A stretch of 64,000 nt of DNA from Arcobacter ellisii (GTDB taxonomy: Bacteria; Campylobacterota; Campylobacteria; Campylobacterales; Arcobacteraceae), in contig NZ_CP032097.1 in assembly GCF_003544915.1 (NCBI RefSeq), forward strand, positions 1,798,001 to 1,862,000, written 5' to 3'. Shown here piece after piece: positions 1-64,000 of the stretch. Within the stretch, counting starts at the first letter, position 1. Every line of letters starts with the position of its first letter. The notes beneath the pieces were generated by a model. The model was not told the origin of the DNA. It worked only from the letters and a program-made list of their open reading frames with translations, and ran no database searches. Both the position numbers and the translations under genes were made by a program.

Positions 1-744
1 AGTGAATTAGGTTTAAGACTATTTGAAGCAGGATATATCGCACACTATACAAATAGAAGATATGGTTATGGATTACTTCCTGATACTGTTGAAGCATTTA
101 AAACGCAAAGACATAGATGGGCTTATGGAGCAATTCAAATTCTTAAAAAACACTGGAAAGAGTTTAAACCATCATCAACAAAATTAACTCCAAATCAAAA
201 GAAAAAGTTTGTTGCAGGTTGGTTTTTCTGGTTAAGTGATGCTATGGGTCCAGTTATGGCTATTATGAATATTATTTGGGTTCCAGTTATTATTTTTGTT
301 GGTGTAACAATTCCAACAATTCCATTAACTATTCCAATTATTACAGCGTTTTTAGTAAATATTTTACATACATTTATTTTATATAGAATGAAAGTAAAAA
401 CAAGTATTAAAAATACTATATTAAGTTCAATAGCTTCAATGAGTTTACAATTAATCATTTTCAAAGCAGTTTATGATGGATTTGTAAAAGATGGTTTACC
501 ATTTAAAAGAACTCAAAAAGGTGGGAAAACAGCTAAAAAAAGTGCTAATCCAATAAAACATGAAACAATTCTTGGAGTTTTATTATTAGCTTCTTTCTTT
601 GCTTTAATTTTTACTAATAAAACTGGTATTACAGAAATCTATGTATTTGCTGCAACTATTTTTATCCAAAGTATTCCTTATATCTCAGCTATTATTATGA
701 GATTCTTAGAAGTTTACTCTATCAAAAACAATCAGAAGTCATAA
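1..744 (+). CDS. Family 2 glycosyltransferase, C-terminal part (5' end outside window)
   Basis: The frame is open from the first base, so the N-terminus and catalytic DxD region lie outside the window. The visible 247 residues begin with SELGLRLFEAGY, followed by QRHRWAYGAIQILKKHW, the QxxRW-type acceptor-site motif of processive family 2 glycosyltransferases such as cellulose synthase. Several hydrophobic segments follow (about residues 75-130 and 180-235), as expected for the membrane channel part. It probably polymerises or transfers a sugar at the inner membrane for an exopolysaccharide or glycolipid; the product cannot be told from this fragment. It ends in a strong hairpin shared with the convergent transporter gene. 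Confidence 0.8.
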   Translation, partial: SELGLRLFEAGYIAHYTNRRYGYGLLPDTVEAFKTQRHRWAYGAIQILKKHWKEFKPSSTKLTPNQKKKFVAGWFFWLSDAMGPVMAIMNIIWVPVIIFVGVTIPTIPLTIPIITAFLVNILHTFILYRMKVKTSIKNTILSSIASMSLQLIIFKAVYDGFVKDGLPFKRTQKGGKTAKKSANPIKHETILGVLLLASFFALIFTNKTGITEIYVFAATIFIQSIPYISAIIMRFLEVYSIKNNQKS

Positions 745-758
745 AACTTCTGATTGTT
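727..758. terminator. Bidirectional terminator hairpin
   Basis: A perfect 13-base-pair inverted repeat (arms 727-739 and 746-758, loop CATAAA) sits over the stop codon of the glycosyltransferase and just before the end of the convergent transporter gene. Its position between two converging genes suggests it ends transcription from both sides. Confidence 0.75.
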
Positions 759-762
759 AATC

Positions 763-2763
763 TTAATTAATTGGTACTACTGGATTTAAACTAGAAGTAT
801 TATTTAAAAAGTGTCTATGTTTTTCAAACTGGTCAATTATATCCGTTGCTATCACATCTTCATCATATCCATAAATATCATAAGCTTTATTTCCATCTTG
901 TAAAAAAACTTCGGCTCTTGCATATTTTTTTTGTGCTTTTGTAGGATTTACTGATTCAGGATAAGCATAACTTGGTGTATCATAATTTTTTGCTCTAACT
1001 TCATAAATAAAATCAAAATCATCAGAATGTTCAACTCTTATAATAGAGATTGCATTTAACTTATCATTTGAAACTTCAACATTCCATGAATATTTAGAAA
1101 GTTCATCTTTTACTAAATTCATTGCACTTATAACATCTTCATTTATAAATCTTTTTGTCTCTTCAACTTTTGGAAACTCTATTATTCTACTTAATCTTGC
1201 TTGCCATGTTCCACTTATTTTTCCATGACGACCTGCATTCATATGATGCTGTAAACTCTCATTTCTAATACTTTCTAAACTTAAAGCCTTATACATTCCC
1301 CAACAAGCAATTAACATAACAAAAACAAAAGGTAAAGCCATGATTATTGATGCTGATTGTAAGGCTTGAAGTCCTCCTGCAAGTAAAAGAGCAATTGCAA
1401 CTACCCCTTGACTTACAGCCCAAAATATTCTTTGCCAAACTGGATTATTTACTCTTCCCCCTGAAGCTATTGTATCTACAACTAAAGAACCTGAATCAGA
1501 TGATGTAACAAAAAACGTAACAACTAAAACAATTGCAATAATTGATACAAAACTTGAAAAAGGGAAATGTTGTAAAAATTTAAAAAGTGCTGTTGAAACA
1601 TCAGCTGAAACAGCAGTTGATAAAAGAGTAAAACCTTCATTCATAATAGAATATAAAGCACTATTTCCAAATACAGTCATCCAAATAAAAGTAAATCCAA
1701 CTGGTACAAATAAAACTCCAATAACAAACTCTCTAATTGTTCTTCCCCTTGAAACTCTTGCTATAAACATTCCAACAAAGGGAGCCCAAGCTATCCACCA
1801 AGCCCAATAAAATAGAGTCCAAGAACTCATCCAAGAAGAAGTTGTATCATAAGAGTATTGATTAAAAGTCATAAATACAATATTTGATAGATATGAACCA
1901 ATATTTTGTATTAAAGTATTTAGTAAAAAAAATGTAGGTCCAGCTAAAAATATAAATAAAAGTAAAAAACCTGCTAAATAAAGATTTAATTCAGATAATC
2001 TTTTAATACCTCCATCTAAACCTAAAACAACTGAAATAGTTGCAATTGCCGTAATTAATGCAATTAAAATAATTTGAGTTGTAATTCCAACAGGTATTTC
2101 AAAAAGATAGTTTAATCCTGAGTTTATTTGTAATACCCCAAATCCTAAAGATGTAGCAACTCCAAAAACCGTTCCTAAAACTGCTATTGTGTCAACACTA
2201 TGCCCTATTTTTCCATAAATTTTATCTCCAATTAAAGGATATAACGCTGACCTAATAGATAAAGGTAATCCATGTCTAAAAGAAAAATATGCTAAAACTA
2301 AGCCCACTATTGCATAAATAGCCCATGCGTGTAATCCCCAGTGAAAAAACAAAATATTCATTGCCATTTTTGCAGAATCAATACTTTGAGCTGTTCCAAC
2401 AGGAGGAGAAACATAGTGCATAACTGGTTCTGCTACACTCCAAAACATAAGCCCTATTCCCATTCCTGCTGAAAAAAGCATAGCAAACCATGAAAGATTA
2501 CTATAAGTAGGTTTTGACTGGTCTGGTCCTAATCTAAATTTTCCAAAGGGAGAAACAGCTAAAAAAAGTGCAAATAAAGTAAAAATACCTACACCTAACA
2601 TATAAAGCCAACCAAATTTATCTGCAACAAAATTTCTAACATTTGTAAAAACTTCATTTGCAATTTGAGGTGACAAAATAGCAAAACTCACCAATGCTAT
2701 TATAAAAATAACAGAGGGGATAAATACTGGTTTTAAAATTGTTGTTTTAAAATTATTTTTCAT
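763..2763 (-). CDS. betT: BCCT-family betaine/choline/carnitine transporter, BetT-like
   Basis: A 666-residue membrane protein that probably imports a quaternary ammonium solute (choline or glycine betaine) for osmoprotection. It has the BCCT hallmark GMGIGLMFWSVAEP near residue 105 and the Trp-rich WTLFYWAWWIAWAP segment near residue 320 that lines the substrate site. About 12 membrane segments are followed by a hydrophilic C-terminal tail of roughly 140 residues ending in IIDQFEKHRHFL. This long tail resembles E. coli BetT and is known in that family for osmosensing. The start at 2763 is chosen over an upstream ATG at 2778 because AAAAGGA lies just before 2763. The gene overlaps the end of the MFS gene by 11 bases, so the two are probably cotranscribed. 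Substrate is inferred from family. Confidence 0.85.
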   Translation of the reverse strand: MKNNFKTTILKPVFIPSVIFIIALVSFAILSPQIANEVFTNVRNFVADKFGWLYMLGVGIFTLFALFLAVSPFGKFRLGPDQSKPTYSNLSWFAMLFSAGMGIGLMFWSVAEPVMHYVSPPVGTAQSIDSAKMAMNILFFHWGLHAWAIYAIVGLVLAYFSFRHGLPLSIRSALYPLIGDKIYGKIGHSVDTIAVLGTVFGVATSLGFGVLQINSGLNYLFEIPVGITTQIILIALITAIATISVVLGLDGGIKRLSELNLYLAGFLLLFIFLAGPTFFLLNTLIQNIGSYLSNIVFMTFNQYSYDTTSSWMSSWTLFYWAWWIAWAPFVGMFIARVSRGRTIREFVIGVLFVPVGFTFIWMTVFGNSALYSIMNEGFTLLSTAVSADVSTALFKFLQHFPFSSFVSIIAIVLVVTFFVTSSDSGSLVVDTIASGGRVNNPVWQRIFWAVSQGVVAIALLLAGGLQALQSASIIMALPFVFVMLIACWGMYKALSLESIRNESLQHHMNAGRHGKISGTWQARLSRIIEFPKVEETKRFINEDVISAMNLVKDELSKYSWNVEVSNDKLNAISIIRVEHSDDFDFIYEVRAKNYDTPSYAYPESVNPTKAQKKYARAEVFLQDGNKAYDIYGYDEDVIATDIIDQFEKHRHFLNNTSSLNPVVPIN

Positions 2764-4027
2764 TTTTTTCCTTTTCATTTTCTAAATCTTGTCGTGGGTC
2801 TAACTCCACAACCACACTTCCTGAAGCTACGGGAATATTTACAAATATACTCATATCATCATCTGCCACTCGTTTTTTTGACAAAGAGTAAAAACCTAAA
2901 AATAGTCCTAAAATAGCAAATATTAAAAAGATAAATTCCAAATAATAAAAAAGTCCAATACCTAAAATAATAGGAGCAATAAAAGAACCTAAGCCATAAG
3001 CAAAAAGTAATGTCCTACTTATTTCAACTATATCTTTATTCTCATCAATTACATCATTTGCCCTTGCAAGAGATAAAGGATAAATACTAAAAATAGAGAA
3101 ACCAAGAAAAATTCCTAAAAAATAGATATAGTTATCCAATAAAGAAGAAAATAAAAAAAATAAAGATACAAAAAAGATATAAAAACCACTATAAGCTATA
3201 ATTTTTCTTCTTCCATATTTATCAGACAAAAGTCCAATTGGCCATTGTGAAATCAATCCTCCAATTATTGAACAAGCCATAAAAACAGATACTGTTTCAA
3301 TTGATGAATATTTTTGCATCAAATAAATAGGCACCATTGTAAAAAAACCACCAACAAAAAATCCACCAATAAAACTTCCTGTAAGAGCTAGTGGAACTAC
3401 GCTATAAAGTTTTGGAAAACTATATTTTTCAAAAGGTTTTAAAATTGGTTCTTTTATTTTTGTCATAGAGATAAAAAGGACTGAAAAAAGGATTAAAACT
3501 GAACCTAATATAAAAATTATATAAGTTGTATCACCTTTTATATTTAAAAAAACTTGTCCAAGTGCAGTAGCTAAATAAAAAATAATTGTATAAATCGCAA
3601 GTATTTTTCCTCTGTGCGTTTGGCTACTTTTTTCATTTAACCAACTTTCGATGATTATTAAAAGTGCATAAAAAGCAAAACCAGAGACAAAACGTAAAAA
3701 TGCCCATAAGTATTCATTAAAAAAGAGTGCATGAAGTAAAAAAGATATAACCATCAAAGAAGCAAAAGTTGCAAAACTTCTTATATGCCCGACGGAGGAT
3801 ATTATTTTTTGACTAAATATTGAGGAGCCAATGGCGCCTAGAAAAAATGAAGCATTTATTAAACCAATAACTGCATCATTTAAACCTAAATCTTTTAGAT
3901 AAACTCCCACATAAGTCAAAATCATTCCATAACCTATTGCTAAAAAACCTATAGCAAAAAACAAAGATGAAACTGGATTTAATGTGAATTTATCTATATA
4001 CGAGTTTGTGTTTATATTTTCATTCAT
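2753..4027 (-). CDS. Major facilitator superfamily transporter
   Basis: A 424-residue protein with about 12 hydrophobic segments and no signal peptide. The loop WPIGLLSDKYGRRKI (about residues 262-276) is the MFS motif A (GxLaDrxGRk) repeated in the second half, and QKIISSVGHIRSF takes the first-half position. The overall pattern resembles the YcaD-like group of small-solute exporters, but no substrate can be read from sequence. It lies upstream of, and overlaps, the BetT-like gene, so the pair may act on related compatible solutes; that is inference. A ring of acidic residues near the C-terminus (VELDPRQDLENEKEKNEK) is a hydrophilic tail. Confidence 0.8.
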   Translation of the reverse strand: MNENINTNSYIDKFTLNPVSSLFFAIGFLAIGYGMILTYVGVYLKDLGLNDAVIGLINASFFLGAIGSSIFSQKIISSVGHIRSFATFASLMVISFLLHALFFNEYLWAFLRFVSGFAFYALLIIIESWLNEKSSQTHRGKILAIYTIIFYLATALGQVFLNIKGDTTYIIFILGSVLILFSVLFISMTKIKEPILKPFEKYSFPKLYSVVPLALTGSFIGGFFVGGFFTMVPIYLMQKYSSIETVSVFMACSIIGGLISQWPIGLLSDKYGRRKIIAYSGFYIFFVSLFFLFSSLLDNYIYFLGIFLGFSIFSIYPLSLARANDVIDENKDIVEISRTLLFAYGLGSFIAPIILGIGLFYYLEFIFLIFAILGLFLGFYSLSKKRVADDDMSIFVNIPVASGSVVVELDPRQDLENEKEKNEK

Positions 4028-4091
4028 CTTTTCAAAGTAACATATCTGTTCTTAAATTTTTCTTTTATCTATTTGAATTGTTTCTAAAAAG

Positions 4092-4111
4092 TAACACAAT
4101 TGTTATATAAT
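4092..4111 (+). promoter_or_regulatory. Promoter with inverted repeat for the DUF155 gene
   Basis: A TATAAT -10 box is at 4106-4111, 28 bases before the next start codon. Overlapping its upstream side is the inverted repeat TAACA-CAAT-TGTTA at 4092-4105, placed where a repressor could block polymerase. The sequence AAAGTAACA occurs here (4088-4096) and again at 4034-4042, beside the start of the divergent MFS gene. Confidence 0.45.
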
Positions 4112-4139
4112 TATTATAAATTATTTTAATGGAATAAAC

Positions 4140-4916
4140 ATGCAAACAAAAAAACTAATCTCTTATTTAAGTTGTGAAAAATTTGAGAAAAACATATTTA
4201 CAAGCCTAGAAGAACGATATAAATGTAATATCATAAAAGATGCTGTAATTATAAATTTAGAAGAAGATGAGCAAATAATTCTATTCAAATATGGAGTATT
4301 TATTTGTTGGAATGTAAAATTTGAAAATATTAAATTTTTTATGGATTTTATAAAAAATTTTGAGATAAATAGTTTTGATATTCCATTTATTGAAGAGTTA
4401 AATTACACTTTAGAAAATGAATTCAAAATCAATTTTGATACAATTTATCTAAATAATTTATCGAATATCTCTAAAATTGCTATTTCTCAAGCCTTAGCCC
4501 AAAATGTAAAACTTGACCAATTTGAAAAAGAACTTCTAACTTCAATTGAAAATAACTCTAGCATTCCTTTACAATTGGCTCATACAGGAAAAATCAATCT
4601 TACAAAAAAAGAGATTTCTAAAAAAATTGGTGAACTATTTTTAGTAAAAAGTAAAATGAATTTACACTATGATTTACTTGATACTCCTGAATTTTTTTGG
4701 GAATATCCAGAGTATGAAAATCAATATGAAAAGTTAATAAAATATCTTGATATAAAATCAAGAGTAGAAGTTTTAAATAAAAAACTAGAAGTTATTCAAG
4801 AACTTTTACACGTTTTAGGAGATGAACAAAAACACAGATATTCATCTTTTTTAGAGTGGATTATTATAATTTTAATTACTTTTGAAATAGTTATAAATAT
4901 AAAAGACCATTTTTAA
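4140..4916 (+). CDS. RMD1/DUF155 family protein
   Basis: A 258-residue protein matching the DUF155 (RMD1/Sif2-like) family. Its landmarks are YGVFICWN near residue 51, the highly conserved KIAISQALAQNVKLDQFE near residue 112, the LLDTPEFFWEYPEYENQY block near residue 180, an LDIKSRVEVLNKKLEVI helix, and a single C-terminal membrane segment in the LEWIIIILITFEIVI stretch. Eukaryotic relatives act in mitochondrial translation and membrane anchoring; the bacterial role is not established. It is preceded by its own promoter and overlaps the converging amidase gene by four bases. The assignment rests on several family blocks in the right order. Confidence 0.8.
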   Translation: MQTKKLISYLSCEKFEKNIFTSLEERYKCNIIKDAVIINLEEDEQIILFKYGVFICWNVKFENIKFFMDFIKNFEINSFDIPFIEELNYTLENEFKINFDTIYLNNLSNISKIAISQALAQNVKLDQFEKELLTSIENNSSIPLQLAHTGKINLTKKEISKKIGELFLVKSKMNLHYDLLDTPEFFWEYPEYENQYEKLIKYLDIKSRVEVLNKKLEVIQELLHVLGDEQKHRYSSFLEWIIIILITFEIVINIKDHF

Positions 4917-5545
4917 AAAGATTTTAAATCAGGAAAGTTTGCTCTTAAACTTTCCATAAAATTCTCATCTGGGTCGTGTTTTATTGTTCTGTAATTTTTA
5001 TCTTTTTCTAAAAAAAGAGGATGATTTTCAAATTTTGTATATTCATAATGACCAATTAAATACTCTATTGTTTTATATTTTTCTTTTAAATATCTTACAA
5101 GTTTTATATTCGATTCAAGTTGAGCTTTTGTTAAAGGTTTTTTATTTCCCCCAATATTTTCAATTCCAATACTTGAAAGATTTAAACCTATTACATGTCT
5201 TGCCATATAAGTTTCAGGCATAGTTGAATAAATTGTTCCATCAAAATCTACTAAAAATTGGGCTGAAACATTTAGATTTCCTGCTTTTTTTATATATTTT
5301 CTATCACTTGTTAAAATTTCAGGTTTAAATCTTTCATAAGACTCTTTTAAATCATCCATTGCTGTATGATGAATTACAATTATTTTTGGAATTATATTTA
5401 TATCCAAAACCTCTATACCGTAAGAGTTTTTTATATACTGTCGTGTAAGTTCAACTCTTGTTTCACCAAAATCAAGTGGTAATTGCTTGATTTCTATTGC
5501 ATTTAAAGTTAGAACAAAACTAATTATTATTAATATATTTTTCAT
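4913..5545 (-). CDS. N-acetylmuramoyl-L-alanine amidase (amidase_2/PGRP fold)
   Basis: A 210-residue protein with an N-terminal hydrophobic stretch (residues 3-16) that acts as a signal peptide or anchor. The amidase_2 zinc ligands are visible: His in IVIHHTAMD (about residue 59), His in ARHVIGLN (about 116), and the C-terminal IKHDPDENF with Asp as third ligand. GIENIGGN matches the family core. It should cleave the amide bond between muramic acid and L-Ala of peptidoglycan in the periplasm, for cell separation or wall recycling. No Shine-Dalgarno is evident, but the ATG gives a complete signal sequence. It is convergent with the DUF155 gene. Confidence 0.82.
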   Translation of the reverse strand: MKNILIIISFVLTLNAIEIKQLPLDFGETRVELTRQYIKNSYGIEVLDINIIPKIIVIHHTAMDDLKESYERFKPEILTSDRKYIKKAGNLNVSAQFLVDFDGTIYSTMPETYMARHVIGLNLSSIGIENIGGNKKPLTKAQLESNIKLVRYLKEKYKTIEYLIGHYEYTKFENHPLFLEKDKNYRTIKHDPDENFMESLRANFPDLKSF

Positions 5546-5627
5546 TGAAGGATTGTATCAAAAATTTCATTTGTAAATTAAATGAATAAGATAATATAAT
5601 TAAGCTATTAACATAAAAAGGAAATAC

Positions 5628-5915
5628 ATGGAAACTATAAAAGAGAAACTAAAAGATATAGTTGAAAATCTTATGATTCCTGAAGTTGAAGCTTATCTTG
5701 AAGATTTATACAAACTTCTTGAAACAAATTCTCAAACTGAAGATGATAAAGAAGCAATGGAAGAGATGGAGTCATTTTTAGTTGAGCTTCAAAATATTTT
5801 AGCTGTTATAGAAGAAGACAAAACTCCTGATAGTGAATATCAAAGAATATATGACTACATTATACAAAATTTAGAAGAGCATGAACACGGACATAATTTA
5901 GAACAAGAAGATTAA
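5628..5915 (+). CDS. Small acidic hypothetical protein
   Basis: A 95-residue, strongly acidic and helical protein without Cys, membrane segment or signal peptide (ends EEHEHGHNLEQED, His- and Glu-rich). It has a good ribosome site (AAAAAGGAAATAC before ATG) and a TATAAT-like box about 35 bases upstream, so it is a real gene with its own promoter. I do not recognise the family. The predicted long helices suggest a small dimeric or partner-binding protein. It is convergent with the Kef-type antiporter gene, leaving four bases between stops. Confidence 0.65.
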   Translation: METIKEKLKDIVENLMIPEVEAYLEDLYKLLETNSQTEDDKEAMEEMESFLVELQNILAVIEEDKTPDSEYQRIYDYIIQNLEEHEHGHNLEQED

Positions 5916-5919
5916 AAAT

Positions 5920-7533
5920 CTACTTGTTTTCACCTCGAACACTCAAAGCCTCTTCTACCAATAATCTTCCAACTTCAATATGAGCATGAACAAATTTTTT
6001 AATATTTAAATCTTTTAATTGAGCTTTTTCATCTATTGATTCTATTTTCAATAAAATATTTGCTTCTTTATGAAAATTTAAAACTGCTTCACAAATCAAT
6101 CTTTTTATATGAGTATCACTTACCGTTATAATCACACTTGAAGCTTCATCAACTTTTAATGACTCTAAAACAGGAAGTTTATCTAAGTGTCCAAAATAAG
6201 CCATATATCCCAATTTTCTTCCAAGTAATACATGTCTTAAATCATCTGAGATAATTACAAAAGGAATATTTCTTTCACTTAAATCTCGTGCTATTACTCT
6301 TCCTAAAATTGAAAAACCACAAATTACAACGTGATTTTTTGCTTTAATTGGTGTAATTTTATCTGACTCATAAAACTCAACAACTACATATGAAGCCAAT
6401 TTATAGATGTTATTTACAATAAATGGAGTTAAAATCATTGATAATACTGAAACTAAAATCAAAAAGTTTGCAGTTTCATTAGAGATAATATTGTTACTTG
6501 AAGCAAGAGCAAATATTGCAAATGAAAATTCTCCTACTTGACAAAGTGCAAGTGCTGATTTTACAGCTGTACTTTTATCTGATTTTCTTCTGATTATTAC
6601 ATAAACAACTAACGCTTTTATCACCATTACGGCAATAAAAATAAGTAAAATAATATGTACATTATATAAAAAATATAAAGCATCTATTTTTGTTCCAACT
6701 GAAAAGAAAAAAGCCCCTAAAAGTAAATCTTTATAACTTGCGATATCTGATTCAACTTTTACACTAAAATTTGTATCAGAAATAATCATTCCAGCTATAA
6801 AAGCTCCCAAAGAGTAAGTAAACCCCAACTCATGAGCTAAAAGTGAAGTTCCAATAACGATTGATAAAACAGCTCCTAAAAATAACTCTTCTATTCTACT
6901 ATTTGAAGCAAATTTTAAAAGCCAAGAGATAAGATTTTTTCCAATAGTAAACATAAAAACAATTATTATAAAAGCTGAAATAAACGTTTTTGTTAAAACT
7001 TCACTAATAGATAAAGTATCATTTGTCAAAAATGTAATAAGCAAAAGTATTGGAATTACTGCTAAATCTTGAAATATCAAAATTGCTGTTGATTTTTCTC
7101 CATAAGGAGTATGAATATCTTTTGATTGTTTTAAATAAGTTAAAACAATCGCCGTTGAAGATAAAGAGAAAGCCAAAGAGACAATAAGTGAAACTTCCAC
7201 ACTTAAATGAAAAATATAAAATGCCACCAAATAAATCAAAATAGCACTGATACTTACTTGTAAAAAACCATTTAATAAAAGTATCTCTTTCATCTTTTTG
7301 ATTTTATCAACACTCATCTCAAGACCAATTGTAAACATCAAAAATACAATTCCAAACTCAGCAATTAACTCCAAAGAGTCATTATTAACTCCATTAAAAT
7401 TAAAACCGTAACTTATTAGTGTTCCTGTTAAAATATAACCAATAATGTGAGAAATCCCAAACTTTTTTAAAATAATATTTAAAATTGTTGCTATTGATAT
7501 TGTTAAAAACAACGTAAATAATATATTTTCCAT
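5920..7533 (-). CDS. Kef-type cation:proton antiporter (CPA2) with TrkA-N domain
   Basis: A 537-residue inner-membrane protein. Residues 1-380 form the CPA2 antiporter domain, including IIGYILTGTLISYGFNF near the start, the EFGIVFLMFTIGLEMS helix, IFQDLAVIPIL near residue 155 and the conserved ELGFTYSLGAFIAGMIIS block. Residues from about 395 form a TrkA-N Rossmann domain (HVVICGFSILGRVIARDL) that binds a nucleotide and gates transport. The TrkA-C domain seen in some relatives is absent. It probably exchanges K+ or Na+ for protons. The start at 7533 (MENILF) is preferred over a TTG 39 bases upstream because of an AGAGGA site and the family's usual N-terminus. Confidence 0.85.
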   Translation of the reverse strand: MENILFTLFLTISIATILNIILKKFGISHIIGYILTGTLISYGFNFNGVNNDSLELIAEFGIVFLMFTIGLEMSVDKIKKMKEILLLNGFLQVSISAILIYLVAFYIFHLSVEVSLIVSLAFSLSSTAIVLTYLKQSKDIHTPYGEKSTAILIFQDLAVIPILLLITFLTNDTLSISEVLTKTFISAFIIIVFMFTIGKNLISWLLKFASNSRIEELFLGAVLSIVIGTSLLAHELGFTYSLGAFIAGMIISDTNFSVKVESDIASYKDLLLGAFFFSVGTKIDALYFLYNVHIILLIFIAVMVIKALVVYVIIRRKSDKSTAVKSALALCQVGEFSFAIFALASSNNIISNETANFLILVSVLSMILTPFIVNNIYKLASYVVVEFYESDKITPIKAKNHVVICGFSILGRVIARDLSERNIPFVIISDDLRHVLLGRKLGYMAYFGHLDKLPVLESLKVDEASSVIITVSDTHIKRLICEAVLNFHKEANILLKIESIDEKAQLKDLNIKKFVHAHIEVGRLLVEEALSVRGENK

Positions 7534-7637
7534 TTTCCTCTTTCTTCTTTTTCTAAAAAAATTATATCCCAATTAAATTGTTTATTTTATATTGAAGTGA
7601 TTAAAATATAAACAATTAGTAAATTGATTTTTTTTGA

Positions 7638-7643
7638 TATAAT
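7638..7643 (+). promoter_or_regulatory. -10 promoter box of the DUF6172 gene
   Basis: TATAAT preceded by a T-run (TTTTTTTTGA) is typical of Campylobacterota sigma-70 promoters, which lack a clear -35 and use an upstream T-rich region. It lies 18 bases before the ATG at 7662, with AAGGAT between as the ribosome site. Confidence 0.6.
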
Positions 7644-7661
7644 TGCGCCAAAGGATTTAAT

Positions 7662-7985
7662 ATGAAAAAAACGTTCCAAATAAATGTAACAAATAAAAAT
7701 AGAGATAGACAAGTTGATTCAATCAAAAATGAAGTAAGAAAATATATCAAAAGAGAAAAAAGCAAAAGACCTCCTGAAGGTTTTAATTTTTGGGCTTTTG
7801 ATTGTAAATTTGGTAAAACAGCCGATGAAGCTACTGAAATTAAATTTGTTGATGTAACAAAATCTATTGATTTTGCAGCAAGTGAAGGTTATGACAGCTT
7901 TTACTTAGAACTAATTGCAAGAGCTGACATTAAAAAAGTAAAAGAGATTGAAGAGTTAGAGGATGATGAAGAAATTTCTGAATAA
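7662..7985 (+). CDS. DUF6172 family protein
   Basis: A 107-residue soluble protein that matches the DUF6172 family by its KKTF start, the EVRKYIKREKSKRPPEGF basic segment (about residues 26-43), the FWAFDCKFG block and the hydrophobic C-terminal third ending in an acidic tail (EIEELEDDEEISE). No function is established. It has its own promoter and ribosome site and stands alone ahead of glyA. Family assignment is from recall of the conserved blocks. Confidence 0.7.
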   Translation: MKKTFQINVTNKNRDRQVDSIKNEVRKYIKREKSKRPPEGFNFWAFDCKFGKTADEATEIKFVDVTKSIDFAASEGYDSFYLELIARADIKKVKEIEELEDDEEISE

Positions 7986-8086
7986 TTTTCTTTTTCCTAA
8001 TAAATAAAATAGCAATTTTTGGATTGTTAAATACTCTTAATTGAGTTATTATTTCAAAATAAAAGTTAAATAAAGAGGTGACAAAC

Positions 8087-9349
8087 ATGAGTTATATAAC
8101 AAACGCGAATTTAGAACAAGCAGATAATGAAGTATTTTCAATAATAGAAAATGAATTAAAAAGACAAACTAATCATCTTGAAATGATTGCATCTGAGAAC
8201 TTTACTTCTCCTGCTGTTATGCAAGCTATGGGTTCTGTTTTTACTAACAAATATGCAGAAGGTTATCCTTACAAAAGATATTATGGTGGTTGTGAGTTTG
8301 CTGATGCTGTTGAGCAATTAGCAATTGACAGAGCTTGTAAAATCTTTGGTTGTTCTTATGCTAATGTTCAACCTCATTCAGGGAGCCAAGCTAATGGTGC
8401 TGTTTATGCTGCATTATTAAGTGCTGGTGATAAAATCTTAGGTATGGATTTATCTCATGGTGGACATTTAACTCATGGTTCAAAACCAAGTTTTTCTGGT
8501 AAAAACTATTCTGCATTTTATTATGGTGTAGAACTTGATGGAAGAATCAATTATGATAAAGTTATGGAAATAGCTAAAATTTGTCAACCAAAAATTATTG
8601 TTTGTGGTGCAAGTGCTTATGCTAGAGAAATTGACTTTAAAAAATTCAGAGAAATAGCTGATGCAGTTGGTGCTATTTTATTTGCTGATATTGCACATAT
8701 TGCTGGTCTTGTTGCTGCTGGTGAACATCCAAGTCCATTCCCTTATGCTGATGTTGTAACAACTACTACTCATAAGACTTTAAGAGGTCCAAGAGGTGGT
8801 ATGATTATGACAAATGATGAAGAGATTGCTAAAAAAATTAATAGTGCAATTTTCCCAGGATTACAAGGTGGACCACTTGTTCATGTAATTGCTGCAAAAG
8901 CAGTAGCATTTAAAGAAATTTTAGATCCATCATGGAAAGATTATGCAAAACAAGTAAAAGCGAATGCAAAAGTATTAGCCCAAGTTCTTACAAAAAGAGG
9001 ATATGATATTGTTTCAGGTGGAACAGATAATCACTTAGTATTAGTAAGTTTTTTAAATAAACCATTTTCAGGAAAAGATGCAGATGCAGCTTTAGGAAAT
9101 GCAGGGATTACAGTAAATAAAAACACAGTTCCAGGTGAAACAAGAAGTCCATTTATAACTTCAGGAATTAGAATAGGAAGCCCAGCATTAACAGCTAGAG
9201 GTATGAAAGAAAAAGAGTTTGAAATAATAGCAAACAAAATTTGTGATGTATTAGATAACATTGAAGATACAAATTTACATGCTAAAATCAACAAAGAGTT
9301 AGAAGAACTTGCTTCAAACTTTGTGATTTACAATCAATCTACTTTTTAG
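8087..9349 (+). CDS. glyA: Serine hydroxymethyltransferase
   Basis: A 420-residue cytoplasmic PLP enzyme that converts serine and tetrahydrofolate to glycine and methylene-tetrahydrofolate, supplying one-carbon units. The family signature is plain: [17 protein letters not shown] at the N-terminus, [30 protein letters not shown], the PLP-lysine motif [14 protein letters not shown], and [13 protein letters not shown] near the end. Length is normal. An in-frame GTG at 8078 is rejected as start because it lies inside the AGAGGTGA ribosome site that serves the ATG at 8087. The AraC/Ada gene follows 23 bases later and could be read through from glyA. Confidence 0.97.
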
Positions 9350-9372
9350 GGTTTTTTAAATTTGGAGTATTA

Positions 9373-10203
9373 ATGCCTACTTTAGATACTACTTATAAAC
9401 AAATTGAAAAAGCTATAAAATATATAGATGAAAACTTCAAAGAACACCCAAGTGTGGATGAAGTTGCCAAAAATATAGGTATGAGCAAATATCATTTTAT
9501 AAGAGTATTCAAAGAGTATGTAGGTGTTACTCCAAAACAATTTTTACATTGTGTAACCCTAAATTATGCAAAAGAACACATCAAAGAGTCCAAATCCATA
9601 CTAGACAGTAGTTTGGATATTGGACTATCTAGCACAAGCAGACTTCACGAACTTTTTGTAAATTTGATTGGAGTAACTCCAAAAGAGTGGAAAGAAAAAG
9701 GAAAAGATGTACAAATCACTTATGGTTTTGGACAAACACCTTTTGGTGAAGCACTAATTGGATTTACCGATAAAGGTATTTGTTATTTAGGTTTTATTGA
9801 TGACAATAAAAAAGATATTTTCCAAAGATTTAATGAACTTTGGGAAAATGCAAATCTAGTTTTTGATGAAAAACTTGCATGTGAATATTTAGAAAATATC
9901 TTTGTAAAAAACCAAAAATACCCTCTTTTAGTAAAAGGAACAAATCTTCAAATAAATGTTTGGAAAGCTTTATTAAATCTTCCAAATGGAATTGTTGCAA
10001 CTTATCAAGATATTGCAAACTACTTAGATAAACCAAAAGCTGTACGAGCAGTTGCAAGTGCTATTGGAAGAAATCATATTGGATATTTAATTCCTTGCCA
10101 CAGAGTCATAGCAAAAAGTGGAGCTATGAGTGGATATAGATGGGGCATTGAAAGAAAAAAAATTTTAATAGCCTACGAATCAGTTAATAATAACGATAAG
10201 TAG
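9373..10203 (+). CDS. ada: AraC-type regulator fused to O6-methylguanine-DNA methyltransferase (Ada-like)
   Basis: A 276-residue fusion. Residues 8-108 hold two AraC-type helix-turn-helix units (VDEVAKNIGMSKYHFIRVFKEYVG, then SRLHELFVNLIGVTPKEWK). Residues 115-270 are the methyltransferase, with the suicidal Cys242 in IPCHRVI and the downstream SGYRWGIERK. It removes methyl groups from O6-methylguanine by irreversible transfer to that Cys. The N-terminal zinc domain of E. coli Ada, which senses methyl phosphotriesters through four Cys, is missing, so any inducer-like role must work differently. This shortened architecture is common outside enterics. A GGAG site precedes the ATG. Confidence 0.9.
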   Translation: MPTLDTTYKQIEKAIKYIDENFKEHPSVDEVAKNIGMSKYHFIRVFKEYVGVTPKQFLHCVTLNYAKEHIKESKSILDSSLDIGLSSTSRLHELFVNLIGVTPKEWKEKGKDVQITYGFGQTPFGEALIGFTDKGICYLGFIDDNKKDIFQRFNELWENANLVFDEKLACEYLENIFVKNQKYPLLVKGTNLQINVWKALLNLPNGIVATYQDIANYLDKPKAVRAVASAIGRNHIGYLIPCHRVIAKSGAMSGYRWGIERKKILIAYESVNNNDK

Positions 10204-10214
10204 ACTATTTTTAG

Positions 10215-11387
10215 TTAAATAAGATTTTCTAAAACCTCTTCAAATCTATTAAAACCTTTTATCATCTCTTTTTTTGAAATAATTATTGGAGGTAAAAATC
10301 TAATAATATTTTTCCCTGATTTTAAAACTAAAAGACCATTTTTAAGTGAAGAGTTTATTATTTCATTTAACTTCTTTTCATCTTTTAAAACTAATCCTTG
10401 CATAAATCCAAAACCATTTTTTTGTAAAAATAAATTTGGATATTTATTTATAAAAAAAGCTAAATAATCATCAAAAAATTTGATATTTTGCTTTAATTTT
10501 CCACTATCTGAATATTTTTCTAAGATTTTTAAAACCTTATTACAAGTAGCTGTCGATAAAAAATTTCCTCCAAAAGTAGAACCATGATCACCAAAAGTAA
10601 AAACATCTTTCAAACTTGTCATCATAACACCAATTGGAATTCCACTTGCTAAACCTTTTGCTAAAGTTACAATATCAGGTTTTATTCCAAAATGTTGAGA
10701 AATTAAAAACTCTCCACTTCTATAAACTCCCGTTTGAACTTCATCAATTATCAAAAGTAGTTTTTTCTCTTTTAAAACTTTTTCTAGTTCTTTTACTAAA
10801 AGAACATCTTGCATAAAAATTCCACCCTCACCTTGAATCAACTCAAGCATAACAGCAACCGTAGAATCATCAATCAAAGAGATAGCCTCTTTTATATCAT
10901 TTGCATAAACAAATCCCTCAGGGAAGGGAGCAAAATATTTATGTTTATCCTCTTGAGCTGTTGCTTTTAAAGTTGCTATTGTTCTTCCATGAAAAGAGTT
11001 TTTTATAGTAATAATTTTATATTTTGGTGTTTCAAAAGCTGTATTTCCATACTTTCTAGCAAGTTTAATTGCACTCTCATTTGCTTCAGCTCCACTATTA
11101 CAAAAAAAGCATTTCATATCAAAACCACTTAAATTTACTATTCTTTTAGCACACTTTTCTTGTGGTTTTATATGATAAATATTTGAAGTATGTAAAACTC
11201 TTTTTGCTTGTTTATTTATGGTTTTTAACACTTTTTTATTTGCATAACCTAAACTATTTACTCCAACTCCTGAAGCAAAATCTATATAATCTTTTTCATT
11301 TTCATCAAATAAAACAGATTTTTTTCCTTTTACAAATCCAAGATCTAATCGCTTGTATAAAGGTAATAAATAACTATTTTCTTTCAT
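10215..11387 (-). CDS. argD: Class III aminotransferase, acetylornithine aminotransferase-like
   Basis: A 390-residue PLP aminotransferase of class III. It has the CNSGAEANESAIKLAR phosphate-binding motif, NSFHGRT, LELIQGEGG, LLIIDEVQTGVYRSG and the PLP-lysine motif TLAKGLASGIPIG, then GDHGSTFGGN. These are shared by acetylornithine and succinyldiaminopimelate aminotransferases, so it probably acts in arginine or lysine synthesis, although related diamine aminotransferases cannot be excluded. Length is normal. No arg genes lie beside it; the MOSC gene ends eight bases upstream, so the two may be cotranscribed. Confidence 0.85.
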   Translation of the reverse strand: MKENSYLLPLYKRLDLGFVKGKKSVLFDENEKDYIDFASGVGVNSLGYANKKVLKTINKQAKRVLHTSNIYHIKPQEKCAKRIVNLSGFDMKCFFCNSGAEANESAIKLARKYGNTAFETPKYKIITIKNSFHGRTIATLKATAQEDKHKYFAPFPEGFVYANDIKEAISLIDDSTVAVMLELIQGEGGIFMQDVLLVKELEKVLKEKKLLLIIDEVQTGVYRSGEFLISQHFGIKPDIVTLAKGLASGIPIGVMMTSLKDVFTFGDHGSTFGGNFLSTATCNKVLKILEKYSDSGKLKQNIKFFDDYLAFFINKYPNLFLQKNGFGFMQGLVLKDEKKLNEIINSSLKNGLLVLKSGKNIIRFLPPIIISKKEMIKGFNRFEEVLENLI

Positions 11388-11395
11388 AATTTATC

Positions 11396-12091
11396 CTATT
11401 CATGATAAGACAAAAATTGTTCGTCTTTCTCTTTTAATTTATATTTTTTAGCCAATGATTCTAAAAATGGTTTTCCCAAATCTTTGCAATTTAAAGCCTC
11501 TAAAACCAAACTTTCATCACTAATTGGAAAAGCAATTAATTGATTTAGTTTTTCTATTGTCAAATTTGGATTTGTCCTCTTTTCTAAAATAACCTCATCA
11601 TTTTGTGAAATTTCGCCCTCTTTTAAAACCTTTGCATAAAAACCTGTAAATCCACTATCAAAAATAAATTTTGTCATCTCTTTTTGGTTTGTATTTACAC
11701 TTAATTTCCAACAAGGTTGCCTTGGTTGTGTTATTTGAACTTTTGTTTCGCCTATTTTTAAAACATCACCAATACAAATATCTTTTTCACAAATATCAGA
11801 TAAAATTAGATTTTCTCCAAAGTAAGCCATATTTGTCATATCAAAAATATTATTAAAATGAGAATTTATTTTTTGGAAAGTTAATTGAGAAAATAAAAAC
11901 AAAGCTTTATTTTCTCCTCCATGATGAGCCAAATCAGCTTGAAAATCATCAATAAAACCTGTTTTTGTAAGATAAGCTTTTGATACTGGATATTTTTTGA
12001 TACCTGAAACTAACTCTTTTCGTTTACTATTTTCAAGTTTTGTAGAAGTTACTATTCCAACTTTTACATATAAAACATTTGCTATTTTCAT
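11396..12091 (-). CDS. MOSC domain protein (YiiM-like)
   Basis: A 231-residue cytoplasmic protein. Residues 40-165 match the MOSC fold: ADLAHHGGENKALFLFS near residue 53 and the signature QPRQPCWKLS near residue 120, whose Cys is the conserved MOSC residue. A C-terminal helical tail (about 170-230) matches the extra domain of E. coli YiiM, a molybdenum-cofactor enzyme that reduces N-hydroxylated bases such as 6-N-hydroxylaminopurine. A similar detoxifying role is inferred. It needs molybdenum cofactor, which ties it loosely to the moeA region further downstream. Confidence 0.85.
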   Translation of the reverse strand: MKIANVLYVKVGIVTSTKLENSKRKELVSGIKKYPVSKAYLTKTGFIDDFQADLAHHGGENKALFLFSQLTFQKINSHFNNIFDMTNMAYFGENLILSDICEKDICIGDVLKIGETKVQITQPRQPCWKLSVNTNQKEMTKFIFDSGFTGFYAKVLKEGEISQNDEVILEKRTNPNLTIEKLNQLIAFPISDESLVLEALNCKDLGKPFLESLAKKYKLKEKDEQFLSYHE

Positions 12092-12167
12092 CTTAAATAC
12101 TCCATTAATTAAAGAATATAAAAGTATAAGAAAATTATTAATTTATAACAATCCAATAATTGCTAAT

Positions 12168-13034
12168 TTAAACTTCAATACTATAAAAACAAGAAAAAAT
12201 CTCATCTTTATCTAAAGTTATCATTCCTTTTTTCTCTTCTAAATTTTGATTAGAACTATTTTCATCAGCAACTCCAAACCAAGGTTCTATACATAAAAAA
12301 GGTGCGCCACTAGGTTTTGACCAAATACCTAAATATGGAAAGTTCTCAAAATTTAGTTTTATAAAGTTTTCATTTTTTATATTTTTAAAAATTAGATTTT
12401 TTATATTCAAATCATTAAAAACCAAAGCATCATTTTTAAAAAGTTCTTCATTTAAAAATAGTTTTTTATCTTCAAATTTTAAATCCATACTATCATAAAC
12501 TAAACCCAACTCATTTAAAAAATATCTTTTTGAATTGTTTACTTCAAACTCTAAAAAATAATCCTCTTTTTTTAAATCCTTTTCTAAACTCCAATTAAAA
12601 GCAGGATGAGCTCCAATTGAAAAAAGCATTTTTTCATCACTTTTATTTTTTACTTTGTAAGAGATAATCAAACTACTTTTTTCAAGTTTATAAGACAAAT
12701 ACAACTCAAAATCAAAAGGATAAATTTCTAAACTCTTTTCATCAGAACAAAGTCTAAACTCTAAAAAATCATCTTTTTGTTCTATAATTTCAAACTCTTT
12801 ATCCCTTGCAAAACCATGTTGGCTCATATTGTATTTTTGATTTTTATAAAAATAATTATCCTTTTTTAATCTTCCAACTATTGGAAAAAGTATAGGAGAA
12901 TGTCTTGCCCAATATTTAGCATCACCTTGCCAAATATACTCTAAATCTTTGCCACATTTTTGTAAACTATTAAGTTCAGCTCCAAAAGACTTGATTTTTG
13001 CTTTTATAAACTCATTTTTTATTTCGTAATTCAT
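12168..13034 (-). CDS. Aldose 1-epimerase family protein
   Basis: A 288-residue protein of the galactose mutarotase-like fold. Recognisable blocks are the N-terminal IKSFGAELNSLQKCG, WQGDAKYWARHSPILFPIVG near residue 35, SQHGFARDKEF near residue 70, FSIGAHPAFNW (catalytic His region, about residue 140) and CIEPWFGVAD near residue 260. It probably interconverts alpha and beta sugars or recognises a sugar epimer. Its start codon overlaps the stop of the OXA beta-lactamase gene by four bases, so it is translationally coupled to it and read from the same promoter. Confidence 0.85.
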   Translation of the reverse strand: MNYEIKNEFIKAKIKSFGAELNSLQKCGKDLEYIWQGDAKYWARHSPILFPIVGRLKKDNYFYKNQKYNMSQHGFARDKEFEIIEQKDDFLEFRLCSDEKSLEIYPFDFELYLSYKLEKSSLIISYKVKNKSDEKMLFSIGAHPAFNWSLEKDLKKEDYFLEFEVNNSKRYFLNELGLVYDSMDLKFEDKKLFLNEELFKNDALVFNDLNIKNLIFKNIKNENFIKLNFENFPYLGIWSKPSGAPFLCIEPWFGVADENSSNQNLEEKKGMITLDKDEIFSCFYSIEV

Positions 13035-13798
13035 CTAATAATCCCTTTGATTTTTAGAGCTTCAATAGTAATTGCTTTTCTTTTTGGCAAATCATCTTTT
13101 GTTTTTGTATCTATGTTTGTAGCAAAAAACCAAACATCATCTTTTGTCTCTACATATCCCACGTACCAGCCATATTTTCCTTCCCAACCTGTTTTGGCTC
13201 GGATTATATAATCTTCACTTTTTTCATCTATCATTATCTCTTTTAAACTGTTCATATCTTCAAGTTTAAAAGGTAAATCATTTGTATAGAATCGTTTTAA
13301 AAATTTAATCTGTTCAAATGTTGTTATTTTTAAACTTTCATCTAACCAAAATCTTGTTATTTCATCACCTATTTTTTTATTTCCATAATCCAATTCTTTT
13401 AGATAATTTTTATATTTTTCAACTCCAATTTTTGAAGCAAACTCTTGATAACACCAAACACAAGAACTTTTAAAAGCAGTTAATAAAGTTTGGTCTTTAT
13501 TCCAAGATTCATACTCTCTTATTTTTTTATCCCAAACAATTAAAGAATCTTTTGTTACAACACCTTCATTTAAAGCAATTAAACTGTTTGGAATTTTAAA
13601 AGTTGAAGCAGGACTAAAAAACATTTCAGCCCTTTTGTCGTTGTAAATATAGATTTTTTTTGTATTTAAAGATTCAATAACAATAGTTCCCTCAACTTGT
13701 TTATTTTTGAAGATATTTTCAAGTTCTGTATCTTTGGCAAATAAAAAAGAGTTACATAATAAAAGTATTGTAAAAAAGAGTTTGATTTTTTTGTGCAT
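13031..13798 (-). CDS. blaOXA: Class D (OXA-type) beta-lactamase
   Basis: A 255-residue periplasmic serine beta-lactamase with a signal peptide (residues 1-21, LLLCNSFLFA). All class D landmarks are present: Ser65-Thr-Phe-Lys68 with the nucleophile and the lysine that is normally carboxylated, Ser112-Cys-Val114, Tyr138-Gly-Asn140, Trp151, Lys202-Thr-Gly204 and Trp211-Tyr-Val-Gly. Length is normal. Chromosomal OXA enzymes of this kind are known in Arcobacter. An AGGA site precedes the ATG. There is no insertion sequence nearby, so it looks intrinsic rather than acquired. The mutarotase gene downstream is coupled to it. Confidence 0.93.
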   Translation of the reverse strand: MHKKIKLFFTILLLCNSFLFAKDTELENIFKNKQVEGTIVIESLNTKKIYIYNDKRAEMFFSPASTFKIPNSLIALNEGVVTKDSLIVWDKKIREYESWNKDQTLLTAFKSSCVWCYQEFASKIGVEKYKNYLKELDYGNKKIGDEITRFWLDESLKITTFEQIKFLKRFYTNDLPFKLEDMNSLKEIMIDEKSEDYIIRAKTGWEGKYGWYVGYVETKDDVWFFATNIDTKTKDDLPKRKAITIEALKIKGIIR

Positions 13799-13868
13799 TT
13801 TGTAGTTCCTAAGTTTTAAGTAAAGTATTCTATAAAATCCTACCTTACTTAAATATTTTTTGAACTAA

Positions 13869-15251
13869 TTAGTTGTTTTTAAAGCCAGAATTTGTTCTTC
13901 TGTTTTTTGAAGTTGCTGATGTTTCACTTTTTTTTGAAGCAAATCTATTGTTATTTCCTCTTGGTTTTGCACTTGAAGATGAATTATCTTCAACTCTTTT
14001 TTTACCAAAACTTCTTTTAGAATTAGAAGTTGTCTCTTTTGGTTTTGCTGTTCTATTTTGGTTTGAACTATTACCTCTATTGCTTCTATTTCCTATTGGT
14101 TCTGCTTTGATATTTGGGTCAACTTTAAACCCTACTATTTCAATTTTTTTGATTTTTTGTTTGATTAATTTTTCAATTCCCCATAAATAATCATGTTCAT
14201 CAATACAAACCAAAGATATAGCCTCACCTGTATTTCCAGCCCTTCCTGTTCTTCCGATTCTATGAACATAATCTTCTGCGATATTTGGTAATTCAAAGTT
14301 TATAACATGGGGAAGATTATCGATGTCAATTCCCCTTGCAGCTATATCTGTTGCCACAAGAACTCTTACATTTCCTAACTTGAAATCATCTAAAGCTTTT
14401 GTTCTTGCACTTTGTGATTTATTTCCATGAATTGCTGCTGAACTTATTCCATCTTTTACAAGTGCTTCACTAAGTTTGTTTGCACCATGTTTTGTTCTTG
14501 TGAAAACCAAAACTTGTTGCCAGTTGTTTTTATTTACTAGATGTAATAAAAGCTCTTTTTTTCTTTCTCTATCAACTAAATGAACACTTTGTTCGACTTT
14601 ATGTGAAGTACTGTTTGTCTTTGCTGCTTCTATTGAAACAGGAGAGTTCAATAAACTATCTGCTAGTTTTTTAATATCATCAGAGAAAGTTGCTGAAAAA
14701 AGTAAATTTTGTCTTTGTTTTGGTAAAATTGCAAGAACTTTTCTAATATCATTTATAAATCCCATATCAAGCATTCTATCTGCTTCATCCAAGATAAAAA
14801 ATTCAATTTTTGTTAAATCTAAACAATCTTGAGAAACTAAATCAAGTAGTCTTCCAGGAGTTGCGATTACAATATCAACACATTTTTTTAAAAGTGAAAT
14901 TTGAGGATTTATTCCAACTCCACCAAAAATAACAGCTGATTTAAAAGGAAGATATTTCCCATAAGTTTCAACACTTTGAGCAACTTGCGCTGCTAATTCT
15001 CTTGTTGGAGTTAAAATCAATGCTCTAACATGAGATTTTTTATCTTTTGAATAAGAAGTTTTTAATCTTTGTAATAGAGGAAGTGTAAATCCAGCTGTTT
15101 TTCCAGTGCCTGTTTGAGCCGCTGCTAAAACATCTTTTTTTGATAAAATCACAGGAATTGATTTTGACTGTATTGGTGTTGGCGTTGTATAACCCTCTTC
15201 TTTAATTGCACGAAGAAGTTCTGCACATAAACCTAATTTTGAAAATGACAT
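13869..15251 (-). CDS. rhlE: DEAD-box RNA helicase, RhlE-like
   Basis: A 460-residue ATP-dependent RNA helicase. The motifs occur in order: the Q motif with [20 protein letters not shown] (motif I), [29 protein letters not shown] (DEAD, motif II), LFSATF (motif III), [12 protein letters not shown] and [12 protein letters not shown] (motif VI). Residues beyond 380 form a low-complexity basic tail rich in Asn, Arg, Ser and Lys, typical of RhlE and used for RNA binding. It likely helps ribosome assembly or RNA decay. An AAGGTAC site precedes the ATG. The 250 bases upstream hold no gene and probably contain its promoter and that of ycaO. Confidence 0.94.
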
Positions 15252-15501
15252 AAGTACCTTGTTTTTTATAAACCTACAGAAGTTATAAACTAAAGTTCCG
15301 ATCTAGGTTGAATAATTTGAGTTTAATTGAGTTGTAAATTGAATACAAAAACGAAGTCAGGCATAGACCGATGTATGCTGAAATTAGGGAATTGTATCAT
15401 AATTTTTTACAATAATTGTTATTTTTAAAACTAATACTACTTTTTTAGCTATACTGTCAGCCTCACAAATAAAAATAATACAAAGAAAGAACAAAAATCA
15501 A

Positions 15502-17127
15502 ATGAATTTATTATCAAAAAACTCTCCGGTAGAACAATCAATTTTAAAAATGAAAGCTGTATTAAAAGATGTTGGTTGTGAAGCCTCATTTTCACAAGAA
15601 AAACACCCTTTAGAAAACTGCTTTTCAGTAAACTTAGCTTCAAACGAAGCTCCAAATCATATCTATTCAAATGGAAAAGGAACAATTTCTGATGCTTCAA
15701 TAGCTAGTGCTTATGGAGAATATATCGAGAGATTACAAACTAACAACTTTTTTATAGATTTTCATTTACCAAATAGAAAATATTACCCTGATGAAGTTGC
15801 TTTTGATTTTGGAGGAGATTATTTAACCCCTGAATTAAAAAAAATCTATGATGCAAATGGTGAATTAGAACCAAAAGATTTAGTGGATTTTAACAGTGAT
15901 TATATGGACAAAATCGTAGCATTGCCATTTATCAAAGAATCGACAAAAGAAAAAACATATATTCCAATAAATATTTTAAGTAACCTTTTTGTGAGCAACG
16001 GACTTGCAACTGGAAATACAGCAAATGAAGCAAAAGTTCAGGCACTTAGTGAAATCTTTGAAAGATATTCAAAAATCGCTATTATCAAAGAGGGTTACGC
16101 ACTTCCACAGTTTCCAGATGAAGTTGTAAAATCATTTCCAAAAGTTTATAAAGATGTTCAAACATTAAGAGATTTAGGTTATATCATTGAAATTTTAGAT
16201 GCAAGTTTGGGTGGAGTTTTCCCTGTAACTGCAATTTCACTAATAAACACTAAAAACAATACTCTGTTTGTATCTTTTGGAGCTCACCCTATTTTAGAAG
16301 TAAGTTTAGAAAGAACTATGACAGAACTTATGCAAGGAAGAGATTTAACAAATCTTGATGCCTTTGAAATTCCAACTTTTGATATGAGTTTAGTGGCTGA
16401 TAGTTTTAACTTAGAAGCTCACTTTATTGATTCAAATGGAAAATTAGGTTTCCCATTTTTAAGCACTAAAAAAAGTTTTGAATATGCTCCTTGGAAATAT
16501 GAAGGGAACGGAAGTGATGATGAATATGCATTTTTACTTGATATTTTAAAATCTCAAAACAGAGAAATGTATATGAGAGAATATACATATTTAGATTTTT
16601 ACTCTTGTCAAATGATTGTTCCAAATTTCTCAGAGGTTTATCCACTTGATGACATGGTTTATAACAACAAAAACAATGGAAAACTTATCCGAGATATGGT
16701 TTTAAACTTTGAAAAATATGATGTAAATGATATTTTAGACACTGTTGATAGTTTAGATGATTCTTTAAATATGCAGTTATATATTGGTGTTATTTTTGAA
16801 GAAAACTTCACAATGGGAGATTTCAAAGCTCAAATGTTACTTTTATTAGAAGAGTATGATGATGCTTTAGAAATTTTAGAATTTTCAAACAATAAATTTG
16901 GTCATTTAGTAGCTCAATTAATCAGAATGCAAAATGATGGTCTTGAATGGGAAAACTATGAAACTGCTTTGTATAATGTTTATGGAAAAGAAAAAATCCA
17001 AAAAGCTGTTGATATTCTTGAGGGAAATGGTTATTTAATAAATAGAACTCTACACAAAGATTATAACAATATGTTAAGTATGTTTGATAAATTGGAAGTG
17101 AAAAAATTGGCTTTTTATAAAAACTAA
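15502..17127 (+). CDS. ycaO: YcaO-domain protein (OsmC/YcaO family, RimO-associated type)
   Basis: A 541-residue protein with the N-terminal block of E. coli YcaO (CFSVNLASNEAPNHIYSNGKG), followed by the YcaO cyclodehydratase domain. Nucleotide-binding features visible are ASAYGEYIERLQ near residue 72, EAKVQALSEIFERYSK near residue 175 and SLERTMTELMQGR near residue 272. E. coli YcaO helps RimO add the methylthio group to ribosomal protein S12, and this length and layout fit that group rather than a peptide-toxin enzyme. No precursor peptide or dehydrogenase gene lies nearby. The start lacks a strong ribosome site. Confidence 0.88.
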   Translation: MNLLSKNSPVEQSILKMKAVLKDVGCEASFSQEKHPLENCFSVNLASNEAPNHIYSNGKGTISDASIASAYGEYIERLQTNNFFIDFHLPNRKYYPDEVAFDFGGDYLTPELKKIYDANGELEPKDLVDFNSDYMDKIVALPFIKESTKEKTYIPINILSNLFVSNGLATGNTANEAKVQALSEIFERYSKIAIIKEGYALPQFPDEVVKSFPKVYKDVQTLRDLGYIIEILDASLGGVFPVTAISLINTKNNTLFVSFGAHPILEVSLERTMTELMQGRDLTNLDAFEIPTFDMSLVADSFNLEAHFIDSNGKLGFPFLSTKKSFEYAPWKYEGNGSDDEYAFLLDILKSQNREMYMREYTYLDFYSCQMIVPNFSEVYPLDDMVYNNKNNGKLIRDMVLNFEKYDVNDILDTVDSLDDSLNMQLYIGVIFEENFTMGDFKAQMLLLLEEYDDALEILEFSNNKFGHLVAQLIRMQNDGLEWENYETALYNVYGKEKIQKAVDILEGNGYLINRTLHKDYNNMLSMFDKLEVKKLAFYKN

Positions 17128-17163
17128 TTTGTTATAATCAATTAAAATTTTTAAAGGGAAATC

Positions 17164-17541
17164 ATGCAATATATAGAAATATCAAATAAAAGTGTACAAG
17201 AAGTTGTAAATTCTATTAAAGAAGTGGCATCAAAATATAGTTTTGGAGTTTTAAATGTTTTAAATATTCAAGAAACTCTTAAATCTAAAGGTAAAAATTT
17301 AGAAAATGAGTGTCAAATAATTGATATTTGCAAACCCTCTTATGCAGAAGAATTTTTAAATGAAGATATTTCTTTATCTATAATTATGCCTTGTAGAATT
17401 GCAGTTTATACACAAGATGGTGAAACAACTATTGCTTTAAACTCAATAGTTCAATTGGTTGATGATATAAATCCTGATTTGATTGAACTTGCACAAAGAG
17501 TACAAGAAGAACTTTTAGAACTAATTGATGAAGTGAAATAA
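17164..17541 (+). CDS. DUF302 domain protein
   Basis: A 125-residue soluble protein. Its blocks match DUF302: the N-terminal VQEVVNSIKEVASKYSFGVLNVLNIQETLKSKG segment, the ICKPSYAEEFL stretch with a conserved Cys, SIIMPCRIAVYTQDG with a second Cys, and the C-terminal helical end. DUF302 proteins are small alpha/beta proteins of unknown role, often near sulfur or redox genes. A TTATAAT promoter box (about 17131-17137) and AAAGGGA ribosome site precede it. Three bases separate it from the next gene, so the two form an operon. Confidence 0.8.
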   Translation: MQYIEISNKSVQEVVNSIKEVASKYSFGVLNVLNIQETLKSKGKNLENECQIIDICKPSYAEEFLNEDISLSIIMPCRIAVYTQDGETTIALNSIVQLVDDINPDLIELAQRVQEELLELIDEVK

Positions 17542-17544
17542 ACT

Positions 17545-18021
17545 ATGATAAGTCCAATTGATGCAAGTACCATAAATAGCGTTTCGCAACTAATACAACT
17601 CTCTGTTGCGCCTGTTTTTTTACTTGCAGGTGTTGCTGGACTTTTAAATGTATTTACAGGAAGACTTTCAAGAATTATTGATAAAGTTGATAGACTTGAT
17701 AAATACGAAAATGAGAATATTGAGCTTTTAAAAAACAATGAAGAAATTTATTCAAAAATTGAACAAAGAAGAAAATTTCTTACAATGAGAATGAAAAATA
17801 CAAATTTAGCTATTTTATTTTGTACAACAACAGGATTATTAATCGCCTTAGTAATTGTTACAATGTTTTTAAGTGCTATTTTTGATTTTAAAGATTCACT
17901 TCTTATTGCAATTCTTTTTATTCTTGCTATGGGTTCTTTGATTATTTCTTTATTTTTATTTCTAAGAGAAATTTTTTACACGACATCTTTCATAAAGAGT
18001 AAGTTAAGTTATATTCCTTAA
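17545..18021 (+). CDS. DUF2721 family membrane protein
   Basis: A 158-residue integral membrane protein. It matches DUF2721 by the N-terminal SQLIQLSVAPVFLLAGVAGLLNVFTGRLSRIIDKVDRL segment, a hydrophilic helical middle and two further hydrophobic segments (about residues 85-108 and 115-140). Function is unknown. It follows the DUF302 gene by three bases and ends at a bidirectional terminator. Confidence 0.8.
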   Translation: MISPIDASTINSVSQLIQLSVAPVFLLAGVAGLLNVFTGRLSRIIDKVDRLDKYENENIELLKNNEEIYSKIEQRRKFLTMRMKNTNLAILFCTTTGLLIALVIVTMFLSAIFDFKDSLLIAILFILAMGSLIISLFLFLREIFYTTSFIKSKLSYIP

Positions 18022-18043
18022 AAGAGTTTTTTCCTCTTTTAAT
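18019..18043. terminator. Bidirectional terminator hairpin
   Basis: The inverted repeat TTAAAAGAG / CTCTTTTAA with a seven-base loop overlaps the stop codon of the DUF2721 gene and precedes the end of a small minus-strand gene, so it can serve both. T-rich sequence follows on each strand. Confidence 0.65.
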
Positions 18044-18051
18044 TAAAAATT

Positions 18052-18189
18052 TATACTTTTTACAATAAGTTTTGTTTTTTCTATATTTAATCCAGCTTTT
18101 GAACTAGCGTCTTCTAAACTTTCATTATTTTGTAAAAGTCTTAATAAAACTTCGATTTTTTTGTTTGTTTTTATATGTGTAATTGACAT
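18052..18189 (-). CDS. Small protein, 45 residues, unknown
   Basis: The minus strand encodes MSITHIKTNKKIEVLLRLL followed by 26 more residues (with QNNESLEDASSKAGLN in the middle). It reads like a short helical protein with a helix-turn-helix-like pattern. A clear AAAAAGGA ribosome site lies eight to nine bases before the ATG, and the gene ends at a terminator it shares with the DUF2721 gene. These signals make it a likely real small gene despite its size. I do not recognise the family. Confidence 0.5.
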
Positions 18190-18364
18190 ATTATTTTTCC
18201 TTTTTATTCTTCAATTCAATGAAGTTATTAAAAGATAAATATGAGCTTGTTGTCTAAATGAGTAATATTAACAGTGTGAGAATCAATAAAAGGCAAATAA
18301 CAGATGAAACTCGAATTCATCTTATGTGGACACAGTATAACTGAATAAAAAAATAAAAGCAAGG

Positions 18365-18391
18365 GGTTAGAGTTTAAATTAAACTCTAACC
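18365..18391 (-). terminator. Terminator of the chemoreceptor gene
   Basis: A near-perfect palindrome with arms GGTTAGAGTTTAA and TTAAACTCTAACC overlaps the last codons and stop of the chemoreceptor gene. On the minus strand it is followed by GCTTTTATTTTTTTATT, giving the U-run of an intrinsic terminator. Confidence 0.65.
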
Positions 18392-20616
18392 GAATCTTTA
18401 CCATTAAACTCTTTAGCATCTGCTTGTTCAATAATTTTTTTAGAAATCTCTAAAGTTTGTTGAGCAATATTATTTGCTTCAGAAGCACTTTGTGCATTTA
18501 TTTGTGTTATTTGGTCTAGGTTATTAACAGCATCATTTATTTGAACCATACCTGTTGCTTGTTCTTTGCTAGCAAGTGTTACGTTATCAATTAACTCTAA
18601 AGTTGTAGAAATATTTTTATTTAAGTCACTAAATCCTTCTATCATATCAGCAGCAATATCTTTACCTTCTTGAGTTTTTCTTTGAGCATTTTCAACTAAA
18701 TTTTTAATTTGTTTAGCAGCTTCTGCACTTCTACTTGCAAGTGTTCGCACTTCTCCAGCAACAACGGCAAATCCTTTTCCTGCTTCTCCAGCTGTTGCTG
18801 CTTCAACGGCAGCATTTAGTGAAAGAATATTTGTTTGGAAGGCAATTTGGTCGATTACTGTAATTGCTTCTGTAATTGCTGTTGTTTGAGCATTTATCTC
18901 TTCCATTGAAAGAACTGTTTTATTTGCAAGACTTTGACCTACTGTGATTGATTCTTTTACTTTATTTCCAAAGTTTGCCATTCTTATTGTTGTTTGATTA
19001 TTATTTGTAATATTTGAAGTAATCTCTTCAAGTGAAGCTGCTGTCTCTTCTAATGAAGCTGCTTGAGAGTTTGCAGCAGTTGCAATTCCTTGCATATTTT
19101 TACTTAGTGTATTTGCATTATTACTTAAAACCATTCCTATTCTTTTATTTTCTAATAGAGTTTGAGTAATAACTTCACCTAAAATATTTACATCTTTTTC
19201 AAGTTCTTTAATAATCCCTTCAAGATTATTTTCTGCTAATTTTGGTCTAAAATCTAGTTTTGAATAAGAAGTTAAAACTTTTAAAATATTTGTAACATTA
19301 CTATTTAAAGTTTCTAACATTTCATTAATAATATTTTTTAACTCATTTAACGATGGATTATTTGAACCAAGTTCAATTTTTGCGTTTAAATGCCCTTTAT
19401 TAATCAGATTTGTAACTCTAATTGTATCAGCAATTAAAGCTCTATCTTTTTGAATATTTGCTTTTGTCTCTTCAATATTTTTATTTATAATTCTTGACAT
19501 CATTCCTAATTCATCATCTGATTTTACTTTTATTAGTTCAATATCATCTTTTTCAAAATTAATAAATGCAAAGAAATTTTCAACTCCTCTTTTAACTGAA
19601 TCAACATCAATTAAAATCGTAAAGGCAATTGTTCTTGCTAAAATCATAGTTAAAGCTATACCAAAAGCACTTAATATTCCAAAAATCAACATATTTTTAT
19701 TTGCTGTACTTAACTCTTTTTCAATTGCTATAATTAAACCTTCTGAAAGATAATTTTCCACTTTTTTTAATAAATTGATTTTGTCAGTTATTGTTTTAAA
19801 CCAATATCCTGCATCAATATTAAAATCAGAATCTTTTCCACTAAATAAAGCAACTTTTCTCATTTTTTCTACTTCTTCAACCGAAGTATCTTTCATCGTA
19901 GTGTTATAAAAATCAACAGTATCTTTTGAACTAACTTTTACAAATGAATCCATATATGCATTTTGTTCAGCAACTAATGTATAAAATTTTGTTTTTAATT
20001 CTAAATCAAAAGCATTTTTAGCAAAAGTATTTGTACCAACTGCTCTTTCAAGACCAGCTCGCTCTTTTGATAATAAAAAGTTCATATATGAAACTAATTT
20101 TTGAGAAATTTCTGCATTATTTGATAACTTAGTAATAACACCAATTACATTTAGTAACAATTTATTCATCTCTGTATAATATCCAATTGCAATAGGTGCA
20201 TTAATAGATAAATTATTTACGTTATTTCTAATATTTGATAAATCTTCAAGCTTTTTAAGACCACTATTTAGGTTTTCTAAAAAATCTTGATTATATGCAT
20301 TTTTATCAAAAGATGCTAAAAAATTATTCAATTCTGATATTTTTCCATCTGTATCTACTCTTTGATTTGGAAGTTCCGTTTTAAACTTTTCACCTTTACT
20401 TCCTAAAAATCCTGCTGTCATACCTCTTTCTTTTTGTGTTTCATGTACTAATGCACCAATCTTAGTTGAAAGTTCTACAACCTTATCTAAAGATTTTAGA
20501 TTTCTTGAATCACTAAACGAATCATAAGCTAATTTCGCATCTAATAATATTACTACTGTTAATGGAATCAACATTATTAAAATTAGTTTCTGCTTTATTG
20601 ATAATTTTGAAAGCAT
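18379..20616 (-). CDS. Methyl-accepting chemotaxis protein with NIT sensor domain
   Basis: A 745-residue chemoreceptor. After a first membrane helix (about residues 10-27), the periplasmic part begins with HETQKERGMTAGFLGSKG, the signature of the NIT domain, which is described as a nitrate/nitrite sensor. A second membrane helix lies near residue 310, then HAMP-like helices and the cytoplasmic signalling domain with the conserved hairpin tip QTNILSLNAAVEAATAGEAGKGFAVVAGEVRTLA. There is no CheR-binding pentapeptide at the C-terminus. The start at 20616 is chosen for its AAAGGAG site; an open frame continues 57 codons upstream without such a site. The ligand is inferred from the NIT domain only. 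Confidence 0.9.
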   Translation of the reverse strand: MLSKLSIKQKLILIMLIPLTVVILLDAKLAYDSFSDSRNLKSLDKVVELSTKIGALVHETQKERGMTAGFLGSKGEKFKTELPNQRVDTDGKISELNNFLASFDKNAYNQDFLENLNSGLKKLEDLSNIRNNVNNLSINAPIAIGYYTEMNKLLLNVIGVITKLSNNAEISQKLVSYMNFLLSKERAGLERAVGTNTFAKNAFDLELKTKFYTLVAEQNAYMDSFVKVSSKDTVDFYNTTMKDTSVEEVEKMRKVALFSGKDSDFNIDAGYWFKTITDKINLLKKVENYLSEGLIIAIEKELSTANKNMLIFGILSAFGIALTMILARTIAFTILIDVDSVKRGVENFFAFINFEKDDIELIKVKSDDELGMMSRIINKNIEETKANIQKDRALIADTIRVTNLINKGHLNAKIELGSNNPSLNELKNIINEMLETLNSNVTNILKVLTSYSKLDFRPKLAENNLEGIIKELEKDVNILGEVITQTLLENKRIGMVLSNNANTLSKNMQGIATAANSQAASLEETAASLEEITSNITNNNQTTIRMANFGNKVKESITVGQSLANKTVLSMEEINAQTTAITEAITVIDQIAFQTNILSLNAAVEAATAGEAGKGFAVVAGEVRTLASRSAEAAKQIKNLVENAQRKTQEGKDIAADMIEGFSDLNKNISTTLELIDNVTLASKEQATGMVQINDAVNNLDQITQINAQSASEANNIAQQTLEISKKIIEQADAKEFNGKDSVRV

Positions 20617-20746
20617 TGGAACTCCTTTTGTCATTTTAGACCTATTATAGCCAAAAAAAATGTTATTTTTCTTTTTATTAAAAAAAGCAAGTGCTATATA
20701 TTTTTTTTGTATACTTCCCCTAAAAAACAACAAAGAAAATTGAAAA

Positions 20747-21559
20747 ATGAAAATAGAAGAAAATTTTTTAGATTTAATATCACACAATAATAATTTAAAC
20801 CAAGAACAATTTAAAATTTTAGGTCTAGTTCCTGAAAGTGAAGATTGGAAAGAGTTAGCTTTAGAAAAAGAAGTATCAAAAAATGATATGAATTTACTTA
20901 TGCTTTTAAAAGGAAATTTTTCACATAAAGCTCAAGAACAAATAATCAAAAATTATCATATGGTTTTAGAATTTAATAGTATAAAAGCAAAAGTTTACTC
21001 ACCTAAAAAAGAAGAAATAAAAATAGAAAATGAAGTAAATGAAGAGGAAGAACACATAAAAATCTATTGTGATGGAGCATGTTCTGGAAATCCTGGAAAT
21101 GCTGGAAGTGGACTTGCAATTTATTCAAATAAAAAAAATCCCGTTTTATTATATGGTGCATATGAAGAAGAAGGAACAAATAATATAGCAGAGTTAAATG
21201 CTTTACATCAAGCATTAACTATTGCTTCACAAACTTCTAGTGAAAATATTATCTCAATATTTTCAGACTCAAAATATGCAATTGATTGTATTACAACTTG
21301 GGCATATAGTTGGAAAAAAAATGGTTGGACTAAAAAAGGTGGAGAAATAAAAAATCTTGAACTTGTTCAAGAAGCTCACTATTTATATGAAAAACTAAAA
21401 AATAAAATTGAAATTATTCATGTAAAAGGTCACGCAGGAATCGAAGGAAACGAACTTGCTGATAGAATGGCAGTTTATACAATAAAAGCTAAAAACAAGG
21501 ATTTTGCTTTTTACTCTTATAATAAAATTGAAGAGGTTTTAGCTCTAAAATCTTATTAA
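20747..21559 (+). CDS. rnhA: Ribonuclease H type 1 with unusual N-terminal extension
   Basis: A 270-residue protein whose residues 103-265 form an RNase HI domain that cuts RNA in RNA-DNA hybrids. The four metal-binding acids are visible: Asp in IYCDGACSGNPG, Glu in NNIAELNALHQAL, Asp in SIFSDSKYAIDC and Asp in HAGIEGNELADRMA. The first ~100 residues are helical and charged, and do not look like the usual hybrid-binding domain; this part ends in a Glu/Lys-rich linker. A TATACT promoter box lies near 20710, ahead of the ATG at 20747. It is divergent from the chemoreceptor gene. Confidence 0.9.
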   Translation: MKIEENFLDLISHNNNLNQEQFKILGLVPESEDWKELALEKEVSKNDMNLLMLLKGNFSHKAQEQIIKNYHMVLEFNSIKAKVYSPKKEEIKIENEVNEEEEHIKIYCDGACSGNPGNAGSGLAIYSNKKNPVLLYGAYEEEGTNNIAELNALHQALTIASQTSSENIISIFSDSKYAIDCITTWAYSWKKNGWTKKGGEIKNLELVQEAHYLYEKLKNKIEIIHVKGHAGIEGNELADRMAVYTIKAKNKDFAFYSYNKIEEVLALKSY

Positions 21560-21622
21560 TATAATTTTGAGTGGCTTTTAGATATCATATAAATAATTAT
21601 TAAAAATAATCAAGGAACAAGA

Positions 21623-22591
21623 ATGATTGAGAAAAAAGGTTCAATTCTAACAGTTAGAGAAGATATAAAAGTTTTTGATTGTACTATCAGAGATGGTGGT
21701 TTAGTAAACAATTATCATTTTAGTGATGAATTTGTAAAAGCACATTACGAAACTTGCGTTGCTGCTGGTGTTGATTATATGGAAATTGGGAAAAACGTAT
21801 CTCCAACTATTATGAGTGAAGCTGAATATGGTCCTTGGAATTTCTGTAAAGAAGAAGATATTAGAAGAATTGTTGGTGAAAATAACACAAATATGAAAAT
21901 TGCTGTTATGAGTGATATTGGTAGAAGTTTAAAAGAAGAATTAAGACCAAAATCTGAAAGTGTTGTTGATATGATAAGAATTGCAACATATATTCATCAA
22001 ATTCCTGCAGCAATCGAATTAATCGAAGATGCACATGCAAAAGGTTATGAAACTACTGTAAATATTATGGCTATTTCAAAATCTTTTGATGATGAGTTAG
22101 ATGAAGTTTTAGCACAACTATCAAAAACACCTGTAGATGTTATTTATATTGCTGATAGTTTTGGTTCATTTTATCCTGAACAAATCAAAAAATTAACAGA
22201 AAAATATTTAAAAGTTGCACAAGAAACTGGAAAACAAATTGGAATTCATGCTCATAATAATCTTCAATTAGCATATGCAAACACTTTAGAATCTATGATT
22301 TATGGTGCTAGTTTCCTTGATGTTACAATCTCTGGATTAGGAAGAGGTGCTGGAAACTGTCCACTTGAATTATTAATTGGCTTTTTGAAAAATCCAAAAT
22401 ATAAATTAATGCCTGTATTAAAATTTATTGAAGAGTATATTGTACCACTAGAAAAAGAACTTGACTGGGGATATAGTATTCCATATATGTTAACTGGTCA
22501 ATTAAACGAACATCCAAGAGCTGCTATGAAAGCTAGAGATGAAAAAGATACAAACTATAGAGAATTTTATAGAAATTTATTAGTTGATTAA
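21623..22591 (+). CDS. HMGL-like aldolase (hydroxy-oxovalerate aldolase type)
   Basis: A 322-residue TIM-barrel enzyme of the HMG-CoA lyase/DRE superfamily. The signature metal and catalytic motif KVFDCTIRDGGLVN is at residues 15-28, and the second metal site QIGIHAHNNLQLAYAN lies near residue 215. GRGAGNCPLELL near residue 250 matches 4-hydroxy-2-oxovalerate aldolases. It lacks a separate regulatory domain. It probably cleaves or forms a C-C bond beside a 2-oxo acid. No aromatic degradation genes are nearby, so its substrate is open. An AAGGAA site precedes the ATG and a strong terminator follows. Confidence 0.8.
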   Translation: MIEKKGSILTVREDIKVFDCTIRDGGLVNNYHFSDEFVKAHYETCVAAGVDYMEIGKNVSPTIMSEAEYGPWNFCKEEDIRRIVGENNTNMKIAVMSDIGRSLKEELRPKSESVVDMIRIATYIHQIPAAIELIEDAHAKGYETTVNIMAISKSFDDELDEVLAQLSKTPVDVIYIADSFGSFYPEQIKKLTEKYLKVAQETGKQIGIHAHNNLQLAYANTLESMIYGASFLDVTISGLGRGAGNCPLELLIGFLKNPKYKLMPVLKFIEEYIVPLEKELDWGYSIPYMLTGQLNEHPRAAMKARDEKDTNYREFYRNLLVD

Positions 22592-22613
22592 AAAAGGGCT
22601 TTTGCCCTTTTTT
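22590..22613. terminator. Intrinsic terminator
   Basis: Arms AAAAAAGGGC and GCCCTTTTTT enclose a TTTT loop directly after the aldolase stop codon. A-runs and T-runs on both sides let it work for the aldolase gene and for the convergent YdhR-like gene. Confidence 0.85.
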
Positions 22614-22917
22614 ATAAAAAACTAGCTTTTGTAATTTTACTTAACTCTTCACTTACTTTAAAAATTTTTCCTCTTATATTTTTATATCCAAAACTCTCAA
22701 GTCTTTTTGTATGTTTATCTAAATATCTTTTTGCATCAGCTTCATTTGAAAATAGATAAATTCCACCTGCTTCTTTTGTTTCTTCATTTTCAGTCCAAAT
22801 TTTCCAAAGTAATCCCTCTTCATTTGATATATCTTTTGCTAAATCTACAAAAGCCTTTGAAAACTCTTCACCAAAAATTCCATCATGAGGAAAATCTACT
22901 TGTAAAAGATAATTCAT
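22612..22917 (-). CDS. YdhR-like putative monooxygenase
   Basis: A 101-residue ferredoxin-fold alpha/beta barrel protein matching the YdhR group: MNYLLQVDFP at the start, a middle with GLLWKIWTENEETKEAGGIYLFS, and DAKRYLDKHTKRLESFG. Members are dimers and are annotated as possible monooxygenases acting on aromatic substrates, without proof. The start at 22917 has a GGAG site six bases upstream; an in-frame TTG four codons earlier is rejected. The DoxX gene ends 47 bases upstream, so both may share a transcript. Confidence 0.8.
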   Translation of the reverse strand: MNYLLQVDFPHDGIFGEEFSKAFVDLAKDISNEEGLLWKIWTENEETKEAGGIYLFSNEADAKRYLDKHTKRLESFGYKNIRGKIFKVSEELSKITKASFL

Positions 22918-22964
22918 TTTTAACTCCAAAAATATTTTTTCAAAGTATACTCAAAACAAAATAA

Positions 22965-23375
22965 TTATCTTATTTCTTTAGTCAACTCATTTTGATAAAT
23001 AATAATTCCTACCAATATAAATACAATATTTTTTACAATATATTGACCAACTAGCGTAAACGCATAAGGAGCTTGAGTAAAACAGAACTCTGGTAATAAA
23101 AATAAAGGAGCAAATGTACAAACCATATGACCTAAAAAAATTATTGTTACAATTTTTGTGTAAAAACCACTTAAAAAACCAATCCCAATTGCTACTTCCA
23201 ACATAGCTAAAAGTTTTATGGATAAACTTCCATCTATCAAATTAAAAAACATAATATCGATTGTTTTTATAGCCAAATCTTCTGCTGGACTTAGTGTTGG
23301 AAAAAATTTCAACATTCCATACCATACAAAAATAATTCCCAATGACAAGCGCATTAACTTAATAGTATTTTGCAT
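22965..23375 (-). CDS. DoxX family membrane protein
   Basis: A 136-residue membrane protein with four hydrophobic segments. It matches the DoxX family through LSLGIIFVWYGMLKFFPTLSPAE near the start, then KLLAMLEVAIGIGFLSGFYTKI and a cysteine in LLPEFCFTQAPYAFTLVGQYIVKN. DoxX-like proteins are linked to redox stress or quinone chemistry, but this member's role is unknown. AAAAAGGGGA precedes the ATG. A Fur-box-like sequence lies 57 bases upstream, suggesting iron control of this gene and of the YdhR-like gene behind it. Confidence 0.8.
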   Translation of the reverse strand: MQNTIKLMRLSLGIIFVWYGMLKFFPTLSPAEDLAIKTIDIMFFNLIDGSLSIKLLAMLEVAIGIGFLSGFYTKIVTIIFLGHMVCTFAPLFLLPEFCFTQAPYAFTLVGQYIVKNIVFILVGIIIYQNELTKEIR

Positions 23376-23431
23376 TAAATTCCCCTTTTTATAAAAAGGT
23401 AGTTTAAAACATTTATTCTTTAATAAATATT

Positions 23432-23450
23432 AATAATGATTATCAATAAC
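23432..23450 (-). promoter_or_regulatory. Probable Fur box upstream of doxX
   Basis: The 19 bases AATAATGATTATCAATAAC match 15 of 19 positions of the classic Fur consensus GATAATGATAATCATTATC, counted by eye. The site lies between the end of the polymerase gene and the doxX start, in the promoter region of doxX. Confidence 0.55.
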
Positions 23451-23477
23451 TAATAGTTTTTATCATTTAATAATTTT

Positions 23478-24749
23478 TCAATCTCTTATTTCATATGCAC
23501 TTTTTACAATATCAACTCCATATTTAGTTCTTAATTTTTGCATTTGATTTGTCAATGATTGTTTTTTTAAATCCTTTTCATATTCAAAAAGATTATAAGT
23601 ATAATCATTTTGTTTTGCAAAATTAAAAACTGTAATATAAAGTTGAATTACCCCATGAGTTTTATGATTATCTGTTTTTTCAAATAGGTTTACCATTTGA
23701 TTTTTAAAATCCATTTCATTAAAAATCCTATTTACATTTATATAATTTTTTGATTTTATTTTATATTCATATCTGATTTTTATAGCATAAGTTAATGGAT
23801 TTACACCTTCTTTTTTTACTAAAAAACATAAATATCTACAAAGAATCATAACTCTTCTTTTTAATTCATCTCTATCAAAAATAACATCAAAAGTTCGCCC
23901 TATTCCAATTGATTTTTTTTCCCTTTCAATTGTTAATTTATTATCTCTGATTCCACAAACTCTGTTATACAAATCAATTCCTGGTTTTTTCCAAGAATAA
24001 AAAAGTTTTTGATTTTTTCTTATATCTCCTAAAGTTCTTATTCCATAACCTTTAAGTTTTTCTTGAAAACCTTTTCCTATTCCAGGGAATTCTCCAACAG
24101 GAATATCTCTTATAAAATTTGCTATATTATCAACACTAACATATTTTATACCATCTGGTTTTGCATATTCGGTTATTAGTTTTGAAAGATATTTTGTATT
24201 TGCAATTCCTATTGAAATTGGTAATTTCAACTCTTCATAAATCTTTTTTTTCAATCTATAAGCAAACTCAACTATTTCATTTTCATTTATATAACCTGTT
24301 ACATCACCAAAAAATTCATCTATTGAAAATTGTTCTACTAAAGGAATCTCTTTTATTAAAAGCTCTTTTAGTTTTGTTGATAAATCATGATACAAAGGAT
24401 AATTTGGAGGAAGCATTTTAAGTTTAGGGCAAAGGGTTAAAGCCTCATTTACACTCATTGCCGTTTTTACTCCAAATGCTCGTGCCTCATATGATGCTGT
24501 TGTTATTATTCCTCTGATTTTTCCATTTTCATCTACAAAATACTCTTTAAAACTTTTATGACCTTCATTTGTAAGTATGGTACTAACAAAAGCTCCACTA
24601 TTTGATGAGATTTTTCTAATCTCTTTTTTCGATGAAAATATATTTATATTACTTCGTCCTCCAACCGCAACTGGAATATGAAACAAACTATCATCTATAG
24701 TTCTGTGAGCAGAAACAAAAAAACAATCTATATCTAAATGTAAAAACAT
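23478..24749 (-). CDS. Y-family DNA polymerase (DinB/ImpB type) with insertion
   Basis: A 423-residue translesion polymerase. Catalytic acids are present in FLHLDIDCFFVSAH (Asp6 and Asp8) and QFSIDEFFGD (Asp and Glu near residue 150), and ITTASYEARAFGVKT matches the nucleotide-binding finger. A helix-hairpin-helix-like FPGIGKGFQEKLKGYGI occurs near residue 228. The C-terminal little-finger region is recognisable but diverged, and there is no obvious clamp-binding tail. Between VAVGG and the ASYEAR motif there are about 50 extra residues (SNINIFSSKKEIRK onward) that most family members lack. No umuD-like gene is adjacent. Confidence 0.85.
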   Translation of the reverse strand: MFLHLDIDCFFVSAHRTIDDSLFHIPVAVGGRSNINIFSSKKEIRKISSNSGAFVSTILTNEGHKSFKEYFVDENGKIRGIITTASYEARAFGVKTAMSVNEALTLCPKLKMLPPNYPLYHDLSTKLKELLIKEIPLVEQFSIDEFFGDVTGYINENEIVEFAYRLKKKIYEELKLPISIGIANTKYLSKLITEYAKPDGIKYVSVDNIANFIRDIPVGEFPGIGKGFQEKLKGYGIRTLGDIRKNQKLFYSWKKPGIDLYNRVCGIRDNKLTIEREKKSIGIGRTFDVIFDRDELKRRVMILCRYLCFLVKKEGVNPLTYAIKIRYEYKIKSKNYINVNRIFNEMDFKNQMVNLFEKTDNHKTHGVIQLYITVFNFAKQNDYTYNLFEYEKDLKKQSLTNQMQKLRTKYGVDIVKSAYEIRD

Positions 24750-24848
24750 AAAATGATTTTATAATATTTTTAAAAATAGTCTAAAATCTATTACAATTTG
24801 AAATATTTTCACTTAATAATTTATTTCCTTTTAAGATTAATAACTTAT

Positions 24849-24854
24849 TATAAT
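24849..24854 (+). promoter_or_regulatory. -10 box of the fccAB operon
   Basis: TATAAT at 24849-24854 lies 25 bases before the fccA ATG (24879), with AAGGAGAGAG as a strong ribosome site between them. Confidence 0.6.
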
Positions 24855-24878
24855 TTAATTATTTATTAAGGAGAGAGA

Positions 24879-25175
24879 ATGAAAAAAATTGCACTTTTAT
24901 TTGTCTGTATCTATAGTTTTTCAATAGCTGCAGAATATGATCCAATAAGAGGAGAAATGTTAGCACTTTCATGTGCTTCTTGTCATGGAACAGATGGAAA
25001 ATCTGAAGCAATAACTCCATATATTGCAGGTATGGGAAAAACAAGTTTATATCAGACTCTACTTGATTATAAAAATGGTAAAAGAACTGAAACTATGATG
25101 CAAAAGCATGTAAAAGGTTTTACAGATGAAGAGCTTGAACAAATTTCTTACTATTTTTCAAGCATAGAAAGATAA
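24879..25175 (+). CDS. fccA: Monoheme cytochrome c subunit of flavocytochrome c sulfide dehydrogenase
   Basis: A 98-residue periplasmic class I cytochrome c. A signal peptide (residues 1-18, ending SIAA) is followed by the single heme motif CASCH near residue 29. The sixth ligand is probably the Met of MGKTSL or TMMQKH. It has one heme, whereas the purple sulfur bacterial FccA has two. It would pass electrons taken from sulfide by FccB on to the respiratory chain. fccB follows 13 bases downstream in the same operon. Confidence 0.85.
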   Translation: MKKIALLFVCIYSFSIAAEYDPIRGEMLALSCASCHGTDGKSEAITPYIAGMGKTSLYQTLLDYKNGKRTETMMQKHVKGFTDEELEQISYYFSSIER

Positions 25176-25188
25176 AAAGGAAAATACC

Positions 25189-26472
25189 ATGATAAATAGA
25201 AGAAATTTTCATAAAATAGTATTAGGAGCAACAGCTTTATCATTTACAGCATGTAGCAATACATTTGAAGATATGTCAACACCTTCAAAAAACAAACAAA
25301 GAGTAGTAATTATTGGTGGAGGATTTGGTGGTGCAACAGCTGCTAAATATCTAAGAAGATTTTCACCTGATACAGAAATTATTTTAATTGAACAAAATAA
25401 AGAATATTATACTTGTCCATTTAGTAATACTGTAATTGCAGGAATGAATCCAATTGAATATATCAAACATGATTATAAAACATTAGAAAAAAAATATAAC
25501 ATAAAAGTAATCCATGAAAAAGTAAAAAAACTTGATGGAATTAAAAATAGTGTTATTTTAGAAAATGGAAATACTATCTCTTACACAAAAGCAATAGTTT
25601 CTCCAGGAATTGATTTTAAATATGAAAAAGGTTATGTACAAGGTTCAGAAGAGTATGCACCACACGCTTATAAAGCAGGAACTCAAACTGAAATCTTAAG
25701 AAAACAACTAGAAGAGATGAAAGATGGTGGTGTTTTTGTAATGGTTGTTCCAAAAGATCCTTTTAGATGTCCTCCTGGACCTTATGAAAGAGTTTCTCTT
25801 GTAGCACACTATTTAAAAACTAATAAACCTAATTCAAAAATTATAATTCTTGACCAAAAAAATAAGTTTTCAAAACAAGCTTTATTTCAAGATGGTTGGG
25901 AACAACTTTATGGTGATATGATAGAGTGGAGAAGTTCTGAATTTGGTGGAAAAGTAATCTCTGTTGACCCAATAAATAAAATAGTAACAACAGAAGATGA
26001 AAAAGTTAAAGCTGATGTTTTAAATTATATTCCAGAACAAAAAGCTGGTCAACTTGCTTTTGATTCAAAACTTGTAATGGGTGATTGGTGTCCTGTTAAT
26101 ACAAAAACTTTTGAATCAAAACTTGTAAAAAATGTTCATGTTATTGGTGATGCTTCAATGGCAAGTCCAATGCCAAAATCAGGTTTTTCTGCTAATTCTC
26201 AAGCAAAAATAGTAGCACTTCAAATTTCAAGAATTTTGAAAAATCAAGCAGTTATAAATCCTCCTAAACTTGCAAATACTTGTTATAGTTTAGTAGCTCC
26301 AAAATATGGTATTTCAATTGCTGCTGTTTATGAAGCTCACAGTGATAAAATAATTGCAGTAAAAGATGCAGGTGGATTAAGCCCACAAAATGCTGATGAA
26401 AGTTTTAGAGCTCAAGAAGCAGAATACGCAGTTGGTTGGTATAAAAACCAAATGTCTGACATTTTTAAATAA
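25189..26472 (+). CDS. fccB: Flavoprotein subunit of flavocytochrome c sulfide dehydrogenase
   Basis: A 427-residue periplasmic flavoprotein that oxidises sulfide. The N-terminus has a twin-arginine signal (RRNFHK) and SFTAC, a possible lipobox with Cys22. The FAD-binding VVIIGGGFGGATAAKYLRR is at residues 39-57. Three Cys known in FccB are present: Cys76 in YYTCPFSN (covalent FAD site in the family), and Cys194 (FRCPPGPYE) with Cys301 (GDWCPVN), the redox disulfide pair. FVHVIGDASMASPMPKSG-like text marks the second dinucleotide fold. It pairs with fccA. A SoxF role would look alike, but no sox genes are in the window. Confidence 0.9.
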   Translation: MINRRNFHKIVLGATALSFTACSNTFEDMSTPSKNKQRVVIIGGGFGGATAAKYLRRFSPDTEIILIEQNKEYYTCPFSNTVIAGMNPIEYIKHDYKTLEKKYNIKVIHEKVKKLDGIKNSVILENGNTISYTKAIVSPGIDFKYEKGYVQGSEEYAPHAYKAGTQTEILRKQLEEMKDGGVFVMVVPKDPFRCPPGPYERVSLVAHYLKTNKPNSKIIILDQKNKFSKQALFQDGWEQLYGDMIEWRSSEFGGKVISVDPINKIVTTEDEKVKADVLNYIPEQKAGQLAFDSKLVMGDWCPVNTKTFESKLVKNVHVIGDASMASPMPKSGFSANSQAKIVALQISRILKNQAVINPPKLANTCYSLVAPKYGISIAAVYEAHSDKIIAVKDAGGLSPQNADESFRAQEAEYAVGWYKNQMSDIFK

Positions 26473-26480
26473 TCTTCATT

Positions 26481-26508
26481 AAAGGTATTTACTTTTGTAA
26501 ATACCTTT
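26481..26508. terminator. Intrinsic terminator after fccB
   Basis: Arms AAAGGTATTTAC and GTAAATACCTTT enclose a TTTT loop and are followed by TTTTT on the plus strand, nine bases after the fccB stop codon. It may also serve the convergent gene at 26519. Confidence 0.85.
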
Positions 26509-26518
26509 TTTTATTATA

Positions 26519-26875
26519 TTAATAATCTAAAAAAGCATTATAAAGTTCATCAATAAAATATTCATAATCATCATTCCATTGATTTTCAATCATATTAATA
26601 GCTTCAGTTTCTGTTGAAGCACGTAAATGATTTCCTATAATTAAAGATTTTTTTGGTTTTATATTTAAGTAAATTTTGAGTAAATTGTTATATCCAACAA
26701 ATAAAAGTAATCTTTCAAAAGATATAACTTTATCTATATTTTCTTGTACATATTTATCAAGTGCGATTGAAATAAGCATATTTAGAAGTTTATTTCCCCA
26801 CATTATTTTATCATTCATAATTGGTTCAATATTTTTATGAATTTTTAGTAATCTTTCTTTATCTTCTATTATCAT
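26519..26875 (-). CDS. Hypothetical protein, 118 residues
   Basis: I do not recognise this protein. It is soluble, mostly helical, and contains one Trp-rich C-terminal stretch (NQWNDDYEYFIDELYNAF) with no Cys or membrane segment. It lies downstream of the formate dehydrogenase block on the same strand but is separated by 91 bases that hold a -10-like TAAAAT and a pair of direct repeats, so it probably has its own regulated promoter. The ribosome site is weak. Confidence 0.6.
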   Translation of the reverse strand: MIIEDKERLLKIHKNIEPIMNDKIMWGNKLLNMLISIALDKYVQENIDKVISFERLLLFVGYNNLLKIYLNIKPKKSLIIGNHLRASTETEAINMIENQWNDDYEYFIDELYNAFLDY

Positions 26876-26915
26876 TTTTTACTTCTTTTTTGAGTTACAA
26901 AATTTTACCTATTTT

Positions 26916-26935
26916 ATGTCACAAATAATGTCACA
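26916..26935 (-). repeat. Direct repeat in the promoter of the 118-residue gene
   Basis: ATGTCACA occurs twice (26916-26923 and 26928-26935), a 12-base period, as TGTGACAT on the coding strand of the downstream gene. It lies about 40-60 bases before the start codon, just upstream of a TAAAAT box, where a response regulator dimer would bind as an activator. The regulator is unknown. Confidence 0.4.
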
Positions 26936-26966
26936 TAGTAGAAAATAATTTTTTATTTTTATAAAA

Positions 26967-27962
26967 CTAAGAAAAAGATTTTATCTGTTTATATTTTAAA
27001 TAGATTGTATTTACTATTTTTTCAATCTCTTCATCACTAAAAAAGCGATTAAATGCCATTTGGATTGAGTTTCTACTTGTAAGTTCATCATATCCCATAG
27101 TTTGGATTATTCTTGAAGGTTTTGATAACCCTAATGAACAACCCTCACCATTTGTTAAAAAAATATTATTAAGGGCAAGTGTTCGTATAAGTTCTCTTGC
27201 TTTTATGCTTTTTAGTGCAAAATGAAGTGAGTAAGGTAAAGTATCTTTTGGATTTACAAAAAAGTATAAATCTTCAGCAAACTTCTCTTTTAGTTTTTCT
27301 AAAAATTTCTCTTTCATCTCATAATTAAACTCTTGATTTTCTAAAGCTTCAAAACAATATTTAACAGCAAGCGTATCTATAAATCCAATATTTAAAAGTT
27401 CAAAAAGATTTTCATCTTCAAATAAAATTACTCCTGATAAGTTATAACCTGTTAATTTATAGTTATCAAAATAGATTGCATCACTAAAGTTGCAAATTTG
27501 GGCACTTGCATTTGAGATTATTTTAGCAGTTGTTAATTTTTTTACTTCTTCCAAAGAAGTGATTACAAAAGTATCCATAACATAAGAAGATAAAAAAAGA
27601 AAATCTATATTTTTACCTTCAAGTTCGTATAGATTTACTTTTCCATCTTTATTTAAACCAATCCAAATGATTTCAAAACCTAAACTTTCATATAGTTTTG
27701 CACCATTTATCAAAGCTTCACATTCACCAAGGCTTACAGCTATTTTTCCACGTAGCTCTAAAAAAAGACCTAAAAATCCCTCTTTTGAAAAAGAGAAAGT
27801 TTTTAGTTTTGAATAGCCAAATTTCTCTTTATATTTTTTAGTTAACTCTTCAAAATGAGAATTATCCACTAAACTATCAAGTGAATAATTTTCATCTATA
27901 AAATCTATTTTTATTGGATTGTATTGTAAAACATTGAGTTTAAACAAGCTCTTTTTTTCCAT
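26967..27962 (-). CDS. NifS-like protein, copy 1 (shortened cysteine desulfurase relative)
   Basis: A 331-residue protein related to PLP-dependent cysteine desulfurases but about 60 residues shorter. A Lys in FDNYKLTGY (Lys169) takes the place of the PLP lysine, and Cys275 in TNGEGCSLGLSKPSR takes that of the catalytic Cys, followed by the MGYDELTSRNSIQMAF end typical of NifS (AMG...R.S). The PLP-stacking His and the Asp/Gln pair of the classic enzyme seem to be replaced (GECEAL, SNASAQ). It may hand sulfur or selenium to FdhD, or may have lost activity. The paralogue at 32468-33460 is in the fdhD cluster. The ATG at 27962 is taken as start; a TTG at 27947 is possible. Confidence 0.7.
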   Translation of the reverse strand: MEKKSLFKLNVLQYNPIKIDFIDENYSLDSLVDNSHFEELTKKYKEKFGYSKLKTFSFSKEGFLGLFLELRGKIAVSLGECEALINGAKLYESLGFEIIWIGLNKDGKVNLYELEGKNIDFLFLSSYVMDTFVITSLEEVKKLTTAKIISNASAQICNFSDAIYFDNYKLTGYNLSGVILFEDENLFELLNIGFIDTLAVKYCFEALENQEFNYEMKEKFLEKLKEKFAEDLYFFVNPKDTLPYSLHFALKSIKARELIRTLALNNIFLTNGEGCSLGLSKPSRIIQTMGYDELTSRNSIQMAFNRFFSDEEIEKIVNTIYLKYKQIKSFS

Positions 27963-28362
27963 TTCTATTTCTAAAACAACCAAGTTGGCAATGACTTACT
28001 TGAATATCACTATTTTTAACTGTTGCACCAACTGTTTTTAGTTTACTTCTTTTTGCTTCATCCCATAAAACTTTACACTCTAAAGTTTCATGTCCCATAT
28101 AGTTTCGTTTTAGTCTATTATAAATTACGGCACTTGGGTCTTCAAATTTTAATTTTCCAAAAACACCTAATTCACAATTTGTAATTTTTATTCCCATGCT
28201 TTTCGTAATAGCACTCATTTCTATTGGTTTTCTACCAATTAATCTTGCCACTTTAAAAGCTTTTAAGCAAGATAATTTTCCTTCTTCATCTAAATTTGTT
28301 AGTAGTAACTCTTTTTGTATATTATCAAGTTCTACAACGACGTTATAATCAATACTAGACAT
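27940..28362 (-). CDS. Small Cys-rich two-repeat protein, copy 1
   Basis: A 140-residue soluble protein, almost the same as the one at 33808-34236. The sequence contains two half-repeats: C32-x3-F-x2-A ... ITNC63ELGVFG, then C96-x3-W-x2-A ... VSHC125QLGCF. The first half also reads as a helix-turn-helix (FKVARLIGRKPIEMSAI). Five Cys are C32, C63, C96, C125 and C129. I do not know a named family. It could be a metal- or sulfur-responsive DNA-binding protein or a sulfur carrier. AGGAAAA precedes the ATG, and it overlaps the NifS-like start, so the two are coupled. Confidence 0.6.
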   Translation of the reverse strand: MSSIDYNVVVELDNIQKELLLTNLDEEGKLSCLKAFKVARLIGRKPIEMSAITKSMGIKITNCELGVFGKLKFEDPSAVIYNRLKRNYMGHETLECKVLWDEAKRSKLKTVGATVKNSDIQVSHCQLGCFRNRNGKKELV

Positions 28363-28389
28363 TTATTTTCCTAAATCAGTATATACTTA

Positions 28390-28584
28390 CTACTTATTTA
28401 AAGGTTTAATTAATTCTTCAAACCATTTACTAGCATCTTCTACAGTTTCAAATCTTTTTGATTTTGCAACTTGATCTTTTCCTTCATAAAACCTAACTCT
28501 AATTCCATCTTCAACATGGTCAATCTTTGTTCTAGTGATTTTTGACATATTCAAATAAACTCTTTCATTTAATCTGACAAACAT
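28390..28584 (-). CDS. Small protein of 64 residues within the tup cluster
   Basis: A 64-residue protein (MFVRLNERVYLNMSKITRTK at the start, then a basic, beta-rich middle and an amphipathic C-terminal helix KWFEELIKPL). It has a good AGGAG site eight bases before the ATG. It sits between tupC and the copy 1 Cys-rich protein on the same strand, 27 bases ahead of the latter. No family is recognised. Conserved position in this metal cluster would suggest a role in Mo/W cofactor supply, but that is guesswork. Confidence 0.55.
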   Translation of the reverse strand: MFVRLNERVYLNMSKITRTKIDHVEDGIRVRFYEGKDQVAKSKRFETVEDASKWFEELIKPLNK

Positions 28585-28652
28585 ATTTAAACTCCTACAT
28601 TTATATTTGGATTATTTTACTTCAATATAGTTGTAATAAATCTTACAAATTT

Positions 28653-29669
28653 TTATATCCAACAGATTTTACTTAAATCAATGTTGATATTTATTTTATC
28701 TCCTGGAAATAACATCTCTTTTTGCATCTCTTCTTTAGTAACTAAAGTATTGAAATTTACCCCTGCAATTGAAAAATCTAATTGAAGATTATCTTCCTTA
28801 TCATCTTGATGAATTGAAGTTATAACACCAAGAAGAGTATTTTCACTTTTTATCTCATTACAATTCTCTTTACAAACTTTTATATCATTTGAATTTATCA
28901 TAATAACTGAATCTCTTTTTTTACTTTGACTATTTGGGATTATTAATCTTTGACCATCTATGAATACTTTTACTAAATATCCCAATTCATCTTTTATCCA
29001 AGGAGAAAAAAGAAGATTTATATTTCCATTTTCCACTAAATTTCCTTGAAACAGAGCAATTTTTTTATCACTTATATGATTTAACCAATTATAATCGTGA
29101 CTTGAAATAAATATTGTTGTGTTATATTTTTGTTTTGCAAGCAAAATTGCTTCTTTTATAAGTTGAGCTGAGTTTGTATCAACTCCCGCTGTTGGTTCAT
29201 CTAAAATCAAAACCTTTGGTCTTAATATAAGTCTTGCTGCAAGAGCAACCCTTTGGGCTTCACCACCTGAAAGCTGACTCCATTTTCTTTTTGAAAAATC
29301 ACTATCAAGTCCTACTAAAGCTAAAGCTTCATCTACTTTTTCTTTTAAATTTTCATTTTCGTCTCTTATTTTTAAACCATAAGCAATATTTTCAAATACA
29401 CTTCTTTTTAAAAGGTATGGATTTTGAGGAAGAATTACTATACTTTTTTTTATTTCTGAATCAATTTTATTTGAATCATCAAAAAGTATTTCACCTTTTG
29501 TTGGTTTACAAATAAAAGAGAGTAATGAAAAAAGTGTTGATTTTCCACTTCCATTTGGTCCAAAAAATCCAATAATTTGATTTTTATGTAAAATTAAATT
29601 CTCTATATTTAAAACTTTTTTTCCATCATAATAGTGTTCTATATTTTTTAATTCATATAAAATACTCAT
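28653..29669 (-). CDS. tupC: Tungstate ABC transporter ATPase
   Basis: A 338-residue ABC ATPase. Walker A (GPNGSGKST, about residues 36-44), the Q-loop, signature LSGGEAQRVALAARL, Walker B VLILDEPTAG and the switch His (SSHDYNWL) are present. A C-terminal part beyond residue 240 resembles a Mop/TOBE oxyanion-binding domain (VITSIHQDDKEDNLQLDFSI). It powers TupB. The ATG at 29669 overlaps the tupB stop (ATGA), so they are translationally coupled; an in-frame ATG at 29678 sits too close to the AAGGA site. Confidence 0.88.
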   Translation of the reverse strand: MSILYELKNIEHYYDGKKVLNIENLILHKNQIIGFFGPNGSGKSTLFSLLSFICKPTKGEILFDDSNKIDSEIKKSIVILPQNPYLLKRSVFENIAYGLKIRDENENLKEKVDEALALVGLDSDFSKRKWSQLSGGEAQRVALAARLILRPKVLILDEPTAGVDTNSAQLIKEAILLAKQKYNTTIFISSHDYNWLNHISDKKIALFQGNLVENGNINLLFSPWIKDELGYLVKVFIDGQRLIIPNSQSKKRDSVIMINSNDIKVCKENCNEIKSENTLLGVITSIHQDDKEDNLQLDFSIAGVNFNTLVTKEEMQKEMLFPGDKININIDLSKICWI

Positions 29670-30361
29670 TGAACCCATTTCCTTTTTAATATTGTTAAAG
29701 AGATATTAACCATCAAAGCAACAGCAAATAAAACTAATCCTAAAGCAATTCCTGTTACAAACTCACCTTTTCCTGTTTCAAGAGAAATTGCTGTTGTAAT
29801 AGTTCTTGTATGATATTTGATATTTCCTCCAACCATCATAGAAATACCAATTTCTGTAATAATTCTTCCATAAGCAGTCATAGCAGCTGTCATAAGTCCA
29901 AATCTAGCTTCAACCAAAGTAGCTTTTAAAATCTGATATGAACTTGCTCCCAAACCTTTAAGTGATAAATACAATCTTTTATCAACCATCTCAACTTGAG
30001 CAGCTGTTAAAGCAATAATTATTGGTAAACCTAAAAAGATTTGTCCAATAATTATTGCTTTTTGAGTAAAGAGTAAATTATATTCACCAAATACTCCAGC
30101 TTGAGATAAAGAGGTATATACAACAAGTCCAATAACAACCGTTGGAATTGCTAAAAAAGTATCAACAATAGTTCTAATAATAGTTTTTCCAGGAAATTGA
30201 TAATATCCTAATAAAAAACCTAAAGGAAGCCCTATTAATAAACTAATAAACAATGACCAAGAAGAGACTGTTACTGTTACACTTATTGCTGAATATACAC
30301 TTTCATTGCCAGAGACAAGAAGCTGTATAGCTTCTTGAAAACCATCAGTAAATAAATTCAT
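29666..30361 (-). CDS. tupB: Tungstate ABC transporter permease
   Basis: A 231-residue permease with about five or six membrane helices. The ABC EAA-type loop reads LKGLGASSYQILKATLVEARFGLMTAAMTAYGRIITEIG near residues 135-175. The layout matches TupB, the permease of the TupABC tungstate importer. It lies between tupA and tupC, with four bases of overlap to tupC. In C. jejuni the equivalent system is specific for tungstate; the same is inferred here. Confidence 0.88.
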   Translation of the reverse strand: MNLFTDGFQEAIQLLVSGNESVYSAISVTVTVSSWSLFISLLIGLPLGFLLGYYQFPGKTIIRTIVDTFLAIPTVVIGLVVYTSLSQAGVFGEYNLLFTQKAIIIGQIFLGLPIIIALTAAQVEMVDKRLYLSLKGLGASSYQILKATLVEARFGLMTAAMTAYGRIITEIGISMMVGGNIKYHTRTITTAISLETGKGEFVTGIALGLVLFAVALMVNISLTILKRKWVQ

Positions 30362-30382
30362 TCTTTACTCTTACCTTTTAAT

Positions 30383-31195
30383 CTATTTTTTTGCGTTTGG
30401 TGTAAAAAGTGGTTTTTCTAAAAGTTTGAAATCACCTATTAGTTTTTGTGTTTCATCTTTTACTATCCAGTTTGTAAAATCTTTTGCTAATTGTGTTTTA
30501 GTTTTTGGACATCTATCTTTATTTACAGTAATTACACTATATTGATTAAATAAAACGTTATCGTTTTCAACAACTATTTTCATATTGTTTGCTTCACCTT
30601 TTTGTGACTCATATTTAATCCAAGTTCCTCTATCTGTTAGTGTATAACCACCTTTTTCTGATGCCATATTAATAGTTGCTATCATTCCTTGACCTGTTTG
30701 AATATACCAAGTATCTTTTTCTGGCACAATTTTGCTTACTTTTTCCCACATACCCAACTCTTTTTGGTGAGTTCCTGAGTTGTCTCCTCTACTTATAAAT
30801 TTTGCATTTTTTTCTTTTATAGTTTTAAAAGCTTCTGCTGTAGTTTTTCCTGATATATCTGCTGGGTCACTTACAGGTCCAATAATTACAAAATCATTAT
30901 ACATAACTTCATTTCTATCAACACCAAAACCTGCATCAACAAACTTTTTTTCAGCTTCAGGAGCATGAACTAATAAAACATCAACATCACAATTTTCACC
31001 CATTTTTAAAGCTTTTCCAGTTCCAGTTGAAACCCATTTTAAAGTAGTTCCAGTCTCTTTTTCAAATTGTGGAGCTAAATAATCAAGCAATCCCGTATCT
31101 TCTGTACTTGTTGTTGTTGCCATCATTAATGTATCTGCAAATAAACTACTCGCTATTACTACACTTAATCCTAAACTTGCTAAAACTTTTTTCAT
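30383..31195 (-). CDS. tupA: Tungstate-binding periplasmic protein
   Basis: A 270-residue periplasmic binding protein with a signal peptide (residues 1-20, cleaved near SLFA). The mature start has the TupA motif TTTSTEDTGLLDYLAPQF, followed by TGTGKALKMGENCDVDVLLVHAP and MYNDFVIIGPVSDPADI, and SRGDNSGTHQKELGMW. The TTTS motif and these blocks separate TupA from ModA molybdate-binding proteins. It supplies tungstate to TupBC for the formate dehydrogenase cofactor. Twenty-one bases separate it from tupB and from moeA upstream. Confidence 0.92.
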   Translation of the reverse strand: MKKVLASLGLSVVIASSLFADTLMMATTTSTEDTGLLDYLAPQFEKETGTTLKWVSTGTGKALKMGENCDVDVLLVHAPEAEKKFVDAGFGVDRNEVMYNDFVIIGPVSDPADISGKTTAEAFKTIKEKNAKFISRGDNSGTHQKELGMWEKVSKIVPEKDTWYIQTGQGMIATINMASEKGGYTLTDRGTWIKYESQKGEANNMKIVVENDNVLFNQYSVITVNKDRCPKTKTQLAKDFTNWIVKDETQKLIGDFKLLEKPLFTPNAKK

Positions 31196-31216
31196 TTTTC
31201 TTCCTTTTTTATAGAT

Positions 31217-32464
31217 TTAATTTAAAATATCAATATTTTCTTCAAAAAATTTACCATTAAATTCAAGAAGTTTTATCTCTTGATTTTGATTTATATTTGA
31301 AGTTTGTTCATTTGTTACTAAAATTGAATTACTTTCATATAAAACCGTAATCATTCCAGAACCATATTTATTATCTCTCGTTACAAAAAATTCACCATTT
31401 TGAACTTTTCCTAAAACTACATTTACCCTCCCTGCTTTGGTTTTAAACTCTTTTTGATTTATTGCTTTTATAAAACCATGATTTATAGAAGTTTCTCCTT
31501 GAAGTTTTTTTAGCATTGGTAAAGCAAATAAATAGATATTTACCATTGCAGTTAGTGGATTTCCAGGTAAACAAATTACCACTGTATTTTGCATTTTTCC
31601 CATCATAATAGGACGACCTGGTTTTATATTTACTCCATGAAAAGCTACTTCTAAACCATTTTGCAAAAATGCTTCACCTACAAAATCAGCATCTCCCATA
31701 GAAATTCCACCTGTACTTATGATCACATCATAATTTTTTAAATCTTTTATATAAGTCTTTGATTCTTCCAAATTATCAGGAATTACTCCACAATATGTGG
31801 CATCAAAATCTTTCTCTTTTAATAATGAAATCAATGCATAAGAATTACAGTTATAAATCTCTTCATCATCTGCATATTCCCAAGGCTCTTTTATCTCATT
31901 TCCAGTTGATAAAACGGCTATTGAAATTTTTTTATAAACTTCAATTTTTATCAAACCTTGAGAAGCTAATAGTGTAATAAATGAAGAAGTTATTTTTTCA
32001 CCTTTTTTTAATATAACACTTCCCTCTTTTTGTTCCTCACCTTTTAGTCTTAGATTTGAGCCTTTTTTTATTTCAATGGGAATTTTTACACTATTTTGTG
32101 TCACATCAAAACAGTTTTCTATTGGAATAATCGTATCAGCATCAAAAGGAACTTTTGCTCCTGTCATGATTTTATAACACTCATTTTCTTTTAAAGTTGG
32201 CTCTACTTTTTCACCTTTATCCCCTGCAAAAATCACTTTATTTATACTCAAAGTTTTTCCAGCATCACTGAATTTTATGGCAAAACCATCCATTGCAGAG
32301 TTATTAAAAGCTGGTAGATTTTTTACACAAATTACATCTTTACTTAAAACTCTTCCTATTGCATCACTAATTGGAATTATCTCTTTAAATGTTGTTTGAT
32401 TCACTAAATCTAAACTTTTTTGTCTTGCTATTTCAAAATCTAAATAGTTTAATTTTCCATGCAT
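31217..32464 (-). CDS. moeA: Molybdopterin molybdenumtransferase MoeA
   Basis: A 415-residue enzyme that inserts molybdate or tungstate into adenylylated molybdopterin. Visible blocks are NLPAFNNSAMDGFAIKF near residue 55, IMTGAKVPFDADTIIPIE, SVAVLSTGNEI-type text (IAVLSTGNEIKEP), IISTGGISMGDADFV, GVNIKPGRPIMMGKMQNTVVICLPGNPLTAMV and a C-terminal domain. Length is normal. The AAGGAAA site precedes the ATG. Its position between tupA and the NifS-like gene links metal uptake to cofactor loading in one transcript, and may favour tungsten. Confidence 0.93.
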   Translation of the reverse strand: MHGKLNYLDFEIARQKSLDLVNQTTFKEIIPISDAIGRVLSKDVICVKNLPAFNNSAMDGFAIKFSDAGKTLSINKVIFAGDKGEKVEPTLKENECYKIMTGAKVPFDADTIIPIENCFDVTQNSVKIPIEIKKGSNLRLKGEEQKEGSVILKKGEKITSSFITLLASQGLIKIEVYKKISIAVLSTGNEIKEPWEYADDEEIYNCNSYALISLLKEKDFDATYCGVIPDNLEESKTYIKDLKNYDVIISTGGISMGDADFVGEAFLQNGLEVAFHGVNIKPGRPIMMGKMQNTVVICLPGNPLTAMVNIYLFALPMLKKLQGETSINHGFIKAINQKEFKTKAGRVNVVLGKVQNGEFFVTRDNKYGSGMITVLYESNSILVTNEQTSNINQNQEIKLLEFNGKFFEENIDILN

Positions 32465-32467
32465 TTT

Positions 32468-33460
32468 TTAATTTCCTTGATTTAAAACTTTTATTTGTAA
32501 ATATTTTTTAGCTATTTTATTTACTACTTTTTCTATTGTTTGCTCATCATATTTTTCACTAAAACTCAAAGTTATAGCGTTTCTACTTGTAGTTTCATCA
32601 TATCCCATAACTTGAATAACTCTTGATGGTTTCGATAATCCCAAAGAACATCCCTCTCCATTTGAGATATAAATTTCATCTAAAGCCAAAGTTCGTATAA
32701 GTTCCCTTGCTTTTATGTTTTTTAGTGCAAAATGAAGTGTATAAGGTAGAGTTTGTTTATTATCAACAAAAAAATAGACATCATCTTTTAAAATATTTTG
32801 AAGTTTTTCTTTAAATATCTCTTTTGTAGTTGTTTCAAATTTTTGATTTTCTAAAGCTTCTAAAATATTTTTTAAAGCTATTACATCTTTTGATGAAATA
32901 ACTTGTTCTTCAAATAAATCATTACTAAAAAGTATCAAACTATGTGTAAAAAATCCTGTTAATTTATAAGCATCAAAATATATAACATCACTATTATTAT
33001 CAAAAAAAGCACTTGCATTTGAGATTATTTTTGCAGATGTAAGTTTTTTTACTTCTTCTAAAGAAGTTTTCACAAAAGTATCCATAACATAAGAAGATAA
33101 AAATAAAAAATCTATATTTTGATTTTCTAATTTTGAGATATTTACATTTCCATCTTTTAATAAATCAAGATAAACTATTTCAAATCCTAAACTCTCAAAA
33201 AGATTTGCTGCATCAATTAAACTTTGAGTTTCTCCAAGGCTAATAGCAATTTTTCCTTTTTTATTAAGTTCAAGTAAAAGACCTAAAAATCCATTTTTAC
33301 AAAAAGAAAAATAGTTAATATTTTCAAAAGAATATTTAGATAAAAACTCTTTTTCAAGCTCTAAATATTTTTGATTATCACTTAGAATATTTAATGATAA
33401 TTCAGAGTTAATATGCAAATTTTGCATATTATTATATTGTAAGAAATTAAGTTTATACAT
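32468..33460 (-). CDS. NifS-like protein, copy 2 (shortened cysteine desulfurase relative)
   Basis: A 330-residue paralogue of the protein at 26967-27962, roughly half identical by eye. It keeps Lys166 (FDAYKLTGF) in the PLP-lysine position, Cys271 (SNGEGCSLGLSKPSR) in the catalytic position and the MGYDETTSRNAITLSF end. As in copy 1, the usual His (here GETQSL) and Asp/Gln (here SNASAF) of the active site are replaced. It overlaps modE by eight bases. A perfect 21-base palindrome lies inside its first codons, encoding residues NMQNLHI. The start at 33460 is ATG; the TTG one codon earlier is rejected. A sulfur or selenium donor for FdhD is the leading idea. Confidence 0.7.
   Translation of the reverse strand: MYKLNFLQYNNMQNLHINSELSLNILSDNQKYLELEKEFLSKYSFENINYFSFCKNGFLGLLLELNKKGKIAISLGETQSLIDAANLFESLGFEIVYLDLLKDGNVNISKLENQNIDFLFLSSYVMDTFVKTSLEEVKKLTSAKIISNASAFFDNNSDVIYFDAYKLTGFFTHSLILFSNDLFEEQVISSKDVIALKNILEALENQKFETTTKEIFKEKLQNILKDDVYFFVDNKQTLPYTLHFALKNIKARELIRTLALDEIYISNGEGCSLGLSKPSRVIQVMGYDETTSRNAITLSFSEKYDEQTIEKVVNKIAKKYLQIKVLNQGN
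33410..33430. repeat. 21-base palindrome, copy A (inside NifS-like copy 2)
   Basis: A perfect palindrome, AATATGCAAA mirrored around one T by TTTGCATATT. It lies within the coding sequence about 30-50 bases after the start codon of the second NifS-like gene. The same 21 bases, plus two flanking T bases, recur at 35028-35048. Such a long exact match suggests a protein-binding site rather than chance. Confidence 0.6.
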
Positions 33461-33824
33461 CAATATTTTCCTTTGTTTTTATTAACTCTTTGTCTAAAAA
33501 AAGCTCTTTAAATCTCTGTTTTGAATAATTTTTTATATCTTCATCAAGAGTTTTATATAGATTCATCAACTCTTTTGCTTTAGAAGTGAGTTTTGTTCCA
33601 CTATCCTCACCTCTTCCTTTTTTTGTAATTACCAAATCATCTTCTATATACTCTTCAAGTATTTTTATATGACTCCATGCTTTTTTATAGTTCATTCCAA
33701 CTTTTTTTGCGGCTTCACTAATAGAACCTGTTTCTTCGATTTGTCTTAAGATTTCAGTCTTTCCACTTCCAAAGATGAGATTTTTATTCTCATCTTCAAT
33801 CCAAACTTTAACTTTTATTTCCAT
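33453..33824 (-). CDS. modE: ModE-type regulator lacking the molybdate-binding domain
   Basis: A 123-residue protein with a winged-helix N-terminus as in ModE: FGSGKTEILRQIEETGSISEAAKKVGMNYKKAWSHIK (residues 18-55), then a wing with KKGRGEDSGTKLT. The C-terminal MopI-type molybdate-binding domains of E. coli ModE are absent, as known for Campylobacter ModE. It probably regulates molybdate/tungstate uptake or formate dehydrogenase genes. It overlaps both neighbours (17 bases with the small Cys-rich protein, 8 with the NifS-like gene). How it senses metal without the domain is open; the adjacent small Cys-rich protein is a candidate partner. Confidence 0.88.
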   Translation of the reverse strand: MEIKVKVWIEDENKNLIFGSGKTEILRQIEETGSISEAAKKVGMNYKKAWSHIKILEEYIEDDLVITKKGRGEDSGTKLTSKAKELMNLYKTLDEDIKNYSKQRFKELFLDKELIKTKENIDV

Positions 33825-34236
33825 CTTTATGACCTTTTTTTTCTCTAAAACACCCTAGTTGACAATGAATAACTTCAATATCTGAATTTTTCACAGTTGA
33901 GCCTACTGTTTTTAAAGATGAATTTTGGGCTTCATCCCATAAAACTTTGCACTCTAGGGTTTTATGTCCCATATAATTTTGTTTTAATCTATTATAAACT
34001 TCTATATTTGGGTCTTGAAATTTTAATTTCCCAAAAACACCTAATTCACAATTTGTAATTTTGATACCCATACTTTTAGTAATTGAACTCATCTCTTTGG
34101 GATGTTTTCCAATAAGTCTTGCTACTTTAAAAGCCTTTAAACAAGAGAGTTTCCCCTCTTCATCTAAATTTGTAAGTAATAACTCTTTTTGAATAGAATC
34201 TAACTCTATTTTAAAATCATCATCAATACTAGACAT
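33808..34236 (-). CDS. Small Cys-rich two-repeat protein, copy 2
   Basis: A 142-residue paralogue of the protein at 27940-28362, around 80 percent identical over the first 130 residues by eye. It carries the same ITNCELGVFGKLKF and IHCQLGCF blocks and the same Cys positions (32, 63, 96, 125, 129). It starts inside the end of fdhD (eight-base overlap) and overlaps modE, so it belongs tightly to the fdhD-modE unit. The C-terminal tails of the two copies differ. The function is unknown; options are a regulator with a helix-turn-helix or a sulfur-relay partner of FdhD and the NifS-like protein. Confidence 0.62.
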   Translation of the reverse strand: MSSIDDDFKIELDSIQKELLLTNLDEEGKLSCLKAFKVARLIGKHPKEMSSITKSMGIKITNCELGVFGKLKFQDPNIEVYNRLKQNYMGHKTLECKVLWDEAQNSSLKTVGSTVKNSDIEVIHCQLGCFREKKGHKDGNKS

Positions 34237-35017
34237 CTATTCTTCCACTATGTGTATAAAGATTCATTTTTTTACCTCGTGCAAAACCTATTAGAGTTAT
34301 TCCATGTTTATGTGCTGTTTGAACACCCAAATATGTTGGTGCAGTTCTTGATACAACAAGTGGGATTCTGTGCATAACTGCTTTTGTAACCATTTCTGAA
34401 CTTAATCTTCCACTTACAAATAAAACAGATTTTGTTGTATCTAATCCTTGAAGTTTACATTTTCCAATTGCTTTATCAATTGCATTATGTCTTCCAATAT
34501 CCTCAGCCGTTACAGTTGTTCCATCAAGTAAATAAATCATTGCTTTATGAACACAACCTGTTAAATTATAAAGTTCGCTTTCTTGATAAAATTTCTTAAC
34601 TTCTGTATAAATAGTTTCTGGTTTTATTTTAAAAGAAGTTTGATTAAATGGGATTTCTAAACTTCCTTCAATATTTCCAGTAACTCCGCCACCACAACCA
34701 CTTACTAAAGTTTTTTCTTTATATAAATTTTGTAGTGAATTTTCATCTATTTTTGCTTTTACATCTACTCTTAATCCATCTTCGCTAATTGTAAGTTCTT
34801 CTATGTCAGCAATAGAAGAGATTACATTTTCACTCATTAAAAAACCAATAGCGTGGGCGTCTTGGTCTTTTGGAATACACATCATAGATATGGCTTTTTC
34901 TCCGTTTAAATAAAGGTTTAATCGTGACTCTTCAATTGTCACATCTTCAACCATAGTTGCTTCATTTTCTATAAGTTTGTCAATTACTACTGTTTTTAAA
35001 TATTTAGCGTTGTCCAT
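34229..35017 (-). CDS. fdhD: Formate dehydrogenase accessory sulfurtransferase FdhD
   Basis: A 262-residue protein that moves sulfur from a cysteine desulfurase to the molybdenum or tungsten cofactor of formate dehydrogenase. Landmarks are VSGCGGGVTGN with Cys108, LTGCVHKAMIYL, TVTAEDIGRHNAIDKAIGK and FVSGRLSSEMVTKA. Where E. coli FdhD has a CxxC, only one Cys remains (C-G-G-G). The ATG at 35017 has an AAGGAAAG site. The 21-base palindrome lies 11 bases upstream of the ATG, so expression of this and the genes behind it may be controlled apart from fdhABC. Confidence 0.93.
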   Translation of the reverse strand: MDNAKYLKTVVIDKLIENEATMVEDVTIEESRLNLYLNGEKAISMMCIPKDQDAHAIGFLMSENVISSIADIEELTISEDGLRVDVKAKIDENSLQNLYKEKTLVSGCGGGVTGNIEGSLEIPFNQTSFKIKPETIYTEVKKFYQESELYNLTGCVHKAMIYLLDGTTVTAEDIGRHNAIDKAIGKCKLQGLDTTKSVLFVSGRLSSEMVTKAVMHRIPLVVSRTAPTYLGVQTAHKHGITLIGFARGKKMNLYTHSGRIDV

Positions 35018-35027
35018 ATCTTTCCTT

Positions 35028-35048
35028 AATATGCAAATTTTGCATATT
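35028..35048. promoter_or_regulatory. 21-base palindrome, copy B (in front of fdhD)
   Basis: It is identical to the palindrome at 33410-33430 (AATATGCAAA mirrored around a T). Here it lies between fdhC and fdhD, just upstream of the fdhD ribosome site, the position of an operator. Its binding protein is not known; ModE or the small Cys-rich proteins encoded next door are candidates. A half-site also occurs upstream of selD. Confidence 0.6.
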
Positions 35049-35087
35049 TAAAATCTTTTTTAAATAGAAAAAGCCCTAAAGCTTCCT

Positions 35088-36050
35088 CTATTTTCTTAAA
35101 CTCTTATCTTCTTCTAAAACATCAGGTCTTAACTGTTCTAGATATTCAATTGGTAACTTTCCAGTAATTACACCTGGAATATAACCTTTTACAGAAACGA
35201 AATATGAATATACCGTTTCAAATGTAAAAAATGAAATAATCGCACTACCCATAAAATGGATAAATAAAATAAATCTTTTTATTTGTATAGTTTGAGCATG
35301 AGTTGCTGCATCTGGAAACATATACCAAATCACAAATCCACTAAAAACTAAAAGTGAACCAAATGCCACATACATATAATAGTTTATTCTATCCATGTGT
35401 TGATATTTCCCTCTAAGGAAAATTTTATTCCAAATTTTTGCACTTGGTCGAACAAAAAACTTATGATCTTTAAAAGCAATTATTGTCATAATAAACCAAA
35501 TTGGCATCCAACCTAGTCCAATTATTTCATGCGTTGCTCTCATAAGTCTTGGAATATATCCACCACCAGTCCAATTTCCAAATGTGATTGAAAATCCAGT
35601 GATAAATAGATAAATCATAATTACAATATTTAATAAAATAACTATTCTTTGAAAAAGCGAATAAACTTGCACTTTGTCATTTTCTCTAGTAATTTCTGCT
35701 TGTTTTCTTCCTTTTGCTACAATGAACATAGTTAAAAATAGAAAAAATTCAACTAAAAATACTATTGGTAGTAAATGTTGTCTCTCTTCAAATGCTCTTA
35801 TAACCTCTGGCGCAATTGCATTATAATTTGGTCCAAAAAGTCCTACTTCCATTTGTTGATATTGTGTTAAACTCTCAAATGGAAGTACTTGTCCAGTAAA
35901 ATTACCCTTTAACATTTGCATCAAAAACTGATATACATAATTTATATCAGCAATTGTTGCTAACCAAAAATACCAATAAGTCAAAAGGATGAATAAAAAG
36001 CCTACTATTAAGTAAGCCTTATATTCACTTAGAAAACTTTTATTTTCCAT
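35088..36050 (-). CDS. fdhC: Formate dehydrogenase cytochrome b subunit
   Basis: A 320-residue membrane protein with about five hydrophobic segments (residues 15-35, 115-135, 155-180, 195-215 and 285-310), matching the gamma/cytochrome b subunit of periplasmic formate dehydrogenases. Histidines in THEIIGLGWMPIWF and LFIHFMGSA are likely heme ligands. It takes electrons from FdhB and reduces quinone. The ATG at 36050 overlaps the fdhB stop by 11 bases; ATGs further upstream lie inside fdhB without a ribosome site. Confidence 0.88.
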   Translation of the reverse strand: MENKSFLSEYKAYLIVGFLFILLTYWYFWLATIADINYVYQFLMQMLKGNFTGQVLPFESLTQYQQMEVGLFGPNYNAIAPEVIRAFEERQHLLPIVFLVEFFLFLTMFIVAKGRKQAEITRENDKVQVYSLFQRIVILLNIVIMIYLFITGFSITFGNWTGGGYIPRLMRATHEIIGLGWMPIWFIMTIIAFKDHKFFVRPSAKIWNKIFLRGKYQHMDRINYYMYVAFGSLLVFSGFVIWYMFPDAATHAQTIQIKRFILFIHFMGSAIISFFTFETVYSYFVSVKGYIPGVITGKLPIEYLEQLRPDVLEEDKSLRK

Positions 36051-36654
36051 ATGCTTTATCCCAACCATAAGGTGCCGATTGTGTTCCATGCCCAGAAGAC
36101 ATTACTCTTTGTCTGAAAATATTTGATACAGACTCAGAATCTCCAACTAATAGAGCTTTTGTTGAACACATAGCTGCACAAACTGGAACTTTACCTTCAG
36201 CAATTCTATTTTGCCCATAAAGTTCTCTTTCATGTTCACTATTTGTTTCATCAGGACCACCAGCACACATTGTACATTTATCCATAACACCTTTAGTTCC
36301 AAATGCTCCATTTTTAGGGAACTGTGGAGCTCCAAATGGACAAGCATATAAACAATATGAACAACCTATACATTTATTTTTATCATGAAGAACTATTCCA
36401 TCTTCTCTGATATAAAAACAATCAACTGGACAAACTTGTTCACAAGGTGCATCAGTACAATGCATACAAGCAACAGATAAAGAAAACTCCATCCCTTGCT
36501 TACCTTCATTTACAGTTATAACTTTTCTTCTACTAATTTCTACAGGTAACTCATGTGCTTCGGCACAAGCAACTGAACAACCATCACAATGAATACATCT
36601 ATTTTCATCGCAATAGAATCTCATTCTTGCAAAATCTAATTTATTATTACTCAT
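36040..36654 (-). CDS. fdhB: Formate dehydrogenase iron-sulfur subunit
   Basis: A 204-residue ferredoxin-like subunit. Four Cys groups for [4Fe-4S] clusters are visible: RCIHCDGCSVAC near residue 20, ACMHCTDAPCEQVCP near residue 60, KCIGCSYCLYACP near residue 95, and KCTMCAGG with PVCAAMCSTKA further on. It transfers electrons from FdhA to FdhC. There is no separate TAT signal, so it probably leaves the cell bound to FdhA. An AGGAG site precedes the ATG at 36654, 11 bases after the fdhA stop. Confidence 0.93.
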   Translation of the reverse strand: MSNNKLDFARMRFYCDENRCIHCDGCSVACAEAHELPVEISRRKVITVNEGKQGMEFSLSVACMHCTDAPCEQVCPVDCFYIREDGIVLHDKNKCIGCSYCLYACPFGAPQFPKNGAFGTKGVMDKCTMCAGGPDETNSEHERELYGQNRIAEGKVPVCAAMCSTKALLVGDSESVSNIFRQRVMSSGHGTQSAPYGWDKAYGK

Positions 36655-36664
36655 GTTACTTCTC

Positions 36665-39487
36665 CTAAGCTCTTGAAATCTGACATAAACCACCTTTTGT
36701 TTCAGGGATTTGTGTAACTATGTCATAACCGTAGTTAGTAACTGTATTAGCACTCTCTCCTGTTGCATAAGGCAATGTTCCATCTGGATATTTATTGCTT
36801 AAATCAACACCTTCCATTACACCTGCAAAGTGAATTGGAATAAATACTCTATCAGGAGTTACAGAATATGAATAATGAGCTTTAACTTTAATTTTACTTC
36901 CTTGAGGTGAATGAATCCACATCATAGAGCCATCTCTAATTCCATATCTTCCTGCTAAATCAGGGTTAATATCACAGAACATTTCAGGAGTTAATTTTGC
37001 TAAATATTTACTAGCTCTATTTTCAACACCCGCACCATTCATATTTACAAGTCTTCCAGTTACTAAATTTATTGGGAAATCTTTTGCCCAATCTTGTTTA
37101 GTTTGTTCACTAATATATCTTGTATCAACTCTGAAGTGATTTGGTTTATCTGCAAAACTTGGATAATCTTTTACTAAATCTGTTCTTGGTGAATGTAATG
37201 GCTCTCTGTGTTTTGGAATTGGGTCAGCCCATTGCCAAACTTTTGCTCTTGCTTTTGCATTTCCATAAGGAGCGATTCCCGCCTCAATACATTTTTCAAC
37301 AATCAAGTTAGATTTATCAACTTTCCAGTTTGCACCCATTTTTGCTTTTTCATCTTCACTTAAAGTAATTTTTAAAACAGCTTCAATGTTCTCTTTTGTA
37401 ATTTCAGGATAACCACCATCTTGAACTCCACCAACTGGTGCTGAACCTTTAGGTGTTAATAATGAAACTCCCTCATGCTCTAATCCAAAGTTTTGTCTAA
37501 ATCCCATACCACCGAATTTAACTGGTTTTGAAATATCATAAAGATTTGGACTTCCTGAATGTTTTGTTGTCCAACAAGGCCATGGTAAACCATAATATTC
37601 CCCTGTCATTTCACCATAACCAGCAAGTGAAATCTCATCAAACATGTGCCAATTATCAGTATGTTTTTTAAGTCTATCAGCCGTCCATCCAGTCAAACCA
37701 ATAGTTTTAATAATTCTTGATATTTCATTTGTTGCATCTTCTGGCCAAATAAAATCTTTACCTTTACCCATACCAGCTGTTAATTGCTCATAAAACCCTA
37801 ATCTTTTTGCCAATTCAAACATAATATCTTGGTCAGCTTTTGATTCATACATAGGTTTAATAACTTCATATCTCCATTGACCACTTCTGTTTGTTGCAGT
37901 TACTGAACCTGCTGTTTCAAACTGAGTTGCTGCTGGTAAAATATAAACATCATTTTGCTTATCAGTAATAATCGCACCCTCATTTACAAATGGGTCACAA
38001 AATACTGCTAAATCTAGTTTATCAAGTGCTTCTTTTACTTTTTTTGTTTGAGCAGTAGAAGTGATTCCATTACCCATTACAAATAAAGCTTTTAGATTTG
38101 TTCCAGCATTATGAATTACATCTTCACCTTCATTTCCACCTAAAACTCCAGCCCACCAACGAGCAAGTGTAAATCCATTTTTACCCATCCATTCAGGTGA
38201 TTTAAATCTTGTTTTTAACCATTCAAAATCAACTCCCCAAGAAGAAGCAAAATATTTCCATGAACCTTCAGCTAAACCATAATATCCAGGAAGCGAATCT
38301 GATAAACAACCAAAGTCTGTTGCACCTTGAACATTATCATGACCTCTTAAAATATTAGTTCCACCACCTGCAACTCCCATGTTTCCAAGAGCAAGTTGTA
38401 AAATTGGAGCTAATCTTGTATTAGAAGTTCCCACTGTATGTTGAGTTAAACCCATAGCCCATACTAAAGTTCCTGGTTTTGCTGAAGCATATAATTTAGT
38501 AATTTGAACTATTAAATCAGCTTTAACACCTGTTACATCAGCAACTCTTTCAATTGGCCAATTTTTAGCTTCAGCCATTATCTCTTCCATTCCATAAACT
38601 CTATTATTAATAAAGTCTTGGTCATGCCAACCATTTTCAAAAATGATATTTAACATTCCATACATAAATGCAATGTCAGTACCTGGTCTAATTTGTGCGT
38701 ATAAATCTGCTTTTGCAGCAGTTTTTGTGAATCTTGGATCTATAACAATAATTTTTGCATTATTTCTTTCTTTTGCTTTCAAGAAATGTTGAAAACCAAC
38801 TGGATGATTTACCGCTGGATTTGCTCCAAAAATTATAATTGCTTTAGAGTTTTGAATATCTCCTAAAGAATTTGTCATAGCACCATAACCCCATGTATTT
38901 GCCACACCGGCAACTGTTGAGCTATGTCAAATTCTAGCTTGATGATCTATGTTATTTGTTCCAAACATAGCAGCAAATTTTCTGTAATAATATGCTTGCT
39001 CATTATTGAATTTTGCTGACCCTAAAAACATTACTGAATCAGGTCCATCTTTTTGTCTTAAATTTTCAAGTTTTGAAGCAATCCCATCTAAAGCTTCATC
39101 CCATGAAATTCTTTGCCATTTTCCATCTTTTTTCACCATTGGGTGTTTAACTCTTACCTCTGATCTAACCATATCAATCATATCGGCACCTTTACAACAA
39201 TGTCCCCCAAGTGATACAGGATGATCTTGAGCAACTTCTTGTCTTACCCACACACCATTTTGAACCTCAGCAATAACACCACAACCAACTGAACATGCTG
39301 TACAAATAGTTTTAACCATTTTTGAACCAGGAAAAGGATTTTTAATCTCTTCTTCTGTCGCTGCTCTAGTTGCTGGTGTACTTGCAAAAGACGATGTAAC
39401 TCCAAATGCCGTTGCAACAGCAGCCATTTTCATAAATGACCGTCGTCCTACTTTTGCATTCAAAGCTTCATATGTATTTGCTGACAT
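36665..39487 (-). CDS. fdhA: Selenocysteine formate dehydrogenase catalytic subunit, with in-frame UGA
   Basis: A 940-residue Mo/W-bis-MGD enzyme that oxidises formate to CO2 in the periplasm. The frame has one TGA at 38927-38929 (residue 187) in NNIDHQARI-U-HSSTVAGVANTWG, the known Sec site that coordinates the metal. A hairpin follows the TGA and selABCD are in the window, so this is readthrough, not a frameshift. The N-terminus has a twin-arginine signal (GRRSFMK, Arg15-Arg16), and Cys62, Cys65, Cys69 and Cys97 bind the [4Fe-4S] cluster. The ATG at 39487 has an AGGAG site. Two separate frames result if the TGA is read as stop. Confidence 0.95.
38899..38929 (-). promoter_or_regulatory. Sec UGA codon and bSECIS hairpin of fdhA
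   Basis: On the minus strand the UGA (38927-38929) is followed after 13 bases by the hairpin TTGCC-GGTGT-GGCAA (38913-38899), a five-base-pair stem with a G-rich apical loop. E. coli fdhF has a similar stem with a GGU-containing loop at the same distance, where SelB binds. Confidence 0.8.
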
Positions 39488-39505
39488 ATACTTCTCCTAC
39501 TTAAT

Positions 39506-39715
39506 TTATTTTGCGTTTTTGTAAAATTCTTCCCAAGCCGCAGTTTTTTTATAAAGAATCTCTTTTTTTCGAGACTTCCCAACAACAACACCATTATTGC
39601 TATCATCTTGAACAGATGATTTACCAGTAGCAGCCAATACAGTAGTACCTGTAGCTACAGCACCAGCAGTTATAATCGCGGCTTTTTTTGCGAAATTTCT
39701 TCTGCTTTCTTGCAC
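39506..39715 (-). CDS. Small TAT-signal protein of formate dehydrogenase loci
   Basis: A 69-residue protein whose first half is a twin-arginine signal (QESRRNFAKKAAIITAGAVATGTTVLAA), followed by a short hydrophilic tail. It matches the small formate dehydrogenase region TAT-target family found beside fdhA. It may help target or assemble FdhA. The start is GTG at 39715 with a perfect AAGGAGGT site eight bases before, so the unusual codon is well supported. It lies 18 bases before fdhA. Confidence 0.8.
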   Translation of the reverse strand: MQESRRNFAKKAAIITAGAVATGTTVLAATGKSSVQDDSNNGVVVGKSRKKEILYKKTAAWEEFYKNAK

Positions 39716-39812
39716 GACTGACCTCCTTATAGAAATTAAGCCCCCTAAATTTAAGAGACTTTATAAAAAAAGCCTAACTTTTTTTATAAAATCCCTAAAA
39801 AGGAAAACCTTT

Positions 39813-40541
39813 TTAGTTTTTCGGTCCTAAAGCTTTTAAAGCTCTATTTCTTTCTCTTCTTTGTCTCTCTTCATCTGAAATATCTCCCCAATTATCACCT
39901 TGCTTTTTGATAATTCTCTCTTTTTTAAGTGGTTTTGAAACTTCAAGATATAATCTTTCAAACTCAACAAATGAATGTAAAACAACCATTAATTCTTTAT
40001 AAATATTTGATTTATCATGTTCATAAATATCTTTTGCAAACTCATCAATAAACTCATTTAAAATCTGTGCAAAAATACAATGAACTGTATTTCCATACTC
40101 TTTTTGTCCATTTGCTAATATATCAGATAATTCAGCCATCAATGAAAAGATAAATCCAACTGAATCTTCATATTCATAATAGTTTTTTTCATCTCGTCTA
40201 AGTTTTGTTTTTGAAATAAACTCTATCATTTCAACTCTTTTTTTACCTGATTCAACACCTTCATCATAAAAAGAGGCTGTTTGTCTAATTTTTTCATTTA
40301 ATGGATTATGGAATAAATCATCAAATTCTTGAAGTAAAGCAACATTTGAAGAAGAATCTAAAAGTTTTGAAATATTAGTTAAGGCTTCTGCTGAACTCTC
40401 GTCCAAAGGATTTTCTTTTAAAATATTTAACAATTTAATTAATTCAAAATAGTTTTCACTTTTTGGACTAACCACAAAAAAGTTTGCAAAAAAATTGTAA
40501 TATAAAGCTCTAGCTTTGTTAATTATTTGATTATCTTGCAC
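39813..40541 (-). CDS. TorD/DmsD-like molecular chaperone
   Basis: A 242-residue, all-helical cytoplasmic protein. It resembles TorD-family chaperones: ARALYYNFFANFFV at the start, an acidic middle (EFDDLFHNPLNEKIRQTASFYDEG) and the HCIFAQILNEFIDEFAKDIY segment. Such proteins bind TAT signals of molybdoenzymes and hold them for cofactor loading. Here it likely serves FdhA. The start is GTG at 40541 with AAGGATT before it. It starts four bases past the stop of the upstream polyferredoxin gene. Confidence 0.78.
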   Translation of the reverse strand: MQDNQIINKARALYYNFFANFFVVSPKSENYFELIKLLNILKENPLDESSAEALTNISKLLDSSSNVALLQEFDDLFHNPLNEKIRQTASFYDEGVESGKKRVEMIEFISKTKLRRDEKNYYEYEDSVGFIFSLMAELSDILANGQKEYGNTVHCIFAQILNEFIDEFAKDIYEHDKSNIYKELMVVLHSFVEFERLYLEVSKPLKKERIIKKQGDNWGDISDEERQRRERNRALKALGPKN

Positions 40542-40544
40542 TAT

Positions 40545-42227
40545 TTAATCCTTGTTTTTTTTGTCAAAATAATTTTGCATCATAATTTTTGGTTTACAAT
40601 CAGCACAGCAATATAAACTTCTCTCTTTTACTGAGTCACTTGAAAAAATTGGTGCCATTATTGAAGCTATTTTTTGTATTGATTTTGCTGTTGCAAACTC
40701 TTTTCCACACTCAACACAAGCAAAAAGTTTATCTTGAGCTAGAATATTTTCTTTAAACCAGTTTGGTTCAAGTTCAATCACATCTCTTTTGATTGTTAAA
40801 CAATCTTTTTCAGGACATGAAATTTCACAATAACCACATGAAGTACAAATACTTGGATTTAATCTTAAAGTATTATCTTTTGCATCGGCAATTAATGCCC
40901 CAACATTACAAGCTCCAACACAAACTAAACATAAAGTACAAGAATCTTGATTAACTTTTACTTTTCCATAATGAATATGTTCTCCTGTGATTACCTCTCC
41001 TAAATTATCATTACCTACTATTTTTTGAAGTCTATGAGAAAATACTTCTCTTTTTTTTAGAGTTTCTTGATTGAAATTAAAATATGTATTTTCTACAAAA
41101 GATACCTCTTTTGTAGCTTTTTCTAACTCTTCTTTATTCATTGCTACTAAAATGGCATTTTTTTGGTATTTTTTTTGATAAATATCATTTACAATTCTAA
41201 TAGCATCATTTGTACCTTTTGATAAAAAATCACTATAAAAAACCACTTGAGAACCTGACATTTGAAGAAGTGTTAAAAAAGCTGTTTCATCTAAAAATTT
41301 TTCACCCTCTATTGCAAAAGGTAAAATATTTTCTTTTAAAGAAACCTCTAAATCTTGTATATTCATTTTAGAAGGGATTATTAAAGGATGAGTATCTTTA
41401 TAAAATTTACTCATTTCAAAAAGTGCTTCTTTATTTGATGGTGCATAATCAAGGGCACCACTTGGACAAACAGAAATACAACCACCACAACCATGACAAT
41501 CTATTTGAGAAAAAGTTAATGTTTTTGTTTTATCATCTTTTGTTATCGCAACAGTTGGACAAACCTCTTCACATTTAGAACAAACAACTTCTCGTCTTCC
41601 ATCATATTGACAAATTGTTTTATCATAAGTTGTAAATTTTTTATATGAATAGGAATTAATATTTGCTTTTAAAGTTTCAATAATTTCATCAATATTTGAT
41701 GAATTTATATCAAAAGTCCCACTTTGTTTTAATCCCTCTTCTTTTGCACCAAACCAAACTATTTGAGAAACATTTAAAACTATATCTTTACCTTTATCAT
41801 CCACAGTTACTTTAAGATTTCCTATGTGACCTTCTATTTTTTTTAAAATAGTTTCATTTATAGTGTAAAGTTCAAAATCATCTGCATTTATTTTTAAAAT
41901 GAAATTATTAGACTCTTCTTTTGTATTTGTAATTAATAAAAGTTCTTTTGAAATTTTTTGTGAATATGAAATATCTTGTGCTGAATCATATTTTGTAACA
42001 GCTATTTCATAAAGTTTTGAAACATTTTTGATTTTGTTTGAAAGAATATCTTGTGAATTTTTAATATAAAAATCTATCTCTTTTGCAGTTAATTCACTTG
42101 CTATTTCATCTGTATTTGAAATAATAAAATTTTTATCTTTTGCATCTTCAATATTTGTTGTAACAAATATCTCTTCACTAACGGGGAACTCAAGTCCTTC
42201 TGGACTATAATATATAAAATCTTGCAT
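40545..42227 (-). CDS. Polyferredoxin-like 4Fe-4S protein of the formate dehydrogenase locus
   Basis: A 560-residue protein with no signal peptide or membrane segment. Several [4Fe-4S] motifs are visible: VCSKCEEVCPTVAI and DCHGCGGCISVCPSGAL near residues 215-260, CTLCLVCVGACNVGAL and ICTSCGYCEISCPEKDC near residues 430-480, and the zinc-like VECGKEFA with CCADCKP at the end. Residues 1-200 have no recognised domain. Homologues stand at the head of Campylobacter formate dehydrogenase operons and probably serve in FdhA maturation or electron supply in the cytoplasm. It is the first gene of the long fdh transcript. Confidence 0.8.
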   Translation of the reverse strand: MQDFIYYSPEGLEFPVSEEIFVTTNIEDAKDKNFIISNTDEIASELTAKEIDFYIKNSQDILSNKIKNVSKLYEIAVTKYDSAQDISYSQKISKELLLITNTKEESNNFILKINADDFELYTINETILKKIEGHIGNLKVTVDDKGKDIVLNVSQIVWFGAKEEGLKQSGTFDINSSNIDEIIETLKANINSYSYKKFTTYDKTICQYDGRREVVCSKCEEVCPTVAITKDDKTKTLTFSQIDCHGCGGCISVCPSGALDYAPSNKEALFEMSKFYKDTHPLIIPSKMNIQDLEVSLKENILPFAIEGEKFLDETAFLTLLQMSGSQVVFYSDFLSKGTNDAIRIVNDIYQKKYQKNAILVAMNKEELEKATKEVSFVENTYFNFNQETLKKREVFSHRLQKIVGNDNLGEVITGEHIHYGKVKVNQDSCTLCLVCVGACNVGALIADAKDNTLRLNPSICTSCGYCEISCPEKDCLTIKRDVIELEPNWFKENILAQDKLFACVECGKEFATAKSIQKIASIMAPIFSSDSVKERSLYCCADCKPKIMMQNYFDKKNKD

Positions 42228-42280
42228 AAACTATGCCCTTTTTAATAAACATTTGAATTTACTTAATTCTATATATTTAG

Positions 42281-42309
42281 AAGTTAAATAAACCTTAAAA
42301 GTTAAAATA
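42281..42309. promoter_or_regulatory. Direct repeats in the fdh / sensor intergenic region
   Basis: AAGTTAAATA at 42281 and AAGTTAAAAT at 42299 form direct repeats 18 bases apart between the divergent polyferredoxin gene and the sensor operon. They are AT-rich, so the match is not strong on its own, but the place is right for a response regulator that controls both directions. Confidence 0.35.
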
Positions 42310-42367
42310 TTTTTTACCATTTTATTCTTTCTTACTTTTTTATTCAAATTTTTTTATCTTTTTTTTG

Positions 42368-42373
42368 TATACT
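42368..42373 (+). promoter_or_regulatory. -10 box of the sensor operon, probably leaderless
   Basis: TATACT preceded by a T-run lies only five bases before the ATG at 42379. With a normal start point the mRNA would begin at or next to the ATG, and no ribosome site is visible, so translation may be leaderless. Confidence 0.45.
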
Positions 42374-42378
42374 TCAAA

Positions 42379-43533
42379 ATGCTAAAAAGAATACCTATTT
42401 TTTTATTTTTGATTATTATTTTTTATGTTTATATTAAAGATGAAGTATTTAATAATAAAATAATACTTATTGGTTCATCTATTCCAAGTAGTGGAATAAT
42501 CAAATCTTGGGGAAATGCTGTAACAAGTGGAGCAAATAGTTATTTTAATTATGCCAATGAAAAAAATCTAATCAAAAATAAAAAAATAGAGTTTTTAACT
42601 TATGATGATAAATATGAACCTGAACTTACAATTGAAAATATAAACAAACTAATTTTTGAAGATAAAGTCTTTACTCTTTTTGGTCTTGTTGGAACACCAA
42701 CAGTTAAAAGAGTTCTTCCTATTTTATATGATGAGAATATTCCTCTATTTTCTGCTTTTACAGGAGCTTCATTTTTAAGGGATAATTACAACGAAAATTT
42801 TATAAATTTTAGAGCCTCTTATGACCAAGAGATAGAATCTTTGATGAATTATATTATTTACAAAAAAAATCTAAAAAAAATCGCTGTTTTTTATCAAAAT
42901 GATGATTATGGAGAAGAAGGTTATATCTCTGTTTTAGATGCACTAAAAAGAAAAAATCTAAACTTAGTAGCAGAAGGTTCATATAAAAGAAATACTTTAT
43001 CAATAACTCATGCTTTAAATGAGATAAAAAATGCTAAACCAGAAGTTATTTTTATGGTTGGAGCATATAAAACAAACTCTTTATTTATAAAAAAAGCAAA
43101 AGAGAATGAAAATCTAAAAGATGTAATTTTTTGTAATATCTCATTTGGAGATGCAAACTCAATGATAAATGAGCTAAAAAGATTAAATACAAATACAAAC
43201 AATCTTATTTTTTCTCAAGTTGTTCCAAATTATATGGATAATTCAATTCCATCAGTTGTCGAATATCAAACTTTGATGAAAAAATATTATCCACAAGAGG
43301 AGTTAGGATTTTTATCTTTAGAGACATTTTTAAGTGCAAAAGTTTTAGTAAATGCAATTTCAAGAATAAAAGGTGAAATTACAAGAGAAAAATTTATTTA
43401 TATGATTAAAACAACTCCTAAAAACCTTTTAGATGGGATTCCTCTTGAGTTTAAAAACACTCAATTATTAAATAAAATTTACCTTTTTGAATACAAAAAT
43501 GATAAATTTGAAGAAATTTCAAATGAAAAATAA
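42379..43533 (+). CDS. Periplasmic-binding-type sensor protein (type I, amino-acid-like fold)
   Basis: A 384-residue protein with one N-terminal hydrophobic helix (residues 5-19) that exports it or anchors it. Residues 28-375 match the branched-chain amino acid type periplasmic-binding fold: ILIGSSIPSSGIIKSWGNAVTSGANSYFNYAN, VFTLFGLVGTPTVKRVLPILYDENIPLFSAFTGA, IAVFYQNDDYGEEG and VIFMVGAYKTNSLFIKKA. No ABC transporter genes accompany it. It overlaps the histidine kinase by 11 bases, which points to a sensing role as ligand-binding partner of that kinase. The ligand is unknown. Confidence 0.8.
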   Translation: MLKRIPIFLFLIIIFYVYIKDEVFNNKIILIGSSIPSSGIIKSWGNAVTSGANSYFNYANEKNLIKNKKIEFLTYDDKYEPELTIENINKLIFEDKVFTLFGLVGTPTVKRVLPILYDENIPLFSAFTGASFLRDNYNENFINFRASYDQEIESLMNYIIYKKNLKKIAVFYQNDDYGEEGYISVLDALKRKNLNLVAEGSYKRNTLSITHALNEIKNAKPEVIFMVGAYKTNSLFIKKAKENENLKDVIFCNISFGDANSMINELKRLNTNTNNLIFSQVVPNYMDNSIPSVVEYQTLMKKYYPQEELGFLSLETFLSAKVLVNAISRIKGEITREKFIYMIKTTPKNLLDGIPLEFKNTQLLNKIYLFEYKNDKFEEISNEK

Positions 43534-45112
43534 ATTTAATAAACTTCTTAACTATTTTGATAATCTAAATTTTAAATATAAAACAGCTTTTCTAATTTTT
43601 ATTATTGCTGGAGGAATGATTTGTATTATTATTCTTTCTCAAATTTCTATTTTTACTATAAAAAACGATTTTGATATTTTATTTGATAAAAGAACAAAAA
43701 GTTTGATGGAACTTGAAAATATAAAAGATACCTATGCTGTAAATATTCAAGAGACTTTAAATGATATAGAAAAAAAACAGATTTCATATGAACAAGCAAA
43801 TGAAGTATTAAAATTAGGTCTTGAAATCATAAATAAAAATTGGGATTTATATCAAAATCAAATAAAGGTTGAAAATAAAGAGTTACTTACAACTTTTATC
43901 AAATTATTCATAATAAAAGAGGAAAATTATTATGAAAACAACACTTTAAAATCTTCTATTTTGAAAAATATAGATAAAAAAATGCAAATTATCAAAGAAC
44001 TAATTACAAAAATAAATCTTGAAAAAAATGATGAGTTTTATTCAAATTTAGATTTAGAAATAAATGCTTTATCTATTTATCTAACAAGTTTGATTAACTA
44101 TGATTTATCTTTAGCAATAAATGAAAAAAGAAATACAGATAAAATATTTAACATAATTTTGATTTTTTCAATTATCTCTATTTTTATAGTTTTTTTATTT
44201 TCTATTATTTTGTCTTTTTACATAATCAATCACTTTAAACATCTTCACAACTCTTTGGAAGAGAAAGTAAAAGAAAAAACAAAAGAGTTACAAGAGTTAA
44301 ATAACTATCTTGAAATAAAGATTTCTAAAGAGGTAGCACAAAATAGAAAAAAAGATATTATCATGTTCCAACAAGCAAGATTTGCTTCTTTAGGTGAAAT
44401 GTTAAATAACATAGCTCATCAATGGCGTCAACCTTTGGGTTCTATTACTATGATTATTCAAAGTTTTCAAACAAAAATGTCTTTAGGAAAATTAACTCCT
44501 TCGTTTGTTGAAGAAAAAGTAAATGATGCTTTACTATTAGCTTCTAATATGTCAAATACTTTAGATGATTTTAGAAATTTTTTCTCACCAAATAAAATAA
44601 AAAGTGAATTTAGTATTAAAAATTGTATAGAACACTCAATAGAATTATCAAAATATTTTTTAAATCAAGAAGGAATAAAAGTAGAGTTAAAAGTACGAAA
44701 AGATGTAAAAATAAATAGTTATTACAATGAATTATCACATGTTTTTTTGAATATTATCTCAAATTCAAAAGATGCTTTATCTTCTAATGTTGACAAAAAT
44801 GATAGAATTATCAAAATTATTGTAAATAAGTTTAAAAATAGTCTTGTAGTCAATATTGTTGATAATGGTGGAGGAATACCAAAAGAGGTTCTACCAAAAA
44901 TTTTTGAGCCATATTACACAACAAAATATAAAAGTGCAGGAACTGGAATCGGACTTTATATGTCAAAACAAATTATTGAAAAACATATGAATGGGGAAAT
45001 TTTTTGCAAAAATATTTTACATAAAATAAAAGATGATAAAGTTTTTAACTGCTCACTATTTACAATAAAAATACCAATAAATGAAATTAGTGAGAAAAAG
45101 AATGATAAATAA
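43523..45112 (+). CDS. Sensor histidine kinase
   Basis: A 529-residue membrane histidine kinase. Two membrane helices (about residues 22-42 and 208-232) enclose a helical periplasmic domain of about 165 residues. A coiled linker follows, then the H-box NIAHQWRQPLGSI with His299, the N-box HVFLNIISNSKDAL, G1 VDNGGGI and G2 GTGIGLYMSK. The HQWRQPL H-box is characteristic of a kinase subfamily common in Campylobacterota. The start at 43523 is preferred over a TTG at 43487 and an ATG at 43499. Its partner response regulator overlaps its end by 11 bases. Confidence 0.9.
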   Translation: MKNKFNKLLNYFDNLNFKYKTAFLIFIIAGGMICIIILSQISIFTIKNDFDILFDKRTKSLMELENIKDTYAVNIQETLNDIEKKQISYEQANEVLKLGLEIINKNWDLYQNQIKVENKELLTTFIKLFIIKEENYYENNTLKSSILKNIDKKMQIIKELITKINLEKNDEFYSNLDLEINALSIYLTSLINYDLSLAINEKRNTDKIFNIILIFSIISIFIVFLFSIILSFYIINHFKHLHNSLEEKVKEKTKELQELNNYLEIKISKEVAQNRKKDIIMFQQARFASLGEMLNNIAHQWRQPLGSITMIIQSFQTKMSLGKLTPSFVEEKVNDALLLASNMSNTLDDFRNFFSPNKIKSEFSIKNCIEHSIELSKYFLNQEGIKVELKVRKDVKINSYYNELSHVFLNIISNSKDALSSNVDKNDRIIKIIVNKFKNSLVVNIVDNGGGIPKEVLPKIFEPYYTTKYKSAGTGIGLYMSKQIIEKHMNGEIFCKNILHKIKDDKVFNCSLFTIKIPINEISEKKNDK

Positions 45113-45764
45113 AGATTTGAATATTTTACACAACTTCAATGTTTTATATCTTGAAGATGATGAGAGTTTATTAAAACATACAAGTGATGTATTAGAAGAT
45201 TTTGTAAATAATATTTATGCTGTAAAAACTTCTAAAGAGGCTCTTGATGTATTATTAAATAAAAAAGTTGATGTAATTATTTCTGATATTTTACTAAAAG
45301 ATGAAAATGGAATAGACTTTTTAAAGCACATTAAAAACAAAAATATCAATATTCCAACTATTCTTACGACAGCCCACACAGATACAAACTATCTACTTGA
45401 AGCTATAAAATTAAAAGTTGAAAACTATATTGTAAAACCTATAAATTTAAAAGAGTTATTAAATACTTTACATGAAGTATTACTTCCAATTATTCAAGAG
45501 AAAGAGATAAGAAAAAACAACAATGTTATAAAAACAATCTCTGCTATTACTGATAGTAAACAAGTTGAAATTGTAAAATTTATAATTAATAGTTTAGATA
45601 ATGAAAATTTATTTGTTGCTTCTTACACAGATATTATGGAAAAGTTTTCCATTTCAAAACCGACACTAATCAAACTATTTAAAGATTTAGCAGAAAAAAA
45701 CATCTTAGTAAAAGTTCAACATAAAACATATAGATTTAACGAAAGTGCTTTAGAAAATATTTAA
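45102..45764 (+). CDS. Response regulator with winged-helix-like output domain
   Basis: A 220-residue regulator. The receiver domain (residues 10-125) has the acidic pair Glu18-Asp19-Asp20, phosphorylation site Asp62 in IISDILLKDENG, and Thr/Lys positions in ILTTAHTDTN and IVKPINL. The C-terminal 70 residues (KFIINSLDNENLFVASYTDIMEKFSISKPTLIKLFKDLAEKNILV) look like a short winged helix, unlike the OmpR or NarL output domains. It is fed by the upstream kinase, and its DNA targets may include the divergent fdh operon. Confidence 0.85.
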   Translation: MINKDLNILHNFNVLYLEDDESLLKHTSDVLEDFVNNIYAVKTSKEALDVLLNKKVDVIISDILLKDENGIDFLKHIKNKNINIPTILTTAHTDTNYLLEAIKLKVENYIVKPINLKELLNTLHEVLLPIIQEKEIRKNNNVIKTISAITDSKQVEIVKFIINSLDNENLFVASYTDIMEKFSISKPTLIKLFKDLAEKNILVKVQHKTYRFNESALENI

Positions 45765-45773
45765 AGGATAATT

Positions 45774-46649
45774 ATGCTTTTTCCAAAAGAGTTTAAAAAT
45801 GAAAAAATTTTAGTTGAAGAAAAGATTTTTATAAATGTAACTCATGGAGGAAAAGGCAAACCTTTATTACTAATACACGGTTATCCTCAAACACACATTA
45901 TGTGGCATAAAGTTGTAGAAAAATTATCAAAAGAGTATTATATTATTTGTCCTGATTTAAGAGGTTATGGAGATAGTTCAAAACCTAAAGGTGATGAAAA
46001 ACACCTAATTTACTCAAAAAAATCTATGGCAAAAGATATGATAACTCTTATGCAAAAATTAGGCTTTGATAAATTTTTTGTAGCAGGTCACGATAGAGGT
46101 GCAAGGGTAACTCATAGGATGTGTTTAGATTATCCAAACAATATTTTAAAAGCTTGTGTTATGGATATTACGCCAACTTATCACATGTTTAAAAATACCA
46201 ACCAAGCTTTTGCAACTGGTTATTATCATTGGTTTTTTTTAATACAACCTGATTTTTTACCTGAAACAATGATTGGCAATAATCCAAGATACTATTTAGA
46301 AGAGAAACTAAAAAGATGGAGTGCAAAAGGTTCTGTTTTTGATAAAAAAGCAATTGATGAATATGTAAGATGTTTTGATAAAGACTCTATTCATGCAACT
46401 TGTGAAGATTATAGAGCTGGTGCATCTATAGATATGAGTGATGATGAAAAAGATAGAAATAGAAAAATATCTACTCCATTACTTGTACTTTGGGGAGAAA
46501 AAGGTTTTGTAAATAGAACTTATGATGTTTTAAATGTTTGGAAAGAGTATGCTTTAGATGTAGGTGGAGAAGCTTTAGATTGTGGGCATTTTTTACCCGA
46601 AGAAAAACCAAAAGAAGTAAGCCAAAAACTAAAAGAGTTTTTTAATTAG
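45774..46649 (+). CDS. Alpha/beta hydrolase, haloacetate (fluoroacetate) dehalogenase-like
   Basis: A 291-residue cytoplasmic hydrolase. It keeps the residues known from fluoroacetate dehalogenase: nucleophile Asp107 and Arg108/Arg111 in GHDRGARVTHRM, Asp131, halide-pocket His152-Trp153 (YYHWFF), Tyr213 (CEDYRAGASID) and base His272 (CGHFLPEE). It also has HGYPQT and PDLRGYGDSSKP. These together make hydrolytic removal of halide from a 2-haloacid plausible; an epoxide hydrolase-like activity is the alternative. It follows the response regulator by nine bases and is probably in the same operon. Confidence 0.85.
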   Translation: MLFPKEFKNEKILVEEKIFINVTHGGKGKPLLLIHGYPQTHIMWHKVVEKLSKEYYIICPDLRGYGDSSKPKGDEKHLIYSKKSMAKDMITLMQKLGFDKFFVAGHDRGARVTHRMCLDYPNNILKACVMDITPTYHMFKNTNQAFATGYYHWFFLIQPDFLPETMIGNNPRYYLEEKLKRWSAKGSVFDKKAIDEYVRCFDKDSIHATCEDYRAGASIDMSDDEKDRNRKISTPLLVLWGEKGFVNRTYDVLNVWKEYALDVGGEALDCGHFLPEEKPKEVSQKLKEFFN

Positions 46650-46920
46650 AACTCTGTTTAGTTGAGATTTCAACACCCTCGTAAGAAGTAGTTTTTATGG
46701 CTTTTAAAATATCTTCGATTTTTACTTTTTCATCATAAATAACAGTAACTTCTTTTGTATTAAGTCTTGCACTTACTTTTTCAATCCCATTTAGTTCATT
46801 TATAGCCTTTTTAACAGCTGTTGTACAAAGTGGACAATGCATTCCTTCTACTTTAAAAACTGAAGTTTTTGAAGCAAAACTAGAGCAAAGCAACATAAAA
46901 AATAAAACTAATATTTTCAT
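46642..46920 (-). CDS. MerP-like periplasmic heavy-metal-binding protein
   Basis: A 92-residue protein: a signal peptide (residues 1-16, LLCSSFAS) followed by a heavy-metal-associated domain with GMHCPLCTTAVKKAI, whose two Cys bind Hg(II), Cu(I) or a similar soft metal. Its stop overlaps that of the convergent hydrolase by eight bases. It lies four bases from the MerT-like gene, so both make a pair. No mercuric reductase gene is in the window, so the metal is not certain. Confidence 0.82.
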   Translation of the reverse strand: MKILVLFFMLLCSSFASKTSVFKVEGMHCPLCTTAVKKAINELNGIEKVSARLNTKEVTVIYDEKVKIEDILKAIKTTSYEGVEISTKQSSN

Positions 46921-46923
46921 AAT

Positions 46924-47250
46924 CTAATCCATAAAAAGTGGTATAAATTCAGGATAAAAAAGCAAACTTATAAGCAATACAAAAAATATTGAAAAAAATC
47001 CATACTGTTTATAAATCTCTCTTTTTTGGCATTTACAAGAGATTTTTTTTCTAAAATTTTTAAATGCAAATAAAAAAAATCCTATTGCTAAAATAGCAAG
47101 GGGAATTCTTGAATATTCTAAAGTTGTAAAATAACTTAGAACTCCACTTGACACTCCAAAAAATAAAAACAAAAACGCTGGCAAACAGCATATTGTTGAT
47201 AAAAGAGCAGTTATAACTGCTCCTATTATTGGTAAACTATTTTTGCTCAT
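46924..47250 (-). CDS. MerT-like membrane protein
   Basis: A 108-residue membrane protein with three hydrophobic segments. The first contains a vicinal Cys pair in LLSTICCLPAFLF, as in the MerT mercury transporter, and a loop carries KKISCKCQK, a second Cys pair. It would accept metal from the MerP-like protein and carry it through the inner membrane. Its start overlaps the stop of the transglutaminase gene by four bases. MerT is about 116 residues, so its length fits. Confidence 0.75.
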   Translation of the reverse strand: MSKNSLPIIGAVITALLSTICCLPAFLFLFFGVSSGVLSYFTTLEYSRIPLAILAIGFFLFAFKNFRKKISCKCQKREIYKQYGFFSIFFVLLISLLFYPEFIPLFMD

Positions 47251-48338
47251 AAAACTTCTTGAGAAGTATATGTGTAAGCGAATTTTTTTGCATCATAATA
47301 ATCTAACGCATCTTCACCAACTTCAGCATAAGGATAACCTAACATATTTAAAGGATATTGTGTTGGTTTTGGAGTCAAAATAAAATCTCTTGCACTATTA
47401 AATGCAACCCAATTCATCTCCCAAGAACCAAAGAAATATTTTTTAACATCTTTGATTTTTTTATCTTCATTTGTTAATTTTTCTGCAAGTCTTACTTTTG
47501 TAACATCAGCAGGATCTGCTGGAACCCAACCTAATCCATCTACATAAAATTCAGCTCTACAATGTTGTCCACCAGTTACATTTGCAAACCCTTTATCATC
47601 TGCTTTTCCACAAGCATTTGAGATTTTTGATTGCCCTGCTCTAAGTCCAAAGATTTCTCTTGCTGGAATTCCTGCATTTCTTAATAAACAAACAAAAACA
47701 GAACTAATGTCTGTACATTTTCCACCATAAATTTTTTCTTCAATTGATTTTTTAGCATCACCAATTCCACAACCTTTTACATTTTCATCTCTGTACATTG
47801 TTGTAACTGTCCAATCATAAATAGCTTGTGCTTTTTCTAGTGGAGTTTTAGCCTCTTTTGTAATTTCATTTGCATATTTTGTTAAACCAGATGTTACAGG
47901 AACATGTTCTGTTCCTTTTAAAAAGATTTTTATATCTTCAGGATAATTTGTATTTGATGTTGCATTTTTAAAATTTGTAGTTCTTTCTTGCATAATTACA
48001 TCAAAAGATACTTCAAGTTCTCTTTTTTTATCACCTTTGTCCCATTTTACATATAAAACTCTTGTATCATAATCATTTTTTACAACTTTTGCTTCATCAA
48101 AAGTTCCTTTATAAGAAAAATCAACAACCTTATGGTAACTCTCATCTTTTGGTAAAGGTATCCAAAGTTGTGTGATATCTGAACTATCTATTACATAACT
48201 ATTTTTTAATGAGAATTTTCTTGGTTTACTTGTAATTCCAAATGGATTTGTCTCTTCTTGTGCAAATGCAATATTTGGAGATAAAATCACAGCACCTGAT
48301 AATGCAGCTGTTGTTTTTAAAAATGTTCTTCTTTTCAT
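47247..48338 (-). CDS. TAT-exported transglutaminase-like protein
   Basis: A 363-residue protein with a twin-arginine signal (MKRRTFLKTTAALSGAVILS, cleaved near AFAQ). The transglutaminase-like cysteine protease core has Cys in YGGKCTDISSVFVCLLRNAG near residue 205, His in GGQHCRAEFYVDGLGW and Asp in PADPADVT. It is probably a periplasmic peptidase or crosslinking enzyme of unknown target. The start at 48338 has AGAGGTT before it; upstream codons of the frame lack a site. It is the first gene of an operon with the MerT- and MerP-like genes. Confidence 0.85.
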   Translation of the reverse strand: MKRRTFLKTTAALSGAVILSPNIAFAQEETNPFGITSKPRKFSLKNSYVIDSSDITQLWIPLPKDESYHKVVDFSYKGTFDEAKVVKNDYDTRVLYVKWDKGDKKRELEVSFDVIMQERTTNFKNATSNTNYPEDIKIFLKGTEHVPVTSGLTKYANEITKEAKTPLEKAQAIYDWTVTTMYRDENVKGCGIGDAKKSIEEKIYGGKCTDISSVFVCLLRNAGIPAREIFGLRAGQSKISNACGKADDKGFANVTGGQHCRAEFYVDGLGWVPADPADVTKVRLAEKLTNEDKKIKDVKKYFFGSWEMNWVAFNSARDFILTPKPTQYPLNMLGYPYAEVGEDALDYYDAKKFAYTYTSQEVL

Positions 48339-48529
48339 GATAGAATAACCTCTAATAGTTTTTTGTTCTATTAAGAGATAAAGTGAGGGAAAAGCTCTCT
48401 TTATGTCAAACCATAACCTATGGTCTTGAACTAAATTTTGCCTAATTTTAATATATAAATTATAAACCACCACTTAAATAGTAAAAAAAAATTTACTTAT
48501 TTTTAACTAATTTTTTAAAGATTGTTATG

Positions 48530-48564
48530 TATAATACCTACTTAAATTTTGCAAATATGCAAGG
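48530..48564 (+). promoter_or_regulatory. selD promoter and leader with palindrome half-site
   Basis: TATAAT at 48530-48535 is the -10 box. The leader then contains TTTTGCAAATATGCAAGG (48547-48564). Its AATATGCAAG matches nine of ten bases of one arm of the 21-base palindrome seen near fdhD. AAGGAT within this stretch is the likely ribosome site for the ATG at 48575. Confidence 0.5.
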
Positions 48565-48574
48565 ATAAATTTTT

Positions 48575-49612
48575 ATGAACAATGAATATAAACTAACAAA
48601 ATTCGTTCAAGCTGCTGGTTGAGCTGCAAAGATGGGTCCGGGGGACCTCAAACAAACAATTTGCCACTTAACACCAGATGATGAAAGAATTTTAGTAGGA
48701 TTTGATACAAGTGAAGATGCTAGTGTTTATCAAATAAATGAAAACCAAGCTATTGTTCAAACACTTGATTTTATTACTCCAGTTGTAGATGACCCATATA
48801 TTTATGGGCAAATAGCTGCTGCAAATGCACTTAGTGATGTATTTGCTATGGGAGCTGATGTTAAAACAGCCATGAATATAGTAGGTTTTGATAAAAAAAA
48901 TATATCAAAAGAGGCTTTAGGTCTTATATTAAATGGTGGAAATGAAAAAATCAAAGAGTGTGGAGGAGTTCTTTTAGGTGGTCATACTATTGAATCACCT
49001 GAGATGTATTATGGATTATCAGTAACTGGAATGATAGAACCAAATAAGGTAATAAGAAATAATACTCCAAAAATTGGGCATGTTTTAGTTTTAACAAAAC
49101 CTCTTGGAATGGGTATTTTAACAACAGCCATAAAAAGGGATTTGATTGATATTAACCTAATAAAAGAGTGCGCAAAAATAATGTCAAGTTTAAACTACTT
49201 GCCATCAAAAATTATGAGAAAATATGAAGTAAGTTCTTGTACAGACATTACAGGTTTTGGGCTTATGGGACATGCTTTAGAGTGTACAAATGAAATGGTT
49301 ACTTTTAGTATCTCTTGTAATAATGTTCCAGTGGTGATTGAAGCAATTGAATTAGCAAATCAAGATGTAATTCCTGGTGGAACAAAAAGAAATATGAAAT
49401 ATACAGAAGATAAAATCACATATTTAAACAATCTTCCAAACCATTGTAAGGCAATTTTATGTGATGCACAAACTTCAGGTGGTTTATTAATAGCTATGAA
49501 AGAAGATGACGCTAAAGAGTATATTAAAGAGCTTGAAGAGTTAAGTTTTGGATATGCAACTATTATAGGTCATGTAATCCCAAGGGGAATAACACCGATA
49601 ATTGTTCATTAA
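48575..49612 (+). CDS. selD: Selenophosphate synthetase, itself a selenoprotein
   Basis: A 345-residue enzyme that makes selenophosphate from selenide and ATP, the selenium donor for Sec-tRNA. The frame contains TGA at 48620-48622 (residue 16) in FVQAAG-U-AAKMGPGDLK, where E. coli has a catalytic Cys. The Lys after it, DFITPVVDDPYIYGQIAAANALSDVFAMGA and GCGGVLLGGHTIESPE-like blocks complete the family. Without readthrough the product would end after 15 residues. The mRNA forms a hairpin after the TGA. Translation of this enzyme depends on its own product. Confidence 0.95.
48620..48648 (+). promoter_or_regulatory. Sec UGA codon and bSECIS hairpin of selD
   Basis: The UGA (48620-48622) is followed after 11 bases by the hairpin GGGTCC-GGG-GGACCT (48634-48648), with a six-base-pair stem including one G-U pair and a G-only loop. 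This segment is GC-rich against the AT-rich surrounding sequence, supporting selection on structure. Confidence 0.8.
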
Positions 49613-49642
49613 ATAAAAAAGAGTAAAAACTCTTTTTTATTT
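49611..49642. terminator. Bidirectional terminator between selD and the Sel1-repeat gene
   Basis: A perfect 14-base-pair inverted repeat (arms 49611-49624 and 49629-49642, loop AAAA) overlaps the ends of both convergent genes and has A- and T-runs for termination in either direction. Confidence 0.85.
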
Positions 49643-50095
49643 ACAAAGTTCTGGATTTTCTTCGCAGATTGTTTGAAGATTTTCTTTTGCTTCTGCGTGT
49701 CCTTGAGAAGCTGCTTGTTTATAATATTTTATAGCTTTTTCAAAATCTTGTTCAACTCCAATTGCATTTTGATACATAGTTCCAAGATTAAATTGTGCTT
49801 CTGCATAACCTTTTTTTGCAGCTGATTCAAAAAGTTTTAAAGCCTCTTGATAAGATTGTTCAACTTCAGACCCAGTTGCATACATATTTCCTAAATCATT
49901 TTGAGCTTTAACATCACCTTTTAAAGCTTTTTCTTCTGTTATTTCAAAAGTTGATTTAATTTCATTATTTTGTGTTTGTTCAGTTTTTTCAACCTGAGTT
50001 TTTTCAATAGGTGTTTCGCCATTAGATTTATCTAAATATACAGCACAACCTACAATAATTGCCAAGATTGCAACACCTAAAACTACTTTTTTCAT
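49637..50095 (-). CDS. Sel1-repeat lipoprotein-like protein
   Basis: A 152-residue protein. The N-terminus MKKVVLGVAILAIIVGC has the shape of a lipoprotein signal with lipobox IVGC. After a Glu/Thr-rich linker, two Sel1-like repeats follow: AQNDLGNMYATGSEVEQSYQEALKLFESAAKKG and AQFNLGTMYQNAIGVEQDFEKAIKYYKQAASQG, which build helical pairs for protein contacts. Sel1 repeats have no link to selenium despite the name. GAGGGAAAT precedes the ATG at 50095. Confidence 0.8.
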   Translation of the reverse strand: MKKVVLGVAILAIIVGCAVYLDKSNGETPIEKTQVEKTEQTQNNEIKSTFEITEEKALKGDVKAQNDLGNMYATGSEVEQSYQEALKLFESAAKKGYAEAQFNLGTMYQNAIGVEQDFEKAIKYYKQAASQGHAEAKENLQTICEENPELCK

Positions 50096-50167
50096 TATTT
50101 CCCTCTTTTTATACAAAGATAATTTTTAGTTTTTATTTTTGTAATAATACCATTTATTTAAAAAATT

Positions 50168-50494
50168 CTATTTATTTAAAGCATATATATAAGTTTCTAT
50201 CTCTTCACCTGTTAAAAGTTTTGCTTTTGTTAAAACTCTTTTATACTCTTTCCCTTCAAAGTTATCTAAAAAATCCCATTTGTTGTTTAATTGAGTTGAT
50301 GAAAAAACTAAACCTTGAATATTATTTCCTTTATCATCTAAAACAATTCCAGGATAGCCCATGTCAGAACCCCAACCTTCTTTATATAGATTACCTTTTA
50401 CAGTTGAGTATTCCCAAGTGCCTTCTAATTCTTTTAAAATATGCTCATTTGGTTTATTTGGTGCCAAAGTTCCATATACAAATAATCTTTCCAT
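50168..50494 (-). CDS. Gamma-glutamylcyclotransferase-like (GGCT/AIG2) protein
   Basis: A 108-residue protein of the AIG2/GGCT family with the phosphate-binding-like RLFVYGTLAPNKPN at the N-terminus, GYPGIVLDDKGNNIQGLVF and WDFLDNFEGKEYKRVLTKA near the middle. Members split gamma-glutamyl amines or related bonds, and Glu in FEGKEY is the expected catalytic residue. The substrate is not known. It lies alone between two other genes. Confidence 0.8.
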   Translation of the reverse strand: MERLFVYGTLAPNKPNEHILKELEGTWEYSTVKGNLYKEGWGSDMGYPGIVLDDKGNNIQGLVFSSTQLNNKWDFLDNFEGKEYKRVLTKAKLLTGEEIETYIYALNK

Positions 50495-50738
50495 AAAATA
50501 AATTCCTTCTAATATTTATCAATAAATTCTAATGTCCAAAAGTAGGTAAAAAGTGTGTTTTTATTATCAATAACTTCTTCAAATCTTTTAAATTATCAAA
50601 TATTATTCTTTATATTCGAAAACCCATATTATAAAATCTATAAACAATTTTTATTAAATCTAATTATTAATTCAAAAAAGAGTCTTTTCTGAGTCATTTG
50701 AAAGTTATAATAGTTAGAAATCAAAGACAAGGAAGAAA

Positions 50739-50974
50739 ATGAAAAAAATATCTCTAGCTTTTCTTTTATCCGCTTCTATTTTATTTGCTGCGAATACAAT
50801 AGAACTAATAGGATAATATACCAAAGATTTATGGAATCCATTTAGAGTATTATTAGAAAAAAATATAATATGAAAAATGAAATAACAGCTTTTACTTTAC
50901 CCTTAAGAATTTTTTCTTTAGTTGAAGAAAATTTTCATAAAACATTAGAACTAGACCTAGTAAAAGCACTATAA
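50739..50974 (+). pseudogene. Remnant of a secreted protein gene
   Basis: A clear ribosome site (AAGGAAG) and ATG at 50739 start MKKISLAFLLSASILFAANT, a good signal peptide, but a TAA at 50814 ends it after 25 residues. Reading on in the same frame gives YTKDLWNPFRVLLEKN before another stop, and a short ATG frame (50870-50974) encodes a further 34 residues. This looks like decay of a periplasmic protein gene by in-frame stops. The stop is TAA, so selenocysteine is not an explanation. The rest of 50495-51096 holds only AT-rich sequence and one inverted repeat. Confidence 0.45.
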
Positions 50975-51058
50975 GAGAATATTTAATATGAATATTATTA
51001 TTATGATTGGTCAAAAAAATGGTTTAAAAATAGAAAAATTAAGTTTATTTATAAAAAA

Positions 51059-51077
51059 ATTCACACATTTTGTGAAT
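51059..51077 (+). promoter_or_regulatory. Inverted repeat before the TPR gene
   Basis: ATTCACA-CATTT-TGTGAAT lies 20 bases before the start codon of the TPR gene, just upstream of its AAAAAAAGGAAA ribosome site. It may be an operator or a weak hairpin ending the transcript of the decayed gene upstream. The T-run of a terminator is missing. Confidence 0.35.
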
Positions 51078-51096
51078 AATTAAAAAAAGGAAATAT

Positions 51097-51984
51097 ATGA
51101 AAAAATTTTTATTAAGTATTACACTAATGTCATCTTTGGTTTTTAGTGCACAAGATGAATGTTCTGGTTTATATAATGCAGGTGACTATAAAAGATCAGG
51201 TGATTGTTATATTAAACAAATTAAAAAAGACAATTCTCTTATTAATAATTATTATGCGGGTGATTCTTTAAGAATTCAAGGAAGACCTAAAGAAGCGCTT
51301 CCATATTTACAAAAAGCTGAGCAGTTAGCATTGGGAGAAAATGATTTAGCTTTTATTTATAATAAGTTATCGATGGTTTATTCAGTTTTAGGTAATCAAG
51401 AACTTCAATTAGCTTATAATATGAAATACTTAAATTCAGCATTAAAAAGAAAAAATAACTCTGATATTGGAGCTGCTTATAATAACTTAGGTTTATATTA
51501 CTCTAATTTAGATGATGAAAATAAAGCCTTAGAATATTATACAAAAGCTCTTGAATACAAAACTGAAAATGATAAAGCAATTACATACAATAATATAGCT
51601 CTTTCACATAGATATTTAGGAAATTATGATAAAGCTGCTGAATTTTATAATAAAGCTATAGAATTAAATCTAAAAAATGGAGATTATCTATCTTTGTGCT
51701 TAGCAAAATCAAATTTTGGAGCTTTTAAATATCTAATAGAAAATTATCAAGAAGCTGATACTATTTTACAAGATGCAAATACTATTTGTCATAATGCTGG
51801 TGATATTTCTACAGAAGCAAATAGTATAATTTATCTTGGTTTTTCTGCTTTAAAACAAAATAATATCCAACTAGCTAAATCTTACTATAATCAAGCAAAA
51901 CCTTTATCAGTTAAATCAGGAGATACTGTAATTTCAACAAATCTAAAAAATTTAGAAAATAAAATTAATTCTTATAATAAATAA
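51097..51984 (+). CDS. Secreted TPR-repeat protein
   Basis: A 295-residue protein with a signal peptide (residues 1-18, MSSLVFSA) and about six tetratricopeptide repeats of 34-40 residues; the clearest is AAYNNLGLYYSNLDDENKALEYYTKALEYK near residue 130, followed by AITYNNIALSHRYLGNYDKAAEFYNKAIEL. Two N-terminal Cys may form a disulfide. It is probably a periplasmic scaffold. The partner is unknown. A terminator follows at 52032. Confidence 0.82.
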   Translation: MKKFLLSITLMSSLVFSAQDECSGLYNAGDYKRSGDCYIKQIKKDNSLINNYYAGDSLRIQGRPKEALPYLQKAEQLALGENDLAFIYNKLSMVYSVLGNQELQLAYNMKYLNSALKRKNNSDIGAAYNNLGLYYSNLDDENKALEYYTKALEYKTENDKAITYNNIALSHRYLGNYDKAAEFYNKAIELNLKNGDYLSLCLAKSNFGAFKYLIENYQEADTILQDANTICHNAGDISTEANSIIYLGFSALKQNNIQLAKSYYNQAKPLSVKSGDTVISTNLKNLENKINSYNK

Positions 51985-52031
51985 AATTTATTTTTTGTAA
52001 TTTTTAAGCAAAAAATTATCGAGTTTTTTCC

Positions 52032-52060
52032 AAAATGGTATTTATTATAAATACCATTTT
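52032..52060 (+). terminator. Intrinsic terminator after the TPR gene
   Basis: Arms AAAATGGTATTTA and TAAATACCATTTT around a three-base loop, followed by TTCTTTATT, 48 bases after the TPR gene stop. Confidence 0.7.
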
Positions 52061-52145
52061 TCTTTATTATGTAAGAAAAAAGTAAAAAATAATTTACTCT
52101 TTTTAAGTTTTTATGAATAATTATTTTGATAGAATTTTTTGAAAC

Positions 52146-52168
52146 AAAACCCAATATATAGGGGTTTT
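52146..52168 (-). terminator. Terminator of the tRNA-Sec gene
   Basis: Arms AAAACCC and GGGTTTT with a nine-base AT-rich loop lie directly downstream of the CCA end of the tRNA on the minus strand, followed by GTTTC. Confidence 0.6.
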
Positions 52169-52170
52169 TA

Positions 52171-52269
52171 TGGCGAGAAGATGAAGGAATTGAACCTCCC
52201 ACGGCGTTTACACAAAAACCGTCAATCAGGGTTGAAGCCTGTGGTGCCCACCAGGTACACTTATCTCCC
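52171..52269 (-). tRNA. selC: Selenocysteine tRNA (anticodon UCA)
   Basis: The minus strand reads as a 99-base tRNA with the CCA end encoded. The anticodon loop CUUCAAC (UCA in the middle) sits on a CAGG/CCUG stem; the T-arm is GGAGG-UUCAAUU-CCUUC; a long variable arm (from ACGG to CCGU) lies between, as in tRNA-Sec. The D-arm is CUGGUGGG. The acceptor stem pairs well for the first four to five positions but, as I read it, needs a bulge further in. The UCA anticodon, length and nearby selA/selB make the identity firm. It is on the opposite strand to selA, 57 bases away. Confidence 0.9.
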
Positions 52270-52326
52270 ATTTAAAGAAAAGAAATCTTACATTAAAAAA
52301 TTTTAAAAACATCTGAAAGGGTAAAA

Positions 52327-53682
52327 ATGATTTTACTTAAATCCATTCCAAAGGTTGATAAGTTTATCACACACAAAGCTTTTGAAGGATTATCTAAAAC
52401 TTTGATTACAAAACTTACAAAAGAAGTCCTAGAGAATCTAAGAAATAATATTTTAAATGAAAAAATAAAAAATATTGATGAAAACAGTTTAGTAGATGAA
52501 GTTTTACAAAAATATGAAGAGTTAACAACTCCTTCTTTAAAAAATCTTATCAATGCAACAGGAATTATTGTTCATACAAATTTAGGCAGAAGTTTACTTG
52601 ATAAAAAATCTCTAGAAAAAGCTATTTCAATCGCTACTTCTTACAATAATTTAGAATATAACCTAAAAGAAGGCAAAAGAGGAGAAAGATATGAACATAT
52701 ATCAAAAGCTTTAAAAGCCCTAACAGGTTGTGAAGATGCTCTTGTTGTAAACAATAACGCAAGTGCTGTTTTTCTTATTTTAAACACTTTTTGTAAAGAT
52801 AAAGAGGTAGTTGTTAGTCGTGGAGAATTGGTTGAAATTGGTGGAAGTTTTAGAGTTCCAGAAGTTATGGCTCAAAGTGGTGCAATATTAAAAGAGATTG
52901 GAACTACAAATAAAACTCATTTAAGAGATTATGAAAATGCTATAAATGAAAAAACTTCAATGCTGATGAAAGTACACAAATCAAACTACTCAATCGAAGG
53001 TTTCTCAAGCGAAGTTGATTTTGAAGAGATTGTAAAAGTAGCAAGTGATAATAATCTAATAAACTACTATGATATGGGAAGTGGGCATATGATAGATTTA
53101 CCTTTTAATCTAAATGCAAATGAACCATCTATTTTACAAATCATGAAATATAATCCAAGTCTATTGAGTTTTTCAGGAGATAAACTTTTAGGAAGTGTTC
53201 AAGCTGGAATAATTATTGGGAAAAAAGAGTTAATAGACAAAATCAAAAAAAATCAACTTTTAAGAATGCTAAGAGTTGATAAAATCACTTTAGCACTTTT
53301 GGAAGATACAATAAATTCTTATTTAAAAAATGAATTAGAAAATATCCCTACTTTAAAGATGCTTCACACAACTTTAGAAACTTTAGAAGAAAGAGCAACG
53401 AACTTAAAAGAGAGATTAAAAGATACTTGTAATTGTGAAGTTATAAAAACTCAAACAATGATTGGAGGAGGAACTACTCCTAATAAAAAAATTCCTTCGA
53501 TTGGTTTGAGTTTAGAGTACAAAAATTATAAAGCAAACAAATTAGAAGAACTTCTAAGAAAAAACAACTTAATCTCAAGAATTGAAAATGATAGAGTAAT
53601 ACTTGATTTTAGAACTATTTTAGAAGATGAGATAGAAAAAATTGAAATTATTTTAAAAAATTTATTCACAAAGTGTAACTAA
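52327..53682 (+). CDS. selA: L-seryl-tRNA(Sec) selenium transferase
   Basis: A 451-residue PLP enzyme that turns Ser-tRNA-Sec into Sec-tRNA-Sec with selenophosphate. The family blocks are LINATGIIVHTNLGRSLL near residue 75, YNLKEGKRGERYEH, NNNASAVFLILN, VVVSRGELVEIGGSFRVPEVM, GTTNKTHLRDYENAI and the PLP lysine in SFSGDKLLGSVQAG (Lys286). Length is normal. Its stop and the selB start share one base (TAATG), so both are coupled. The gene has no Sec codon itself. Confidence 0.96.
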   Translation: MILLKSIPKVDKFITHKAFEGLSKTLITKLTKEVLENLRNNILNEKIKNIDENSLVDEVLQKYEELTTPSLKNLINATGIIVHTNLGRSLLDKKSLEKAISIATSYNNLEYNLKEGKRGERYEHISKALKALTGCEDALVVNNNASAVFLILNTFCKDKEVVVSRGELVEIGGSFRVPEVMAQSGAILKEIGTTNKTHLRDYENAINEKTSMLMKVHKSNYSIEGFSSEVDFEEIVKVASDNNLINYYDMGSGHMIDLPFNLNANEPSILQIMKYNPSLLSFSGDKLLGSVQAGIIIGKKELIDKIKKNQLLRMLRVDKITLALLEDTINSYLKNELENIPTLKMLHTTLETLEERATNLKERLKDTCNCEVIKTQTMIGGGTTPNKKIPSIGLSLEYKNYKANKLEELLRKNNLISRIENDRVILDFRTILEDEIEKIEIILKNLFTKCN

Positions 53683-55511
53683 TGTCAAATATAATTATAG
53701 GAACAGCAGGTCATATTGACCACGGAAAAACGGCTTTAATTCGTGCATTAAATGGTTTTGAAGGAGATACAACAAACGAAGAGAAACAAAGAGGTATTAC
53801 AATAGATTTATCTTTTTCAAATCTCTCATTAGGTCAACAAAATATTGCTTTTATTGATGTACCAGGACATGAAAAACTTGTAAAAAATATGATTGCAGGT
53901 GCTTTTGGATTTGATTATGTAATGCTTGTAATTAGTGCAAATGAGGGAATAAAACCTCAAACAATTGAGCATATAGAAATCATAAACTTACTTGGACTTA
54001 AAGAGATAATTGTAGTTATTACAAAAAAAGATTTAGTTACAACAGAAGAACTTGAACTAAAAAAAGAAGAAATCTTAGAGTTTTTACAAAATTTTGATTT
54101 TGAAATCAAGTTTATTTCTGCTGTTTCAATTTATGATGAAAACTCTATAAATAAATTAAAAACTTTACTATTTAGTATAAAAAACTCAACAAAACAAGAA
54201 GAAAATTTCTTTAGATTTTATGTGGATAGAGTCTTCTCTCCAAAAGGAATTGGTACAGTTGTAACAGGAACGGTTCTTGGAAAAAAATGTGAAATTGATG
54301 AAAAACTTTTTATTTGCCAAAGCCAAAAAGAGACAAGAATTAAAAATATTCAAGTTCACAATCTTAATGTTTTAGAAGCAAATATCTCTTCTAGAGCAGC
54401 TTTAAACTTACAAAATGTAAATATAACAGCCATTCAAAAAGGTGATTTAATCACAAAAAAAGGACATATTAGAGGATTTGATGGAATTGATATCTCTTTT
54501 AAATGTTTAAAAAATAAAAAACTAAATCACAATCAAACTTATACTCTATTTGTTGGAGCAAAAAAAATTGATTTAAAAGTTTTGCTTTTTGATTGTATAA
54601 CAAGCCTTGAAGAGGGTTATGCAACATTAAAAGCTAATGAACCACTTTATACAGTTTTTGGAGAAAAAGTAATTTTAAGAAGTGGAAATGAAACTATTTG
54701 TGGTGGAGTTATTTTAAATCCAGTAATTGACCCAATGAAAAAAAATCAGAAAAAAAGATTATTGGAAGCGTTGGATAAAAAAGATTTTATTTCTGCATAT
54801 AATGAACTTCTTGAAGCCCATAAAAAAGGTTTAGGAATTATCTCTTCAACTCAAAGATTTGCCCTTTCTCACGACGAAGCAATTAGTTTTGCAAAAAATA
54901 TGCAAAATGTTTTTGTAGATGAAAAAGAGTTGGTTATTTATCCACTTTGCACAAAAGATGAGATAAAAGATTTTATAAAAGAGATTTATACAAAAAACTC
55001 TTATGCCCTACTTTCAAATGCCTCTATAAATCTTAGATTAAAATGGGCAAGTACAGCATTTATTCAACTTGTTCTTGATGAACTTGAAAATGAAGGTTTT
55101 TTAACAAAAGATGGCTCTTTATATAAAAATGCAAACATAAAAGAAGATTTTACTAAAGATTTAGAGAATATTATTTTACAAAGATTAAAAGAGGAAGATA
55201 TAACTCCAACCGCTCCTTATAATATCTATGATGATTTGGATATTGATAGAAAAGTTGGTGATGATATTTTAAAATCACTTACTTCTAAAAAACAAATAAT
55301 AAGACTACAACACAATATTTTTATACATTTTGAAAGTCTAAATAAGATGGTAAAAATAATGAAAGAGATTATAAAAGAAGAAGGTTTTATCGAACTTTCT
55401 AATTTTAAAGAGAAATTTGATTTAAGTAGAAAATATTTAATTACATATTTAGATTATTTAGACAACTTTTCTGATATTAAAAAGGTAGAAACCAAAAGAA
55501 TATTCTTGTAG
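53682..55511 (+). CDS. selB: Selenocysteine-specific elongation factor
   Basis: A 609-residue GTPase that brings Sec-tRNA to UGA codons with a SECIS hairpin. The GTPase domain has GTAGHIDHGKTAL (G1), DVPGHEKLVKNM (G3) and ITKKDL (G4) with the SelB-type ERGITIDLSF-like QRGITIDLSFSN. EF-Tu-like domains II and III follow, and the C-terminal third (about 370-609) holds winged-helix units that bind the mRNA hairpin. Length matches the family. It is translated together with selA. Confidence 0.96.
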   Translation: MSNIIIGTAGHIDHGKTALIRALNGFEGDTTNEEKQRGITIDLSFSNLSLGQQNIAFIDVPGHEKLVKNMIAGAFGFDYVMLVISANEGIKPQTIEHIEIINLLGLKEIIVVITKKDLVTTEELELKKEEILEFLQNFDFEIKFISAVSIYDENSINKLKTLLFSIKNSTKQEENFFRFYVDRVFSPKGIGTVVTGTVLGKKCEIDEKLFICQSQKETRIKNIQVHNLNVLEANISSRAALNLQNVNITAIQKGDLITKKGHIRGFDGIDISFKCLKNKKLNHNQTYTLFVGAKKIDLKVLLFDCITSLEEGYATLKANEPLYTVFGEKVILRSGNETICGGVILNPVIDPMKKNQKKRLLEALDKKDFISAYNELLEAHKKGLGIISSTQRFALSHDEAISFAKNMQNVFVDEKELVIYPLCTKDEIKDFIKEIYTKNSYALLSNASINLRLKWASTAFIQLVLDELENEGFLTKDGSLYKNANIKEDFTKDLENIILQRLKEEDITPTAPYNIYDDLDIDRKVGDDILKSLTSKKQIIRLQHNIFIHFESLNKMVKIMKEIIKEEGFIELSNFKEKFDLSRKYLITYLDYLDNFSDIKKVETKRIFL

Positions 55512-55584
55512 TTTAATGAAATTTAAAATATAATCCAGCCACAAGAAAAGCTATTTTCTTAGTTTCATACTGGATAATTTTTAA

Positions 55585-56406
55585 ATGATAAATGAAATAA
55601 TTGAAAAGATAAACGACCTTCCACCTCTTCCTGAGACTATCACAAAAATAGAAATATTTAGAAAAAAAGAGACTCAAGAGGTAGAAGAGTTAATATCTAT
55701 TTTAGAAACTGACCCATTTATCGTATCTACTTTATTAAAAGTTTCAAACTCAGCAATGTTTGGTTTTCGTTCAAAAGTTGAAACTTTAGGAAGATTGATT
55801 AATCTTTTAGGTATGAAATTTGCGATTTTTATTGCCATTAATGAAACTATTCAAAATATGCTAACAACTGATTTAAAACCTTATGGAATAAGCCATGATG
55901 ATTATGTTAAATCTACAAGATTAACTTCAACATTAATCAATCTTTGGATAAGTAAAAAAGATGCTGAGTTAAGAGATGATTTGATTTTACCAGCTCTTTT
56001 ACAACAAACTGGATTATTTATCTTATCAGAAGTAATTATCTCAAATAATTTAACTGAAAAATTTCAAGAAAAATTAGCTCTTGGAGCAGAGATAAGTGAA
56101 ATAGAAAAAGAGTTATTAGGAGTAACAACAGCTCAAGTTACTGCTGAAATATTTAAACATTGGAAACTAAGTGAAAATCTAATTCAAACTATAGAATATG
56201 TAGATGAATTAAATAAATGTGATGAAGAATTCCTTAAAAAATCTCAAATTTTACATATTGCAAAAATATTATGTAATCCAAAAGAACCATTTTCTACTAT
56301 TCAAATAGCTAAAGCTTTAAGAAAAGCAAAAGAGTTTAATTTTGATGAAACAATATTAAAAAAATCTATTGAAGTATTACAAGATAGATTACTTGATGAA
56401 AAGTGA
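55585..56406 (+). CDS. HDOD domain protein
   Basis: A 273-residue soluble protein of the HDOD family. It has the typical start INDLPPLPETITKIEIFRKKETQEVEELISILETDPFIVSTLLKVSNSA, SKVETLGRLINLLGMKF and a distant HD-like core without the metal-binding His-Asp pair (here HDDY appears but not in the canonical place). HDOD proteins bind other signalling proteins or help control regulators rather than hydrolyse phosphoesters. A TATAAT-like box lies upstream near 55530. Confidence 0.85.
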   Translation: MINEIIEKINDLPPLPETITKIEIFRKKETQEVEELISILETDPFIVSTLLKVSNSAMFGFRSKVETLGRLINLLGMKFAIFIAINETIQNMLTTDLKPYGISHDDYVKSTRLTSTLINLWISKKDAELRDDLILPALLQQTGLFILSEVIISNNLTEKFQEKLALGAEISEIEKELLGVTTAQVTAEIFKHWKLSENLIQTIEYVDELNKCDEEFLKKSQILHIAKILCNPKEPFSTIQIAKALRKAKEFNFDETILKKSIEVLQDRLLDEK

Positions 56407-56444
56407 TTTATATACTATTTAGCATAGCTTGCTAAAATTCCAAA

Positions 56445-58061
56445 ATGAAATTAACAAAAGAACAAGAAGAGATAATCAATAGTTCTGAACTCTCTTTTAA
56501 AATCAATGCTGTTGCAGGAAGTGGAAAAACAACTACACTTCTTGAATATGCAAAAAAAAACTCTCATCTAAAGATTTTATATCTTGCATACAATAAATCT
56601 TTACAAATATCTTTACAAGAAAAATTAAAAGATTATAAACTTCCATATTTGCATATAAGCACTATTCACTCTTTAGCTTATAATAAAATTGAAGCATATA
56701 ACTATAATTTGACAGCTGATTTAAAAAATTATGTTATTGAAAAAATTATCACAAGCCATGAATTAAGAGAACATCAAAAAGCCTATTATCCAACTTTGGA
56801 ATATATTGCTTTGATAAAAGATTTAGTAAATTTTTATTGTAACTCCTCTTTAATCGCCCTTGATTCTAAACTTCTTGAATCTTATAAAAAACAATCAGAT
56901 TTAGGAGCAAAAATCCTAGAACTTCTAAATAAAAATGAAAAAAGAGTAATAGAACATCTAAAAACAATTTTAGGTGCCATGAAAAATAAAATTATAGAGG
57001 CTACTCACGATTTTTATCTAAAAATGTTTTATCTAAATAAAAAAGTATCAACAAATCTTCCTTATGATTTGATTTTGGTTGATGAAGCCCAAGATATAAG
57101 TGATGTGATGATTGGAATTGTTGAAAATCTAAATTGTAGAAGAATTTACGTGGGAGATTCATTTCAACAAATTTATAGTTTTAGATTTGCCACAAATGCC
57201 TTAAATAAAATTGATTTGCCCTCTTATGATTTAACACAAAGTTTTAGATTTGGGGATAATTATGCAAAAACTTTACAATCAACTCTAAATAGTTTGTATG
57301 AGATAAATGGTAGTAAAATTTTAAGAATTAGAGGAATAGAAAAAAACACAAAAATAGGACGTGAGTTTATAGATTTTTCTAAACCTTTTTGCGTGATAGC
57401 AAGAAGTACTTTTGGACTGATTCAGCAATTGATTTATTTTATTCACGATAAAAAGAAAATCTATTTTGAAGGTGGATACAATTCATACTCTTTTATGAAT
57501 CAAACTGTTTATTCGATTTTTTATTTAAAACAGAAAAAGAATGACAAAATCACAATAGATGAAATCAAAGATTTTGAAACTATAAATGAACTTGAAACTT
57601 TTGCAAAAGATACAAAAAATCAAGATTATCTAAATATCATCAAATTTATAAACACTTATGGAGATAATATTTTTGAGATAAATAAAAAAATAAAAGAGTT
57701 TCTTGTTAGTGACAAAAAAGATGCTGATATTATTTTTACAACAACTCATAAATCAAAAGGTTTAGAGTATGAACAAGTTTTGATGGCTGATGATTTTATC
57801 TCAAAAAAAGAGATAACAAACACAAAAAACAAACTCTCATATCAAAGAATAAATGAAGAGTTAAATATCTATTATGTTGCAGCTACAAGAGCCAAAAATG
57901 TAATTCAACTTGCAGATTTAAACCTAAGTTATACCTACAATGAAAATGAAGAAACAAGCTCTTTTGTAAAATCACGATTTATAAGTAAACGTGCAGATAA
58001 TAAAAAAAGTAAAGAGTTACAAGAAGAATGGCTGAAAAAAAATAGGGTTAAAAAAATATGA
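56445..58061 (+). CDS. UvrD/Rep-superfamily DNA helicase
   Basis: A 538-residue superfamily 1 helicase. Motifs in order are NAVAGSGKTTTLL (motif I, residues 22-34), ILYLAYNKSLQ (Ia), STIHSLAYNKI, LILVDEAQDISDV (II), YVGDSFQQIYSFRFA (III), LTQSFRFG (IV), TTHKSKGLEYEQVLMADDF (V) and IYYVAATRAKNVI (VI). The YNKSLQ form after motif I and short length resemble the FBH1-like group. It has no 2B-sized insert comparable to UvrD. A TAAAAT box six bases before the ATG suggests a leaderless start. It overlaps the next gene by four bases. Confidence 0.88.
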   Translation: MKLTKEQEEIINSSELSFKINAVAGSGKTTTLLEYAKKNSHLKILYLAYNKSLQISLQEKLKDYKLPYLHISTIHSLAYNKIEAYNYNLTADLKNYVIEKIITSHELREHQKAYYPTLEYIALIKDLVNFYCNSSLIALDSKLLESYKKQSDLGAKILELLNKNEKRVIEHLKTILGAMKNKIIEATHDFYLKMFYLNKKVSTNLPYDLILVDEAQDISDVMIGIVENLNCRRIYVGDSFQQIYSFRFATNALNKIDLPSYDLTQSFRFGDNYAKTLQSTLNSLYEINGSKILRIRGIEKNTKIGREFIDFSKPFCVIARSTFGLIQQLIYFIHDKKKIYFEGGYNSYSFMNQTVYSIFYLKQKKNDKITIDEIKDFETINELETFAKDTKNQDYLNIIKFINTYGDNIFEINKKIKEFLVSDKKDADIIFTTTHKSKGLEYEQVLMADDFISKKEITNTKNKLSYQRINEELNIYYVAATRAKNVIQLADLNLSYTYNENEETSSFVKSRFISKRADNKKSKELQEEWLKKNRVKKI

Positions 58062-58996
58062 AAAAAGTTCTAATTTTACTAAGTTTTATTTTTCTGATTG
58101 TATCAATTCTTTTTATTATAAAAAATGAAAAGTCACAAGATTTAACTATCTCTTTTTACTCTTGGGAAAATAGTTTTAATCAAAAAGAGATAACTGAAAA
58201 ACTCTATATAAAAGTTCTAGATATCGCTTATTCTACAAAACTTGAAATTATAAAATCAAATTTACAAGAAAAACCAAAAGATTTTATACCTGTTGTTTAT
58301 ATCACAAATGAAACAATGCAAAATGTAGATTTTTCTTTAATTTCAAATGCAATTATTCAAGGTTTAAAAAATTATGAGTTTAAGGAACTTCAAATAGATT
58401 GTGATTGGTCAAATTCAACTCAATCAAACTATTTTAAATTGCTTGAAGATTTAAAAACAAAACTAAATAAAACTCTAAGTGCAACAATTAGACTTCATCA
58501 AATAAAATACTACACAAAAACAGGTGTTCCAAACGTAGATTATGGAGTTTTGATGTACTACAATATGTCAAATATAACTGATATAAATACAAAAAATTCT
58601 ATTTTAGATAATGACATTGCAAAAAAATATCACTATAATTTTGAAAATTATAAATTAAAATTAAAACTTGCACTTCCTCTTTATTCACAAGCTATTCAAT
58701 TTCGTGAAAATAAAGCTTTGAGTATTTTTGAAGGAGTTGAAAAAAATGATTTTGACGCAAACTTTATAGAGATTTCACCAAATTTATATAAGGTCTTAAA
58801 TAGTACATATTTCAAAGGAAGATATATTTACAAAGATGATGTTTTTAGATTTGAAGATGTAAAAAAAGAGGATTTAAAAATAGCTTTAGAAGATTTTATG
58901 AATTTAACAAAAAATAGATTTGATGAAATAATTTTTTATACACTAAAATATAAAAATAAATTTGATTTAGAGAATTTAATAAAAGGAAAAATATGA
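58058..58996 (+). CDS. Membrane-anchored protein with glycosidase-like fold, unknown
   Basis: A 312-residue protein with an N-terminal membrane anchor (residues 3-22) and a soluble part. The stretches KELQIDCDWSNSTQSNYFKLLEDLKTKLN near residue 112 and VDYGVLMYYNMSNI near residue 170 resemble DUF3142-type or glycoside hydrolase-like TIM barrels, where a D-x-D pair and a Tyr-rich strand line the site. I cannot assign an activity. It is translationally coupled to the helicase before it and to the protein after it (ATGA overlaps), forming one operon. Confidence 0.6.
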   Translation: MKKVLILLSFIFLIVSILFIIKNEKSQDLTISFYSWENSFNQKEITEKLYIKVLDIAYSTKLEIIKSNLQEKPKDFIPVVYITNETMQNVDFSLISNAIIQGLKNYEFKELQIDCDWSNSTQSNYFKLLEDLKTKLNKTLSATIRLHQIKYYTKTGVPNVDYGVLMYYNMSNITDINTKNSILDNDIAKKYHYNFENYKLKLKLALPLYSQAIQFRENKALSIFEGVEKNDFDANFIEISPNLYKVLNSTYFKGRYIYKDDVFRFEDVKKEDLKIALEDFMNLTKNRFDEIIFYTLKYKNKFDLENLIKGKI

Positions 58997-61164
58997 TTTT
59001 TAGAATTCTAATTTTAGCACTTTTTATAAAAGTTTCACTTCTTGCTTGTGCTGATGGGTGGGATTATAATCAAAAAGAGTTTATCTTTTTAGAAAATAGA
59101 AATATGCCCTTTTCAAATGTTTCAGAAGAGGTAAACTCTGCAAATGTTTACAATACGATTGTTTGGGCTTATGAAGAAAAAAATAAAGAAGAAAATCTAA
59201 AAGAGTGGAAAAAAGAGCTAAAAGATGTTTATTCTTTAGAAGAGATAGAAGATTTTGTTTATAAAAGAGAAAATCTTCAAAATCTAAAAGATAAAGATAT
59301 TTTAGATTATATAAATCTTGTAAAAAGACAAGAAAAACACGTAACTTACAACTACTATATGAGTGATGTAGAAAAAAGAGCTTTGGTTGATTATAAAAAA
59401 CTTTTAGATGAAGCTTTAAATAAAATAGATACAGTAAACTCTTCATGGTTAAAACTTAGATATTTTTATTTGGCACTAAGATTAGCTCACTATAAAAAAC
59501 AAGAACCATTAAAAATCTATGAAAAATATAAATATTTATTAGATTCAAATGATAAAACTATTGTAAAAGATTGGATTTTAGGACTTTATGCAGGAGCTTT
59601 AGTAAAAAGTGGAAAAGTTGTAGAAGGAGTTTATGAATTTTCAAAACTTTTTAGTGAAGATAAAATCAACTCACATTTAAGTTACTATAATTTTTTCCAT
59701 ATAAAAACAAATGAACAATGGAATGAGTTATTAAATTTAGCAAAATCAAATGAAGAAAAAACAAAATTTTATGCGCTAAGAGCTTTAAATGAAAATAGTA
59801 ATGTAATCGAAGAATTACAAAATATTTACACTTTAGATAAAAACTCAAAATGGTTTGATTTTACACTTTATAGAGAACTTTTAAATACTCAACACTTTTT
59901 TAACCAACATAGTGAATATGAAAGAAATTTCCCTTATAAAAAATATATCGAATTTTTAAATACAATAAAAAAAGATGATATGTATTTAGTAAATCTAAGT
60001 CTTGCATATTTTAACCTTTATGAAAAAAACTTTGATGAAAGTACAAAAATCACAAATGAACTACTAAAAACTTATCCAAATTCACATGAAGTTCAAACTT
60101 TAGCATATATTTTATATCTTGAAAAACTAAACTCTGTAGATATAAAAACAGAAAATGACATCTATGAAAAAATGTCAAAATTAACAAAAAATGAGACAAA
60201 TTCTACTTCAATTCATGACTATACTTTTGTTGTTTTAGAAAAACTATATTTAAAACAAAATGATAAATTTAACGCATTTTTAGCAAATCATATCAACTAT
60301 TTAGATGATGCAGTTTTTGATTTAGCTTTATTAGAAAAATTTAGAATATTTATGGAAAATCCAAAAGATTCAAAAATCAAAGAACATTTTGCTTCTAAAT
60401 ATAGTGAACAAAAACTATTAAATAAAGAAAATGATAAATTTGTATTAAGTAAAAATCTATTAAATACAAAAACTAAACTTCTAATAAATAACCTAAAATT
60501 TAAAGAAGCTCTTGAGTTAAACGCTTCAATTTTAAATGAAAAAGTGCAATTCAATCCATTTAACGGTTTAATTAGAGGAAATAACAGAAGTGGAAAACAA
60601 GATACTATGAGTATCAAAGAGTTCCTTGAAAAAGTTATTGTAATTCAAAATGAGTTAGAAAAAAATCCAAAAAGTGTAATGGATAACTACCTTTATGCAA
60701 ATGCCTTATACAATCTTAGTTATTTTGGAAACTCAAATATTTTAACAACAGTTTATAGAAGTGTTTTCTCTTTTAGTGATTATGATTTACAAAAAGAGAA
60801 AATTGATTTATCTATCAAACACTTTACAACTGCACTTGAAGAAGCAAAAGAAAAAGAGTTTAAAGCAAAAATTACTTATATGTTAGCAAAATCAGAACTA
60901 GCTTCATATGATATAAACTACGCTTCTAAAACTGCTGATTACTACAATAAAGATTTTTATAGATATGATTTGGAAAGATTTTGGTACTATGGAAATGAAA
61001 AAGTTTATAATGAATATATCAAAAATAATTACGGAAAATATTTTGATAAATTAAAAGATGAATTTAGTGACACAAATTATTACAATGAATTAATTCGTGA
61101 ATGTGCAAATCTAAGAATTTATCAAAAACAAGATATAAAAAAACCTAAGCCAGCTATTTATTAA
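58993..61164 (+). CDS. Large secreted protein with TPR-like helices, unknown
   Basis: A 723-residue protein with a signal peptide (residues 1-18) ending in SLLACADGWD, a probable lipoprotein signal with Cys19. The rest is charged and helical, with TPR-like pairs (YALRALNENSNVIEELQ, NFDESTKITNELLKTYPNSHEVQTLAYIL) but irregular repeats. No catalytic motif is seen. It is coupled to the glycosidase-like protein, suggesting a complex at the outer face of the inner membrane or at the outer membrane. Lys-rich, low-GC codon use is like that of its neighbours. Confidence 0.6.
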   Translation: MIFRILILALFIKVSLLACADGWDYNQKEFIFLENRNMPFSNVSEEVNSANVYNTIVWAYEEKNKEENLKEWKKELKDVYSLEEIEDFVYKRENLQNLKDKDILDYINLVKRQEKHVTYNYYMSDVEKRALVDYKKLLDEALNKIDTVNSSWLKLRYFYLALRLAHYKKQEPLKIYEKYKYLLDSNDKTIVKDWILGLYAGALVKSGKVVEGVYEFSKLFSEDKINSHLSYYNFFHIKTNEQWNELLNLAKSNEEKTKFYALRALNENSNVIEELQNIYTLDKNSKWFDFTLYRELLNTQHFFNQHSEYERNFPYKKYIEFLNTIKKDDMYLVNLSLAYFNLYEKNFDESTKITNELLKTYPNSHEVQTLAYILYLEKLNSVDIKTENDIYEKMSKLTKNETNSTSIHDYTFVVLEKLYLKQNDKFNAFLANHINYLDDAVFDLALLEKFRIFMENPKDSKIKEHFASKYSEQKLLNKENDKFVLSKNLLNTKTKLLINNLKFKEALELNASILNEKVQFNPFNGLIRGNNRSGKQDTMSIKEFLEKVIVIQNELEKNPKSVMDNYLYANALYNLSYFGNSNILTTVYRSVFSFSDYDLQKEKIDLSIKHFTTALEEAKEKEFKAKITYMLAKSELASYDINYASKTADYYNKDFYRYDLERFWYYGNEKVYNEYIKNNYGKYFDKLKDEFSDTNYYNELIRECANLRIYQKQDIKKPKPAIY

Positions 61165-61204
61165 TGTTGGATAATATTTTAATAGAAATAATAAAGGGAG
61201 TTTG

Positions 61205-61951
61205 ATGCAATATTTCGGAGTAATTGAAACAAAATATGAAGAGATTTTTTTAACACAAAGTTATATGTACTTTAATGAAGAAGGTGAAGAGATAACACCT
61301 AAAGATTTAAGAGATAAAATTAAAACAGCTAAAGATAGAAAAAAAAATATTATAGGAACTGTATTTTTATATAATCCAGTTGTAACTCCTCTTGGATTTG
61401 ATTCAAATAAATACTTATTAGAGCAAGAGTTTGATGACTTTGATAAAATGATTGAATTAAAAGCTGAAACTTATATCACAGTTTTCAAACAAGCTATGAG
61501 AGAGCACTGCAAAGGAAAAATTGTAGAGATAAAAAATCTATTTAATCTAATAGAGTCTCATATTGATGTTCCTTCTTTATTAACTAAATTTAATGAAGAT
61601 TTAGAAAAATACAACTCAGCTCAAAACACAGAATTTGATAGAGATATTATGTATGTTGATGCAGCTAATTTTATTCCATCAGGTAAATTTGTATTCTTCT
61701 GTTGGGGAGATAAAATCAAAGAAAAAGAGTTCCCATATATAAATGATTATGCAAAAGTAATCTATGAAAATGCTTTAAAACTTGGGAAAAAAGTAGCTTA
61801 TGTTTATAAAAAAGAGAAAACAGAACAAGGTGCTATTGAGTATCTACAGTTTTCTAATCCTTTACAAAATTATAAATATAGAAACTCTATTTCAAGTGCA
61901 ATAAAAAAAGCATTTGAAGAATTTCCACCAAAACCAACACCTTACGAATAG
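61205..61951 (+). CDS. Hypothetical protein, 248 residues
   Basis: A soluble protein that starts MQYFGVIETKYEEIFLTQSY and has an alpha/beta pattern with the blocks IIGTVFLYNPVVTPLGFDSNKYLLEQ, YVDAANFIPSGKFVFFCWGDKIKEKEFP and a basic C-terminal helix. I do not recognise a family. The start is the ATG at 61205, with GGGAG before it; the TTG directly upstream is rejected. It lies 18 bases ahead of the response regulator, so both may share a transcript and a signalling context. Confidence 0.62.
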   Translation: MQYFGVIETKYEEIFLTQSYMYFNEEGEEITPKDLRDKIKTAKDRKKNIIGTVFLYNPVVTPLGFDSNKYLLEQEFDDFDKMIELKAETYITVFKQAMREHCKGKIVEIKNLFNLIESHIDVPSLLTKFNEDLEKYNSAQNTEFDRDIMYVDAANFIPSGKFVFFCWGDKIKEKEFPYINDYAKVIYENALKLGKKVAYVYKKEKTEQGAIEYLQFSNPLQNYKYRNSISSAIKKAFEEFPPKPTPYE

Positions 61952-61969
61952 AATTTAAGAGGGATTTTT

Positions 61970-63238
61970 ATGATTGATTCAGAATTTTTAAAAAACCAAA
62001 CTGTACTTTTTGTTGAAGATGAAGAGTTAGCTAGAGAAAAACTTGCAAAACTTTTAAGTAAATTATTTAAAACTGTAATTCTTGCAATAAATGGAGAAGA
62101 AGGTTTAAAAAAATTCAAAGAATCATATGACTCAGATGAAAAAATTGATTTGATAATATCAGATATAAATATGCCAATTATGAATGGTTTGGAAATGATT
62201 GAAAGAATTAGAGAGATAGACTTAAATGTTCCTCTAATTTTTACAACTGCAAGAAGTGAAACTGAAAATATCATCAAAGCAATTGATTTAAACGTTAGTA
62301 GTTATATCATAAAACCTATTGATACAACTCTTCTTATAAAAAAGATATCTGATGCCTGCGAAAAACAATATATTCAATCTCAATTAGATGAAAAACAATA
62401 TAAACTAAAAAAATATCTTGAAGCTGTTGATAATGTAGCTTTAATTTATAAAATGGATGGAGATGGAAATATCTCTTTTGCCAATAAAAGTTTATTAGAA
62501 ACTTCAAAATATACAATCGAAGAGTTAAAAGAGATTGGATTTTCTGGATTAATTCATCCTGATATCCCAAAAGAGTATATTGAAAAAACTTGGGAAAGTC
62601 TAAAAAAAGGTGATTCTTGGACAGGAAATACAAAATTTCTTGCAAAAGATGGTGAAGCTTTTTATCTAAAAAATACTATTTTTAGTTTAGATTCAGATTC
62701 AAAAACTGAATATATAACTATTGGATTTTCAACAACAAAAGAGAATATTGAAAAAAGAGAGTTTCAAAAGAAAGTTATAAAAGCACTTCAAGAGTTTAAT
62801 AAAAAAGAGTATTTTTATAAAAAACAATTTCAAGAATTAACAGATAGACTAAATCAATTAGAATCATATGTTCCAAGATTACAAGAAGAGTTAGAAGAAC
62901 AAAAAGCAAAAACCCTAAGTCGACAAAGACAACTTGACCACTATGAGTTACAAATGCATAATGTTGATGAAAAATATTATGGACATATGACTACAAAAAG
63001 TAAAGAAGCTGAAGAGTATGCAAAAAATGTCGCTTTATTAAAACAAGAAAAAGCAACTTTAGTAGAAAAAGTTAAATCTTCACAAGAAGAGATTTTAGCA
63101 ACAAAAAAAGAGTTAGCTTTACTTACAGAGATGAATGAACAAAAAAACAAAAGAATAGAAGACTTAAAAGATGTAATCAAATCTTTAGAAGAAAAAGTAA
63201 AAGAATTAACAGAGAACAATCATCATAGCCTCTTTTGA
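61970..63238 (+). CDS. Response regulator with PAS domain and coiled-coil tail
   Basis: A 422-residue protein. Receiver domain at residues 10-130 with Glu17-Asp18-Glu19 and the phosphorylation site Asp65 (LIISDINMPIMNG), then a PAS domain (about 145-260: AVDNVALIYKMDGDGNISFANKS with a heme-free type core). From about residue 270 the sequence is a long heptad-rich coiled coil (QFQELTDRLNQLESYVPRLQEE) with no DNA-binding or enzymatic domain. It probably passes signals by protein contact, for example to a kinase or motility protein. Its end overlaps the convergent kinase by 16 bases. Confidence 0.82.
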   Translation: MIDSEFLKNQTVLFVEDEELAREKLAKLLSKLFKTVILAINGEEGLKKFKESYDSDEKIDLIISDINMPIMNGLEMIERIREIDLNVPLIFTTARSETENIIKAIDLNVSSYIIKPIDTTLLIKKISDACEKQYIQSQLDEKQYKLKKYLEAVDNVALIYKMDGDGNISFANKSLLETSKYTIEELKEIGFSGLIHPDIPKEYIEKTWESLKKGDSWTGNTKFLAKDGEAFYLKNTIFSLDSDSKTEYITIGFSTTKENIEKREFQKKVIKALQEFNKKEYFYKKQFQELTDRLNQLESYVPRLQEELEEQKAKTLSRQRQLDHYELQMHNVDEKYYGHMTTKSKEAEEYAKNVALLKQEKATLVEKVKSSQEEILATKKELALLTEMNEQKNKRIEDLKDVIKSLEEKVKELTENNHHSLF

Positions 63239-64000
63239 GGAAGAGCTATGATATATCTTAATCCATCTTTACTATTACCTATTTTTAAATCTCCACCAAA
63301 ACTATTTTTAATCACAAGTTTTACCATATATAAACCTGTTCCTGTTCCATTTGCTTTTGTTGTGTAATAAGGATCAAAAAGTTTTTCTAAAGTCTCTATA
63401 TTTACTCCACCTGCATTATCTTCCATAATTAATATTGTATATGCTTGTTTAGATAATACAGAAATATTAATCTTTCTATTTTCTATTGCTCTTTCATTAA
63501 AGGCATCAATTGAATTATTTATAATATTTAAAATAACCTGTTCTAATTCTGTTTCACTTCCATAAACTTTCTCATCATCAACCTCAAGAGTTAAATCAAT
63601 TTTATTTACTTCAAATTGATTTCCAAGTAATTTAATAGAAGTATTTATTGCATTTTTGATAAAAAACTCTCTTTTGTTTTTTTCAGGATTAAAAAAGTTT
63701 CTAAAACCATCAATAGTTTCACTCAAAAATTGTATCTGTTCTTTTGTATTTTTTGAAAAATCTTCAATAAATTTTTCATCAATTTCATTATATTCATATG
63801 AAGTTTTTACATCATTACAATATAAAGACAAAATATTTAAAGGTTGTTTTAATTGATGGGCAATTACACCTATCATTTCACCCATTGTTGCCATTTTTGA
63901 TTGATGAATTAAAACCTTTTCTTTTTCAGCAATTTGTAATTCATCTTGTTTTCTTCTTTCAAAAATATCAATATAAACTTTTAATTTAGAATTTAATAAA
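63223..64000 (-). CDS. Sensor histidine kinase, C-terminal part (5' end outside window)
   Basis: The minus-strand frame is open to the window edge, so the sensory N-terminus is missing. Visible are a coiled linker (ERRKQDELQIAEKEKVLIH), the H-box MGEMIGVIAHQLKQPLNILS with its phosphorylatable His, the N-box QVILNIINNSIDAF, G1 EDNAGGV, and G2 GTGTGLYMVK. It belongs to the same HQxxQPL kinase subfamily as the kinase at 43523. Its partner may be the response regulator convergent with it. Confidence 0.85.
   Translation of the reverse strand, partial: LLNSKLKVYIDIFERRKQDELQIAEKEKVLIHQSKMATMGEMIGVIAHQLKQPLNILSLYCNDVKTSYEYNEIDEKFIEDFSKNTKEQIQFLSETIDGFRNFFNPEKNKREFFIKNAINTSIKLLGNQFEVNKIDLTLEVDDEKVYGSETELEQVILNIINNSIDAFNERAIENRKINISVLSKQAYTILIMEDNAGGVNIETLEKLFDPYYTTKANGTGTGLYMVKLVIKNSFGGDLKIGNSKDGLRYIIALPQKRL
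63224..63250. terminator. Imperfect hairpin at the convergent ends of regulator and kinase genes
   Basis: CATAGC and GCTATG pair as an outer stem with an inner CTC-TTTT-GAG stem. It lies in the 16-base overlap of the two convergent genes. U-runs are short, so it is a weak terminator at best. Confidence 0.4.

Follow-up and report, generated by a model that had tools for sequence, protein, structure and literature searches.

A cysteine-rich protein and a degenerate NifS homologue as a candidate formate dehydrogenase maturation unit, encoded twice in Arcobacter ellisii

In Escherichia coli, a NifS-fold protein (IscS) works beside FdhD in sulfuration of the formate dehydrogenase (FDH) cofactor; this IscS is active and serves many clients, and its FdhD carries a CXXC motif. 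How sulfur reaches FdhD proteins that lack CXXC is described as an open question (PMC6239281). IscS-fold proteins are not always desulfurases, as that of Archaeoglobus fulgidus (PDB 4hvk, 4r5f, 4eb5) has lost the catalytic Lys, shows no desulfurase activity and provides a Cys ligand to a cluster (PMC7585200), acting with IscU in Fe-S assembly. M. acetivorans IscS1 and the selenocysteine lyase/NifS-like proteins that donate selenium to SelD are also among the closest known systems to the protein described here. On the regulatory side, Campylobacter jejuni ModE (Cj1507c) lacks the usual metal-binding domain, yet represses both mod and tup (PMC7011364), and a modE deletion mutant grown in rich medium has no FDH activity left (PMC11237541). 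This phenotype could have a transcriptional cause. Here we describe a degenerate NifS/IscS-like protein (NifSL) and a small cysteine-rich protein (CRP), encoded as a pair in two copies next to the FDH genes of Arcobacter ellisii. We propose that the pair is an FDH-maturation unit, a sulfur/selenium adaptor with copies derived from two allelic operon types, and give this reading a probability of roughly 0.4.

The window, the whole stretch of 64,000 nucleotides that was analyzed, contains the locus on its reverse strand. From the highest coordinate downwards this comprises a TorD-family chaperone of the type-1 form (242 aa, 39813-40541), the catalytic subunit FdhA (36665-39487, with an in-frame TGA at 38927-38929 as its Sec position), the FeS subunit FdhB (36040-36693) and the cytochrome b subunit FdhC (35088-36089), both assigned by gene order, and the chaperone/sulfurtransferase FdhD (34229-35017). 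CRP_B (33808-34236) follows with an 8-base overlap with fdhD, then a ModE-type winged-helix protein of 123 aa (33453-33824), NifSL_B (32468-33463, type-1 lineage) and the molybdopterin molybdotransferase MoeA (31217-32464). The tungstate transporter consists of the binding protein TupA (30383-31195; NF041772, 363 bits against a cut-off of 400), the permease TupB (29666-30361, assigned because TupA and TupC lie on either side and it is kept in type-1 loci) and the ATPase TupC (28653-29678; best family NF041774, score below cut-off). A 64-aa ORF (28393-28584), without a match in Pfam or NCBIfam, is kept in FDH/tup loci, and the type-1 operon ends there. Beyond it are CRP_A (27940-28362) and, overlapping it by 44 bases, NifSL_A (26967-27983) of the type-2 operon lineage. 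On the forward strand, FccA-like cytochrome c and FccB-like flavoprotein genes (24879-26472) form a flank common to type-2 loci, and SelD (with an in-frame TGA), SelA and SelB are encoded at 48590-55511, with tRNA-Sec on the reverse strand (52175-52269). A canonical NifS and a full-length canonical ModE are encoded elsewhere in the same genome.

The ORFs of the initial annotation are present at its coordinates, on the reverse strand, with the NifSL/CRP pair encoded twice and tupABC and moeA between the copies. Its estimate by eye of about 80% identity for the small proteins agrees with the 79% found between CRP_A and CRP_B, but NifSL_A and NifSL_B, described as about half identical, share 60%. 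The description of a two-gene module holds for copy A; copy B has three genes, as the ModE-type ORF between CRP_B and NifSL_B had been missed. More than 40 loci of Arcobacteraceae share the FdhD-[CRP]-[ModE]-NifSL order, so that chance does not account for it. A promoter scan of the locus gave no signal above shuffles, and Rfam, PHROG and plasmid searches returned nothing bearing on the pair.

The AlphaFold model of NifSL_B (pLDDT 94.2) has the IscS fold of class-V aminotransferases (Foldseek 4.6e-18 to NFS1; VIA Z 28.0, rmsd 3.0 over 314 residues). Among its top fold matches are selenocysteine lyase and the inactive A. fulgidus IscS (VIA Z 28.0). The best NCBIfam desulfurase scores are 43-50 bits against cut-offs of 304-643, and NifSL_B alone has a Pfam Aminotran_5 match above the cut-off (26.9 bits, cut-off 21.5). 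Alignment to desulfurases bore out the earlier reading that the Lys and Cys positions are retained and the usual His and Asp/Gln gone. Cys272 of the active-site loop, aligned by hhalign to the catalytic Cys of NifS, is invariant in 53/53 NifSL sequences, while the PLP Schiff-base Lys (Lys167) is present in 36/36 from Arcobacteraceae vs. 2/17 others. The His is replaced by Ser, Thr or Cys and the Asp by Asn, the Gln is gone, and Ser and phosphate-loop positions are lost as well; in both window copies the N-terminal segment with the SGATES-type phosphate loop is deleted. The lost residues differ between Arcobacteraceae and Helicobacteraceae.

Given the loss of these PLP-site residues, NifSL is, judged from its sequence, probably not a desulfurase. 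Given the invariance of Lys167, some PLP chemistry may persist in Arcobacteraceae, and NifSL could there be a working cysteine desulfurase of an unusual type for FDH, with Lys167 binding PLP. We consider this very unlikely: the conservation of both Lys167 and Cys272 in 36/36 Arcobacteraceae and the high fold confidence argue for it, but the site has lost its phosphate-loop positions along with the His, Asp, Gln and Ser, Helicobacteraceae NifSL lacks the Lys and the genome already has its canonical NifS. The A. fulgidus protein offers a parallel in that the IscS fold and active-site Cys are retained and the catalytic Lys is lost, as in Helicobacteraceae NifSL. NifSL differs from it in being shorter, at about 14% identity, in its linkage to FdhD, MoeA or SelAB and in a locus without IscU. 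Compared with the E. coli system, the NifS-fold partner is degenerate, and no FdhD examined has a CXXC; instead they carry SGCG (as in A. ellisii) or SGCC.

CRP consists of two tandem helical repeats with four invariant Cys (C32, C63, C96, and C125, all present in 79/79 sequences), and a further Cys (C129) is found in 94%. Neither CRP nor NifSL is covered by a curated Pfam or NCBIfam family, and weak matches of CRP to these databases were dismissed as chance. A comparison of CRP with PDB sequences yielded nothing informative, and its model matched only homeodomain-like helices in the PDB (Foldseek E 0.3, VIA Z about 5), so that no fold was assigned. CRP is a family of Campylobacterota. The best 80 of 173 loci in a pattern scan of genome contigs were almost only from this phylum, a result that bears on Campylobacterota and not on absence elsewhere, as the patterns were built from Campylobacterota motifs; the sole “Pseudomonadaceae” match among these 80 (L210) looks like contamination.

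The ModE-type ORF matches TIGR00637 (70.6 bits, E 9e-20) below the cut-off of 98.5, probably sharing with canonical ModE the winged-helix DNA-binding domain but not the TOBE/Mop molybdate-binding domain, which was not found in the 123-aa protein with Pfam or NCBIfam. By sequence comparison, the ModE of C. jejuni and C. coli is a CRP::ModE fusion. The first ~130 residues of Cj1507c are a CRP homologue with the four invariant Cys, the same ModE-type HTH follows and the gene lies after fdhD; there it is one fused protein, whereas A. ellisii has two genes and an extra, HTH-less CRP copy. The earlier statement that the module had not been described is thus only partly valid: C. jejuni ModE has the small protein as its N-terminal half, and a deletion of that ModE is published (PMC11237541), while no account of NifSL was found in the literature searched (mainly openly accessible).

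This relationship raises the alternative that CRP, as the sensing half of a ModE split in two, solely detects Mo/W (or Fe-S) and that NifSL is its structural partner, neither having a part in cofactor maturation. Consistent with this, CRP is fused to or adjoins a ModE-type HTH without TOBE domain, the C. jejuni protein represses mod and tup without the usual metal domain (PMC7011364), and tup genes come next in the type-1 operon. However, CRP is present in type-2 operons that lack ModE and tup, and adjoins fdhD even in loci without them (CRP without ModE at L070, L071, and L093), which upholds the tie between CRP and fdhD suggested initially; a full-length canonical ModE is also available to the genome. 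Loss of a repressor predicts no FDH defect, so the abolished FDH activity of the modE mutant in rich medium (PMC11237541) counts against CRP as a sensor only. Repression leaves the abolished activity unexplained, whereas it would fit a function of CRP in making FDH. Overall we regard sensing alone as unlikely.

The proposed dedicated link to FDH and Mo/W cofactor maturation is supported by co-occurrence, with NifSL in 37/39 FdhD-positive vs. 2/25 FdhD-negative genomes of the tested set (Fisher p 6e-13). Two genomes (G135, G233) have FdhD with no NifSL detected. Rather than serving FDH directly, NifSL might be selenium-specific, delivering selenium as a Cys-perselenide to SelD; the selenophosphate made there would supply the Sec of FdhA, and FDH, as the main selenoprotein, would be associated with NifSL indirectly. 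Nearly all FDHs adjoining NifSL contain Sec, NifSL lies directly 3' of selA-selB in Helicobacteraceae, and two Helicobacteraceae genomes (G062, G067) combine NifSL and SelA/B/D while lacking both FdhD and a Sec-FDH, which rules out a strict FDH role for the whole family. Selenocysteine lyase and the NifS-like donors share its fold and loop Cys, but the NifSL PLP site is degenerate. In Arcobacteraceae, in contrast, the neighbors are fdhD and moeA and not sel genes; Campylobacter uses Sec and has no NifSL, and two further genomes (G049, G178) have Sec genes without it. The complete genome G317 encodes FdhA with Cys (TGT) and no SelA, with no SelD, SelB or tRNA-Sec found in the syntenic stretch, and retains FdhD-CRP-NifSL, as does G310, which lacks SelA and is missing FdhABC from the locus. 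As NifSL is retained with a Cys-FDH in SelA-less G317, donating selenium is not its sole function, and the two genomes without SelA rule out a strict selenium role in Arcobacteraceae. The selenium-specific reading is rather unlikely. Neither part of the pair is universally needed, since Campylobacter makes active FDH although it has no NifSL, and CRP is missing from several type-2 genomes.

The initial annotation suggested perhaps one copy for each metal or chalcogen, which the comparison does not support. NifSL_A groups with type-2 NifSL proteins (support 100/99) as sister to the G317 copy (99/89), with a dN/dS of about 0.15 between these two indicating purifying selection on copy A. Since the trees separate the copies and the flanks are shared with type-2 loci, the sequences indicate that the duplication is a relic of operon replacement, in which a type-1 FDH operon (with ModE and TupABC) took the place of a type-2 operon, of which CRP-NifSL stayed behind. 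The same evidence rules out a tandem duplication with separate metal duties, and relatives with copy A alone (G301) or copy B alone (G302) argue against one copy per metal.

Returning to the FDH-maturation unit, we infer a sulfur/selenium adaptor mechanism. NifSL would be a non-catalytic IscS/NifS descendant that still presents a mobile active-site-loop Cys, probably docking with FdhD, and may pass on or coordinate sulfur mobilized by the ordinary genomic NifS toward the Mo/W-bisMGD cofactor of FDH; in Helicobacteraceae the cargo is perhaps selenium. CRP would likewise be a maturation factor tied to this step and, when fused to or co-encoded with ModE, could let the transcription of Mo/W uptake genes respond to how far FDH has matured. 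Either copy alone would suffice, and the retention of both may reflect redundancy from the operon swap. A bolder version, which we think improbable, is a new maturation checkpoint in which a PLP-less desulfurase homologue and its Cys-rich partner give sulfur to a CXXC-less FdhD, while the same Cys-rich domain uses its ModE half to signal unfinished cofactor or free Mo/W to the transport genes. If true, this would join cofactor sulfuration and metal uptake in one protein.

Two conserved Campylobacterota families are described here, one apparently a desulfurase pseudoenzyme whose PLP site was lost differently in two lineages, and together they are candidates for the sulfur route to CXXC-less FdhD. 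The Sec/Cys, A/B and split/fused variants offer natural experiments on their function. A role for CRP also suggests an answer to the puzzle of why modE deletion abolishes FDH activity in C. jejuni although ModE is a repressor.

The formate dehydrogenase (FDH) operon of the window (positions 1798001-1862000 in an Arcobacteraceae genome) runs on the minus strand as TorD, FdhA, FdhB, FdhC, FdhD, CRP_B, a ModE-type helix-turn-helix (HTH) gene, NifSL_B, MoeA, TupA, TupB, TupC, a 64-aa ORF, CRP_A and NifSL_A, where CRP is a small protein with four invariant cysteines and NifSL is a degenerate NifS/IscS-like protein. The initial annotation placed both pairs correctly (copy A, CRP_A 27940-28362 and NifSL_A 26967-27983; copy B, CRP_B 33808-34236 and NifSL_B 32468-33463), but described copy B as a bare two-gene unit and overlooked the ModE-type gene within it (33453-33824). 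FdhA contains an in-frame TGA, and SelD, SelA, SelB and tRNA-Sec are encoded ~10-15 kb from the operon; SelD (48590-49510) also has an in-frame TGA and is probably itself a selenoprotein. The 64-aa ORF (28393-28584, minus strand) has no match in Pfam or NCBIfam and is 60-94% conserved at Campylobacterota loci that encode FDH, Tup or SelD, lying after TupC in type-1 loci (defined below) and after CRP::ModE in Campylobacter. A 118-aa ORF between NifSL_A and FccB (26519-26875, minus strand) was not found in any of the other loci compared.

Two FDH operon types occupy one chromosomal slot in Arcobacteraceae, with FccAB, DinB, YdhR-like, DRE-TIM and RNase H genes as common flanks. Type 1 includes ModE and, in most cases, Tup or a different anion transporter; type 2 lacks these. 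The FdhD tree splits cleanly by type (100/99), and in the NifSL tree NifSL_B falls among type-1 proteins and NifSL_A among type-2 proteins (100/99), the nearest neighbor of NifSL_A being the copy in genome G317 (99/89); the CRP tree is consistent with this, with weak support for the placement of CRP_A. The window holds a complete type-1 operon followed by copy A, the remnant of a type-2 operon that the type-1 operon replaced. The closest relative (G302) has NifSL_B and no copy A, G357 has both copies, and G301 keeps NifSL_A along with a type-1 operon from which NifSL_B is cleanly absent, ModE and MoeA being 13 bases apart. A dN/dS of 0.15-0.19 vs. G317 shows purifying selection on copy A, although most of this divergence may be older than the operon swap.

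CRP was detected in 111 of 298 Campylobacterota genomes. Across 79 sequences C32, C63, C96 and C125 are invariant and a fifth Cys is 94% conserved. In the predicted model (pLDDT 84) a small helical unit occurs twice in similar form, and each repeat holds two of the four Cys; CRP gave nothing significant against solved structures and family libraries. CRP and the HTH are adjacent separate genes in Arcobacteraceae; a single ~245-aa protein after fdhD combines the two in the genomes sampled from Campylobacter, Sulfurospirillum-like bacteria and others, a fusion seen directly in loci whose source genomes are named as C. coli and C. jejuni. Desulfurellales loci, one of which encodes a Cys-FDH (L246), join CRP to a degenerate HTH. 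CRP also adjoins fdhD without any HTH in type-2 operons and one other locus, which argues that it is more than a piece of a regulator. Some Arcobacteraceae have solitary second CRP copies away from FDH genes (L069 6781-7188, L073 6830-7237, L074 6556-6942, L104 5510-5857); those in L074 and L104 match the first part of the family only and look shortened.

The NifSL model is confident (pLDDT 94.2) and has the cysteine desulfurase fold, with Archaeoglobus fulgidus IscS entries as top matches (Z 28.0), level with human NFS1 (27.9). Seven residues are invariant across 53 sequences, including Cys272, which aligns to the catalytic Cys of NifS. The initial active-site reading (Lys and Cys kept, His and Asp/Gln lost) is right. 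Arcobacteraceae NifSL keeps the Lys and has lost the His, the Asp (now Asn) and the phosphate loop; Helicobacteraceae proteins have lost the Lys and mostly keep the His and Asp/Glu. A full PLP site is found in neither family, and we infer that NifSL does not work as a desulfurase. There is a precedent in A. fulgidus IscS, which lacks desulfurase activity and supplies a Cys ligand to a cluster (PMC7585200). A canonical NifS is also encoded in the window's genome.

FdhD was tested for in 64 genomes; NifSL occurs in 37/39 with it and 2/25 without it (p 6e-13, indicative only, because related genomes are not independent). FDH and selenium traits dissociate both ways. In the complete genome G317 the active site of FDH carries Cys, SelA is absent and FdhD-CRP-NifSL is retained; G310 is similar, but FdhABC is lost from the locus. 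G062 and G067, however, keep NifSL together with SelA, SelB and SelD and have neither FdhD nor a Sec-FDH, and in many Helicobacteraceae NifSL lies 3' of selA-selB. Given these counts and exceptions, we prefer an FDH/FdhD role in Arcobacteraceae; in Helicobacteraceae the role may concern selenium. One Helicobacteraceae locus (L172) unites both contexts as selA-selB-fdhD-ModE-HTH-NifSL-moeA. FdhA, which usually contains Sec, has a Cys form in L128 (3834-6635) and L144 (11267-14065), the latter (G341) with Sec-FdhA and Cys-FdhA adjacent. The FdhD proteins examined have SGCG or SGCC instead of CXXC, and FdhD without CXXC forms a group whose sulfur path is treated as unsettled (PMC6239281). In the FDH/FdhD role, NifSL would pass sulfur to FdhD, and CRP would act in maturation and signal to ModE.

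The families, fusions, active-site losses, operon types and co-occurrence with its exceptions were computed here; the modE phenotype, missing metal domain, A. fulgidus IscS and CXXC question come from papers. Deletion of C. jejuni modE (cj1507c) abolished FDH activity, which complementation restored, and the authors infer a ModE role beyond repression (PMC11237541). A passage in PMC7011364, citing Taveirne 2009, describes C. jejuni ModE as lacking a metal-binding domain. The N-terminal half of C. jejuni ModE is CRP, and this may offer a direct explanation for the loss of FDH activity on modE deletion.
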